Shown: positions 1 through 64,000 of the stretch, in pieces
Layout: each line of letters begins with the position of its first letter
Position numbering within the stretch: the first letter of the stretch is position 1
Assembly: GCA_003024785.1 (NCBI GenBank)
Contig: PUQB01000314.1
Coordinates: 227,010-291,009, forward strand
Source of the DNA: Selaginella tamariscina
Taxonomy: Eukaryota; Streptophyta; Lycopodiopsida; Selaginellales; Selaginellaceae
Direction of reading: 5' to 3'
DNA length: 64,000 nt
The notes under the pieces: model-generated
Databases searched by the model: none
What the model was told of the DNA's origin: nothing
What the model saw: the letters and a program-made list of their open reading frames with translations, nothing else
Translations under genes and position numbers: made by a program

Positions 1-1660
1 CCCATCACGAAGCCTTCGAATCCACAACTCAACCTTTTGAGCTTCTCGAACCTCATCCAAAGATGGCAAATTTAACTTTGCATTCTACGACACTGAACGT
101 TAAGCAAGCAACGCTGATGGTACAGAAATCTTCGTTCAAAAAGTCCACTAAAAGCTGGAACAACTGGTTCCTCTAGAGAAACAAAAGAGAGAGAAGGTGG
201 AAGAGGTAGAGAAAGAGCATCAGCATCAGCCATGGAAACTTTTTGAGTGATGAACAACTTCAAAGTCATAAATTTGAAGTTTCAAAGGCCCACCACAATA
301 CGACCAATTAAACTTCCCGCTTCAACAACAAAGTGACTGTTGCATGATCGCTTTCCAACAACATCCGCAAAACCATGCAAGTAAGGCATGGAGCTTCTCA
401 AAACCCCAAATTGCTGTTAGACACTCCTTTTCTATCGTGGAGTAGTTTACCTCTGCTGGTTGCAATGTACGGCTGATGTACGTAATGGGATGTCACTGGC
501 CAAGAACACTTGTACTCTCCTGCATCAATACCACCCCGAGGCCGATGTCAGAAGCATCTACACGCAAGATGAAAGGACGGGTGTAATCCGGGTACGCCAA
601 AACTGGAGGAGTCGTCAACAACTCTTTGAGATCTGCAAATGCCTGCTTGCAATCTTTAGACCAAACAAAAAGAAGTCATTGACGATTTCAACAACGCCGC
701 AATGGTGCAACGATCTGAAAGATGATCCACAAAACGACCCAGATATTGTACCTTGCCAAGAAAGCGTTGCACATCATTCACACACTTTGGCGTAGGGAAC
801 TTCAAAACTGCAACTAGTTTGTCAGGATCGACTTGCAAACCTTCACGTGAAATGCGATAACCCAGATAAGTGTGTCCTTTGATCAAACACACACTTAGAT
901 GGCTTCAACTTCAAACCAACTTCTCGCAGCCGATCCAAAACCTTACGTATCACCGACATGCTCCTCCCACGTTCCATTCGAATGGATCAAAACATCATAA
1001 TGAAATTAGCAGTCACCTCCGGCATGTCGCAAAGAACCTCGTCCATCATATGCTGGAAAGTTGCTGGAGCATTGCTTAAACCGAAAGGCATCACTAAGAA
1101 CTCGTACAAGCCATCATGAAGGAAAAATGGTTGGAAGTAGGGGTGAGACAGAAGTGATAAACAAAGGTGGAAGCAGATGGACGAAGTGGAATAAAAGTAA
1201 GAGGAATGGAAGAAATACGAGGGAGAGTCAAACGGGGAGACTTTTCAAAGTCACACTTGGCATGATTGCGAGTCAACCAATCCATACCAAGATAAGGTGA
1301 AAAGCTTGACTCGGCACCACCCGCAAAGATTAAAGCTCAAGCTCATCGTCCACACGAACAACAATGTCCACTTCATCCCGCGAACAAGCATGAGTGTGTC
1401 CGTTGTACAGAATGAAGACTGGTTCTACCGCACGACGCAAATGAAGGCTGCAACGTGTAGCAACAGATTGAGAAATAGAGGACAAACTCAAACCTGTATC
1501 CACCAACACTGAAAGGAAAAAATATGTGGCATGTGATTAAACGAGCTTGAAAAGTGAAAACCGGATGATTTGGTGCCGAGTGAACCCCTTGATGATACTC
1601 CGAAAGAAAGAGGAGGGGTCACTAATTTATTCGCACGAGGACCCTCCTCTACTCGTGCGA
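1..1660 (-). pseudogene. protease-RT-RNase H remnant of family A
   Basis: Read on the minus strand from about 1660, the protein fragments match family A in order. A retropepsin segment (about 1290-1560) is followed by ITRN-like text with [16 protein letters not shown] near 1230-1285. After the internal deletion come RT thumb and connection pieces (VNDVQRFLGKVQYLGRF at about 740-800). RNase H-like sequence follows near 300-480, and the linker ADADALS lies near 215-235. No frame stays open for long. Function in the intact family would be polyprotein processing and reverse transcription; this copy cannot encode either. Confidence 0.8.
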
Positions 1661-1669
1661 TTCGTCGTT

Positions 1670-2563
1670 TCCCGGAAGATCCACCGCATCACAACCTTCC
1701 ACTATAGCAACCAACCGGACGTTTTGACGCCATGGCCTCCACCCTGGAAATGGGGGACGCCAATCGGGAAACCGTTGACAGCGCCGATACGTGTGTCCAA
1801 CCTCATCACATGCCCAACAACGAACTGCACACCACGTCCTCGTCCCACCTTGTGCTGGTACACGAGTGGCAACAGCCTCAACCTCCATGAAGCAGGTCCA
1901 TCCCAACATGAAGTGGAACGAGAGCATGTGAAGGTGCAAGTGGGAGAGGTGACGACTCATATCGTTGTGCCAGCCTCAAAGCATCGTCAAGAGTCACTGG
2001 AGCTAGTGCATGCACAAGCCCCACAAGGTCTTGACGAAGTGCTGGCCACAACATACCTAACTTGATGCGTTCCGACATGTTAGGTTCTGCACGCAGCAAA
2101 AGCTTCGAAAGCAAACACCAAACTGCATCACCGCCTCAGATAGCTCCTGACGAATATGATGCAACTGCTGAAAAGTATCGTCACAGTTATCCGCATGCCA
2201 AATGCACGTTTGAAGATCACTGGAAGGATACTCTAATCTCCACGAGTTGCAACGTCCAGACCATTGTACCACTGCAACGCCGTCCCTTAAAGACAAGTAA
2301 GAAACTCACACAAACACTGAGTACCGTCCCACGAATGATATGTGGCAACCATAGTGAAGTGGTCAAACCAATGGTACACATCATCTCAGGATTTCTGCGA
2401 AAGAAATCCGGTCGGACGTGGGGGTTTGCAACATAAGCAGGAGTACCCTGGCTATGAATGCTGCCATCAACTGAGAGTGATTGTTCAATTACATATGCAT
2501 GGCATCCAACAACTGCATGAGTAACTGCTCCACAAACAAAGGATTTGCCTGTTATAGATCCAT
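1670..2563 (-). pseudogene. gag remnant of family A (copy A1)
   Basis: The minus-strand ATG equivalent to the family gag start lies at 2563, but the fourth codon is already TAA. Downstream fragments still read as gag: MSERIKLGMLWPALRQDLVG and VTLDDALRLAQRYESSPLPL (about 1890-2080). These are followed by a CCHC zinc knuckle CWACDEVGHTYRRC near 1770-1820 and a proline/tryptophan-rich tail. The knuckle would bind RNA in the particle. The frames are broken by several indels compared with 62177-63110. Confidence 0.8.
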
Positions 2564-2707
2564 AGACGAAGAAAAAACAAAATCTACAAGAAAGGAATAA
2601 ATCTAGACAATGAAAAAGCTAGATCTAAAAAGACAAAGAAAATCATAAAAAGACACAAATTCAAGCACTCCGTAGGGACAATTAAAAGTGCCCCTCACCT
2701 TCACCAA

Positions 2708-2835
2708 TGTGAGAGTTCGGAATATAGAAATATGTATATCCATTAATTGATAAATCCTAACTTATATACAAGAGCAACTGGTCCAGATTGAATTCAATTC
2801 GACCGCTATCAATAATATTATGTGCACATTAATAT
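2708..2835 (-). repeat. degenerate 5' LTR of family A copy A1
   Basis: Begins (plus orientation) TGTGAGAGTTCGGAATATAG and is alignable with the 158-bp LTRs at 58548-58705 and 63248-63405, including the AACTTATATACAAGAG stretch that holds the TATA-like box. Similarity fades after TATGTGCACAT, so the outer end, with the TGTAAG terminus, is lost. A primer-site-like TTGGTGAAGGTGAGG lies just inside (complement of about 2693-2707). Confidence 0.8.
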
Positions 2836-2840
2836 AAACA

Positions 2841-3040
2841 TAAACTATTATTAATAAAATCACATATCTATATCTTTAGTATCTTTTACATTATTATTCT
2901 TATAAAAAAAATTAATATATTACTATATATTAGACTTTAAAATGGAAATAAAATCTAAATTGGTACATTCTTAAAAATAATAGAAAAGGAATCTGTTAGA
3001 ATATTCTTCCTTACAAACATTTCAAACTCAACATAAACAA
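2841..3040. repeat. AT-rich segment duplicated near 16870-17000
   Basis: No gene seen. The run from AATCACATATCTATATCTT through GGAATCTGTTAGAATAT recurs in the same orientation at about 16880-16985, with a roughly 40-bp extra stretch here. It is part of the local set of segmental duplications rather than a coding feature. Confidence 0.55.
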
Positions 3041-3730
3041 GGAGTCTTCTTTCCCCTATGCTCGCTTTTACAGGTACGGGGTTTGTTTACCTTGCTAACC
3101 CTCTTCACCATCCTTGGGCGACCTGTTTGACGGGAAGAAGCCAGTGGACGTGCTTCGACCTTCCACTGGACGCACGTACAGCACCATGAGGATTCCGATA
3201 TATAATGTAGCACATTCAGACTCGGGACCAGTGGTATAGTCGGGTGTGGGCTTCTGCGACGATGGTTTAAGATGGTCATGGGCGGCGCTTCTTACTTCCC
3301 AACCTTCCTTCATACCGGACCGGAGCAGTCTTTTGGTCCCGATTTAGTTTTTCTATTGGAGACGGATTTGGATTCGTTGGGTAAGCGGTATCTTCCAGTT
3401 CTTTGCCAGGCTAGAACTGGGAAGCAATCCAAGAAGATGACTTCCGCCTGGCACTCTTTAAGTGTTGATAGCTCTACTTACATAGGAAGACTTAAGTGAG
3501 GACGCCTGCACAAGATATGGAAGTTGAAGCGCTGAAGAAGATGTGCGAGGATGTTGGATGTATCAAGCTAGTTCTGGCCAACGGGGAAGGAAAAGGTTGT
3601 TTGCACAGAGGTGGTGAAAATTTATGTGGAACAAGTTCAACAGCGCCTTTACTTGGTGTACTCGATGGGCATAACATCTATACCTCGGGGACTGGTCTTC
3701 TACCCTCGGTTATAAGTTTTATATATAAAT
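3040..3730 (+). other. unidentified GC-richer block with short open frames
   Basis: This block stands out from its AT-rich surroundings by base composition. Two consecutive plus frames are open: 3272-3499, containing FGPDLVFLLETDLDSLGKRY, and 3496-3756, containing MEVEALKKMCEDVGCIKLVL. I do not recognise either product. A splice-like TTTTTACAG precedes the block at 3063-3071, so exons of a decayed host gene are possible. A transposon fragment is equally possible. No start codon context or domain decides between them. Confidence 0.3.
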
Positions 3731-4675
3731 ATGTGTTCAAACAAAGACTAATCTAATTGTTCATATCAACTACCAAGGTACTTACTTTGAAGTTTATTTT
3801 GATACACTGTATAAATAAAAGTGTAACCATGTGTTATAATCCAGGTAATACTAAACCATTTAATTTTTTTTTTTCATTTAATTATAAAGACATATTCAAA
3901 CTTAAATATTATTACTTGAGTAAATAATAAGAATAGCATTATTACTTGTTGTTTTCATAAATTCTAATCATTATCTATAATATATTATCATTTTAAGAAT
4001 AACAATATTAAATAGCAAAATAAACATATCTATTTTGTTAATAAGTGATAATCTATATCATTTTGTATATATAGTAAAAGTTTATATATGTGATGGGGAT
4101 TCATATATAATATAAATAATTTAAAAAATTATTTTAATATAATTTTTTTAATCGTATACTATAAATTATATTTTATTTATATCAAAACAAGTTACATCTT
4201 ACCATCTGTTGTACACCTTTTTTTCTACATAAACTTCATTTATTAATTTTTAAATATGTGAATTATATATTATTTAAGTAAATCCAAATATTAGTCACTT
4301 TATTTCAAATTTAATAAAATAATCTTGTTATTATTTTATTTCATTTTATTTTAATAAGCTTTTTCTAAAATTAACTATATATGTTTAAGTTCTAAAAATT
4401 ATAATAAAATAAATATAAATAGATTTAATTTATAATAAAATGAATAAAGAAATGTTAGTAAATGCTATAATCTTGTAAATAGCTATATATATAGTTAATG
4501 ATTGTGTTTTAGAGTTAATATCAAAAATTGCAAAGTAGCTTTAAATTAAATATATTTTTAAAAATATATTTTGATGGAGTGCACGAAATTTTAATTAAAA
4601 TTTTAAAAGATAAAAATGTAATTTGTAAAACTTTTAGGTATAAATGTAAATAATTATTTTAAATGTATATAATAT

Positions 4676-6243
4676 TGTTTTTACTATGACTCCTTTTACT
4701 TTAGACATTGACTGTTGTTATCTACTGAAACTATGAAACATGCCGGCTTAATGCACTTGAGTATCTGGTGATGGTCCAGTCGGGTGTTATTAGGTATTAT
4801 AAAAAACTCTAGGCGAAGTTATAAAACTTACCTTTTAGAAAACTCTTACCCTGGTGGGATATGTTTAGAAATACCCCTGGTTTGATAGGTTAAGGTTTAG
4901 GGGTCGATGGATCATTAAGTTAACTATTCCCTCTAGGAATGAGATTCTGTGCCAACCCATTTATGTAAACAGGAAAACAGCGGGGGCCTTTGTCACATAT
5001 ATTAAGTAGTACATGTAGGAGAGCTCTTGAGTTCATGACTGAGTTCGTTGCTCTTCTGCTGGTGCAAGCTTCAACTTGTGTCGTTAAGGTACAACCCTTT
5101 ATTATGCTGCCCTGACTTCCATATGACAGAGGTACGTCTTACCTTTGAAGTAGCTCACCTTTAATGTTGCGAATCCATGCTTGGAAGGTCTTGTTGAAAT
5201 GCATGTTCCAAGAGGCAAAGGTTGAGCTTGTCTCCAACCTCCTCCTCCACGTCAAGTTAGGTGTAGCACTTATGGCTAAGCAAGGCACATTCATGTCCTT
5301 GTTTAATTGTGGGTGTGGGATCTTGTTTAACAGGTTGACATTACCCAGTTCCTGAGGGTTCACTAAGGGGTTCTAAAGTTGGCATTTAGGAACCACATTT
5401 ATGGCACTTTGTGCAACTCTTGAATCTAAGGGCTATGCATGATAACCCACATCCTGGAAGGTAGTGTCATATGGAGATGTGACACTGGGTTAGACGTCAC
5501 ACGATACAATGCCCACTTTGGGGTCGTGTCATGGGTTTGTTGCCAAGGGTTGGATACTCTTAACAAACAGGCATGTTTGTGCTTGCACTAGGGTGTTAAG
5601 CTTTAGGCATCTGCTCAAGGGAGGTCTCATAACTAGGTGTGCTTTGGCACACTTGGCTAGGGGAGTGTTCTCTTTGGAATCCAGGGGTTGAACCACCTAA
5701 GCTTGTTAGTAAAAGCCTTTTCATGAGGCACTCGCAAAATCATATATTTAGAGTTATCCAAACCTAGCCTTGGGGAGTTTGCTTAGTAGAACACTTGTGA
5801 ATGCCTACGATTCACAGTTATGTCCTCATTAATAAGTACTAGCCCTAGGTCTAGGGTATGACTTGGCCACTCAAACCCTTAAGGGTTAGTTGTGGTTCAG
5901 GGTACCCCTTGACACCTTAAAGGGGTTGTACTCCTGAATGAGGGTGATTCCTTAAGGGGTAAGTGACGATGCATTAACTTTGTCACGGAGGTATGTGTAA
6001 GGCACACCTCCTTAATGAGGTTAAGGCATGAGCCTATTTAGGTTTATTAGGAAAGGATTATAAAGTCTACTCAGGTTATTCGAGGGGATGGTCATTTTAA
6101 GAGACTCAGGGTAAGACTCTAAGTCTTCTATTTAATTAGGCATCTAAGTCAGACTCTTGGAGTAATCTTGAAAGACTTAGCAGGAAATTGATGTTGGAGG
6201 CACATGTTGCCACGTGTTAGCCCTCCGAATTAAAACTTTGACA
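4676..6243. mobile_element. 1.57-kb insertion, candidate solo LTR
   Basis: The inverted partner arm near 53500 runs straight through the position where this block sits, so it acts as an empty site. The block begins TGTTTTTACTATG and ends AAAACTTTGACA, giving TG...CA ends with a TGT/ACA inverted pair. It is flanked by AATAT on the left and TATAT on the right, a 4/5 match to a target duplication. It is GC-richer than the surroundings and contains no recognisable protein; the open frames near 5139-5690 look random. Size and ends suit a solo LTR of a large Ty3-type element. I cannot name the family. Confidence 0.5.
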
Positions 6244-6249
6244 TATATG

Positions 6250-8020
6250 TAATTTTTCTTACATAAATTATTTTGGCAATATAAAAGAAGATATATAACA
6301 TGCAACACTCTAATATGACACGTACTCTTTCTTTATACGAATGTGAGTTTATTAAGATATTTTTATTATCTTAACCTTTGCCTCTGGGCTTTCTACTAGC
6401 TTTTATTATTTATAAATAATATATAAAATCATTAATTATAAGTGAAGATTATTTTAATATATTGAATATATTGAAATGTACCCACATTATAAAAACTATT
6501 ATAATCGTGGTAATACCAAGCCATTTTAAATCTCTTTAAGATTTTAAATATAAAGACAAAATCTGAAGTTATCTTAATTAAAAAATATAATTATTTATTT
6601 GAATCTTTACTTTAATCATGATTAACTAGTATATGTAATAAAAAATATGCATGTTAAGAACTTTTTTATATACTTACAATATACAAAGTTTAAGATGTCA
6701 ATACAAATGTTATCACTTATGTAAATTTAGCAACAATATAAATTAAACTATATCATTTTCCTAGGTAAATTAGAATATATATTATATTTTTTATTTTTTA
6801 ATTGAGAAATATATTTATGTAAGTTGAATTATTTTGAATATAAAATATATATAGCACAATGAATTTGATAATTCTTTAACACATTAAAAGTCGTAGTTAC
6901 CCTAATATATAATGTATCTTTCAATAATTTGAATTTGCCACATAAAAGAAAATATCAATATATTTTCACTTTATGTTATTTTAAGTTTAAAAAGTAGAGT
7001 TTATTTATTAACACCGGAAAATGTAAAATAAACAAAGTAAAACAACTATGCCTAATTTTATAAATACTAGGTAAAATTTTTTTGATTAACATACTAGGGG
7101 AAGTACTAAGGGTCCAAGAATAAGGGTTGGTTTTTGGGTTTGTAACATGTATAAAATTATGTTATAATTCATTAAAATACAATGAAAAAATATTTTATTT
7201 ACTTTCTTATTTAGATTATGTTTTTATTTCACCATGGCATATGTAGTTTGATAATAAGTTATACTCTGTAACTAAATTAAGAATAATTTTCTACTTTGTA
7301 AATAAGGATAAAAAAAAAGATTTATTTAGTTTAATATATCATAATAAAATTTATTTTAGTTTTGAATTATATCAAGAATGCACACCTATATATTATACTA
7401 TACATACACACATACATCCTCCATGCAAACTTGATAATTATGGCTTAACAAAAAATATTTCATTTTGAATTACATAATGTTTAACTTATGTGGTATGTGT
7501 GTGTGTGAGAGAGAGAGACAAAAGAGGAAAGATGCATTATAAATTCTGCGATCTATTTAAATGGTGTGCCAATGAATGTTTAATTCATATATGTGCGTGT
7601 GTGCCCATGTTGGTTTTTTGTTTCTGAGTTTATAATGTGGTTTAGTGATTTAATATTTTAATTGAAAATTTGTGACTATGTGCATGGACACTAACATGTG
7701 TTGAAGGTAAACACGTGTGTGTATATATATACAAGCATGTGTGCATGCATAAATTCATCTTTCTTTGTCCCTCTCTACACACACATATATATAAATAATG
7801 TCTGTAAGATGTATAGACTCACATATTTAAATTATAATAGATATAATAGATATTTATGAAACTCTTAATATATATATACATTATACAGTTATTGTTCTTC
7901 GCTACTTATTTATAGAATATTATATAAAATATTACATGTAATACACATAAGCTAACCTAAACAGGGAATCCTAAAATATGCTTTAGGGTTCTTTTGTGAA
8001 GCGGCGGAGCGTGCACAGAT
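6250..8020. other. AT-rich intergenic DNA with microsatellites
   Basis: No coding signal seen on either strand. The first part (to about 6760) belongs to the inverted duplication. Short GT/GA and AT runs occur at about 7495-7515, 7720-7730 and 7780-7790. Confidence 0.6.
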
Positions 8021-8089
8021 CCAGCGGCATAGGTTTAGCTCTCCAAGATATGGCACTGTGCAATATCAACGGTGGCCACTCAATCTGAT

Positions 8090-8160
8090 AAGTGGATTCA
8101 TGGTTATACACTACAGATTTCTAGGTAAGTGAATTCATGGTTATACACTACAGATTTCTA
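8090..8160 (+). repeat. tandem direct repeat of about 34 bp, two units
   Basis: Units at 8090-8123 and 8127-8160 share AAGTGRATTCATGGTTATAC and the following ACTACAGATTTCTA, giving a 37-bp period with one internal substitution. The first unit ends in a splice-like CTAG|GTAAGTG, so the duplication copies an exon/intron border if the preceding sequence is an exon. Confidence 0.8.
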
Positions 8161-8399
8161 TGTATGTGTAGGTTGTAGCGTGTGTGCTTTGTGTATGTAT
8201 ACTATGCTCTGTAATAGATGCATGATTTAAATCCAGCGGGTCTATGTGTAAGTATTGCATTTCTTATTTCATTATGTATTTATTCTTAAGTATGTACGTG
8301 TATATACTTATATACACAAATGTACATGCTTGATACGTCTTACTTGATTGTTTATTTTGCTCACTGTTTGGATGATGTTTCACTCACAGGGCCGCTTTG

Positions 8400-9498
8400 A
8401 ATCTGGCAACATCAGAAGGCATTAAGTACATTGCCTTCCTGGCATTGTCTTGCGAGCTTTATGGGTAAAGCTCGCAACTCTCTATCTCTCTCTGTCTCTC
8501 TTTCTCTTTCTCTCTCTCTCTCACACACACATGTACAATGGCTTTCTTTTATCTAATATGTTTTGGTCAGTTATCCTCATGACGAGGGTGCGGAAGTTGG
8601 TCTCTAGCAGTAAGGAAAAACTGGGCTGGGTTCAACGAGGTAACTGTTAAAATAACTCTATATAAGACATGTCTACACACAGTCTTCTTTTTTATGTGTA
8701 AGAGAAGTTAATTTAAAATCATATGTGTATATATATATATTGTGTGTGTGTGTGAGAGAGAGATGATTTCTGGAACTGAAAGAGGGTTTGTGTTTATTTA
8801 TAGATCCATTTTGTTCTGAAGAACCTGGATGCATATGATGCATGGTTAGACAAAGCAAAAAGAATGTGGAGGTTTGGGTAGATTAAACACATACAAATCT
8901 TGTTTATTTAATGTTGATATATAATTTTTAAGTTAATTATATAAATCAATACATATAAAACAATATGGGTAAAGTTGTCCAGTTTATTTTACATACATAT
9001 TCATTACCTAAATTAATACATACACATGTACATATTACAGAACGTTTAAATAGCTGTCTATTCTTGTATGCAAAGGAAATTCAGTGTGTTATTCATAAAG
9101 TGGAAAATTAAGCCGGGTTCTTACTTTTCCAGGAGGTAGATGTAGAAGCTCAGAAGGTGATAGAGAACTGCTACTCGACAGCACTAGAGGTAACCTTACA
9201 TAAGTACACAAATATTTTTTGGTGTTTCATTTGCACACCCAGATAGACACTGTAGTGTATAATAGTTATCCATGTACACATATATTATGTGTAAGTTTGC
9301 TAAACAAAATGCATGGCTTTGTAGTATCTAAAATGCAACCGTCAGTTTGTGAACGTGTTGGTGGAGCGACTTCTGGAAAAGGGGAGCATTTGAAAGCCCG
9401 AGATTATGGAGATTGTCGATAAGTACAATGTTCTTGATGAGCCTCGACCTGATCCACTTGAAGTTCGCAACGTAAGAAGGTACGAGTTCGAACAATAG
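8400..9498 (+). pseudogene. FtsH-like (M41) C-terminal exons, probably broken
   Basis: Two adjoining exons join in phase. 9133-9189 encodes EVDVEAQKVIENCYSTALE between AG and GT. 9346-9498 encodes FVNVLVERLLEKGSI, then an in-frame TGA at 9391-9393, then KPEIMEIVDKYNVLDEPRPD and a natural TAG at 9496. The pattern EVD-x(5)-I-x(3)-CY-x(2)-AL, then LVERLLEKG, resembles the C-terminal helical part of FtsH proteases and plant FtsH-like (FtsHi) proteins, which act in chloroplast membranes. Upstream splice-bounded segments at 8400-8464 (AALNLATSEGIKYI) and about 8802-8872 (VLKNLDAYDAWLDKAKRMW) could be earlier exons. No ATPase or zinc-site exons are present. The TGA either truncates the protein or marks decay. 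The family assignment is tentative. Confidence 0.4.
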
Positions 9499-9499
9499 A

Positions 9500-11925
9500 T
9501 GATGTCAATGAAAAAGAAGCCTATAAGAGTTTCAAGTTGAAGAATTTCTATCTTTTCTCATACAATGTGGCATATTGGTAAGCATCTTAAATAAGCACCT
9601 TGTATAATGCTTAATATATATAATACAGCCTGAGTGTTATGTGTGTGTGGGGTTCTCACACACACACAGAGGAGAAGAACACAAGACATGTAGCTTAAAA
9701 GAACAATAGTTTTCAGCCGAGTCCTATTATATATATTCCTATATAGCATACATACATGTATTCTAGATGTGTATGCATTTATATATATCAGGATTGACAA
9801 TATACGTATAGGCTGTGCTTACTGCAATAATATTATAATAGCATATCTATCTATCTAGCTATACACACACACAGTATAACTGGTGAATCCTGTTTACATT
9901 AGTTTTTTTTTCTTGCAGAGGCCTCGTTGATGCAGAACCTCACGCATGAAGAAATGCTTCCGAAAGGTGGACTAGTGTGTGTGAGAGAGAGAGGGGATTC
10001 ACAGAGAGATCACAAGAAATCAATAATGTTTATTATTTTTAATTTAATTAATGAAAGTTAAAGAGTTTTTATTAAGTACAATTAAAATCAATAAATAAAT
10101 TTAAAATTAAATAAATAAATTATATAGAAAACAAACAAAAATTATTACTATATAAACAAGGGTAAAAACAAATAATATTACAAGATATATTAACTATAAA
10201 AAAACAAACCAATGTTCGACCCCTAATATGTTAACTGTTTTTTTAAAAACAAAGGCTTGTTTTCTAGAGATGTTTTTTACCTTAAAAATGATAAAAATTA
10301 AGGGTTTACATTTTCCGGTTGTAACAATACTCCCTAATAAACAATGTTCAACTGTATCACAACCCTCAATACCATATTATGTTCAATTTATAATATGAAG
10401 AAATCACATAATGAATGTGTTGCAAGTTATTTAAATACTTACCTTACACAACAAGATTTACATAAATTCTGTAGATAATGCCTATTTTACTTACTTTTTA
10501 TAAATGATTTCACATTTCATAAGTTTGTATGTGCTGCATTATAAATAATAAATTTAATTATTTATAACTATGTTTGCTTAGTTAGAAAAGCAAGATCAAA
10601 TAATTATTTCCATGAACAAATGATGATACAAGTGAAGTTCAACATAATAATTTTAAAACATTATTAAATTTTTAAATTTCAGAATTGAAAATTGATCATT
10701 ACATATTTATCTTTGTAACAAATAATAATTTAGAAAACATAAAGAGTGCGATAACCTATGTACTAGAAGTTATGACAATTCAAAAGGTGTATATTGAAAT
10801 ATAAGATACATTTTCAATTTTAAAATCATGTGGGAATATTTATAGTTTCAACTCTAAAATTCTTAATTGTAAGATTCTTAATATAATATAATTATAGTGA
10901 TAAAATTATGTATAATAACTAAGCTTGAAATTTAATTTGATTTTTTGAAAGATTTGAACGTTTTCCCATTGGATAACAAAGGTTATTTTATAATTCTAAA
11001 TTATGAAATTAAAGATGATAAATTTAATTACATTAAAAAGTGATGTGAAAAGTGTTTACTATGACGGGTGGAAGTGTTTTTGAAAATTAATAAACGTAGC
11101 TTAATATATGCTTTATCATTTCAATTTAAATGTGTAATAGAGAGAATTATTGAATATGCAATGCTTGTTAACTTCAAGGTTTTATTACTTAATGTGTGAA
11201 GAACATGTACGGGGCAAATAAAATCAATGCATTAGAAGATTTGTATAGAGAAGATTAAAATGGAGAATAATTGTCTTTAAAACATTAATATTGTTGAGGA
11301 TGACATAAATAAATTAAATATTGATGATTGAAGCTATTTAATATAGATAATTTAAATTTAAATATAAGTTAAAAGATTAATTTTTTTTATTTTTTATAAC
11401 ATGAAGTTTCTGTTTAAAGAAAAATTAATTAAAAGGGATTTAAAGTTTTTAAACCTAAACACAAACACACAACTATAAGAGGAGAAAGATAAGCATAACA
11501 ATCATGGTATAACCCACTTTTTTTTATCTTTAGCTTATTCACACATGGTATCCTATAATAATAATTTGCAACGCACTATATTATTCAATTATATTAAATT
11601 ATCAACATTGTGTAACTCCACACACACACACCATGTGTGTGTGTGTGTGTATGCTAATTTCAAATTAAATATAAATTTTAATATTTAAATCAATAGTCAA
11701 ATTTGTGTTTGAGAAAGAGTTCATTGGATATGTACATCTTATTTATTATTATTATTTTAAGTCCTTCATTATGTTTATTATATATTTGTTATAATATTTA
11801 ATGTCTTTGTAAGAATTGAAATTATATTTCCAATACATACAAGTAAAGCCATGTTCTTCACGTTCATTGTAGATTATAATAAAATTAATTCTTAAAATAA
11901 CAATAAATGCTTGGCTATGTGGCAT
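9500..11925. other. AT-rich intergenic DNA
   Basis: No supported gene. A splice-like TTTTTTCTTGCAG at about 9905-9919 precedes a short open stretch that I cannot place. From roughly 11180 on, the sequence is the inverted counterpart of 50530-51600. An (AC)n/(GT)n hairpin-like pair sits at 11620-11651. Confidence 0.6.
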
Positions 11926-11929
11926 AAAT

Positions 11930-13110
11930 TTTTATTAGGGCTTGATGCTTGCCTGGCAGCCTACATGGCATACTATTTTTTCCCGAGTCAGCAACACATC
12001 AGACTAAGTGTATGCCACGTCATCAGAGAGCGTGTGTAATATGTATAATAATTTAAATATTAATTAATTATATGATTTAATATTATTAACTATTAAACAT
12101 TTTTATTTTTAATGTTTTCTTTTGTTGACAGTTAATCGATATGGATTTGTAGGACCATTCAGGAGAAGTTTTTTTATATAGGTAGGGTTATTTCATATGT
12201 TATATATATATGTAATTATTTTTAAATATGTTATATTTTTGTTTAATATAACTTATTATAATTTAAGACTTAAATTTATAATATTAACTTATTTATTAAG
12301 GCTGAGAATATTAAGGGGTAAATTATGAATTTAAAACTTATGAGCTACAGATTATAATAAGTTTATGATTAAAATGTCAACTCTAATTATATATACAATT
12401 TTATTACCCTTTAGTATAATGTAAGATATATAATTTATTATAAACAATAAACTAATATAACAATGCAAATCATACATGCATATTACATATAGTTTAAAAT
12501 TATTTACTAGGCAGTATATGAAATGTATAGCTGGAACAAACAATAAAAAGATTTGAAAATAAAATAAAAGTATATAAATAATTACATTTTATATAAGTTT
12601 TTGTGTGAATCTTGATAGATATGCAGGGGTATGCACGAGCTTTGAGTTTAATTGTCGTGATTATCTACAACCATATGAATTCAGAGCCGGGATCAGGCTT
12701 TACTTGTATGTATTGGAAATATAAATTCAATTTAATTGTTTCATTGAATTCAGGTGGAGGTATCAGGTTCTTCCTCGTGACAATGTTCATGAGTTTCGCA
12801 TATTACTGGTTACCAGGTTACTTATTCACCGTACTGACGTCAGCTATATATGGAGGGACTCGGTACTGGCGAACCAGCTTGGATCTGGAACTCGGGCTGA
12901 GCGGTCGGACTGGACTGGAGCACCCCGCTGGCACCCATAGTAAACGTCATGGTCGGGTTCGTGGTAACCCTCTACGTCCTGGTACCGGTCTCGTACTGGG
13001 GGACCGGTCTCCTGGAGGCGAGTTGTTCTCCAAGAAGCTGTATTCTTTCGATGGTCACAGGTACAACCATGACAAGGTTCTCACCACGACTTACACTTGG
13101 AACACACACA
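11930..13110 (+). pseudogene. partial OPT oligopeptide-transporter copy (exons 2-3 only)
   Basis: This is the inverted, decayed counterpart of the OPT gene at 47814-50290. The upstream flank (11940-12045) matches 50400-50530. The sequence then jumps into intron 1, so all of exon 1 with the start codon is deleted (about 620 bp). Exon 2 at about 12132-12181 keeps WFVGPF-type sequence but lost about 46 bp. Exon 3 (about 12627-13100) keeps FFLVTMFMSFAYYWLPGYLF, an OPT membrane segment, and KKLYSFDGHRYNHDKVL. About 100 bp (12648-12751) are inserted after GCACGAG. The copy stops at 13100-13115 inside an AC microsatellite, where hydrolase sequence begins. It cannot make a transporter. Confidence 0.85.
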
Positions 13111-13124
13111 CACATATGTTGCAG

Positions 13125-13778
13125 GAAAGTGAAGGAAAGTTGGCATAGCGAAACTACTGGGAGCAAGTCGAAGATCTCCGTGCTGTTATATTATATTGGA
13201 GAGCTCAAGGCCGGCATGCGGACTACATTGTAGGACATAGTAAAGGTATTTACTTGTTAATGTTATCTATTGGGATACGTGGAGAATGAGGAAAGCCTAG
13301 AGTTACGTTTGAACTTAATATTTTTCAGGTGGTGATACTGTGCTGCTGTATGCCTCAAAGTATAGAGATGTTCACAAGGTTGTAAATGCAAGCGGAATTA
13401 AAGTCTCGTCTCAGGAAGGACTATATGGAGTGAGAGGTTCATTATTGCATAGTACAAGAATGGTGTGTGTGCGCGCGTGCGTGTGTGTTACCATGTTAAG
13501 TTCCAGGGACTTGAAGTGATGGATCAACACGGACATACTTGGAGCAGCACGTAATAACACACACACACACACATACACAGAGAGAGAGAGAGAGACTTAT
13601 GTATACGTTCTCCTGTAGTGTGATGACAATACATGGTTCACAAGATGAAGTGATTCCAGTTGAGGTCGATAAGCTTATAAGAAGTCACACGCTGAAGATT
13701 GTGGAACATTGTTATACAAACCATCTCCCGGAGCTAAAGCGCAAAGTTTTTAACTTCATTCTGGCTGGGCGAGCATAG
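13125..13778 (+). pseudogene. alpha/beta-hydrolase (S33-like) copy 1, 5'-truncated
   Basis: Exons homologous to exons 3, 4 and 6 of the copies at 17389-18715 and 25611-26875. Exon 3 is 13125-13245 and ends in the nucleophile motif GHSK before GTATTT. Exon 4 is about 13329-13462 and has lost the GRGDLK segment. The last exon is 13619-13778 and ends ELKRKVFNFILAGRA. The catalytic-acid motif GSQDEVIPVE is present, but the following residues DAYEF and the later EGAD before the catalytic His are deleted. A 1-bp loss in exon 3 (GGAAAGTTGG) also breaks the frame. Exons 1-2 are absent; the upstream sequence is the OPT fragment. Intron microsatellites (GT, GC, AC, AG) sit at 13463-13595. Confidence 0.85.
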
Positions 13779-14014
13779 AAAAACTTGACAATAATATATA
13801 TATAAACAAGTATGTATGATATACTTTATGCACACATAGTTATAATAAATATAATATATTTGTTGTATTGATTACAATTTGCTTCATTGATTCAAATACA
13901 TATAGACACACACACACACACATAACATATATCAAGTTGTATATGGGTGAGAATAATGAGATTGCATGTGGCAAACGCAAAACCAAGCAGAATTAACAAG
14001 AGAAAATCACATAT

Positions 14015-14315
14015 TTATTCTTGGATAAGAAGTTCCTTCTCTCTGAGAAGCTCCTCCTTCTTCCTCAGTTCCCTCTCCTTCTCGTCAGCTGCCCTTAATT
14101 GCCTCTGAACTTCCTGGAGCCGCTCCTTCTCCTTGATCAGCTGCTGCTTCTCCTTAATCAAATTTATTTCTTCTCATCAATCGCTTTTAATTGCCTCTCA
14201 ACTTCCTCAATTTGCCTTTCGACTTCCTCAATTTCCCTTTCCACTTTCTGGATTTCCCTCTGGACTTCCTTGATTGCCTATCGACTTCCTCGAAGTGCCT
14301 CTCGATCGACGCCAT
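14015..14315 (-). pseudogene. small coiled-coil protein, two frameshifts
   Basis: Read on the minus strand from the ATG at 14315, the product starts MASIERHFEEVDR. After a 1-bp deletion it continues as heptad-like charged repeats (EVQREIQKVEREIEEVERQI, then EEVERQLKAIDEKK). A second frame break near 14165 leads into LIKEKQQLIKEKERLQEVQR and a tail ending REKELLIQE before TAA at 14015-14017. The opposite strand is leucine-rich and open only because it is the antisense of this coiled coil. The intact protein would be about 98 residues. Such short Glu/Lys/Arg coiled coils are common plant hypotheticals; I cannot name it. It converges on hydrolase copy 1, 237 bp away. Confidence 0.6.
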
Positions 14316-14418
14316 TGCCAACCCTAATATTCTTGTATTCAAATAATTCAAAATTTATGAGAACCCGCAAAAAAACGGACGAGAACCTCTTATATCTTGT
14401 ATTCAAAGTAAGGGTTTA

Positions 14419-14422
14419 TATA

Positions 14423-14482
<60 letters not shown>
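14419..14482. repeat. (AT)n microsatellite
   Basis: An essentially uninterrupted TA/AT run of about 60 bp (one TT interruption near the start). It can fold into a cruciform. Confidence 0.9.
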
Positions 14483-14489
<7 letters not shown>

Positions 14490-15205
14490 TTATTTTAATT
14501 ATTTTTGGACATCCTATTAAATTTAGCCACACCGTAAATATCTCTAATAACTTTTAGAATATATTATAGTTAATCTTTATATAATTATTTTATTTTAAAA
14601 CTTTTAATCATGAAACTTACTTATCGAGATTCAACATTTTGTATTTGATAAACTTGAGGATCGACTAATCACAACATTCATATTAAATGTCTACATTACA
14701 CCACTTAAGAATATGCTGTTTTATAATGGGTGATGATTAAAAAATTAATTTAATAATTAATGAGTAAACAGGATATATTAAATCAATTATATCACTAGAA
14801 AGGTAATAATAAAACATTCAATGGATACAAAAAACATAAATATATACTAGTTATATCTAGAAATAACAATGTCTCTATTCATGTGCATAGTTGCAGTCAT
14901 AACACACACACACACAACGAACGCAGGACGCGCACATTCACAGACAAACCTTACATAATTAGATATATGTGAGCATATGTTAATCTCTCTAATGTATACA
15001 TATACATAACATGCACTACACTAATATACACCGGATGTGAATCATCAAAAACACGACTGTTGTTATATATGTGCTTGAGCATTACTTCTTCGGAGGAAAG
15101 GCTTACCATACGTGTCCCAAAAATGATGTTTACAAGTGCGTGTGCGTGTGTGGCGTGTATGCCTATGTTGGTGTTATTATGTGTATATATTGTGTTTATG
15201 TTGGA

Positions 15206-15206
15206 A

Positions 15207-15242
<36 letters not shown>

Positions 15243-15263
15243 CTGTGTGTGTGTGTGTGTGTA
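15206..15263. repeat. compound (CT)n-(AT)n-(GT)n microsatellite
   Basis: About 25 bp of CT repeat (15206-15230), then about 11 bp of AT, then about 20 bp of GT, followed by an AC-rich stretch (to 15280) that can pair with the GT part. Confidence 0.9.
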
Positions 15264-15432
15264 GACACACAACACACACATGGTACACATTAGATATCCA
15301 TATACAATCCCTCTAATATTATGTAATTATATCACTTAGATTGTATTGTACACTTACACAATTACTCTTATGATGTAAATATAATATATATATATAATAT
15401 CTCTTTAAGGTCCATACATAAAGAGATACTTG

Positions 15433-15465
<33 letters not shown>

Positions 15466-16869
15466 TCTATTTACAATAGTATTACATTATATATATGTAT
15501 ATGTATACATAAGAGTGTAAACTATCATTTTAGTTAAATAGTTCATATTATAGACATTTTTAAAATAATACTATTTTCGGCATATTTAATAATTATTATT
15601 ATATTTAATAAATGAAATTATTATAATTATCATAGATTCAGCTATTACAATATTATATGTGTGTATATTGTTTACTTACATAACTATGAATTTGTACTTT
15701 ATTATAATTGGATAAATAATATACTCTCTTAATATGACAATCTTTCATTTTATTTTAGTGAAAGTCATATGTGTTTATCAAATTTAAGATTTTTAAAATT
15801 GTATCTTTTGTCTTTTGTAATTACTTTAAATCGTTTTTAATAATATATATATGAGATATATTTACATAAACAATATTGTGACGATTTTATAAAGGCAATA
15901 AATAAATTATATATTTATCTGTCCATCCAATTACTTAAGTTATGAAGATGCTTTGTTTCAATTATATATATATTATATTACATATGCACACACTAACCTT
16001 AGATGTTTCATTCAAATCAATTAACATATATATATATAATACATTAATATTAATATTTTAATTTAAATGTTGAAATAGGTTGTAATTTATATAAGAAGTT
16101 TTTAAACATAATAAAACTTGAAGATGAGAATTACTTAAGAAATGTATTAAATTCATATACTTAAAATTTATTATATATATTATTATTATTACATAATCGA
16201 ATAATACAAATCTAACATGTCTTATTGAATGGGTTTTTTATTATATAAAACTCAAGTACAAAATATAAAAACGTCTCCCAAATATTTCTTTGAATAAGCA
16301 AAAATACATTAAATATAATAAGTACACATACATACACACAAATCTTACAACACACACATGCATATATATAACATATTATTAATATATTTTAATTTTGTTA
16401 CGTTTAATATTTTTAAAAAAATTGAAATAAAATCCAAACCATCTTAAGCCTTTCATAAAACAAAAAATTAATATACTTAATTTATTTTAATTTTGATATT
16501 ATTTAAAATTTAAAAATATATCTTAGGATATACCACAATTGATACTAAATTATTACATGTGAAATAAATTTTTTAATTTTTTCTAAAACATTCATAGAAC
16601 TATGTTCATATATTATCATTTCTTAAACAATTAAAACATATAATGTATTTAAGGCCTCACATTTTCTTTAAAATGATTTTTATTTCAATCATATTATAAT
16701 ATAATATATCCTAGAGTTTATAATTGTAAGCTATTTTTGAAAGTATATAATGAAAACATTGTGATAATTCATTAGGTTTTGTACTATTATTCAAATAGAT
16801 ATATCACACTAACGTATATCCTTAAAATATATTACATCATAGTTATTTAAAATATTAATTAAACATAAC

Positions 16870-19265
16870 CTATTATAAAATCACATATCTATATCTTACT
16901 ATACGTTAGACTTTAAGGACATTCTTAAAAATACTAAACAAGTAATAGACAAGGAATCTGTTAGAATATCCTTTCCTAAGAAGTATTTCAAACTATTCTA
17001 TATATAGTATATGATATGTAGCATATTTCATATAACTTTATTAATCCAAAACCATAGTTTAAAATCTATTTCTTATGTAAAATTAATATATAGCAAACCA
17101 ACTTCATGTATACATTTAAATTTATTACACAGTTAAGTTGATGTGTATTATTCTATGTTTAATGCGCATATACATGCATATAGAAATAAATGCGGATACA
17201 ATCTGATTATTCTCACCCATATATGACTTAATACAAGAACTTCCTGTTGATATCTATATGTGTGTGTGTGACTGTATGTATTTGAGTCAATGAAGCAAAT
17301 TGACAATATATATTATAATTATGTGTTCATAAAGTATATCATACATACCTTGTTATATATATATATATATATATCTTGTCAAGTTTTTCTATGCTCGCCC
17401 AGCCAGAATGAAGTTTAAAACTTCGCGCTTAAGCTCCGGAAGATGGTTTGTATAACAATGGTCAGCCCCTTCCACAATCTTCAGCGTGTGATTTCTTATA
17501 AGCTTATTGAACTCATATGCATCCTCAACTGGAATCACTTCATCTTGTGAACCATGTATCGTCATCACACTACAGGAGAACGTATACATAAGTCTCTCTC
17601 TCTCTCTCTCTCTCTCTATATTATTTATATATATATTATATATATTATATATGGAGTACCTGCAAGTGCTCGGATATTCCGTGCTGCTCCAAGCATGTCC
17701 GTGTTGATTCTTTGCGTTAAGTCTTCCTTAGTCATTTCAAGTCACCTGGAACTTAAACATGGTAACATACGCACGCGCACACACACGCACGCACACACAC
17801 ACACACCATTCTTGTCATGTGCAATAATGAACCCTCACGCTCACATGCGTTCCATATAGTCCTTCCCGAGACGAGACTCTAATCCTTTTTTAAGATCCCC
17901 ACGTCCGCTTGCATTTACAACCTTGTGAACATCTCCATACTTTGAGGCATACAGCAGCACAGTATCACCACTGAAAAAATATTAAGTTCAAGTGCAACTC
18001 TAGGCTTTCCTCATTCTCCACGTATCCCAAGCTTGTAGATAACATTAATAAGTAAATACCTTTACTATGTCCTACAATGTAGTCCACATGCCGGCCTTGA
18101 GCTCTCCAATATAATATAACAGCACGGAGATCCTCGACTTCCCCCCAGTAGTTCGCTATGCCAACTTTCCTTCACTTTCCCTGCAACATGCGTGTGTGTT
18201 ATATACATATATTAGTTTTTGATGTGTTCGTGCGTATACACACACATGTGCTCTCTCTCTCCTCTCACACACACACACACACACGCACACACTAAGAACT
18301 CTACTAGTTGCAGCTTCAAGTAGATATGAATGGACCAAGTGTGTGTTTGTGTGCGAGAGCAAGAGAGAGACGTATCTATCTATATATCTATCAACATACA
18401 TATAATATATATATTATATATATATATATATCTGTGTGGTGTGTGTACAAATTCATACCCATTTCCAGAAAATCGAAGCGGAAAGTGCTAATGCCGGCCT
18501 ACATAGCGCATCCGAAAGAGATTTAGTAGCAAAGAAATCCTGTAACGATGAATGATTATAGCACGTAATCAGTGGCTACATCAACATACCTTTTGTAGAG
18601 AGAAATCCGTGACATAAAATGCATAAATCTGTGGATCCAGTATCATTCAGAATACCAATCAGCTTCTCCCCTGTGCATTCTCGATTATCGCCCTGGATTC
18701 AGATGCAGCCGCCATTGAAGAACAATTAGGGTTTATTGAGTTAATTTAAGCCGTTGGATTGTATTTACGAGAACACTCCAGCTCAGCATATTTAATAAGT
18801 TTATGTCATAATTATAGCTAATAAACTTCACAATGATAAAAACGGATGTGAATTAAATTTCTATTCATTAACAAAAACAAGCTATACATTTCATATACAC
18901 GTGTATACTAGTGCATAATTTAAACTAATAAAAGGGATCAGTTAGTATTGAGTGTATTAGTTGACAGTTTAAAATTTTATATTGACGGTGTATTAAATTA
19001 TAATTTCTTTAAACCAATATATTAATTTATAAAAATCAAAAAGAATTAAAAAGGTTTTAAAATTAAAATATTTATATAATATATATTTCACTAATCTATA
19101 CAGGACTATATAAATATATTTAAACTTTTTATTTAATTTTGTTTTCTTTAGTAAACTTTGAAAATTATTAGGTCTTACTATAATTGATATATATATCGGC
19201 CAAGTATAGAATTATATATATATATATATACACAACATATAAATAACCGTATAATTACATTGTAA
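16870..19265 (-). repeat. inverted segmental duplication arm carrying hydrolase copy 2
   Basis: The reverse complement of this interval matches 25190-27020 and then 31779-32130. The upstream flank, including the TTGGCCGATATATATAT stretch (19190-19203 against 25270-25290), all exons, and the downstream flank with CAATTTGCTTCATTGACTC (17283-17304 against 31797-31818) are shared. The partner arm is interrupted by element B. Divergence is low to moderate and consists largely of small indels and microsatellite-length differences. Confidence 0.85.
17389..18715 (-). pseudogene. alpha/beta-hydrolase (S33-like) copy 2
   Basis: Exons on the minus strand: 18590-18715 (ATG, MAAASESRAIIENA, then LCHGFLSTK), 18459-18539 (DFFATKSLSDAL, then FRFDF), 18060-18180 (VEDLRAVILYWRAQGRHVDY, then GHSK), about 17807-17970 (GGDTVLLYASKYGDVHKVVN, then SGRGDLK), about 17647-17740, and 17389-17569 (SVMTIHGSQDEVIPVEDAYE, then GADHCYTNH). 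The family is plant alpha/beta-hydrolases of the serine-aminopeptidase/esterase type. Nucleophile Ser in GHSKG, acid Asp in GSQDE and His in ADHCYTNH are all visible. Length is about 260 residues, normal for the family. One-bp losses occur in the exon 1 G run, exon 2 (TGTAGG, and a T run) and exon 3 (GGAAAGTTGG), and exon 4 has a further indel, so it is broken as read. Some of these could be sequence errors. Confidence 0.8.
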
Positions 19266-19399
19266 GGTCTAGGTGTATATCTACAATGCCATATATATTA
19301 TTACTAGCATAGTGGGATTTTAATAATTGTTTGATTGATTTCAATCTTAATTACTCACTCTTTGTATATAAATTAAATTTTAAGTTAATATGATATGCA

Positions 19400-20800
19400 C
19401 ATTTTTATATTCCGAACCTTCACATTGATGGAAGTGAAGGGTATATTTAATTGTCCCTGTAGAACTCTCAAATTTGTGTCTTTTTTTATAGATCTTTCTT
19501 GTCTTTTTAAATCATCAATCTCATTTGATGTGGCATTTACAACTCATGGTGCTACTTCTCTTGTTCATGCTGCGAATCTTCAAGTTCGATCGGATTTCTT
19601 CAATGTAAATCTTGAGGATGATGTGTGCTATTGATTTGATAACTTCACCATGGTCGCCACATATCATTCATTGGGTGTTTACATAAGTTTCCTACTTGTC
19701 TTCAAGGGACGATATTGCATCAGTACAATGGTTTTGAATGCAAAACTAGGGCGATTGAAGTATTCTTTTAATGATCTTCAAATACACATTTGGATATGCT
19801 GACGACTGTGACAATGCTTTTCAGTAATTACATTGTATTCGTCAGGAGCCATCTAAGTCAATGATATAATTTAGTATTCGCTTTTGAAGCCTTTTGCTTT
19901 GTGCAAAGCTTAACATGTTGGAACGCAAGCACTTTATTAAGACCTTGTGGGGCTTGTGCATGCACTGGCTCTAGTGGATGGATGTTGATGTTGCCCATGT
20001 ACTAGTACAAGGTTGGGGCCGTGGATGTGGATGTGGACGTGGATGTGGACATGCAGTCCATTGTTGTGCATGTGATGAGGTTGAACACACATATTGGCGC
20101 TGTTGATGTTTTCCCAATTGGTGTCCTCCATTTCTATGGTGGAGGCCTTAGCGTCAACAATGTTTAATTGGCCCGCTGCAATAGAAGGTCTTGATGCAAT
20201 GGATCTTTTAAATAAGTTAGTGACCCTCTATCTTTCTTTTAAGAGTATCATCAAGGGATTCATTTGGCACTAGTTCATCTGGTTTTACTTTTCAAGCTCA
20301 ATTTAATAACACATGTTCTATTTTTTTTAGTGTTAGTTTGATACATGCTCAAGTTTATCTTTTATTCCTTAGTTTATTGCTATATATTGTCGTCTTCATT
20401 TGTGCCATGTGAGAGAATCAGTTTTCATTCTTTATGGCAATGGACATACTCATGCTTGTTTACAGGATGAGACTAACATTGTTGTTCATGTGAATGATTG
20501 TGAGTTTAAGCTTCAATCTTTGCAAGTGGTGTTGAGTCAAGCTTTTGACATTATTTTTGATATGGATTGGTTGATTTAAATCATGCCAAGTATAACTTTA
20601 AAAAGTCTCTTTCTTATTTAACTCTCCCTTATCTTTTTTTTATTTCTATTACTTTTATATCTATATACTTTTACTTCTGTTTTTATCACTTTTGTCTCAC
20701 ATTTACTTTTTTATTTTTTTCTTCATGCTCTTCCATTCCCTCTCTGAATCCCTCAGACAATCATCGTGATGCAGTTATCCTAACTGAAACATAGTAGTGG
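19400..20800 (+). mobile_element. Ty3-type family A, degenerate partial copy (A2)
   Basis: On the plus strand this starts with the 3' end of a family-A LTR (TATATTCCGAACCTTCACAT at 19407-19426). It continues through the leader, which aligns with the complement of 63190-63247 (TTAATTGTCCCTGTAGAACT). It then runs through gag and protease to about 20770, matching 61600-63248. A zinc-knuckle remnant (CACDEVEHTYWRC-like) lies at about 20060-20105, and MDWLI followed by HAKYNFKKS (retropepsin C-terminal flank) lies near 20560-20605. The copy stops close to the start of RT; no pol or second LTR follows. It is the most decayed of the three copies, with many C-to-T type changes and stops throughout. 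Confidence 0.8.
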
Positions 20801-20804
20801 TCGC

Positions 20805-22045
20805 CACCGTCAACCCATAATAAAGGTTGAGCGAATAAGGAGATATGAGATAGAATACAGATCAGACTTTAGAAGGTTGAGAAAGAGTAAGGATGACAAG
20901 GTATGTAGTAAGTAGTAGTAGTATTGTAGATTTCATCACAGTAGTGAGAAGAAAAATAGTATACATCAGATTAAAGTAATAAGCAAGAAAAGACGCAATG
21001 AAAGTAAGAGAAAACTTATATTATGTCCACACACGGCACATAGTATAATATACAATATACTCGGGATACTTTCCTAATCCTATTTTGGTCTATTTATAAT
21101 CGTACTTTTGGTCTTATATTAGCAGTTATCGTAACTTCCTCTCATCCTTATCTAATCAATTATGTAATCTCTTCCTTGTCGTTATGGATAAACATTATTC
21201 CACTTAGCTTGTTGATGTGTATTCCCTCTTAGTTTTCGTATTATGGTGATAACCCGTAATTTTTTATTCTTCTTCCTATCATATTACAGTTGTAACTTGT
21301 AATTATGTGTTCCCATTTGACTCTCATTTTTCACAATATGTATTTTTTTGGGTGTTTTTCCCATTATATGCCCAAAGAAAGAAACATAACTTGAAAATCT
21401 CCTACATTATTAGCTATGATCCTAACATCCCATTGGATTGGAACTGTTGAATTGCCATGATGCAACCTTATGATGACCCCATTGTCATCCCGCATATGGA
21501 AGCCACGATAGTCTTTAGCTTGTGGTTCTCTTTGCGAAGTTTGCAGAGTTTTTTTTGTGTCCTGTGTAGTAGTGGTACTTGTTGGGTTGAAATCCTTTTA
21601 GCTTAGTAAGGACATTGTGCATCATGTCCATGAGTCCCTTTGTTGCTCGTAGACGACACGTGATGTTGGATTGTTCTTGGACTTGCTTATCCATTGAGGT
21701 ACAACGATCATGAACCTATTATGCGAGAGTCGTCTCGCTGCAGTGAACATTTGCCTGACATATTAAGGAGTCGATTATGCTTTAGAGATATAAGAGTTAA
21801 CCATCGAGACTTGCCTCATTTGGTGTTTCTGGTGTTGGTTGGTTTGCAGTCTGTAGTCCCGGTGAAGTTGTTTGATCTCGAGTACTCTTCGAGCTCCTGG
21901 ATAACTCCTGACGGTTTGCAGTGTGATGCTCCATATGTTGTGGTTTAGAGTGGGTTCTTGCTTTATTCCCTTTATGCTTAGTCTTGTTCTTGGCTTGTTG
22001 TCTAGGTGTTGTGGATGATGGATCCTATTCTTGATGTAGTTCTTA
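20805..22045. other. unassigned sequence between family-A remnant and GC-rich block
   Basis: I see no coding region I can name. A frame at 21694-21948 is open on the plus strand (MRYNDHEPIM...), but the product is not recognisable and there are no splice or start cues. It may be decayed transposon sequence. Confidence 0.4.
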
Positions 22046-22049
22046 GTTG

Positions 22050-23470
22050 ACGGTGGAAACCACTAGCCGGTGTGGTCAAGAGGTTGAGCCAGAAGGATAC
22101 AAAGGTACTGACTAACAACAACGGTTGTCAAGTGGCATCAGCAACAAGTTGGATCCAATTGTTCAGACCAACTACCACGATACATGGGACAACATGCGCA
22201 AGGAGGCGCATGAACGCCATAGGACAAGACTTGGTCACAGGGCGACATATAGTACCACATGAACCTAGGGTCTAGCACAAGCCGACCCACTATATAAGCA
22301 GGAAGGTAGACATTGGGTTAGGGTCCTTCTAGTCCATCTTCTTCTTTGTCTCTGGCTCCACGGTCTCTTGGGAAAAAGGGCCTTCTAGTATCTCATCAAG
22401 CTATATATATATATATATATAGATATATAGTTCTTATCCTTGTCTCCCACCTCCTCATTGGCCCACGAACCATCACAGCGTCCGGGTAAAGGCCATCACC
22501 ACACATTACAACACCTCATGAGGTAAGCTTGAGCCACAGCCGATGCGGACCCTTGGGATTGGGCATTGGCAATAGTGCCATGGCGACCACCAAGGCTGCG
22601 TAAGTCACCCCACATTGGGTTGCGACCATTGTGGTGACTATAGAGGGATATTAACTATAAGCGGATGGAGTTCACCATAGCAAACAGAGTTGCGGCTCGG
22701 AGGAGAGATCGGGGAGTCGGAGCTAATTCGTTTGAACAACTGGAAATCAGCGAGTACCAACTGGCCAGGAGGATGCATCGAGTTGGTCAGGAGCGGCTTA
22801 TGGAAGGCATGGGGGCACCCCAAATGCCATAGTCGGTCCCAACCTTGCTCGTCTGAGGACACGACAAAACACCACATGGCCGAACCTCCAAGGAGTAGAA
22901 AGTCCAACACAACACCATCAAAGTGGATCGCAAGCCACAAACAAAGAAGACATGTACAAAGAACCCCTAGCACGTCATGAGGAAATCCTAGGTGTAGGAA
23001 CATGCGGAGATGAGCAACACTTGAATGGGTGGCAATGGCCTATGACACGGAGTGGAAAGAATGGTAGGACAAGGGAAGCCCTTCACCCCCTTCGACGTAA
23101 GTGAAAGTGTGGCTACTATGGAGCCCCACACTAGAGGGCCAAACCAATATTTGATGAGTACCCCCAAGGGAGAAGACCTCGCACGGAAGAACCCCATGAG
23201 AGGGAATGGCTGCACTGGAGGTAGAAAACCCACGACAATGAATGCGGGTATGACAAGGGATGAGGCCCAGAGGTTCTGCATGGCCAAAGCCATGAGGGAC
23301 GCAGGGTAGGAGACCCAGAGCCGTCGTCACTTAGCATGGTAAGGCAAGTGGACCGGAAATGGCCAAAAAGAGGAGAGGAAGAGCCTCATTCTAAAGGTCC
23401 CTATAGGGAGGGGCATTGATCACCGATAAGGGAATCTCTGCACCAGGAGTTCAGCCGGTTGGATGATGTA
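22050..23470. other. unidentified GC-rich block, probably decayed LTR-element sequence
   Basis: This has markedly higher GC than the flanks. A TATA-like TATATAAG at 22290-22298 is followed by a pyrimidine-rich leader (about 22320-22370). After an AT microsatellite (22400-22424) there is GC-rich sequence with frames such as IANRVAARRRDRGVGANSFE (22676-22735) and EDLARKNPMRGNGCTGGRKP (about 23171-23230). The TATA-leader-then-gag-like order suggests a retrotransposon LTR and gag, but no diagnostic motif (zinc knuckle, protease, RT) is visible. The product is unknown. Confidence 0.3.
22290..22298 (+). promoter_or_regulatory. TATA-like box in GC-rich block
   Basis: CTATATAAGCAGG has the shape of plant retrotransposon U3 TATA boxes and is followed by a CT-rich stretch about 35 bp downstream. 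No proof of use. Confidence 0.35.
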
Positions 23471-23474
23471 GCAG

Positions 23475-24585
23475 GCCAAAGTGAATACCAAGAAGTTAGC
23501 CCTAGGCTCCAAAAGGATGAGTTACACTTGAGATTCTCTTCTTAAATAAGGAGAGAAGAAAATAAAGAGTAAGAAAAAGATAAACTAGAGAATACCTGGC
23601 ATCTTCACCAATGAAAAGAACGTAAGATTGCATACAAAATTAGTAACTCTTCCTTAATATATACAAGCTTTTTAGGCAATCTTTAATCTAATCCTTTTGT
23701 CCTATATGGCATCCATATATAGTTCCAATATATGCTCGTTAAATCCTTACAGATCCATAGTCATGCTTAATTTTAATCAGGCATTTGAATAGTCTTGTAT
23801 TCAAATAATTAAATTTATTAGATTGAATTTTTAAAATATGATGCTTAATGCAATAGATGTTTGATTGGAACACGTGGCAAAGGACGATATATGGTATATT
23901 ATGATATAGTATATATATTACATGTTGTCATAGTATATTTTATATTATATATACTATTTTATGTAGTTTACACATCTATACATACATGTATGTATTTAGC
24001 TATTAATATATATACTATGACATATTGTGTGTGCCCATATCAATCTATGACTAATTGTTTAAGTATTATAATCTGGCTTTTCAACTGATTAATTAGTTTG
24101 TTAACCTCATGCAAGAGTCTTGGTTGACCATCTGAGCAGCTACATGAGGGAGCAAGAGTTCCAATATGATGTTGTTTTACAAGAAGGTGGTACATACAAG
24201 GAGTGTGTGTGTGTGTGTGTGTGTACACACAACTTATTTACTTGTTGATTCGAATAGATGTTGGGTCTTACAAGTACACCAGTTTAGAAAAGTTGAGCTT
24301 GCTTTCTTGTCTTCTTGGAGAAATGGCAAAGATTTTTGGATAGGTAACACGCATACACATACACTTATGTATACATAATCTAATTCATTTAAGTGCATGT
24401 AAGGGAAAGAACAACATATGTAGGCTAAACAACATGGATACAAAGTGGAAAAATTGAAGTCAAATGGATATGATTATGTTTTGGAGATTTGGCAAATGAA
24501 GAAAGATCTTAAGTTACACACACAAAACACACATACACATGCATGTACTTAGGTTTCTGCTTCCATATGGATTATTTAAGTGGTA
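23475..24585. other. AT-rich sequence, no gene seen
   Basis: Contains a palindromic GT/AC run at about 24201-24232. A motif TGATTGGAACACGTGGCA at 23861-23878 recurs at 32250-32267 and may mark an LTR start. Nothing coding is supported. Confidence 0.5.
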
Positions 24586-24589
24586 GATA

Positions 24590-24860
24590 GATGCAGAGAA
24601 TATAACTTGCTCGAGTAGTTTATCAAGATGCAAATGTTTATCTTCTTGATGATCTTAATTATTGACTTTTTGCAATTTAGGATTGTGTGGCATAAAGTGA
24701 GAATAGAATGAAGAGTTTCTATAAGGAATGTGTCGATCTTTGTAAACCATTGACGATCAACCTGCTTTAAACCATATAAAGATATATTCAATTCACAAAT
24801 TAAATGCACTTGCCCTTGAATTATGTAGCCCTCAGGTTATTGCCTCTTCTAAATTTCCGC
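24590..24860 (-). pseudogene. Ty1/copia reverse-transcriptase fragment
   Basis: The minus strand reads GYIIQGQ, then CELNISLYGLKQVDRQWFTK, then IDTFLIE. This is the highly conserved copia RT block usually seen as L-x-KSLYGLKQ-x-RQWY-x-K. The similarity fades after about 60 codons into AT-rich sequence. Only this scrap of the polymerase remains; no LTR could be tied to it. Confidence 0.8.
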
Positions 24861-25152
24861 TCAAGAAAGTCGTTTCACATCATATGGTGTACGTGAAGTT
24901 GACAATCCATTACAAATGCTAAAAAAAGTTAAATGATTGTTAAGAAAACCACATATGATAATCTCTTTAAAGTCTTGAACATGATTGAAACCTTAGCCAC
25001 CAATGAAGCTTTATATTATTTAATGGTGTTATTGGTTTCTTCTTAGTCTCAAATGTTCACTTACATTAAACAGCCTTTCTCCTTGGAGTAACAACACATG
25101 AGTAACATACACAAGAGTCATGTGTTGCTTTTCATAAAATAAAATGATTCGT

Positions 25153-25154
<2 letters not shown>

Positions 25155-25200
<46 letters not shown>
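25155..25200. repeat. (AT)n microsatellite
   Basis: A TA repeat of about 45 bp at the outer edge of the inverted-duplication arm that carries hydrolase copy 3. A second AT-rich, partly palindromic stretch follows to about 25215. Confidence 0.85.
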
Positions 25201-25206
<6 letters not shown>

Positions 25207-27020
25207 TATTATATTTTATTATTTTCCTATTCATCGAGTTTTATAGTAATTTTTTAAATTTATAATTTATACTTGGCCGATATATATATATATATTATAT
25301 ATCAAATTATAGAGAGACCTAAACATTAAATAATTAAAACGTACATCATTAAAGTGATAACTCAAACGTTTTACTAAAAAAGAAAATTAATTTAAATAAA
25401 ATAAATTTTAAAATATATTTATTTAGTCCTGTATAGATTAGTGAACTATATAATAAATAAGTGTTTTAACAGAGGGGGCATTCAAATAAATGAATAGAAA
25501 TTTAATTTCATATCCTTATCAATGCTATCTTATTAAAATATGCAATCCAACGGCTTAAACCTGATTAACTCAATATGTAAAAACCCTAATTGTTCTTCTG
25601 CGCTGCAGCAATGGCGGCTGCATCTGAATCCAGGGCGATAATCGAGAATGCAAAGGGGGAGAAGCTGATTGGTATTCTGACTGATACTGGATCCACAGAT
25701 TTATGCATTTTATGTCACGGATTTCTCTCTACAAAGGTATGTATGATGTAGCCACTCATTACGTGCTTATACATTCATCTCGTTACAGGATTTCTTTGCT
25801 ACTAAATCTCTTTCGGATGCGCTATGTGAGGCCGGCATTAGCACTTTCCGCTTCGATTTTTCTGGAAATGGGTATGAATTTGTACACACACACACACATA
25901 TATATATATGTATGTATGTATGTATGTTGATAGATATATAGATAGATAGATACGTCTCTCTCTCGCTCTCGCACACAAACACACACTTGGTCCATTCATA
26001 TCCAACTAGTAGAGTCCTTAGTGTGTGCGTGTGTGTGTGTGAGAGAGAGAGAGAGAGCACATGTGTGTGTATACGCACGAACACATCACAAAACTAATAT
26101 ATGTATATAACACACACATGCATGTTGCAGGGAAAGTGAAGGAAAATTTGGCATAGCGAACTACTGGGGGGAAGTCGAAGATCTCCGTGCTGTTATTATA
26201 TTGGAGAGCTCAAGGCCGGCATGTGGACTACATTGTAGGACATAGTAAAGGTATTTACATATTAATGTTATCTACAAGCTTGGGATACGTGGAGAATGGG
26301 GAAAAAGCCTAGAGTTGCACTTGAACTTAATATTTTTCAGGTGGTGATACTGTGCTGCTGTATGCCTCAAAGTATGGAGATGTTCACAAGGTTGTAAATG
26401 CAAGCGGACGTGGGGATCTTAAAAATGGATTGAAGTCTCGTCTCGGGAAGGACTATATGGAACGCACTGAGCGTGAGGGGTTCATTATTGGACATGGTGT
26501 TTGTGTGTGTGTACGTGCATATGTGCGCCCGCGCGTGTGTTACCATGTTAAGTTCCAGGGGACTTGAAAGTGACTAAGGAAGACTTAATGCAAGGGATCA
26601 ACACGGACATGCTTGGAGCAGCACGTAATATCCCGAGCACTTGCAGGTACACACACACACCACACAGACTTATGATGTATACGTTCTCCTGTAGTGTGAT
26701 GACGATACATGGTTCACAAGATGACTTGGTTCCAGTTGAGGATGCATACGAGTTCGATAAGCTTATAAGAAATCACATGCTGAAGATTGTGGAAGGGGCT
26801 GGACATGGTTATACAAACCATCTTCCGGAGCTTAAGCGGGAAGTTTTAAACTTCATTCTGGCTGGGCGAGCATAGAAAAACTTGATAGTATATATATGTA
26901 TATATATCTATATCTATATCTATATATTATATAAACAAGGTATGTATGATAGAACACAGTTATAATATATATTGTATAACTGTATAATATTATATAAATA
27001 TTGTTTATATGTATTATAGT
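25190..27020 (+). repeat. inverted duplication arm carrying hydrolase copy 3 (continues at 31779-32130)
   Basis: Reverse-complement partner of 16870-19265. The arm is split by insertion of LTR element B between 27020 and 31779; the homology to copy 2's downstream flank resumes at about 31790 (GATTACAATTTGCTTCATTG). Confidence 0.85.
25611..26875 (+). pseudogene. alpha/beta-hydrolase (S33-like) copy 3, best preserved
   Basis: Six exons: 25611-25736 (42 codons, MAAASESRAIIENAKGEKLI to LCHGFLSTK), 25789-25871, 26131-26250, 26341-26496, 26559-26646 and 26695-26875 (ending LKREVLNFILAGRA). The protein fits the plant alpha/beta-hydrolase family of about 260 residues, with hydrophobic LCILCHGF (oxyanion strand), FRFDFSGNGESEGKFGIANY, GHSKG nucleophile elbow, acid Asp in GSQDDLVPVED, and catalytic His in GAGHGYTNH. 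Exons 1-2 are fully open. In exon 3 a 2-bp deletion (GTTATTATATTGG, where copies 1 and 2 have GTTATATTATATTGG) shifts the frame before the Ser motif; otherwise it would be intact. Substrate is unknown. Introns carry AC/GT/GA microsatellites. A real 2-bp loss makes it a pseudogene; if it is a sequence error, the gene could work. Confidence 0.82.
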
Positions 27021-27249
27021 TGTAAGGTTCCATGGTATATACTATGTATATACGCCACGTATACTCTGCCATGATGGGTGCCAAGTGGCATTAGGATTCA
27101 TACACACTAATATGGGCATTGGGGCTGGCTAATCTGGGCACCATGATTTACTTGGTACCAAGAGTGCTAATCCTAGCACAGACACTTAGTATAAATACCT
27201 GTATCAGTCAGACCTAATTGAATCGTATTTAGTATTCACACCTCTCTCA
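27021..27249 (+). repeat. 5' LTR of element B (229 bp)
   Basis: Begins TGTAAGGTTCCATGGTATAT and ends CACACCTCTCTCA. A TATA-like AGTATAAATACC lies at 27188-27199, about 50 bp before the 3' end. Contains an inverted GTATATACTATGTATATAC stretch. Confidence 0.95.
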
Positions 27250-27266
27250 TTGGTGGAGAAGTTGGG
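27250..27266 (+). other. putative primer-binding site of element B
   Basis: TTGGTGGAGAAGTTGGG follows the 5' LTR directly. TGG at its start is what a tRNA 3'-CCA end would pair with. I cannot assign the tRNA. Family A has TTGGTGGAGGTGAGGGG in the same place. Confidence 0.5.
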
Positions 27267-27323
27267 TAGTCCTTTTTCGGCTTAGTTTTTTTGTCTCCCT
27301 CTTCCCTTGTGTTCTTGGTCGTG

Positions 27324-28214
27324 ATGGCAACCGAAGAAAGGTGGTTGCAGTTGTTCGATGCACTGCAATTGAGCGTGGCAAATCAGACTGCTCTGCTGCG
27401 AGAAATTCACCAAGGAATGCAGCAGAATGCTAGTATGCCGCAGAGTTCCAATCCACGTGTTCGTCCAGAATTCTTCAAGGGGGAGTTGGAGCAGACGTGT
27501 ACCATTGGTGGGAACATTTTCAAGGGATTGCTGATTACCATGGATGGTCTGACTCCCAGCGGTTGCGAGAGTTCCCAACGTGTTGCAAGGACTTGCCTTG
27601 CAATGGTACAATGGTGTCCCCGTTCTTGATCGACAAGATTGGAACATCTTATCCCAGCGTTTCAAGCAAGCTTTTGGTAAGCCCGAGGATTCTGCTGCAG
27701 CTTTTCGTGAGCTCCATGACTTGAAGCAAGTGTCGGGAGAGACTGTCCAACGATTCGGGATTAAGTTTCGAAACTTGGTCAATCGTGCAGATCCAAGCAT
27801 GACAGAACGGGTACGTTGGGCTTGTTATGGCCAGCTCTTCGCCCTGATTTGGCTGGCTTGGTGGAGGGATTTGGTCCTTCGACTGTGGAGGAGGCCTTGC
27901 GGATTGCACAACGATTTGAGAACTCATTGGGGGCAGCACAACGTGTATATCCTGTATCGGCACCTATTCCTGGGACATCCGATCCTGTTCCGATGGAGGT
28001 GGGTGCTGTTCAGATGGAGGACCAGTCCTCAGGCCGCAGGAGGGGCCCAGGCCAAGCTGCTGGTCGTGGTCGTGGTCGTGGGCGGAACATTCAGTGCTAT
28101 GAGTGCCGAGGTTGGGGACATGTTGCACGAGCATGTGCAAATCGACATCAAGTAGCTGCCATCGAGACTGCAGAAGAAGTGGAGACTCTTCCGCAGCCGG
28201 AAAACGAGGCATAG
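27324..28214 (+). pseudogene. gag of element B (three frameshifts)
   Basis: Starts MATEERWLQLFDALQ at the first ATG after the leader and ends PQPENEA at TAG 28212-28214. Conserved retrotransposon gag features appear in order: RVRPEFFKG, YHWWEHFQGIADYHGW, then LREFPTCCK followed by LALQWYNGV (the gag core shared with family A: DVYHWFDHF and TALQWYNGL). A basic Arg/Gly stretch and one zinc knuckle CYECRGWGHVARAC follow, for RNA binding. The reading frame changes three times (near 27490, 27580 and 27810). The intact protein would be about 297 residues. The frame changes could be decay or sequence errors, since pol is largely open. Confidence 0.88.
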
Positions 28215-31200
28215 TGCATGGGGTGTCAGAGGACCCATGCACTAGGCACATTGCACCACCTCTGAAGAACTTGATTCCAGCGCATGGTCGACACTTCCCC
28301 GAAGCACCTTTGTTCTTCCATGCTTGTGCGGGCATAGGGGTCTCGAGTGAGTTACTGGACACTGAGCGTTTTATGTTTGTGTTCTCCGGCATGGTAGAAG
28401 GAACTCCTGTTTCAGTCCTGGTGGACTCCGGATCCAGTATATCTTCTATCAATCGATCAGTAGCGGAGTCCTTGCACTTGCACACAGTACCAGCTGAGCG
28501 AACTTTGAAGGTAGTGTTTGCTGATAAGCAGTCTTTTGCTAGATCACATCGAATTGCACATGTGCCTGTGGTGTTAGGAGGATACCATCATCTACTTCCG
28601 TTGCGGGTGATGCCGAGCCAAGTCCATGACATCATCCTCGGTGTCAATTGGCTTCGTGCGGTCAAGGCAAGATGTGATTTTGAAATGTGCACGTTGTCTA
28701 TCCCAGGATGCCCCCCATTGCAGGCTACAGAACATGCACCGAATGGCATGGCGGCAACATTGCAGGGCATGATGGCGCCTAAGGCAGAGCCTTCTCCAGA
28801 GCAACGAGCTAAGGACATCAAGGAGTTGTTGGCGAGGTATCCGAGCCTATTCAAACCCATTGTAGGAGATGCGAATCCCCTGTTGACTACTCGGCATCAC
28901 ATCCCGACTGGTACAACTCGCCCGATCAGATGGGGCTCAGGCGACGATCTCCAAAGGAGAAGGATATCTTGAATCGTTGTGTGAGGGAGATGCTAGAGTT
29001 GAAGGTGATACGTAAGTCTCGAAGTCCATGGGCAGCAGAACCACACCTAGTTCCGAAGCCGGATGGGACTACACGTTTCACTATTGATTTCAGGCCATTG
29101 AACGATGTTTCTGTTCCAGATTCATATCCACTACCAAGGGTGGATGATTTGGTCGATGCATTGGGGAATAGCCGGTACTTCACTATCCTTGACATGGCTT
29201 CCGGCTATTGGCAGATCCCTATGGCTCCTGAAGATGCAGCAAAGACAGCATTTCGAACACCATCCGGCTTGTACGAGTTTACAGTCATGCCATTTGGGTT
29301 GGTCGGGGCCCCAGCAACCTTCCAGCGGATGATGGATGAGCTATTGGAGGGCTTTGAAGAATTTGCACGTGCGTACATCGATGACCTTCTTATTCACTCT
29401 GCTACGTGGGAGGAGCACCTTCAGCAGTTAGAGCGGGTCCTGCAGCGATTGGTGCAATACGGGCTGAAGTTGAAAGAGCAGAAGTGCAAGTTCGGATGTA
29501 CCTCCTTGAAATACTTAGGATTCATCATCACGGCAGAGGGTGTGAAACCGGATCCCGAGAAGACCCTAGCTGTACGAGAATTTCCTGCTCCTGAGTCAGT
29601 GGCGGAGTTGCAGCGTTTCTTGGGAAAGGCAACATACCTAGCGAGGTTTGTTCCGCGGTTCTCAGATTTGACAGCCCCATTGCGAGGATTGTTAAAACAA
29701 GGAGCTCAGTTCCGGTGGTCCAAGAAGTGTCAGAAGGCGTTCGAGGATGTTAAGGCATTGCTAGGATCTCCACCTTTGTTGCGGTATCCGGACTTTGCCA
29801 AATCCTTTATTCTTCGGACCGATGCTTCAGATGTCGGGTTGGGGGCCGATCTGTTGCAGGAGACTCCCAATGGTCAGCGGTACCCAATCGCTTATGCAAG
29901 TCGGAGCCTTACTGAGGCAGAGAAAAATTATTCCACCACGGACAAGGAATGTCTGGCAGCCGTATGGGCCTTTCAAAAGTTCCATGCATATCTACATGGC
30001 TCCAACACATTGTTGGAAACTGATCATGCTGCTGTCAACTCAATCATGAAGAGGAGGAATGTGACGGGACGACTTGCACGTTGGGCGTTAATTTTGCAAG
30101 GGTATCGTTTTCGGGTTGTTCATCGCCCAGGGTCTAGCATGGCGGATGTGGATGCGTTATCCCGAGCTCCTGTGGTAGTGGCAGCCCCTGTAGCATTGTT
30201 GCCGGATGCCCTTCCTGATCGCGTACTTCCGAGGCGGGAAGACATTGTGGAGGCTCAAAAGATGGAGCCATGGATCAGGAGGTTGCGTGAGTCTTGAGTA
30301 GTGAGGTACCCTGCGAGGATCTTAACTTTCGCACATATGCACGATCTTTCAGACTGATGGATGACTTGCTTGTCTTTGTTGGAGACGGTTCCGAGTGTCG
30401 TGTGGTGGCACCACCAGTTTACATTAACTCCTGGTTGCAGTTCTTTCATGACAACCCGATGTCCGGACACATGGGATTCCAACGATGCCTTGAGAGGATT
30501 CGACAGCACTTGTATTGGCCCCGATTGCGACAAGACCTACATGAGTACATTCATACGTGTCCGGAGTGTCAACGGCATAACGTGTCCACACTTCCTCCTG
30601 CGGCAACCCTGGAACCAATTCGAGTTTCTCGCCCCTTTGAGCTGGTAGCGTATGACATCATGGGACCATTCCCTGTGTCGCAGTTCGGTAATCGATACAT
30701 CATTGTGTGCTCTGATTACTTGACTCGGTGGGTAGAAGTGTGTGCTTTGCCAGATGCTACAGCAACTTCCATCATCAAGTTCCTACTAGCTCAAGTGGTG
30801 CTGAGGCATGGTTGCCCCGAACGAATTTTATCGGATCAAGGACCAGGCCCAGCAGCGGAAGCAGTAGCTTTGTTGATGCGACGGTTGCAGATCCGACAAT
30901 CTTTTGCCTCAGCTTATCATCCTGAGACTGATGGTTTGGTGGAGCGGTTGAACAGAACTTTCAAAGTCATGCTTGCCAAGTATGTGCGTCCTGACCATAC
31001 GGATTGGGATATGTGGCTTCCATATCTCCAATTTGCTTATGTTTCAGCCCCTCACAAGTCAACAGGGATTTCCCCATTCAAAGCTTTGTATGGTCGTGAA
31101 CCTGTATTGCCACCAGCAGTTGGCATACTCCTCACGAAGCACGGTATATGGATGGGCGTATGTGGTTGGAGCATTTGAACCAAGTCCTTCCTCTGTTGTA

Positions 31201-31546
31201 TGCTCAAGGTGGAGAACAGTTAGCTCGTGCACAAGAGTATCAGCGTCGGACTTACAATCAACGACATCGAATGCCACCTCAATACCAAGTGGGAGATTTG
31301 GTTCTCGTCAAGTTTCCAAGGTTAGGGGATCAAACACACGCAGCAGGGCTTCAACCGCGATGGGTCGGGCCTTGGAGTGTTGAAGAACAGTTGGGAACAC
31401 AAGTGTATCGCTTGAAGCGGCGTGATGGGGTTCGGGAGTCACAACATGTCGCTCATGTGTCGGCTACTACCGTTCCACCAACGGACACTCGTCCAAGGAG
31501 GAGGACCACCTTGATAGGTAGAAGCCATGTCTTGAGAGGGGGATGA
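28215..31546 (+). pseudogene. pro-pol of element B (protease, RT, RNase H, integrase), three frameshifts
   Basis: Follows gag in a different frame. Protease: VLVDSGSSISSINRS (D-S-G site) near 28419-28463, with ILGVNWL downstream. A frame break near 28930 separates it from a 455-codon stretch with RT (YPLPRVDDLVDAL, LDMASGYWQIPM, MPFGLVGAPATFQRMMDE, catalytic YIDDLLIHS) and RNase H (DASDVGLGADLL, TTDKECLAAVWAF). After a break at about 30295 comes integrase: an H-H-C-C zinc region (HMGF...CPECQRH) and a D,D,E core (VAYDIMGPF, ILSDQGPGP, DGLVERLNRTFK). A last break near 31140 leads to QVGDLVLVKFPRLGDQ and RWVGPWSV. The TGA at 31544-31546 abuts the 3' LTR. Integrase has GPGP where F/AF is usual. 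There is no chromodomain. Confidence 0.92.
31534..31546 (+). other. polypurine tract of element B
   Basis: GAGAGGGGGATGA directly precedes the 3' LTR and overlaps the pol stop codon. Family A has the near-identical GAGAGGAGGGGATGA in the same position. Confidence 0.85.
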
Positions 31547-31778
31547 TGTAAGGTTCCATGGTATATACTATGTATATACGCCACGTATACTCTGCCATGG
31601 AGGTGCCAAGTGGCATTAGGATTCATACACACTAATATGGGCATTGGCTAATCTGGGGGCTGGCTAATCTGGGCACCATGATTTACTTGGTACCAAGAGT
31701 GCTAATCCTAGCACAGACACTTAGTATAAATACCTGTCAGACCTAATCGAATCGTATTTAGTATTCACACCTCTCTCA
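31547..31778 (+). repeat. 3' LTR of element B (232 bp)
   Basis: Near-identical to 27021-27249. The differences are a 2-bp loss at GAGGTGCC, a short duplication GGCTAATCTGGGG, loss of ATCAGTCA-type bases in the TATA-distal part, and one substitution (CTAATCGAATC). Confidence 0.95.
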
Positions 31779-32150
31779 TAGTGACCTTAATTGATTACAA
31801 TTTGCTTCATTGACTCAAATACATACAGACACACACTCACATATAGATACCAACAGGAAGTTCTTGTATCAAGTCGTATATGGGTGAGAGTAATCAGATT
31901 GCACCCACATTTTATTTCTATATGCGCATTAAACATAGAATTATTCACATCAACATTAACAAAACACACAACAGGAATACATTTTGTATGTTTAATAAAG
32001 TTAAATGTATACATGAAGTTGGTTTACTAAATATTTAATCAAAGAAATAGATTTTAAACTATGGTTTGGATACTAATAAGGTATATGAAATATGCTACAT
32101 ATCATATACTGTATAAGAATAGTTTAAAATAATCTGTACAACGCGTTTAC
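31779..32150 (+). repeat. resumed 3' flank of hydrolase copy 3
   Basis: Matches the complement of 17040-17305 (flank of copy 2) and, for its first part, 13868-13960 (flank of copy 1). Begins with the TAGT target duplication of element B. No gene. Confidence 0.8.
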
Positions 32151-32249
32151 GTCATCTGGAGGTTTTAGTGCAAATAGTTACCTGGTTAATATAACTGCCT
32201 AAAAGAAGACTCATTCCGAAGGTGTACACTTCAGCTATATATTCTCTGA

Positions 32250-32460
32250 TTGGAACACGTGGCAGAGGAGTTCATACATGGGATACACGTGGTAGCTAAT
32301 GGAGGGTCTTGGGGTCTAGAGAGTGTGGTTGTGTCTATAAGTATTGGGTCTAAACAAGGTATACACAACTTGAAAAGTAGTCACTCTCTTAGAATTGTTT
32401 GGAATTGCGAAATAGTACTCGAGTAGTGCATCACTATCTTAACTAATATCTTAAGTGATC
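32250..32460 (+). other. LTR-like fragment, unassigned
   Basis: Starts TGATTGGAACACGTGGCAG (also found at 23861) and contains a TATA-like TCTATAAGTATTGGG at about 32333-32347. A leader-like stretch AACAAGGTATACACAACTTG follows, as in plant copia LTRs. No second LTR, PBS or coding region was found with it. Confidence 0.3.
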
Positions 32461-32464
32461 ATCT

Positions 32465-33190
32465 GATTTAAATGAAGTGAAGGTTGGTTTTGAGTTGATA
32501 AAGGCTTCCTAAACTGCTATGGAGCTATAGATGCCTCACACTTTGAATTAAACTTGTCGGCCAATAGTCTTGTTCCATTATTTTAACAAGGACAAAGACT
32601 ATTCTATCACTATTTAAGCAATTGTGAATATGAACATTAGATGTCTAAATTGATATACCATGTACTCTTCTTTTTATAGAGCATCATTAAGTTTTAATTG
32701 TGATCTAGTTCGATAATGAGATTGGAAGTTTCATAAATATATTTTGTAAACATAAGTTATGTAGATTTACCATGGATATGACACTTTATTTAAGTTCAAA
32801 TCTTTCAAAGGATTTTAAAACGTTCAACTTCTTGTTTCCATCATAATTAAAAAGACTTTCAATACTTTAAAAGGTACTTTGAAGAATGTTAACATTAAAA
32901 ATTGAGGTAGAAAACATACAAGAATTAATAAAGTTCATACATACATGTTACATTTTCATAACTTATGTTACTTAGTACATTTGAACCTTTAAAGATTATA
33001 TTAATTATTTAAAGATAGTATTAGTTACAAGGTTGTAAGAAAGTTGGTCATTTATTATTCAAGGAGCAAAATTACATACAGCCAAAAGCTTCCTCATTTT
33101 AGTCTACTCTTTTCCTAATTTGCCTACCTACTTCTTGGACTTCACAAAATTTTGAGTACTTTACTGCCACATCACTTGCAATGCCATTGT
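32465..33190. other. AT-rich intergenic DNA
   Basis: Nothing coding is visible on either strand, and no repeat was recognised by eye. Confidence 0.5.
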
Positions 33191-33192
33191 CC

Positions 33193-33330
33193 CATCAACT
33201 ACTACATCATCATCCCATCAGCCACCATGTCATCATCCCATCAACAACCACGTCATTAGTCCATCAGTAGCCATGTCAACTGCCCATCAGTAGCCACATC
33301 ATCATCCCATTGGCAACCACGTCTTCCATG
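33193..33330. repeat. 23-bp minisatellite, six units
   Basis: Six consecutive 23-bp units of the type CATCAGCCACCATGTCATCATCC, each differing at a few positions. It starts after CATTGTCC and ends at CTTCCATG. The period is not a multiple of three, so it is not a protein repeat. It lies at the 3' side of the minus-strand LINE and may be its 3'-UTR repeat. Confidence 0.9.
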
Positions 33331-33559
33331 CATTCATGTGTCATCTCCTTGTTGCATCCCTTACTAGCAACCACCTAGGTGGGTTCCCTCTCCATCTTAT
33401 ATGACTGCTGCTGTTTCGCTCCTAGTAACAGTATCCATTAACGCTCCATCAAATCCTGTTCATTTAAGTCCCCCCTCTCTCGCATTACTATGACACCGCA
33501 ACTACCAGTGTCATCTAGAAGAAAGTCACTGTGCGTTGGATTGACCATTGCTGACTTTT

Positions 33560-36500
33560 AAAAACGCGTGCATTGCGCGCATGCCATAATATCGACCACA
33601 TCGCACACCCTCGTATAAAATACTAATGAACAGAGGATATATCCAGAGGCTCTTCCACCACATCTAGTGCTAATCATGGTCTGAAGCTCGGCAGCCCAGT
33701 GCCCTCCACCGTTATTGCCCACATCCCTGTCAACTTGGAGACATGGCATGCATGTTCTCCCAGACATGCCACTTCCCAGCTCACAAAGGCATCAACTCTG
33801 CTCAGGTGCTTCACCCGCATGCTTCGCATCCATGGTACGACAACCCCCACACATCCCCATGCACTGCGAGGCTGTTTTGCAGCAGCAGCCACATCATGGA
33901 CTTAATCGAAGAAGGCCATGCATCCCTCCATAACTCCCTCTCGAACTCCCTGCTTAGTCCTCTGGAAAACTTGCCACATGTAGATGATCTGCAAGCTTAG
34001 AGACATGCCATTTACCTAATAGAAGTTTCCCCCATGCGTGGTATAACCAAAGAAATCACCTCCATCTACACTTGTTGACCACTGCCATGCCTTCGGGTCA
34101 AAGTCCAGCTCCTCTGCTGCTTTCCTACAAACAAGTATTCTCCATTCACCATGTTTCACGCACGGATCACCCTCGGACGTCTATCGCCCTGGCTAGTTGG
34201 GCTTGTGACAGGTCTGGCAATGGGACAATGGTTACTCCGTGTGGTTGTAATAGGCCATCCTAGCCTATCCAAAATTCGACCCCTTCCTTGCCACCTGCAT
34301 CATACACAAACCACACTGTTTGTACCTGTTGGTCCTCCAACAAGAACCAATCCCATGTCTTTGTATTCTTGCCAATTCCCATCTCTCTTAACCTATCCCG
34401 TGCATACACCAGGATTCCCACGGCTCTACACATGGTATCTCCCACTGTCTACAACGGATGGTCCTCCCATTGCTGGATCTAGTGTGCTCTCATGTGAGGT
34501 TCTCCTTGCTCCAAATTCTCTAGTTGCCTCACCCTTCTCAATCTGGCCCTATGTCGTCTCCTGAAGCAATCATGTAGAGACTGTGGCATCTTCTCTTCTC
34601 CCAGTAGCCAACCCTCCTCGGATCTCATCAACACGTTTAGGAATATTGCAATCCTTAAGTACTCTACTTTGTTCCTTGGAGGTATCGGGTGAATCGCGTA
34701 CTTGAGCTTTTCCACGCACTAAGGAGTTTTCATGTGAACAATTCATGAATCATTGGTAGCTTGAGATCCTACTCAGTACATCATGCAAAAGTATCTTTCA
34801 TGGCTGTTGTCTCGAGGATACGCCACATATAACCAACTTCACCAAAAGTGCCTACGCTGCTTCAGCTGGCAGTATTAGCCCCAAACTGCCTTCCGCTTTT
34901 GTCATGGTACATGAATCCCATCTCACATGAGCTTGATACTTAGTGCGTTGTCTTGATCCTTTCCATATATATACATGCAACAGGGACTCAATCTTGCGAA
35001 TTGTCTCTGCATTGATACTCCACACACCTGCAAAAAACCATAAATTGCCAAGGAGAACACTGTTAGCTACCATTTCCCTTGTCGAGAATGAGAGCTTTCT
35101 CCTCCCCCATTGATTTATGTGGTTGGAAACCCGATCTAGGACAAATCCACTTTGTTGCCCGGATCATATCAGAAACCTAGCTGGAACCCTAGGTATCTCA
35201 TTGTCGCACCTCTCGCCACCATTGGAAACCCCACTCACTCCCCCAGATTGGCGTGTCCCCTTCTTCGAGCCAGATGCCTCATGATTTCCCCCAGTTTCTC
35301 TTTGATCCCACTGCAACTTGAACCTGTCTAGCTTGCTTGACTAGATCCAAGTTGTCCATGTCCTCTACCACTAGCATACCTGCATCATCCATAAACAAGG
35401 TATCCATACCTCCTATTGAGCAGAAGCACCAGCCACTACCAACGACCCTCACAAACCGAAAGTTGAATTCCCCATGGTCGCAAAGGACGAGGAGCCAATA
35501 GGTGAGTGTGAAGTGCTTTTGCCAACATAAGAAATAGATATGGGGCGAAAGGGCACCCCTGCCAAACCGACCAATGAAGCTCATCCCATCCGCCCATTTA
35601 AGAGCAAGCAACTCTTCGAGCTATGATACAGGCTCGAAATCCATTGTATGAACACCCATGGCATGCCTTTCTTCTGCGTGACCGCCTCCAAGAAACACAA
35701 GTCCACACGATCATACGCCTTCTCAAATCTAACAACAAGAGGCAAAACCATCATCCTGGGTTTCATTCTCTCGCTCACTAGCCAACAACAAGTTGCTATG
35801 TTCTCATAGAGTTGTCTCCCCTTTACGAACCCACATTGCGTTGGGCTCACTATGATTTGCATGATTGGTGTCAGTTGGTTAGCCAATCTTCACCCCACTA
35901 TCTTGTAGAGAGAGTTAAGCATTGAAAATGGGGTGCCAATTCTTAACCAAGGTAGGATTACTGAACCTTCCCATTTGCATACTTCATCCTATGATCATCA
36001 AACCCATCCTTGATGATCCAATCTTGCACATTCTTGTCTCACTCCATGTGAATAGCCTCCCCGAGCTGATGCCACATACTTAAAAAAAAAGCCATTGGAA
36101 TCCCATCGCGATTTGTCACCTTGACTCAATTCCCACATTGCAAGCTGCATCTCTTCCTTGTGAACGGTTGCAAACAACCTCCTTTGCATCTCCTATGTAA
36201 CACACGGTTGCACCGCTACAAGCACCAACTCACATGCATGTATGTGTGCCGGTGTCCACTGCTCCGCAGCAAATAGCACTCGAAGTACCTGACGCCCACC
36301 TCCATCATCTCCTGCAAGTCTTCACACAGTTGGCCACCCTTGTCCTGCAGCCCCAAAACCAGCTTACCCGCAAGTGTGGGTTTGATCGCACGGTAGAACT
36401 CTGCATTAAGCCACTTCTCATTCGAGTACCAACACTACATGCAAAGTCTCGTGTAGTCTTGTACCTTCAAATCCTCCAACCCTTCTAGGTACTTCTTCAA

Positions 36501-37540
36501 AACCTCCCTACGGGCTAGTAGCCACTCATATAGGGGTATCAGTGTAACAATCTCTCAAAGCCACTAAACTCCCCCTGAACAGCTCTCAGTTTTTGAAAAG
36601 TAGACATGTGTTTAGCCTTTTTGGCTAATTCTACACCACCAAGATACCTCCTGCAAGTATGCACTTAAGCACTGTACTGGCTGCATTTCCCTTCCCTTTC
36701 TCCACATGTCCTCTAGGCTACTCATCACTTCTGGATCCTGAATGAATCCACTTTGTGATTGCTGCGAGTCTCGGGTTCAAATCCAGTCTGGACACCATCT
36801 TGATGAACAAAGACATAGGAGCATGATCCGACAATGTGAACCTTCCCATCTCCATATCTAGCCACATTTCTCAAAGACCCAGGGTGATCCATAGAACCTA
36901 TCCAAGCGTCTACCTCCTGGTAAGCGCATGACCAGGTGAAACATGGCAAATGAGCACGAAATGTGGAGCATTTAACATGTCGCAAGTGCCCATTGCTACA
37001 TGTAGGGTTCTCCATGCTTGTCTCTCTGCCTGGCCGAGCATGATCCCAAGTATCACGCATACCCTCCCGAGCACTAGTATCTAAGTATGTTTCTATCATG
37101 TTAAAGTCCCCACCATCACCCATTCGTCCACCTGATCCGGTAAGGAATTTAGTAAGGTATGTAACACAAGAAACTGAGCTCTACCATGGATTAGAATCCT
37201 GTAACGTTGAACCAGGTTAGCCCAACGACTACTAACACACAGCAGCATTCCCCCTGTCTGCCCACAGTTGGGTTCCATAGCCTCCTATAACCTGGAAGGA
37301 TCCAACATCCTTTCCCCATCATCGATGCAGATATATGATGTTCCTAAATGGCTAGAATGTCCACCTTCGTCAACTACACTCCAATTTCTGCCAGACCAAG
37401 TATAAGCCTTTTCTCTCCTCTGTTGGCCATATGTGTCCGAGTTTGTGAGGCCTCGGACATTCCATGTTAACAAGTGGATATCTGTCATAGAGCTTCCGGG
37501 GACGCAGGGTGAGGGATTTGACCCTTTTCCTCTACCCATT
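33560..37540 (-). pseudogene. LINE ORF2 remnant (endonuclease and reverse transcriptase)
   Basis: Minus-strand order: endonuclease start IHLLTWNVRGLTN (about 37490), GDFNMIETYLDT (about 37095-37115), RT motifs QCGFVKGRQLYENIATCCWL (about 35800-35845) and FEKAYDRVD (about 35720), then GALSPHIYFLCWQK and FMDDAGMLV (about 35355-35545, the Y/FADD-type catalytic box with Met for Ala). A thumb-like IRKIESLLHVYIWKGS (about 34960-35010) and a C-terminal stretch GIGKNTKTWDWFLLEDQQVQ (about 34300-34390) follow. It is broken into at least seven frames. The intact protein would nick DNA and copy its RNA at the target. Confidence 0.78.
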
Positions 37541-37999
37541 CTAGTGAATTTGGCAACCTAATAGCTCTATGAATCCAAACTTTGCCACTATGAAGTCCTG
37601 CTCCAGCGGTTTTGCTTCTTGTCTCACAATCAAGGTACCTGACTTTGTATGTAGTGCACTTTCCAGGAATGGGACCAGTTGGGGCACCAAGGGGCGATTC
37701 CCACACACTAGAACCAACAGCGAGTCTGTTCCCCTGTCTGGCAACCTCATTACTAACAACTCCTTGCCATACATCGCGTCCAACACATATCTCTACAAAT
37801 ATAGCCTGTGAGGCTTCGGGGGCAAGGCCGGACCAAGTGCCTCCTCTTTCTTCTTCTGAGCCTCTTCTTCCCTCCGCTTTTCCTGCATCTCCCTCTCCTC
37901 CGGCGTGAGGTGGTTCAAGATGACGTGTACATGTTTAGAGTGAATATTTGGCTCTAGTGGGCCTTGCTTTCCTCATCTTTTGAGGCTGCCAACATGATT

Positions 38000-39150
38000 G
38001 CCGATCTGGCTCTCCACGACCATTGAACCCATGCACCAATTTAGGCCCGTTCTTTACTGCTAAACCATCCACTTTTTCTTTCTCATCTTTCTTCTGCTTT
38101 TGCGAGCCTCCCTCAATTGCTCCGCTTGTTGATTCGTCTTTTCCACCTCCCCCTCATTCGCCCCTACCTTTTCACCTTCCTCATCTTGCTGCAAGGCACC
38201 AAAACAGCCACCTACTGTCGTTCATACTAGTTGTGCAGGGGTTTGTAGTCTTTCGAGATTTGCCTTCTTCAAAACATGAGTCCATGCACCACCCTCCTCC
38301 GTCGCCTTTGCAGGTACCTTTTCCTTCTCCCATGATTGTCTTCTTGTCTTGGTTGCCAGTACGGGGCATGAAGCTATGACATGCCCGTTGACTTTACAAA
38401 ATCGACATGCGAGTCGGCCTTGTCGCAGGATCACCTTGATGTCTTTCCCACATATCTGCAACCACCTTTGGGACCTCATTCACATCCATACCTTGCAGTT
38501 TCATCCTAACCGGGCCTTTCATCCCAGATACCAATTCAACAAAACCATACTCGTATTCCCCATGCTTTGTGCCAATCGCTTCATGAACTGTACAAATTAG
38601 CACAAGAAGGTAGGAATATCTCACAATTCCACCTCTAAATCTTCTTTCTGGGACAAAAACTCCTTCACATTTGAACAACACTCCAGGATCCACTTCAGGA
38701 TACGAGCCCAGTACAGTTGGACACACAATGACCTTAGAGCCAAGAAAGCTTCCATACAAGATGCATCGCTAAGTTCTCCTTCAAAGCACCCTCGGCATAA
38801 GTTACGCATCACCACCACTGAACACTGCAACCCAAGGTCACCTAATGCCACATTTATCCAGTCCTTTATCTCTGACGTTGGTGCTATCCTTCCTCCAAAG
38901 ATCATGATGAACATTGTACCTTGGGACTCCATCCATGTGCATTCCCTCTCCACCGCCGAAATCTCTTCCTAGTTCAGCTCCAAGATCATCCAACGTCCCC
39001 CTTCTAGCTCTTCCATATGAGAGGTACCCGAGCAAGCCACTTCCTCCACCTGAGTTGCTCTTGTTAGCATCAATAGTTGTATCTTCAACACGTCAGGTAA
39101 TGGTTCCTACCTTTTCATGCATTCTCATGAGTAGTCAGTTCAGGTATTGC
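38000..39150 (-). pseudogene. LINE ORF1 remnant (RNA-binding, CCHC knuckle)
   Basis: Minus-strand fragments run from WINVALGDLGLQCSVVVMRN (about 38790-38850) through IGTKHGEYEYGFVELVSG and MDVNEVPKVVADMWERHQGD (about 38430-38490). They then reach GRLACRFCKVNGHVIASCPV (38360-38420), a C-x2-C-x4-H-x4-C knuckle as in plant L1 ORF1 proteins after the DUF4283 region. A Lys/Glu-rich tail follows. At least three frame changes occur. ORF1 proteins of this type package the element RNA. Confidence 0.7.
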
Positions 39151-39394
39151 TAACTTCGTTGGCTTGTCGCTCAGCGAGACTACAGTCTCCACTTCCACAA
39201 GTGCCTTACTCCCTGACCCACGTTGTAGCTCCACTATCCCCTACCAAAACTCATCATGCCAGCATATCCATCTCCATGTTCACCCTCGCATCCTCACTCC
39301 TCTGCCCCTCCAACTCCTGGGTACTCTTTCCCTTCCTAGATTCATCATCCACGTTCCCTGTCACCAGTCTTCCTAATTAACATGATATTGGAAC

Positions 39395-39953
39395 TGTTAA
39401 ACAGGAAAACAGGAAACTCGGTTTCCTTTCTCTTAACCTTTAAGAAAGGCTACACACTATCTTTACATCAACTCTCTACATATACATATATTAAAACTCC
39501 TTCTCTCAAAGCCACAACGACTGGTCTCCGAAGTCAAGGGTAAGAATGGATTTTGACTATTGCCTTGTTAGATCCATTCATTGAGAGTATACATAACACA
39601 CACTCAAGATCTTATAATATGCACCTTCATTACTAACATGAATACAAGAGACAAAGTGTGGAGACTCTCTCTCCTGATGGAACTTCTTTCTCTCCTGCTG
39701 GAACTTCCTGTGGAGACCCTCTCTCATGTTAGAACTTCTTTGTGGGAGACCCCTTCTCCATTGCCCTAACTCCCTCTTAACTACCCTTCCTCTTGCCATG
39801 TCATCCTTTTCTTTTTCCTTTTTCTTATTCACCTTTTTCTCTCGGTAAGGATTTTCCTCCTTCACAACCTTTCCTTCCATGCTTACTAGACCTTCCTGCC
39901 CTTATTCTCTCCACAGTAGAACATCCTATGCTCCTAATATTTTACCTTTAACA
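39395..39953 (-). repeat. 3' LTR of element C (559 bp)
   Basis: Direct repeat of 43019-43570. Shares, among much else, CAACTCTCTACATATACATA, CACACTCAAGATCTTATAAT and CCTAATATTTTACCTTTAACA. Differences include short expansions of the TCTCTCCTGNTGGAACTTC unit (39670-39730). Confidence 0.92.
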
Positions 39954-40599
39954 CTGCCCCTCCTTATTTGTTGCTATGTCCTCACGGTAACTATCCTACT
40001 CCTTCCTTTGGATGTTGATCTTCATGGTACTTAAGTTGCAGCACTTGATTTCCTACATCTTGTTCCTTAAGACCAGCATTTGCTTTCTCTTCCTGTTCGT
40101 GAATAATTTTTCCTTCCTGTTCTTTTGGCTTCTTTTCTATGTTTATATTCACTTGCTTTAAAGGTCTGTGGTATACACATATGTATACTCTGAAGGTTGT
40201 TCCTGCAAATCAATCTTATACAGGATTGCCTTATCGAACTTTTCATGTAATTCAGGTTTGTCGTTTTCCTTCTGCTGAACAGTTTTCTTTCTTTCAACAC
40301 TACGTGAAGTCAATATCTGTTAAGACCTTCAATTAGGATATGCTTTCAGGATTTCTATTTCTTCCTGATCATTATCCATTAAACCAATCATATCTTTCTA
40401 TAACAAGAGATTGGATTTCATTTTTAACATACCTTTTAGTATGATTATAGATCATTAGTTTTCCTTTTCTTTCTTTTACCATCTTTTCTGTTCTTCCGTT
40501 CTGAATAACCTTATCAGACTTAATTCATAATCTGGCTAATAACATAGTATAAACAATGTCCTTTTCTTCTTTTCATAGGACAAGCAAGGATATCCTATA

Positions 40600-40870
40600 T
40601 TTGAATCCTTTTACTGTGATAGTGATTCCTTTCATTATACTTTACATTATGTTGATCAGCCATTTTAAGGTTAAATGGGCAGGTTGGATTGGTCCTAAAC
40701 CCATCCTTTTACATTCACCTTCTTCAATATAATTCACACCTGAACCTCTGTCTATTAACACTCTCTTTAACTTATTCTTGCTCACATATACTATGATGCA
40801 AGGAATTTATCCATCATAATCACCTTCATACAATACTTCCTTATCCATTTTACAAACTGTATATCCTTCA
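40600..40870 (-). pseudogene. retropepsin of element C
   Basis: Minus strand reads KNKLKRVLIDRGSGVNYIEE (complement of 40720-40780), then KRMGLGPIQPAHLTLKW. The D-x-G-S-G-VN context is the active site of retrotransposon aspartic proteases, with Arg where Ser or Thr is usual after Asp, so activity is doubtful. Sequence from here to the 3' LTR (about 650 bp) shows no polymerase. Confidence 0.6.
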
Positions 40871-41269
40871 CTCGAAGGTGATGTTTGTTGAACCAAACTT
40901 AATACATTTAATATTTGGTTTTTATGTAAGGAGCTACCTCTATCAACTATCCAAGCGTAACCTTTACCTCCTGATTTATAGCTTGGTGATACATGGAGTC
41001 CATTGTCTTATCCTATAATGGTAAGACTGAAAAACCTTGTTTACCTTTGTCTACACCTTCTGATTCGTTATCAGTCCGACCTTTTCGGTCAGGATCCTGC
41101 TCATGCTCGTTTACATTTTCCTGCAACAAGCTCTCCTTCTTATTAGGAATAGTATCTACCTCTCCTTCTCCATAACAAGAGGATTCCTTCTCATTCCTTT
41201 GAAGAGCTATAATTGCCCTTGCCGATAGATACTCATCTTTTTCTTCCTTTATTTGAATTAGCCGTGTTG

Positions 41270-42910
41270 TAGGCTGCACATTAGTCATCCTAGTAGAATA
41301 GGAGGTTGTACATTCCGTCGAGGACATTCCCTAGAGATATGTCTTGTTTCACCACGTGTATAACAAACCTGGGAAGGAAAATTCCTACCCTATGGTCCTT
41401 ATTTATCATTATCTGATTATATTGCTCATTTCTACCTCTTTGACCTTAATAAGGTCTTTTTTCCCCTCTATATTGTTTATCATTTCTGTCTCTATAGATC
41501 TATCCTTTTGTCATCCATTGTATGAACTATTCCTTTCTCTGTTTTTGTAAGGAACATCATTTCTTCTCTCATAATATCCAAAGTTTCTATTCTGATAAGA
41601 ATCTCATTCCTTTGCCATATAATATATTATTTCTGTTCTCATAAGGAATAACATTATCATTCCTATCATTCCCACGGTTTTATTAGGTGGGAACCTTCTA
41701 GGAGGTGAACGTTCTCCATTCTTCGTTCTCTCTTTATATGAGCCACATTCTGATTCAGGAACTGCCGCATTCCAAGCACATGTCCTTCCTTTCCACATAT
41801 TTGGCATGTAGGCAGTTGCAGCTACATTCCTCACTGTATAGCCAGATTATTACATTTAGTACACCATACTTTTGCTTTATCTCCTCCTTAACTGTCATTC
41901 CTTTCAAAGTTTTCATCATTTGAGCCAATGCTTTCTCATCTATTGGATATTTACGAACCTTTACTACATCAGCTTCCTCTTCCTCTTCATCAGAGGATTT
42001 TTTTCTTCCATATACTTTCAACTTTCCTTTGCAATCTTTTTCTATCTGCCTTTTCTTCTTCTTATATATTTTTAATTGAGTAATAAGATCCTCTTATCCT
42101 TTTCATTGATAGTGAATGAATCTTATATGGTTTTAGCAACCCTTGCTTATACCATTGCAATAAGGCATCCATCTTTACATATGCCTTACACTTTTTCTCA
42201 TGTTTCTTAAAACGATGTGTATATTCATCTATCTTTTTATTTTGCCTTGAAGGATAGTCTTAACTTCTCTAAATGTTCCTTCGGCAATTCCTTTTCTGAA
42301 ATATTCTTAAAAGCATCAGTAACCTTCTGATAATCCTCTCTGACTTCCTTTTCAAGATCATAATACCAATCAGAGGCATTTCCTTTCAATGTATGTGGAA
42401 ATATAAGCAGCTTTTTGCATCCGTCACCTTATACAGTTTTACTACCTCTTCAAACTGTTGTAAGTCTTTTGGATTCTCCTTCTTTCTGGAGAATGTGGGA
42501 TACATCACCGTACCCCCAAACATTCCTCGGAAAAAGTGCCATATTTGTAATAATCCTTTACTCCGGTGTATTTCCTCTTACACCTTCCTCCCTTCCTCTT
42601 CGGGAGTTCTCAGGAGATTCTTCTCCTTGCAATTGGTATATGAACAAGCACTCCTTCCCTTCCTTTCACAGTTTCCTCTAAACCAGCTGTTTAATACTGC
42701 CTCAAATTCTCTAGATCATGCTCAGATTTTGTATTGTTTCTGCAATATCCTCTACTATCTTGCCAAGGATATTTTGATGTCTTTTTGTTAGTTTCAGGTT
42801 GTTGTTGGGCAGCCACTCTATTGGCCTGCCTTTGGTTCCTCTGATCAGCTAATGCTGGATCAGGACGATGGTTTCCAAGGTTCCATTCATTCCTTCTCCT
42901 ATACACATCC
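41270..42910 (-). pseudogene. gag of element C
   Basis: Minus-strand fragments in order are MYRRRNEWNLGNHRPDPALA (42906), then PTFSRKKENPKDLQQFEEVV (about 42440-42500), then LKGNASDWYYDLEKEV (about 42350-42400), which is the retrotransposon-gag core. DEYTHRFKKHEKKCKAYVKM (about 42170-42230) follows. A Glu-rich basic segment MKVYGRKKSSDEEEEEADVV (42021) comes next, then CTKCN and CQICGKEGHVLGM (about 41750-41860, knuckle whose last Cys is Arg). Last is CYTRGETRHISREC (about 41300-41345, knuckle with one Cys changed to Arg). So two or three zinc fingers were present. Many frameshifts; not functional. Confidence 0.7.
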
Positions 42911-43018
42911 GGCTCTACACCTTCTGAGCCTTTTTCAAAATGAAAATTCTATCTTTTTAGCCTCTTTTCTTAATGAATGCTAACACTGTAATGGCGAAAT
43001 CCCTCCGTGGTTGCCAAA

Positions 43019-43570
43019 TGTTAAATAGGAAAACAGGAAACTCCACCTTTTCCTGTTTAACCATTTTTCTTTCTTTCAACCTTTAAGAAAGGCTAGACAC
43101 TATCTTTACATCAATTCTCCACATATACATATATTAAAACTCCTCTCAAAGCCACAATGACTGGTCTCTAAAGTCAAGGGCAAGAACGGATTTTGGCTAT
43201 TGCCTTGTTAATCCATTCATTAAGAGTATACATAACACACACTCAAGATCTTATAATATGCACCTTCATTACTAACATGAATACAAGAGACAAAGTGTGG
43301 AGACTCTCTCTCCTGCTGGAACTTCTTGTGGAGACCCCCTCTCATGTTAGAACTTCTTGTGGAGACCCCTTCTCCATTGCCCTAACTCCTTCTTAACTAC
43401 CCTTCCTCTCGCCACGTCATCCTTTTCCTTTTCCTTTTTCTTACTCACCTTTTCCTCTCGATAAGGATTTTCCTCCTTCACAACCTTTCATTCCATGCTT
43501 ATTACAGACCTTCCTACCCTATTCTCTCCACAGTAGGACATCCTATACTCCTAATATTTTACCTTTAACA
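43019..43570 (-). repeat. 5' LTR of element C (552 bp)
   Basis: Direct repeat of 39395-39953 with scattered substitutions, by eye about 5-8 percent, and small indels. Just inside, on the minus strand, TTTGGCAACCACGGAGGG follows the LTR and may be the primer-binding site. Confidence 0.92.
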
Positions 43571-44962
43571 GAAGCAATTTCTAATTTAGAGTAAGTAGCA
43601 CAATGGCGCCATGTGAGCAATCTCGAGCCATGTGTGTAACATACTTAAGAGAGTTAAAGACGTAAGAGTTTGAGGATGCTAGAGTCTGGAGGAGCTTTTG
43701 GAGGCATGTTAAATATTTTTTATATATTTATTTATACATGTCTTAGGTGTTTAAGCACAATTGATAATATGATGAAAATTTCAAGTTGAAAAAAATTATA
43801 AAGTCTCTCTAAAGAATTATTAATTTAAATAAAATAATGATATGTTAATGAATAAGAGAAAGTAAAAATGTGTTAATGAAAGAAAAAGAAAGCTTTTTTT
43901 TTCAAACCCACTTTTTAAAATAGCTTTATGGGTTTAAGAGTGCTTAATCAATTTATGACACATCTTTGCTTTTTTTTTCTTTTATTGACACATATTTGCT
44001 TCTTTTCTTTTCCAAAAGTACATCTTTACTTTATTTCATTAACACTTAGAGATAATTCAAGATTTTCATCGTTTTATCAATTATGCTCAGTAATTTAATC
44101 TTTTCTTAATTAGTATATCTTTGCTTTCTTTTGATAACACACATTTTTGCTTTCTTTCATTAGCACTTTTTATCGTAAGCTCTATAATAACTTTTATAAA
44201 CGTTTAAACCAAAGGTAATTTTACAAAAAGGGTTTGAGATAAGGTTTTTAATGTAGCCTTTACAAAAAACTTCCTAAAAGTTTTATTGGAGATGTTTAAT
44301 GTTCAAAAGCTAGTTGTCGTCCTAGTTATCACATAGACATTTGAGTGTTATCATTTTTAAAGTTACTGATTATTTTAGTTGAAAATTCATTGTTAAGAAT
44401 GCGGTTTGCACATATGAAATATTTTATGTTATTGAGATGTTGATTATGCTCTTTATGAAGTTTGCCCAGTTAAAGCTCACTATTGAGAACACAATAGATA
44501 TTCAAGATTGACATAATAAATATTTATGTGTTAGAACCACAATTCTTGCTTTATTCAAGCTTACCATTGGATTGGTTGCTAAATGACATATAATATTAAA
44601 AACTTGTGGGAGTTTCTAAATAAATGTTACAATAGTCTTTCTAAACTAAAAACATTAAAGCTTGAAAACAAATTCACTAGTTTCCATTTTAAACTCAATT
44701 AAGATTATAAGTGTCATGTGAATGAATTTAAAAAAACTGTAGAATGTTTTGTTGAGTTTGACATTGAAATGATTCTTTGGGTTTTTTTTTTATATTCTCT
44801 AATGTCAAGGTGGCTAAGGATATCATGATGGCTAATAGTGGGTGAATCATAGAAGTTAATGGCCAATTTGATGGTCTTAAGTTGCTTTTTGGTTTTAATA
44901 AATGGCCTCATACAAGTTGTGAGGAGGTCCTTACTTGCCCAATAAAATGGTTGGGTTGTTCA
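43571..44962. other. AT-rich sequence, possible copia gag remnant
   Basis: No intact gene. The plus-strand part 44620-44720 reads LSKLKTLKLENKFTSFHFKL and HVNEFKKT, weakly like the UBN2 gag of Ty1/copia elements. Copia-like sequence resumes after the MULE at 47016. I infer that the MULE landed in a decayed copia element. Confidence 0.35.
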
Positions 44963-44971
44963 TAATTATTA
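44963..44971 (+). repeat. 9-bp target-site duplication of the MULE, left
   Basis: TAATTATTA, identical to 47007-47015, directly outside the GGGAAAATTG terminus. A 9-bp duplication is the Mutator-superfamily hallmark. Confidence 0.93.
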
Positions 44972-45098
44972 GGGAAAATTGTTAAAGGCCTTCCAAAGAT
45001 TACAATATTGTAAAAAGGCCCTTTGAAGTTTTTGAAATTGTCAAAAAGGCCCCTATGAAGTTTTTTAATTTGTCAAAAGGCCTTTGTGAACCGTCAAA
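44972..45098 (+). repeat. left TIR of the MULE
   Basis: Aligns with the complement of 46883-47006 from GGGAAAATTGTTAAA to CCGTCAAA with a few mismatches and 1-bp gaps. Internally periodic (AAGGCC boxes about 35 bp apart), likely transposase binding sites. Confidence 0.93.
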
Positions 45099-45120
45099 AA
45101 ATAATTAAAAAGGAAAAAAA

Positions 45121-46847
45121 GTGATTGCCCTAATGATGCTTGTTTTGGGACAGCGCTACGCATCTCTATCTAAGCTTAAGCAATCGGTAAAAGATGCTGC
45201 TGTAGCTGGAAATTTTGAGTTGAGAAAAATAAAAAATGATAAATCTCGATACACAGTTGGATGTAACAGAGAAGGGTGTTTTGGCGTTTGCATGCTTCAC
45301 TCATTGATCAAGGCCCTGCCTGCTCAATCAAAGCATTCATCAGTGATCATTCATGTGATGGATTGATCATCTTGGGAACAAAGAAGCTTCAGCAAGTTGG
45401 ATTTTAGACAAGTTTCAAAACAGGGTGAGGCATGAGCCACACGTGACTCCCAAGAGTATAATGGCTGAAATTAGACGAGATCATGGAGTCTCTGTCTCCT
45501 ACGACTTGGCCTGGAAAGGGAAGGAGAAAGCTGTTTTAGCAATTCATGGGGATCATGAAGCTGCATACTCTAACCTGAGAGGTTACAAGATGTTGTTTTT
45601 GAGAGATAATCCCGGCACTGTTTTGGATATTCAGCAAGATGATACAGGTCATTTTCAAAGGCTTTTCTTAGCGTATCATGCTTCCATCTTAGGTTTTCAA
45701 TATTGCAAGCCTCTGATTGGATTGGATGGGACGCACATCAAATCCAGATACTTGGGATGCCTGCTTGTGGCAATTGCTGTGGATGCAAAAGGGCAACTGT
45801 TTCCATTGGCATTTGCAGTTGCAAATGCTGAGAATCGTGAAAACTGGGTCTGGTTTTTGGAGCATTTGAAGAGGCTCATCAACATGAATCACCCATATGC
45901 TTCAGCCTACACATTCCTTTCAGATAGACAAAAAGGTGTTCTGGACACTGTATCTTTGATCTTTCCAAATGCCTATCATGGGTTTTGCATGAGACATTTC
46001 TCAAAGAATTTTCGAAAAACGTTTAAAAATATTGAGCTGGTTCATCTTCTTTGGAATGTTGCTTGAGCATTGACTCATCGTGTTTGAAGAAGCTCTAGCG
46101 GTTATTCGAGAGAAAGATAGAGCTGCTGCTGATTGGATTCTGGCTACTGCTGAACCAAAGTTTTGGGCATCTGCATGGTTTGAGGGAGACCGGTTTGGGC
46201 ATTTAACCACAAACGTCTCTAAGTCTCTAAATGCTTGGCTTTTGGAAGCTCGAGACAAGCCAATCCTCGCTATGCTCGAACATATCCGACAAAAGTTGAT
46301 GAGCTGGTTTTATGAACGGAGGATAGAAGGTTTATCAAGCAGATGCGAGGCTGATGAGTTCAAGCTAGTTGACACAGCGGAGAAGATCATTCATGATGCT
46401 CTTTCATGTGCAAGATATTATGTTGTCTCACCATCTGATGCAAATGTTTTCGAGATTCAAACAGATAAGCATACTCGAGTGGTGAACATATCTCAAAGAA
46501 GTTGTAGTTGTTGTTCATGGCAGAGATTGGGATTACATGTGCCCATGGGATTGCAGCCATCCTATGGAAAAGGAGCGTGTTCAGAGTTATGCTCACCTAG
46601 TTTTTTGGTGGATTCCTATTGCAAATCATACACGGGAGTCATTTACCCAATGGATCTTCAGGAGTTGGAAGCTGATGACTTGAAGCCTCCAAACACTCGC
46701 AGACCTCCTGGACGTCCAAAGAAGAAGCGAGTTCGCACAGAGAATGAAGGAGAAAACGAGCATTTCATTGTAGCCGGTGTGGACAATGTGGCCACAGTCA
46801 CCGCACTTGTACTGCAGCAATTTAAATTTGAATTTTACGTAATTTAA
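45121..46847 (+). pseudogene. MULE transposase (MuDR family), frameshifted
   Basis: N-terminal zinc-binding MuDR-type DNA-binding region (SLSKLKQSVKDAAVAGNFEL, SRYTVGCNREGCFGV) ends early by a frame break near 45366. The second stretch (45425-46066) has HVTPKSIMAEIRRDHG and the DDE catalytic core. This includes LIGLDGTHIKSRYLG (first Asp), LLVAIAVDAKGQLFPLAFAV, TFLSDRQKGV (second Asp) and FPNAYHGFCMRHFSKNF. After a break near 46070 come FWASAWFEGDRFGHLTTNVS and a SWIM zinc finger. There CSC is kept but the CAHG half lies in another frame (46530-46550). The tail RRPPGRPKKKRVRTE is AT-hook/nuclear-signal-like. About 600 residues if whole. Three indels make it inactive as read. Confidence 0.92.
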
Positions 46848-46882
46848 TCACAAAAATAGATTTTCTTCATTTATTTATACTG

Positions 46883-47006
46883 TTTGACGGTTGAAAAGGG
46901 CCTTTTGATAAATTAAAAACTTCACAAGGGCCTTTTGACAATTTCAAAACTTCAAGGGCCTTTTTACAATATTGCAATCTTTGGAGGGCCTTTTAACAAT
47001 TTTCCC
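46883..47006 (-). repeat. right TIR of the MULE
   Basis: Inverted partner of 44972-45098; ends TTAACAATTTTCCC before the second TAATTATTA (47007-47015). Confidence 0.93.
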
Positions 47007-47018
47007 TAATTATTATCA

Positions 47019-47400
47019 AGTACAAGTCACTATTTGCTTTGAAGTTATGTGTTTGGGTAATAAAGCTGCACATTTGATCGAAGATGTGGATACTTTTGAC
47101 AAAATCTCTAGAGTTTTTCATGTGCCAACTATTCATGTGAACTTATTATCGATGGCCAAATTAACTCAAGAGGTATTCATGCTTTAAAGTATGTTGATTA
47201 TCACAAGACGGTAAAGAGTTACTCAAAGCCCTTTTAGTTGAGAAGCTTTTAGGAAGTGGTGCTTCATGATCCTGCTTTTGCCTGTTTCCCGTGGCCAAAA
47301 GTTCATTTTCTTGGATATATAGATGAAACAAGATATCTGACCCATCCACTAAGAAGTTTTATCTAGACAAATTTTATGAGTTTTTCGATTCAAGTCGTTT
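47019..47400 (+). pseudogene. Ty1/copia pol fragment (region before the integrase)
   Basis: Plus strand reads VTICFEVMCLGNKAAHLIED, then FDKISRVFHVPTIHVNLLSM followed by AKLTQE. The segment LxxVLYVPxxxVNLLSVxKL is the conserved stretch between protease and integrase of copia elements. The reading decays soon after (a TAA follows EVFML, and later text is broken). It is the downstream neighbour of the MULE insertion. Confidence 0.6.
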
Positions 47401-47810
47401 TGGATGAGTTTTTTTAAATTTGATTTTTTTCTCAAACTATGGTGACACTTATTTAGTTGCCCCACTAGTTGATTTTTCTCAGATTGACTTGGTCAATAGT
47501 CAATAATCAACATTCAACATTCAATGATTGATGGTTAAGTTGATATCCTTGCTGACTTGGAAAGGTGCCATAACAAATTTAATCACCAGAACCTTAAGTT
47601 TCTCATCCGTTGGCCTCCTTGCTATTTGGTGGACTTTCTATACATGACAATGGATCCAAAGACATGTGGATCTTAATCATGAATATGTTCATATTTAGAT
47701 AGAAGCAAGAGTATATATACACTCATATCAATTTAAACGTTCATTAATTTTAAATTGTATTGTAAGGTAACTACGTATTTACCGTAGTTACCTTACAGTA
47801 TTTAATTTAA
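47400..47810. other. intergenic, 3' of the OPT gene
   Basis: No gene seen. A perfect short palindrome ACTACG-TATTTACC-type hairpin (GTAAGGTAACTACGTATTTACCGTAGTTACCTTAC, 47762-47796) lies just beyond the OPT stop and could fold in the transcript's 3' end. Confidence 0.55.
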
Positions 47811-47813
47811 CAA

Positions 47814-50290
47814 TTAGAAACTAGGGCACCCTTTCACTTTAACCCTGGAGCAGTGGGACACGTTGCTAAAGGACACTGCACATCCGCGCGGCTCCCCCAC
47901 CAAGAGACCTCCTTATGATTATCCTTAAGTCCAAACGATATAATCACATTAGCAAAAGCCACGCCAGCGTCAAGCGCACGGACAGCACGTAGTTATGCGT
48001 TTTCCACCACTCTCTCCTGTACCTAAACACAAGGTAATTAAAGATAAACCCAACCATGAACCAGCTCCAAAAATTAACTGCAGCTGCGTAAGGCATCATG
48101 GAAGCCGCACTAAGCATGAGTGGTATACTTATCTTCTTGAGCCACGTCTTCTCCGGGTAAACCTTACTGAGAAGCCAGCCCGGAACCGGTGCCAGTGCAC
48201 CGAACAGGAAGGCATAGTTTAGCTTCCTGTAGAACCCTTGGGGCCCCATTATGTTCCTGGGTCCTATCAATCCCCATACGATTGATCCGTCGTAGAAAAT
48301 CTCGTCATGTGGACACGACCAGACGTTACCCAGCCTCTCGGTATCGCACATGTGCGGCATTGTGTCCAGCAGCCACCATCCGACACCGAGGTAAGTCGTT
48401 CCGGCAACCGTGCTCCCCAACACCTGAGTCAGAAACATGTACCTCGGCGGTATCTTCATGTAGTGCCCCAGCTTCAGGTCGCCGAGCAAACCTAGAGCCT
48501 GAACCAATGTAGTGAAACCGTACCCTCTGAACAAGAGCGTCCCCATCGGCCTCCCCGGTGCTATGTAACCAAACGTGGTCTCAAAGAAGTAGACAATCTT
48601 AAGCATCTGTACAGACGTGTTATTAGTGTACCAAAGAAGTGCGAATGCTCTTTATGTATGTACCTGATTCGTGGTTGCATATATGACAGCGAGGGGAGTG
48701 TCAAGATGAACCCGATAAACACAGCGAGTAGCACCCCCACCACGGAAGCTGCAGTTCCTTATAAAACTGACAGGCAAGCATGGAAGCGACGAGGCCGACT
48801 ACCAGTACAGCAGAGAACCACCAGGTTGGTACTTGCTTGTACGCTCTCATCAGCTTTGTGTGTACATCGACCTTCCCCCGCCTTCTGTACGCATAGAAAA
48901 ACTCCTTACCGTGGTTGAGCAGGACGTGGACAATGCTTGCGGTGATCAGGGCAAATCCGCGGCATACGTGTACACGAAGATGATGCTCAGGTAAGGGTGT
49001 CCATACGTCTCGTACCCACGCTCGTTCAGGTGTAAGTCGTGGGTGAGAACCTTGTCGTGGTTGTACCTGTGACCATCAAAAGAATACAGCTTCTTGGAGA
49101 ACAACGGGAACCTCCTCGCCTCCAGGAGACCGGTACCAGGACGTAGAGGGTTACCACGAACCCGACCATGACGTTTACTATGGCGAAGAACGGGGTTGCC
49201 AGCGGGGTCTTTATGTACCCTGCTATCGTGCTCCAGTCCAGTCCGACCGCTCCCAGGCCCAGCCCGGCAGTTCCAGATCCAAGCTGGTTCGCCAGTACCG
49301 AGTCCCTCCATATATAGCAGACCCACGAGACCGACGTCAGTACGGTGAATAAGTAACCTGGTAACCAGTAATATGCGAAGCTCATGAACATTGCCACGAG
49401 GAAGAACCTGATACGTCCACCCTGCTCGTGCATAGCCCTGCATAAGGATGTGCATGATTCACACAAAAACTTATTTAAAATGTAATTATTTATATACTTT
49501 TAAATTATATACTATGACATTTTAATCATAAACTTAACATAATTTGTAGCTCATAAGATTTTTAAATTCATAACTTACCTTTAATACACACACACACACA
49601 CACACATATATAATTAACATATGAATAACCTTACCTATATAAAGAAACTTGAACGAGACTCGACGGCACCACATATGTGAAGGTTCAATAAGTATCTTCC
49701 TGAACGGTCCTACAAACCATATCCGATTAACTGCCAAAAACACATATAATGTTAAAAAACCATTAAAAATATTTGTTAAATATTTAATAATATTAAATCA
49801 TATAATTAATTAATTATTATAATTTTCTACCTGGATTGTTAAGGTAACAAAAAGGCCGGCTACAAAACTGAGTTTCCTATGGTAAAAGGCTTTTAAAACA
49901 GTGATAGCATGAGAGAAACACACTGGTAGCACCGGCATTGGCAAACACGGTAATAAAGTACATGCTCTTTGATAGTAAACGGACCGGGATTCAACAAGAA
50001 ATGAAATCTTCCATATCCGACTTGATATCCGGCAGCCACATAGCCATTGCCTTACCGAGAGGAAGGGCCAGGATTTGTGCACAGTACACATCGACGATCA
50101 ACTGTGTGTTTCGTAGTGAGAGATACTCGTTGACGAAGGAGAGAACCATACATGATAAGACACCAAGGAACACAACCCTGAACGTGAACACTCTCTGTGA
50201 CGTGTCATCTGTCTCCGGCACCACCAATCGGACTTCTTCGATGGCTACCTCCTCGTCGTCGCAGCTGGCCCAATCTTTCCCTTTCTCCAT
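47814..50290 (-). pseudogene. OPT-family oligopeptide transporter, four exons, multiple frameshifts
   Basis: Exons on minus: 49831-50290 (MEKGKDWASCDDEEVAIEEV, then LSLRNTQLIVDVYCAQILAL, NPGPFTIKEHVL, KLSFVAGLFVTLTIQ), 49635-49730 (IWFVGPFRKILIEPSHMW), 48664-49437 (HEQGGRIRFFLVAMFMSFAY, then HGKEFFYAYRRRGKVDVHTK, LQLPWWGVLLAV) and 47814-48606 (GDLKLGHYMKIPPRYM, VWGLIGPRNIMGPQGFYRKL, CPLATCPTAPG). These are OPT hallmarks: NPGPF, SPYAQ-like region, KIPPR and WGLIGP. The protein would be about 700 residues with 12-16 membrane helices, a proton-coupled carrier of small peptides or metal chelates at the plasma membrane. At least eight 1-bp indels occur (for example at NPGPF, HVL, YAA, LPWWG, VLSV and APG). 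The last intron is only 57 bp. All motifs are intact except for frame, so sequence error is a live alternative. Confidence 0.88.
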
Positions 50291-53200
50291 GTGTCCACTC
50301 CTGAACAAAATATGTTAATTAAATTTATAACTTAGAAGAATGACTTAAACAAAAGGACAACATACATATTTGGCCACTAAAGGGACAACATACTTATTTG
50401 GCCACTAAAGGACAACATACATATTACACACGCTCTGTGATGACGTGGCATACACTTAGCCTGATGTGTTGCTGACTCGGAAAAAATGGTACGCCATGTA
50501 GGCTGCCAGGCAAGCAAGTTATATGCCACGTAAGCATTAAACCAAATTTATTGTATTTAAAATTAAATTTATTATAATCTATAATGAACGTGAAGACATG
50601 GTTAACTTATATGTACTGGAAATTTAAACTCAATTTTTACAAAGACATTATATCTATCTATCTATCTATCTATGTATACGTGTGTTGTGTGTATATAATG
50701 AACGTACTTTTAATAACTTTATCGTATGTACCGGCCAAACATTAAGTCAAATTAAATTGTTTAATGAAAAATCTGGTTTATTAATTATTAAGGAGATTAT
50801 TTTAAATTTTATCATCATACAAATAAGTAATAATAAGAATAATAATGAAGAACTTTATAATATATTAATAAATCATATGTACATTATCCAATGAATTTGA
50901 CTATTGAATTTAATATTAAAATTAAAAATATATATATATACACACAATATATACATTAGTGTGTATGTGATAATTGAATAATAATAGAGTTGCAAATTTA
51001 TTAAAATATAGGATATCGTGTGAATATGTTAAACATGTCTTTCTCTTATAGTTGTGCTTTGAAGTAATTTTTCTTTTAAAATTTAATATAAATGAAACTT
51101 CATGTTATATAAAAAAATTGGTCAGAACTTATATTTAAATTTAAATGATTTATATTAAATAGCTTCAATCATTAATATTTAACATATCTATGTCATTCCA
51201 ACAACATTAATGTTTTAAATATGCACTTGAATTATTATATACATGTCTATACGTTTTATTAATATATATAAGTTGTTTTTCAAAAACCAACATCAAAGTT
51301 AAAGGTGGCCCTTCCATAAGTCTTATATTAGATGATCTTTGTATATCCTAAACATCTTTAATGTTCTATTTTTCTATTCAACATTAGCCAAGAGTTCTCA
51401 CTTAGCAATATTATTAATTTTTTTTTTTAAATTTGCTTTATCATTAATCCCTAAAAAGCAAACTCAATTTCTTTACTTTATCTTCTTTATAAAAATCTTA
51501 TAAGGCGTTGGTTTTCATTTGCCCCATATAACATTCTTCACACTAGTAAAAAATAAATTAATTTTAAATAATAAAACCTTAAAGTTAACAAGTATTGCAT
51601 GTTCTCTATCGAACATTCAAATAAAATTGTTTAAAATGATAAAGCATCTATTAAGTCATGTTCATTGATTTTAAAAATATTTCCACCTCTTCATTCATTA
51701 TTACACTCCTATAGCATTTTACATGGATAACCTTGTTTTATTTTAATAATTAATCATCTCAATCATTAACAATGTTCTTTGGCATTCCATGTTCATGATA
51801 CACCAATGCAAGTTCCTTTGTTGTTATATCCAAATGAACTTAACATATTTGCTTAAGCGATTTATAATGACTCACACCTATTCATTACAATGCAATGTCC
51901 TTGAATATGTATAATAAAATTCATAAAAATTCTCTCCATCTTTCTTGAGGCATTTCCAAAGGCATCAATAGTCCATGCTAAGTCACTTTCTCAGCCTTAA
52001 TCAACTAGCACTTAAAAGTTTAAACTCAATTAATTATAATATATTTATTACACTTCTTGAAAAATAGCAGACACACCATTAATTAAGCAATCCACTTTCT
52101 CACTTGTAATTTTATAGTTATATGCCTTAGAAGTATATAAAACAAATAAGATGACTTTGTGTATTACACAATGCAAATTTGTTATAAAACTTCATTTGAG
52201 CAACTTACCATAACTGAAGCTTTATGAAAATTAAAATTTGTTATGTTTAAATTTGAATTTTGAATTTTGAATTTATTTATTTAAGGTTGAAGACTTTCTA
52301 GGTATCGTCATTTTTAACATTTAAAATACTAACAAAAGCAATAATGGTGTCCATTCCATTCACAAATATCACAAGCAAAACTAAATTTTTTTTTGTTACA
52401 CTTATATTAGTGGATTCATCCATCATTAATCCCCACCGAAGACTACATTTGACTAGGTCTAACACATCCATGCATAATAATTAAAAAATTTATACACAAT
52501 TTACTATTGTTATATTTTCATGATATGTCAATGACATTGTTCTTTTAACAATTATTATAAATCTAAATATAACTAAACAATTCTTATTTACAAAGTATGC
52601 ACCATGCATAAACTTTTTCATTACATTTTCTTTATATGTTGTGAAATTGTTTTATAAAAAGTTATGCAAACTTTAAATGTAATATGTTCTTGGCAAGTTG
52701 ATGTTTAAATATTAATTGCTTCTTAAATAAATATTGATTTGTCTTTTAATTTTATCTAATTTATAAATGGTGCACTAAATGTTGTCATATTCAAGCTCCA
52801 TTCAAATAATGTTCAATCATAATATTAAAAAATTTGCCACTTAGATTTGAAATTATTAATCATTTCTTACTCTTTATTTAGAAGGTTTTACTATTGTTCT
52901 ACATTTATGTAATAAAGATTAGTTAATTTTATTAATTGATGTTAATTAAATGATTAAAATTATTAATTATTAAAAGTTGAAACTTTAGATATTCCATATG
53001 ATTTTAGTTTAAAAGTGCATTTTCTATAGGTGATCAACATTTATATTAACATGTTAAACTTTGTATGTTGTAAGTATATAAAAAAGTCCTTAACCGACAT
53101 ACTTTTTATTACATATACTAATTAATCATGATTAAAGTAAATTCAAATAAATAATTATATTTTTAAATTGAGATAACTTAAGATTTTAAATTTGAATGTC

Positions 53201-54235
53201 TTTATATTTAAAATGTTAAAGAGATTTAAAATGACTTGGTATTACCACAATTATAACACTTTATAGTGTGGGTACACTTCAATATATTTAGGATATTGAT
53301 TTTATATATTATTTATTAGCATTTCGAAAAAAGATTAAAAACATCTTAATAAACCCACATTTGGTTAAGACTGATAAAGAGAGAGTATGTGTCACATTAG
53401 AGAGTCAATTATATATAATATACTATATGGAAAGGAGATATATTTTCTTCCATATTGCCATAACAATTTATATAAGAAAAATTACATATATATACATTTA
53501 AAAAAATTATTTACATATATACTTAAAAGTTTTACAAATTACATTTTTATCTTAAAATTTTAAACTAAAATTTCCATCAAAATATATTTAAAAAATATAT
53601 TTAATTTAAAGTTAATTTGATATATATAGCTATTTACAAGATTATAACATTTACTAACATTTTTTTATTTAATTTATTATAAATAAAATAGATATATTTA
53701 TTTATTTCATTTTACTTTATTATAGTTTTTATAAACTTAAATATATATAATAATTTTATAAAAGTTTTTATAAAATAATATCAATTTTTTTTTATTAAAT
53801 TCTAAATACAGTGACTAATACTTGGATTCACTTAAATAAAAATATATAATTCACATATTTAGAAATATTAAATGAAATTTATGTAAAAAAAAGGTGTGTA
53901 TGTTAAACAATTGTAAAGGATGTGACTTGTTTTGACATAAACAATTATCATCCTAGGCAAGAAACATATTTATATAGTAGAATATATTATTGGTACACGA
54001 TGATTAAAAAAATTAATTTTTATTATTATTTATATTATATATGAATCCCACCACATAAATAAGCTTTTACTATATATACAAAATGATATAGATCACTTAT
54101 TAACAAAATAGATATGTTTTCTTTTGCTATTTAATATTGTCAATCTTAAAATTATAATATTAATATAAATAATGATTAGAATTTATGAAAACAACATTGT
54201 TATTCATTATTATTTACTTAAGTAATAATATCTAA
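49020..54235 (-). repeat. right arm of the large inverted duplication (partner 3895-13100)
   Basis: See the left arm for matched sub-intervals. This arm keeps the fuller OPT gene and lacks the 1.57-kb insertion and the FtsH-like exons. Its outer end lies about 55 bp before the PIF/Harbinger element. Confidence 0.75.
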
Positions 54236-54289
54236 TCTAATAAGTGTGTTTTATGTTTTATTTTATTGGTATAGACAAAGGGCTAGGTT
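50291..54289. other. AT-rich intergenic DNA upstream of OPT
   Basis: No gene supported over about 4 kb. A small tandem array (50352-50425) and a TATC microsatellite (50653-50674) lie near the OPT 5' end. The rest is mostly the inverted counterpart of 3895-11500. Confidence 0.65.
50352..50425. repeat. 27-28 bp tandem repeat, about 2.7 units
   Basis: Units AAAGGACAACATACATATTT plus GGCCACT at 50352-50378, 50379-50406 and a partial at 50407-50425. Located 62 bp upstream of the OPT start codon, inside the likely 5' leader or promoter; absent from the OPT fragment in the other arm. Confidence 0.85.
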
Positions 54290-54712
54290 GCACTGACCCT
54301 TAAAACCCTTAACTTATATGTTTTAAGGGTTTTGTGGGGGTCGCACTAACCCTTAAAACCCCTTAGTGCACCCTTAAGAATACATAAAATTAAGGGTACT
54401 TCAAGGGTTTTTGTGTCGCACCTACAAATAAAAAAATTCTAACTTGTGACGTCACTACAAAAAAATGCACTTTTTCCACATAACTTAAGGGTAAGAAAAC
54501 AGGTCCTTTAAGCACACCTTAAGAAAAAACATCATTTATTGATGGCGGGTTTCTTTTTCTTAGATTTTTCTTTTGGTTTTGGCGGGTAGAGTTAGGGTTG
54601 ATATAGTGGCGAGGAGAAGAGTGGATGATTGGGGTATGTGATTTGGAGAGGAAGAGGAGTGGACTGGGGTGAGTGGAATTGGTGATAAAACTGGCCGATG
54701 ATTTTTTATACT

Positions 54713-54714
<2 letters not shown>

Positions 54715-54744
<30 letters not shown>
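54715..54744. repeat. poly-T tract (30 nt)
   Basis: A run of T of about 30, preceding a TTTTGGTTTTGGCGGG phrase that also occurs at 54572-54588, suggesting a local duplication of the leader around the homopolymer. Length is likely to be unreliable in assembly. Confidence 0.85.
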
Positions 54745-54745
<1 letters not shown>

Positions 54746-54777
54746 GTTTTGGCGGGCAAAGAATCACAATTGATAGT

Positions 54778-55970
54778 GATGGAGCATGATGGTGCTGAAG
54801 AGCTGGGTTTGGGTATGTCAATTAGAGGAAGAAGAGGTATGTCAACTGGAGGAGGAAGAGGTGACAGGCAGACTCGGGTGAGTGGAATTGGCCATGGAGG
54901 TTTGTCTCTACTTTTAGCTGGTCGAGGGGCCAACCTAGACATCAACTCTGAGCTGGAGTTTTCAGGGGTTGGACATGGAGCCAACCTGAATACCAACTCT
55001 AGGTTGGCATTTTCAGGGGATGGACGTGGAGCTAGCCAAGATATCAACTTCGGCCTGGCATTTGGAGCAGCTAGTCGAGGGGCCAGCCCAAACATCAACT
55101 CTGAGCTGGCATTTTCAGGGGTTGGACGTGGAGCCAACCCGGATATCAACTCTGGGTTAGCATTTCAGGGGTTGGACATGGAGCTAGCCCAGATATCAAT
55201 TCTGGGCTGGCATCTCAAGGAGCCAACCCGGATATCAACTCTAGGCTGGCATTTGGGGGGACAGCTCATGGAGGACGTGGTACCCAAGGTCGAGGGAGAG
55301 TCAGAGGTAGAGGTCGAGGACGGGGAGCATGACACAATATTATTGACTTGGAAGATGATGTTCCAAATGAGGTGAGCATTCTATTCTATGTTAACTGCAT
55401 GTAACCTTTTGCATTTAGAATGAACAGATGTCTAAACGACAACGAGCAAACAACTGGACATTTGAAGAAACTATGGAGTTGATTGAGCTTAAAAGGCAAG
55501 AGTTTCTAGGACGTGGGGAGCTCACAAGCCGTGAACACTCCTCCCAAACAACAGCTTTTTGATGGACTAAGATAACCAAGCAGCTCGCTGAGAAGACCGG
55601 GTTCGAGAGAGACCTTGATCAAGTTAAACGATGCTGGGGAAAATCTGGACTATGTACAAGAAGATCAAAGATTATTCAAGACATACTGAGTTGCCAAGTA
55701 CTCACTCAGGACGAGCGAGTGTCACTGGAACTTTCGAAAAACATGGAGCAGGGTTGGTACGATGCTGTGGATAGTTTCTTGAAGCTCGAGCTACAACGAC
55801 ACCAACCTTAGTGTTTGCTTCTGAAGGTTCTGGCCCTAGTCCAAGTTCAATTGCGAGCGAGGCAGACACAACAGATGTATCTTTACCTAATGCTTTTGAT
55901 GGGACAGACAGTGATGGAGCACCTAGAAGCAGTGGCAAGAAGAAGAACAAAAAACCTCAGCTTCAATGAT
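54778..55970 (+). pseudogene. PIF/Harbinger ORF1: 17-residue repeats, RG-rich tail, Myb/SANT-like domain
   Basis: Starts MEHDGAEELGLGMSIRG. Residues from about 48 form consecutive 17-residue repeats of the type GRGANPDINSGLAFSGV (five clear units, then one or two more after a 1-bp shift near 55170). An Arg/Gly-rich run (GRGRVRGRGRGRG) follows. A TGA at 55329 interrupts what otherwise continues as IIDLEDDVPNE, with GT at 55374 and AG at 55419. The next exon has MSKRQRANNWTFEETMELIE, WTKITKQLAEKTGFERDLDQ and VKRCWGK, the Myb/SANT-like DNA-binding protein of this superfamily, which partners the transposase. A further TGA replaces a Trp codon before WTKI. Repeats of this kind are not a usual part of ORF1. 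Confidence 0.72.
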
Positions 55971-56279
55971 TAGTGCATGAAGGAATCGAACCAGATGATG
56001 GGAAAAGCAATTTGACTTGAGGATGCAGCAGTATGAACGCTCCTACAATTTGGCTTCCCGCACTACGGATTGCTCGCTAGAAATGCATATTCTAGCGAGT
56101 TATTTGCCAAAGTCGTTTGCGTCTCAGTGCTGCGATTTGTCAACACCTTCGAGAGTCTAGTTTAGATCATGTTGTTTTGCATTTATGTTGTTTGAATTTC
56201 TTTCATTGATTTCAGTTTATTAAAACTTATTTGTTTTCACAGTTGAACAATGCTAGAAGGTGAATGACGTGTCCGGCCT

Positions 56280-58230
56280 AGGACAATGCAGCTCATTGGC
56301 CAAGCTTTATTGGTTAGCAGTGGAGGGGTTTCGAAGATTTCACTAGGAGTTTGATGTAAGTCCTGTATTTGATTTGTTAAAAGACCAGGATGATAACTTC
56401 GACTACACTATCATTCTACAACAACAAATGATGGCTTGCCTAATTAGTAAAAGCTTAGGAGATTGGTGGGTGAGGCCAAGAAGCTATACTTGGTGGACAA
56501 GTTAGTTCTATGATGATGACAGATGGTTTCACAAGTTACGAAATGTCAAAGCGCACCTTCTTTTGGCTTTGTGAGATGCTCAACCAGACATCCCAAAGAA
56601 GAATACAAACTTTCAATTGCGCAGTTCCAGTTCCAATCCGGCTTGGTGTGACGTTGTACCAAGCTATGAGAAATCTTGACAGGGACACGTTTGTCGGAGA
56701 TGTTTGCAGTGGGAGAAAGCACAGTTTCTTGATGAAATCATCGACAGCACACAACAAGCAATAGTTCACCAGTTTGGTTTTCTCTGCAATACCCTTCAGA
56801 GGAGTAGCAAATTGCACAATTGCTTTAGAGTTTCAGGTGTTAACTGGAACAACTTTGCCAAACATTGTAGGAGCGATTGACTGCACGCACTTTGAGATTA
56901 TTCAACCTTCATGGATGACGATGAGGACTTCTTTGATAGGAAAGCAGCATTACAGTGTAATCATGCAAGCTGTTTGTGATGCGAAGAAGAGGTTTCTTAG
57001 CATCTATTGTGGTTGGCTTAGGTATGTTTGTTGTTGAACTTGTTTATGTTATTAACATTTTTTTAAGAAGTACACTAACATGCGTGTGTGGCAAAACTCT
57101 CCTTTGTCCAATATGATTCGAGGTGCCCATGTACTCCATGATCCTATAGTGGTTGTTGCTGGGGAGAACGTTAGACTATACATGGTCAGTGATAAGGGTT
57201 ATCAACTTATCTCTCAACTCATGACTCCTTACACAGGTTTTTTTGCCATTGCTTTTGTTTTTCATTTTTATCTTTGGTTACAGATGCACAGTTGAACTTA
57301 TGCAAATAGAGTTTGATCGTCAACATCACAAGGCACGAGTCATTATCGAATAGGCTTTTGGATTGCTCAAATAGAAGTTTCAGTGTCTTGATCAGAAGCA
57401 GAAGATGAAGCTTGAGAACCTTCCCAATGTTTGGGCGAGTTGTTGTATCCTCCACAACTCATAGTTACGAACACGGTCGGGATACCGGCCGTGTTCACCG
57501 TGTTTCATGAACACGGCCATGGGTCGTGTTCCCATGGTCGTGTTCATGAACAGTAAATACTGTTACGAACACGGGCCGTGATCCCGGCCGTGGTTGTTGG
57601 GATCACGGTGTGTTCGTAATACCAACTTAGGGTTAGGGCACACGTAACAATATTTTCTAGGGCTTGTTCATCTTCATTTTACAGGATTCTATATATCTCA
57701 TGCTGTTCATCATAAGTGTGGTGCAGTTCTGATCAAGGCAGCTTTTTGGAGAGGTAGCATTTTATTTGATATTCAAGATTTAAACCGGAGAAGACCCTCA
57801 ATTCTGGTGAGTTTTTTTAAACGGATTTGAATGTGGTTCATTGTAGCTTTGACTCACTGTCCTCTGACTCCATCCGTATGCAAAAATCTATATATATATA
57901 GAGAGAATATTTCTAGAATTAAAATTAGAATATTCATTAGAATATTCGTGAGCCATTCGTGTTCCGTGTTCGTGTTTTGTGGTCGGTTCCTGAAATCTAA
58001 GGCTCGTGTTCGTGTTTCGTGTTCGTGTTCGTAACTATGCCACAATTGCTCATTAACCTGAAAAGACAGACGTAGAAGCTGAACTTTAGGACCTTGAGCA
58101 CGAAGTTGATTGTAGAAGAAATCTTGGAATTCATGGGTATGATGAAGCAGTAATAGCTAGTGAAAATCTCACTCCAATAGAGCTGGGAAATGCAGTGAAA
58201 AGTGCTTTGATGGAGTATGTTTGCATTATT
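56280..58230 (+). pseudogene. PIF/Harbinger DDE transposase, split by an insertion and frameshifts
   Basis: Plus strand fragments in family order are WWVRPRS and YDDDRWFHKLRNVKAHLLL (56463-56560), then VPVPIRLGVTLYQA, then GVANCTIALEFQVL. Next is NIVGAIDCTHFEIIQPS (first catalytic Asp, about 56862-56910), then GKQHYSVIMQAVCDAKKRFL, then VSDKGYQLISQL (second Asp, about 57186-57220). After an intron-like stretch come QHHKARVIIE and FGLLK-like text, then CCILHN (57440-57460). The coding sequence is interrupted there by the 580-bp hAT-like element and resumes at 58040. Several frame changes. The enzyme would cut and join the element at TWA sites. Confidence 0.82.
57460..58039. mobile_element. hAT-like non-autonomous element (580 bp) nested in the transposase gene
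   Basis: Terminal inverted repeats CATAGTTACGAACACG on the left and its complement CGTGTTCGTAACTATG-type on the right end (one extra GTTCGT unit). The flanks CCACAACT (57452-57459) and CCACAATT (58040-58047) are an 8-bp duplication with one mismatch. Removing the element restores the CCILHN-type reading. Both subterminal regions are full of inverted GTGTTCGTGTTCG and GAACACGG boxes and are strongly palindromic. No coding capacity. An 8-bp duplication with CA...TG ends points to hAT. Confidence 0.82.
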
Positions 58231-58469
58231 TAAATTTTGAAATTTAATGTGAAGCAATGTGACAGTAATCTTTGCCTTAAAATTTTTTGTTTTAATAGTG
58301 GGACACTGTCACCCTTAAGATGAATATTTTATATGTTTTAAGTGTTTTGATGCGACACTAAAACCCTTAAAAATTTAACTATCCTTACATTTAAAAGGTG
58401 AATACGATAGTAAATACTACATAAAAATTTATGTAGTAACCCTTAACGCTTAAGGGTTTAAGGCAGCCC

Positions 58470-58547
58470 AAATTTGTATAGATTTATGAGGTGCAGGCGG
58501 CATGTACTGCCGTACAATAGAATATTTTATTAAATTTAAAATAAAGT
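58470..58547. other. short spacer between two insertions
   Basis: Seventy-eight bases of host DNA between the Harbinger right end and the left LTR of element A3. It ends with the AAGT target duplication of A3. Confidence 0.7.
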
Positions 58548-58705
58548 TGTGAGAGCTCGGAATATAGAAATGTGTATATCCATTAGTTCAGAAACCCTAA
58601 CTTATATACAAGACGTGGTCCAGATTGAATCCAATCCGACGGTTATCAAAATCCACTACGCTAATAATAGTATGTGCACATGCAGCCGTACACGTGGATC
58701 TTACA
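58548..58705 (-). repeat. 3' LTR of element A3 (158 bp)
   Basis: Plus strand runs TGTGAGAGCTCGGAATATAG to ACGTGGATCTTACA. Very like 63248-63405, with a 3-bp loss at AAGACGTGG and a few substitutions. Confidence 0.95.
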
Positions 58706-58720
58706 TCATCCCCTCCTCTC
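58706..58720 (-). other. polypurine tract of element A3
   Basis: On the minus strand GAGAGGAGGGGATGA directly precedes the 3' LTR TGTAAGATCC, as in element B. Confidence 0.85.
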
Positions 58721-58799
58721 GGAAGGGTGTAAGTTGGTTAGGGTTCTCTTGTAGACGGGCCCGGATCTGGAGGAACATCAAGGAGGAGGCACTGGTGGA

Positions 58800-61700
58800 T
58801 CTATAGGCGGCACAACTTGTTCCCGTTGCACAAAATGCTTCAACCGTTGTACATGTACAATCTCCGGAGATCGGGTTGAATGTCGTGCCGAACCTCATAA
58901 AACCTGTGGTCCTACTTGCCGTAACACTCGATACGGTCCTTTCCATTGAGGAAGGAGACTCTTAGCTAACCACGTACCGTAAGCTTGGGAAAACGAACCA
59001 ACACCAGTTCATCAACCTTGTACTCCGCAGGAGGACGATGATGCGAGTTGTACCGTTGTTGTTGTCCTACTTGTACGCGGCCCAAGTGTTCTGCTGACTC
59101 CGCACGAACCAATGGAAGGATGTTGTCAGATACCGATCCCATGACCTAGCATCAGCAGCTCGCGGTAACCGAGACGGGCAAACCCAACTCCGTTGGCAAC
59201 ACCGGTCATGACCATTACAAAGCTTATATGGAGAAGTACAATGGAACTTTGAACTTCAGTGACATAAGCATATCGGAGAGACGGCAGATAACCATCCCAA
59301 TCTGAATGTTGAAAGTTCACATACTTTGCGATCATCCCCTTGAAGGTTCTAACAAGCCGTTCCACTAAACCATCTGTCTGAGGATGATAAGCACTTGTGA
59401 AAGTGTGGCGTATCCCTAATCGAGATGTCAAAACATGAAATGCCTCAGCCATAAATGCGGGACCATTATCCGAGAGAATTCGCTCCGGACAAGAATGCTG
59501 AAACACGACCCGATTCAGGAGAAACTGACCAACAGCAGAAGCAGTCGCACTAGCAAGAGCACCAACTTCTACCCAACGAGTTAGGTAATCAGAAGCAATA
59601 ATAACGTACTCGTTACCAGCAGTTGACCGCGGAAAAGGTCCCATCAAATCAAATGCCACCAATTCAAACGGACGAGAAACTGCAATTGACTCCAACCGTC
59701 CTTCCGAAGCACATGGGGGAGTATTGCGAGCTTGGCACCACACACAACTACGCACATACCGAATCACATCTCCTCGCAACTCCGGCCAATAGAAAGATCT
59801 GCGCAGCTTCTCCATCACCCGACGATGTCCCATGTGCCCGCCAAGAATAGGAGAGTCATGGTAAGCATGGAGGAAGCGTGGAATGAAGATTGAAGGCACC
59901 AACCGCAAAGGATCATCTGGATCAGTCCCCACAAAATAAAGAAGGTCATCCTGAAGGCGATACTGTGAATGTAAATGCCTGAAAGGCAAGTCATCAGCAA
60001 GTGATGCAGGATTCTCAAACCCATCACGAAGCCTTCGAATCCACGGCTCAACCTTTTGAGCTTCCCGAACCTCATCCAAAGACGGCAAATCTAACTCTGC
60101 ATTCTGCGGACACTGAACGTCAAGCACAGCAACTGCTGATGGTACGGAATCTTCATCCAAAAAGTCCACTGAAGCTGGAACAACTGGTTCCTCTGGGGCA
60201 ACAGAAGAGAGAGAAGGTGGAAGAGGAGCCCGAGAAAGAGCATCAGCATCAGCCATGGAACCCTGGACGATGAACAACTTCAAAGTCGTAAATTTGAAGT
60301 TTCAAGGCCCACCGAGCAGTACGCCCAATCAAATTCTTTCGCTTCAACAACGAAGTGACTGCTGCATGATCACCTTCCAACAACGTCCGCGAACCATGCA
60401 AGTAGGCATGGAGCTTCTCAAAACCCCAAACTGCTGCTAGACACTCCTTTTCAGTTGTGGAGTAATTCACCTCTGCTGGCTGCAATGTACGGCTGATGTG
60501 CAATGGGATGTCGTTGGCCAGGAACACTTGTACTCTCCTGCATCAATACACCCCCGAGGCCGATGTCAGAAGCATCTACACGCAAGATGAAAGGACGGTG
60601 TAATCCGGGTACGCCAAAACTGGAGGAGTCGTCAACAACTCTTTGAGATCTGCAAATGCCTGCTTGCAATCCTTAGACCAAACAAAAGAAGTCATTGACG
60701 ATTTCAACAACGCGCGCAACGGTGCAGTACGATCTGAAAGATGATCCAAACGACCCAGATATTGTACCTTGCCAAGAAAGCGTTGCACATCATTCACACA
60801 CTTGGCGTAGGGAACTTCAAAACTGCAACTAGTTTGTCAGGATCGACTTGCAAACCTTCACGTGAAATGCGATAACCCAGATAAGTGGTGTCCTTTGATC
60901 CAAAACACACTTAGATGGCTTCAACTTCAAACCAACTTCCCGCAGTCGATCCAAAACCTTACGTACATCACCGACATGCTCCTCCCACGTTCCATCCGAA
61001 TGGATCAAAACATCATCGATGAAATCGGCAGTCACCTCCGGCATGTCGCAAAGAACCTCATCCATCATACGCTGGAAAGTTGCTGGAGCATTGCTCAAAC
61101 CGAAAGGCATCACCAGGAACTCGTACAGGCCAAATGGTGTCGAAAAGCAGTCTTGGGAATGTCCATGTCAGCCATCGGAACTTGCCAATATCCAGATGCG
61201 AGATCTAACTTGGTGAACCAACGGCTCCGCCCCAGTCGATCCAAAAGGTCTGCAGTATGAGGAAGTGGGTACACATCTGAGACGGTTACCTCATTTAACG
61301 GGCGATAATCAATGCAGAATCGAACGCTCCCATCAGGCTTCGTCACAAGGTGAGGTTCGCACGCCCAAGGACTTCGAGACTTCCGGATAACACCCTTCTC
61401 CAACATCTCTTTGACATTCGCTCGTAAGATCTTGAGCTCCTTTGGTGATCGACGCCGAACAGGTACCTTGATTGGCCTAGCTTCTCCAGTTGGAATAGGG
61501 TGGCGTGTCGCAATCTTGGCCCCAGATGACAAGTCGAAGTTGAAAAGATCAGCATACTCCTTCTTGAGTTGATCAACAACTACAGCACGACGATCATCTG
61601 ATGGATCCAAAGAAGAAAAGGAAGAGCATGAAGGGAAAATGGTTGGAAATAAGGGTGAGACAAAAGTGATGGAAGCAGAGGTGGAAGCAGATGGACGAAG

Positions 61701-62150
61701 TGGAATAGAAGTAAGAGGAATGGAAGAAAGACGAGGGAGAGTCAAACAAGGGGGAGACTTTTCAAAGTCACACTTGGCATGATTGCGAGTTAACCAATCC
61801 ATACCAAGAATAAGGTGAAAAGCTTGACTCGGCACCACCCGCAAAGATTGAAGCTCGAGCTCACAATCATCCACACGAACAACAATGTCCACTTCATCCC
61901 GCGAACAAGCATGAGTATGTCCGTTGCCGTACAGAATGAAGACTGGTTCTACCGCACGACGCAAATGAAGGCTGCAACGTGTAGCAACAGATTGAGAAAC
62001 AGAGGACAAACTTGAACCTGTATCCACCAACACTGAAAGGAAAACAGGATGAGGTGTGCGATTGAAACGAGCTTGAAAAGTGAAAACCGGATGATTTGGT
62101 GCCGAGTGAACCCCTTGATGATACTCCCGAAAGAAAGATGGAGGGGTCAC
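58800..62150 (-). pseudogene. pro-pol of element A3
   Basis: Minus strand order: protease VLVDTGSSLSSVSQS (about 62010-62055) and [19 protein letters not shown] follows in the same 346-codon frame (IRKSRSPWACEPHLVTKPDG, YPLPHTADLLDRLGRSRWF, LDLASGYWQVPM). A break near 61130 leads to [20 protein letters not shown] and FIDDVLIHSDG (catalytic DD with Phe for Tyr). RNase H pieces (DASDIGLGGVLMQ, TTEKECLAAVWGFEKLHAYL) are in two more frames. The 385-codon block 59126-60283 has ADADALSRAPLP, the zinc region (HMGHRRVMEKL, CVWCQARN) and the integrase core (VAFDLMGPF, ILSDNGPAFMAE, TDGLVERLVRTFK). The C-terminus (58800-59125) is frame-broken, contains VRHDIQPDLRRLYMYNG-like text, and has no chromodomain. 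Confidence 0.9.
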
Positions 62151-62176
62151 TAATTTATTCGCACGAGGACCCTCCT

Positions 62177-63110
62177 CTACTCGTGCGATTCGTCGTTTCC
62201 CGGAAGATCCACCGCATCACAACCTTCCACTGCAGCAGCACCAACCGGACGTTGTTGACGCCATGGCCTCCATCCTGGAAATGGGGGACGCCAATCGGGA
62301 AACCGTTGACAGCGCCGATACGTGTGTCCAACCTCATCACATGCCCAACAACGAACTGCACGTCCACGTCCTCGTCCACGGGCCCCACCTTGTGCTGGTA
62401 CACGAGCGGCAACAGCCTCAACCTCCATCGGAGCAGGTCCATCCCCAACATGGAGTGGAACAAGAGCACGTGAAGGCACAAGTGGGAGAGGTGACGACTC
62501 ATATCGTTGTGCCAGCCTCAAAGCATCGTCAAGAGTCACTGGAGCTAGTGCATGCACAAGCCCCACAAGGTCTTGACGAAGTGCTGGCCACAACATACCT
62601 AACTTGATGCGTTCCGACATGTTAGGTTCTGCACGCAGCAAAAGGCTTCGAAAGCGAACACCAAACTGCATCACCGACTCAGATGGCTCCTGACGAATAC
62701 GATGCAACTGCTGAAAAGCATCATCACAGTCGTCCGCATGCCCAAATGCACGTTTGAAGATCTCTGGAAGAATATTCCAATCCACGAGTTGCAACGTCCA
62801 GACCATTGTACCACTGCAACGCCGTCCCTTGAAGACAAGTAGGAAACTCGCGCAAACACTGAGCACCGTCCCACGAATGATATGTGGCAACCACAGTGAA
62901 GTGGTCAAACCAATGGTACACATCATCTCCAGGATTTCCGCGAAAGAAATCCGGTCGGACACGGGGGTTTGCAACATGCGTAGGAGGAGTACCCTGGCCT
63001 GTGAATGCTGCCATCAACTGAGAATGATTGTTCAGTTGCACACGCATGGCATCCAACAACTGCATGAGTAACTGCTCCACAGACAAGGGATTTGTCTGTT
63101 GTGGATTCAT
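62177..63110 (-). pseudogene. gag of element A3
   Basis: Starts MNPQQTNPLSVEQLLMQLLD at 63110. The gag core reads DVYHWFDHFTVVATYHSWDG and then TALQWYNGLDVATR. A frame break near 62800 follows, then FKRAFGHADDCDDAFQQLHR, RAEPNMSERIKLGMLWPALR, an Arg/Gly stretch and one CCHC knuckle CWACDEVGHTYRRC, ending NDESHE at 62177. About 310 residues when read through the break. Alignable with gag of element B around YHW-x(2)-HF and ALQWYNG. Confidence 0.88.
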
Positions 63111-63247
63111 GGATGAAGAAGAGACAAAATCCACAAGAAAGGAATAGATCTAGACAATGGAAAAGCTAGACCTAAGAAGACAGAGAAAAAAGACACAAAT
63201 CCGAGCACTCCGTAGGGACAATTAGAGGTGCCCCTCACCTCCACCAA

Positions 63248-63405
63248 TGTGAGAGCTCGGAATATAGAAATGTGTATATCCATTAGTTCAGAAACCCTAA
63301 CTTATATACAAGAGCGAGTGGTCCAGATTGAAATCCAAACGGCTATCAAAATCCACTACGCTAATAATAGTATGTGCACATGCAGCCGTACACGTGGATC
63401 TTACA
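63248..63405 (-). repeat. 5' LTR of element A3 (158 bp)
   Basis: Partner of 58548-58705. On the minus strand it starts TGTAAGATCCACGTG, carries CTTGTATATAAGTTAGGG (TATA box, about 63297-63314) and ends GAGCTCTCACA. The transcript would start within about 50 bp of the inner end. Confidence 0.95.
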
Positions 63406-63409
63406 AAGT

Positions 63410-64000
63410 GATTAATTTTTAAAATTTGCTTAAATAAAAATCTATATTAAACATGATTAAAGACATTAATAATAAATAGTGTTTTTCTTTTTTAATTATT
63501 GATAATGTTATTTTGTTTATTTTAGCCTTTTCTTCATAATAATCAAAATCTATTTTTATCACCCAACCTCATAGTTAAGGTAACTGGTTAGGGTTTGTAT
63601 GTTATTTAATAAAAAGTTAAGATTATGTTTTTATAATTAAATGTAAAAAAATAAAATATTATTACCTGGATTATAACACCTGGGTACACTTTATTTATAC
63701 AGTATTCACTTATGATTAAATTATTTATAAATAATAACTTCATTAGGAAGGAACTTGCAGGACATAGTATTAAGGGTATGAGATTCTAGTGAATTAGTAA
63801 ATAAATTTAAACTAAATTGGTTTATAACAAAATTTATATGGATGTATGATAGTATAGAAAGGAGATATACAACACACACGCACACACACGCACACTTCAT
63901 ATATAGATATAATATTACTGTTTTATGATGTATATATAGTTACATATGTGATGCTTCGATGTTAAACATATACACATACTTTCTTTCTATACATTAATGT
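63410..64000. other. AT-rich intergenic DNA to window end
   Basis: No gene seen. 63655-63715 (ACCTGGATTATAACACCTGG) is the inverted counterpart of 3790-3870 (CATGTGTTATAATCCAGGTA). This suggests that the right duplication arm continues here beyond the two inserted elements. An ACACACGC microsatellite lies at 63872-63894. Confidence 0.5.

Follow-up and report, generated by a model that had tools for sequence, protein, structure and literature searches.

Selgy is a non-chromovirus clade of REXdb, defined from Selaginella moellendorffii and described as species-specific in the part of the survey available to us (PMC6317226). Its elements have no chromodomain, are short, and their interior is nearly filled by the polyprotein. 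Phygy, from Physcomitrella, is described there in similar terms: a rather short non-chromovirus with a coding interior. The same portion of the survey reports tRNA-Ala, among others, but not tRNA-Met, as primers of non-chromoviruses, whereas chromoviruses mostly use tRNA-Met; for algae, it lists no non-chromoviruses (PMC6317226).

The window, a 64,000-nucleotide stretch of the Selaginella tamariscina genome, contains two Ty3-type elements, A and B. The host assembly includes light-harvesting genes, one of them for an Lhcb2-like protein whose best PDB match, a long chain, bears the label LHCI-2 and not Lhcb2. Very probably, A and B belong to a single lineage of non-chromovirus Ty3 elements that is native to a lycophyte; Selgy is its most likely identity. 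This name was chosen because host and anatomy fit, and it was set by description rather than by Selgy sequences: a Selaginella host, no chromodomain, a short element with a coding interior and a primer other than tRNA-Met agree with the available portion of the published description (PMC6317226).

Anatomy of elements A and B

The features of A, all on the + strand, and of B are the following.

27021-31778, +: element A, Ty3-type LTR retrotransposon, 4758 bp
27017-27020 (left) and 31779-31782 (right), +: target-site duplication (TSD) of A, TAGT
27021-27249, +: 5' LTR of A, 229 bp, TGTAAG...CTCTCTCA, from LTR alignment
27251-27267, +: primer-binding site of A, TGGTGGAGAAGTTGGGT, complementary over 17 nt to a tRNA-Ala-type 3' end (...ACCCAACTTCTCCA + CCA)
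27553-28155, +: gag capsid piece (Retrotrans_gag, PF03732, E 2.9e-9)
28095-28136, +: gag zinc knuckle CX2CX4HX4C (CYECRGWGHVARAC), read from the letters, without a Pfam match
28388-28651, +: aspartic protease (PF13650, E 2.3e-11)
28813-30297, +: reverse transcriptase (RT) and RNase H, open frame of 494 aa (PF00078, 4.9e-37; PF17917, 6.5e-38)
30291-31178, +: integrase, H2C2 zinc finger and rve core (PF17921, 1.8e-18; PF00665, 5.4e-12)
31154-31546, +: integrase C-terminus, GPY/F-like, with the stop codon inside the polypurine tract (PPT)
31534-31546, +: PPT of A, GAGAGGGGGATGA, G-rich, ending directly before the 3' LTR
31547-31778, +: 3' LTR of A, 232 bp, TGTAAG...CTCTCTCA, from LTR alignment
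58548-63405, -: element B, Ty3-type LTR retrotransposon, 4858 bp
58544-58547 and 63406-63409: TSD of B, AAGT (+ strand reading)
63248-63405, -: 5' LTR of B, 158 bp
63231-63246, -: primer-binding site of B, TGGTGGAGGTGAGGGG, one mismatch to a tRNA-Ala(CGC)-type 3' end
59126-63013, -: coding region of B (gag, protease, RT/RNase H, integrase), broken across frames
58781-59145, -: integrase C-terminal pieces of B, GPY/F-like, in separate frames
58548-58705, -: 3' LTR of B, 158 bp

The shared anatomy proposed in the initial annotation is borne out: in both elements, the LTRs are short and start with TGTAAG, the total length is about 4.8 kb, the PPT (G-rich GAGGGGATGA in B) is joined to the LTR, and TTGGTGGAG follows the 5' LTR, beginning at 27250 in A and lying at 63239-63247 in B. 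In the short A (4758 bp), coding pieces run from gag to the PPT, with gag broken across several frames in this copy; the gag of B scores under the Pfam cut-off. The annotated RT motifs, GYWQ(V/I)PM and MPFGLxxAPATFQRMMDE, are present in both elements: A has SGYWQIPM and MPFGLVGAPATFQRMMDE, and B has SGYWQVPM and a MPFGLxxAPATFQRMMDE-type box, found in two different frames because this copy is damaged.

The claimed absence of a chromodomain agrees with our scans. The integrase C-terminal frame of A contains none and matches only integrase C-terminal families, all below the cut-offs; the four pieces of the B integrase end, scanned separately, gave weak matches to such families or none, and no chromodomain. 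As a control, at least 12 RT-chromodomain pairs on the same strand, about 2 kb apart (judged by eye), were found in the host. A second, archaeal-type RNase H, the mark of Tat/OTA, was not detected in the open frames of A, which give RT_RNaseH families only (E <= 0.01).

Target-site duplications and primer sites

A TSD of 4 bp, as annotated, is exact in 11 of the 16 scorable A copies, while the remaining five do not show exact 4-bp repeats at fixed borders; the 16 are those of the 21 A copies with both borders, and for B a single copy was scored. The NAGT form that had been attributed to these duplications was rejected as a target motif, being a coincidence of two copies: TAGT occurs only once among the 11 exact A duplications, the others being ACAT, AACC, AGCT, ATAT (three times), CTAA, AACT, GCTA and TATT. 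None of the 11 matches NCGN, the site favoured by Phygy in the available text (PMC6317226), whose likeness to A and B is one of description, not of sequence. The length of the TSD, 4 or 5 bp, is typical of a lineage according to that text; the 5-bp norm assumed for plants holds there for most elements, since 93.4% of the surveyed plant LTR elements follow it, and a 4-bp duplication is seen in 6.2% (PMC6317226).

The predicted primer of A and B is tRNA-Ala, judging from the letters of the primer sites. In 13 of 17 copies, the A primer site agrees over 16-17 nt with one or another of three tRNA-Ala gene types, and its versions differ even between near-identical A copies. The 17 copies counted (out of 21) are those with CTCTCTCA before TTGGTGGAG, which makes the constancy of these letters a consequence of the selection; one copy with a different LTR end was left out. 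Among twelve matches to the tRNA-Ala pattern, neither of the first two was identified as a tRNA; of the following ten, nine were identified as tRNA-Ala. Inside the 64-kb window, ARAGORN and Rfam returned no match. Initiator tRNA-Met and self-priming, both considered from a reading of the sequence, were dropped after the tRNA-Ala match was found. What is new here is tRNA-Ala as the primer and the differing primer-site versions among near-identical A copies. We infer that each version was written by whichever tRNA-Ala primed that copy, as would be expected if elements took over the sequence of their primer.

The replication cycle, the standard one of Ty3 elements, would begin with LTR-driven transcription and production of the gag, protease, RT, RNase H and integrase proteins. 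A tRNA-Ala annealed to TGGTGGAG... would prime the minus-strand DNA and the G-rich tract the plus strand, and integration would proceed by a 4-bp staggered cut, without a chromodomain tether.

Copy number and relatives

The A family is an otherwise ordinary, young, many-copy retrotransposon family. With the RT of A, at least 96 matches from 87 scored candidates were obtained in the host genome, the family of B included; the suggestion of a rare lineage is thus not supported. Subfamilies at 89, 67-68 and 60-65% identity coexist in this one genome, an indication of long residence.

The proposal that A and B belong to one Ty3-type lineage is supported: in the tree, A, the family of B and their kin form a single clade (99/96). 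Its nearest outside relatives found are Ty3-like elements in the metagenomic bin CAKZGI01, labelled Trichormus sp. (cyanobacterial) and not T. azollae, with 48-53% identity over RT-RNase H; four of them are the sister group of the lineage (100/99). Two sequences, L086 and L087, were excluded from the trees as frame-broken or partial. The bin contigs with these elements are probably DNA of the water fern Azolla, an origin inferred rather than proven, because the bin also holds land-plant-type PPR genes (16 PPR_2 matches on five contigs, compared to none in 14 controls). One bin element, L079, is 4846 bp long with TTGGTGGAGATAACGGGT after its 5' LTR, and TTGGTGGAG lies near the start of two of the six bin contigs, those of L077 and L079. 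No chromodomain match was obtained for L077 and L078. The bin elements differ from A and B in host group, in the primer-site letters beyond TTGGTGGAG and, for L079, in the LTR length of 345 bp. Among the matches listed from the literature on ferns, Azolla and Selaginella, the term 'non-chromovirus' did not occur.

Outside plants, a single-protein scan of viral contigs gave no match, and none of the 42 stretches from an alignment scan was confirmed; the lineage was not matched in phage records either. Three plasmid records had a match (one from a Wolbachia of a moth, two from Bacillus from chicken), which we assume, without proof, to be contamination by animal DNA; an RT piece from the Wolbachia record was included in one tree. 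Yeast Ty3 is an RT-RNase H homologue with 39% identity, placed outside the A/B lineage in both trees.

Origin of the lineage

That A and B are unlike the usual plant clades, as initially annotated, stands in part. Four other host Ty3 sequences, which include one proven chromovirus, form their own clade apart (100/100); these four, not the named plant clades Reina, CRM, Tekay and Galadriel, are the comparison in the trees. Uniting the lineage with them to the exclusion of the bin elements was rejected in the AU test (p 0.003; the grouping was defined after inspection of the tree), but a wider union of lineage, bin elements and host sequences was not (p 0.15). This last result would also suit a chromovirus that lost its chromodomain, and 22% of CRM elements have none in the available part of the survey (PMC6317226). 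Such a loss is nevertheless highly improbable: the RT-RNase H of the lineage is only 38-41% identical to the four sequences of that separate clade, the A frame stops inside the PPT without a visible chromodomain remnant, and the predicted primer is tRNA-Ala, where tRNA-Met prevails in chromoviruses, as far as the same text goes (PMC6317226).

The initial annotation suggested horizontal acquisition from an animal, an oomycete or an alga, with which the separation from the other host Ty3 sequences is consistent, as are the 4-bp TSDs, a minority in plants in the survey portion at hand (PMC6317226). The moth-associated RT and five further sequences also fall, weakly (74/85), on the same side of the tree as the lineage. 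These are, however, more distant (40-46% identical) than the bin elements, the moth piece reaching 45% over 190 columns against their 48-53%. The nearest outside relatives found come from a bin that contains plant-type PPR genes and carries TTGGTGGAG in two of its six contigs, and the host genome holds several diverged subfamilies. Since the host is a lycophyte, not an angiosperm, and Selgy is known from Selaginella in the text available (PMC6317226), the claim is not supported in a comparison that covered the moth-associated RT and the five further sequences, and we regard such a gain as improbable, although there may have been a very old transfer, predating the lycophyte-fern split. A separate, nameless lycophyte non-chromovirus clade other than Selgy would accommodate the definition of Selgy as specific to S. 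moellendorffii (PMC6317226, as available), but it is unlikely, as all comparable features (no chromodomain, short length, coding interior, primer not tRNA-Met, Selaginella host) agree with Selgy.

Descent within Selgy, presumably vertical, is hence preferred: A and B look like native non-seed-plant elements, not recent arrivals from animals or moulds. The balance is even for a broader proposal, namely that an old vascular-plant non-chromovirus clade, wider than the 'species-specific' Selgy, spans lycophytes and ferns, and that the primer site of each copy preserves the identity of the tRNA-Ala gene type that started its reverse transcription, an amplified variant whose acceptor stem carries a mismatch being among these types. 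If this is true, that tRNA-Ala variant would be shown to be transcribed and used. If the link to ferns is correct, a clade that has been described as specific to Selaginella extends to ferns and may predate the lycophyte-fern split. The reading of A and B as foreign elements is corrected, a Ty3 element of this kind being expected in a lycophyte, and the patchwork of primer sites offers a simple genomic readout of the tRNA isodecoders that prime a plant retrotransposon in nature.

Structure of elements A and B and their surroundings

The two Ty3-type LTR retrotransposons share the window with a repeat of the host, a transposase and a transporter piece.

Features of the window, with target site duplications (TSD)
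27021-31778, + strand: element A, 4758 bp, LTRs of 229 and 232 bp, TSD TAGT
58548-63405, - strand: element B, 4858 bp, LTRs of 158 bp, TSD AAGT on the + strand
13152-13950; 17001-18671 (inverted); 25656-26910 with 31780-32115: host repeat, three copies, up to ~1.7 kb
45359-46847: MULE (Mutator-like) transposase spread over two frames; a SWIM zinc finger match there is weak and does not reach the cut-off
47944-48651: OPT oligopeptide transporter, exon-like piece

Re-reading of the LTRs, lengths and TSDs found both elements as described in the initial annotation. Pfam identified a gag capsid, aspartic protease, RT, RNase H and H2C2 plus rve integrase in A; in B, a protease, part of the RT and an integrase were recognized, with a gag match below the cut-off, and the remainder of its RT-RNase H is visible as broken pieces (tblastn). 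Damage in both copies of the window has left gag and pol spread across several frames. Other copies keep longer open frames, of which one with an A-type RT reaches 1138 aa. The final frame of A has its stop codon within the polypurine tract, and its integrase end matches integrase C-terminal families only, all below their cut-offs; the four pieces of the B end, scanned apart, match the same families weakly or nothing. In agreement with the initial annotation, no chromodomain was detected by the family scan in this last frame of A or in these four pieces. More B-like stretches, also damaged, are present at 1-2800 and 19392-20572.

Elsewhere in the host assembly, 26 matches to chlorophyll a/b-binding proteins were found. 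The top PDB match of one of them (L059) is a 620-aa chain labelled LHCI-2, followed mostly by shorter plant-type chains, of which several labelled 2.1, 2.2 or Lhcb2 rank above those labelled 1 or Lhcb1. We take the chains labelled 2.1, 2.2 or Lhcb2 to be vascular-plant Lhcb2 proteins. The host is probably Selaginella tamariscina, which is a lycophyte.

Copy number, age and target duplications

The lineage had been proposed to be rare. The RT-RNase H of A, however, has at least 96 matches in the host genome, B's family included, a lower bound as 87 of 20,697 candidates were scored. Among 29 other best-matching loci, 18 are 100% identical to A across the 411-aa core and three more across nearly the whole core; kin at 89%, 67-68% and 60-65% identity are also present, the last group including B's family. 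The B LTR is found in at least 41 places (40 of 1889 candidates scored). Both LTRs are complete in 16 A copies; eight of these pairs are without mismatch and the total is 18 mismatches in 3,760 compared sites, so the insertions are recent. The window copy of A is inserted in one of the three host-repeat copies, and the other two (~13.7-13.95 kb and 17.15-17.48 kb) span the insertion point without it. The empty-site junction is AT-rich and gappy, and a single TAGT is not distinguishable there.

The 4-bp duplications were confirmed in a survey of 21 A copies, 16 of them with both borders (B was scored from the window copy only): 11 of the 16 have an exact 4-bp TSD, versus one with an exact 5-bp TSD (LTR end altered), three with 3 bp and one with none. 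Flanks paired at random gave a mean of 1.1 exact 4-bp matches, with a maximum of five in 2000 shuffles. The proposed form NAGT did not hold as a motif, since TAGT occurs once among the 11 exact TSDs of A. Two A copies (L045, L055) have near-identical flanks, one base apart, with 3-bp rather than 4-bp repeats: either the locus was duplicated or the insertions hit a repeated target.

Primer-binding sites and tRNA-Ala types

The site 3' of the 5' LTR is complementary to the 3' ends of tRNA-Ala, for which a pattern search returned 31 places, and none in the reversed control: ACCCAACTTCTCCA (13), ACCCGGCATCTCCA (8), GCCCAACATCTCCA (5), (A/G)CCCCTCATCTCCA (4) and ACCCAGCATCTCCA (1). Nine of 12 fetched candidates were called tRNA-Ala (eight AGC, one CGC). 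The site is readable in 17 A copies, of which six, including the window copy, match the first type (ACCCAACTTCTCCA) over 17 nt, three the second over 17 nt and four the third over 16-17 nt; the remaining four have small indels. The B site differs from the fourth type by one mismatch. At the nine positions 3' of TTGGTGGAG, 15% of pairwise comparisons differ, compared to 0.5% for the LTR end next to them and 1.7% for the sequence downstream.

Retroviruses copy a stretch of their tRNA primer into their own sequence. Such copying would be the simplest account of the variation: each cycle would write part of the primer into A, and the site could thus record which tRNA-Ala gene type primed that copy. 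The first type is presumably transcribed. Its acceptor-stem positions 6 and 67 are T facing T (read from loci L067 and L075), and since its copies have flanks in common, it could be a tRNA-derived repeat that has been amplified. The tRNA-Ala-like repeat at L066, L067, L069, L071 and L075, whose flanks are alike on both sides, may represent a SINE derived from a tRNA, or else a tRNA gene that was amplified.

Position of the lineage and its outside relatives

The outside matches found above 47% identity amount to 11 loci, all in genome contigs, and six of the 11 belong to a metagenomic bin (CAKZGI01) titled uncultured Trichormus sp., without a species. Trichormus azollae is described as apparently unable to grow outside Azolla ferns in a text that also uses free-living T. 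variabilis (PMC12376041). PPR_2 matches number 16 in the bin, spread over five contigs, against none in 14 controls, and one of the 16 reads as a fragment of a PPR protein; judging from these sequences, the bin very probably carries land-plant DNA. Its six Ty3 elements (L077-L080, L086, L087) sit in a cyanobacterial MAG with plant-type PPR genes and are probably contamination of a public genome record. One of them, L079, is 4846 bp long with LTRs of 345 bp, TTGGTGGAGATAACGGGT 3' of the 5' LTR and flanks ATAT/ATAC, the same in three of four letters. TTGGTGGAG occurs in two of the six contigs, some of the six being without the 5' part, and no chromodomain match was obtained in L077 and L078. A further record, NZ_CP087956.1 (5.3 kb), is filed as a Wolbachia plasmid; its matched part is a Ty3-type RT plus RNase H, and it is perhaps an insect element, not a plasmid.

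A tree of 20 rows has the Selaginella lineage, with A, B's family and their kin, as one clade (support 99/96), sister to four bin rows (100/99), and four other host rows as a separate clade (100/100); for one of the latter, L001, a chromodomain was seen ~2 kb past the RT. Adding a moth-associated RT piece left the Selaginella, bin and host clades unchanged. For groups chosen after the tree was seen, the AU test rejects trees in which the four host rows (p 0.003) or yeast Ty3 (p 0.023) join the Selaginella rows to the exclusion of the bin rows; lineage, bin and host rows together are not rejected (p 0.15).

The initial annotation rightly saw that A and B do not resemble angiosperm chromoviruses, but its reading of them as a rare or foreign lineage is not supported. 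REXdb is described as recognizing three groups among the non-chromoviruses of plants, OTA, Phygy and Selgy, of which Selgy comes from S. moellendorffii, is short and has no chromodomain; the same text states that non-chromoviruses do not use tRNA-Met as primer but chiefly tRNA-Ala, Arg, Asp, Lys or Trp (PMC6317226). Selgy is called lycophyte-specific by the InpactorDB authors (PMC7910972). Compared by description rather than by sequence, A is like Selgy in its short length and lack of a chromodomain, and like non-chromoviruses in its tRNA-Ala primer; its host, too, is probably a Selaginella. Most likely, a young family of this known lycophyte lineage is represented here, to which two features are added: a branch that is probably from ferns, and primer sites whose versions follow tRNA-Ala gene types.
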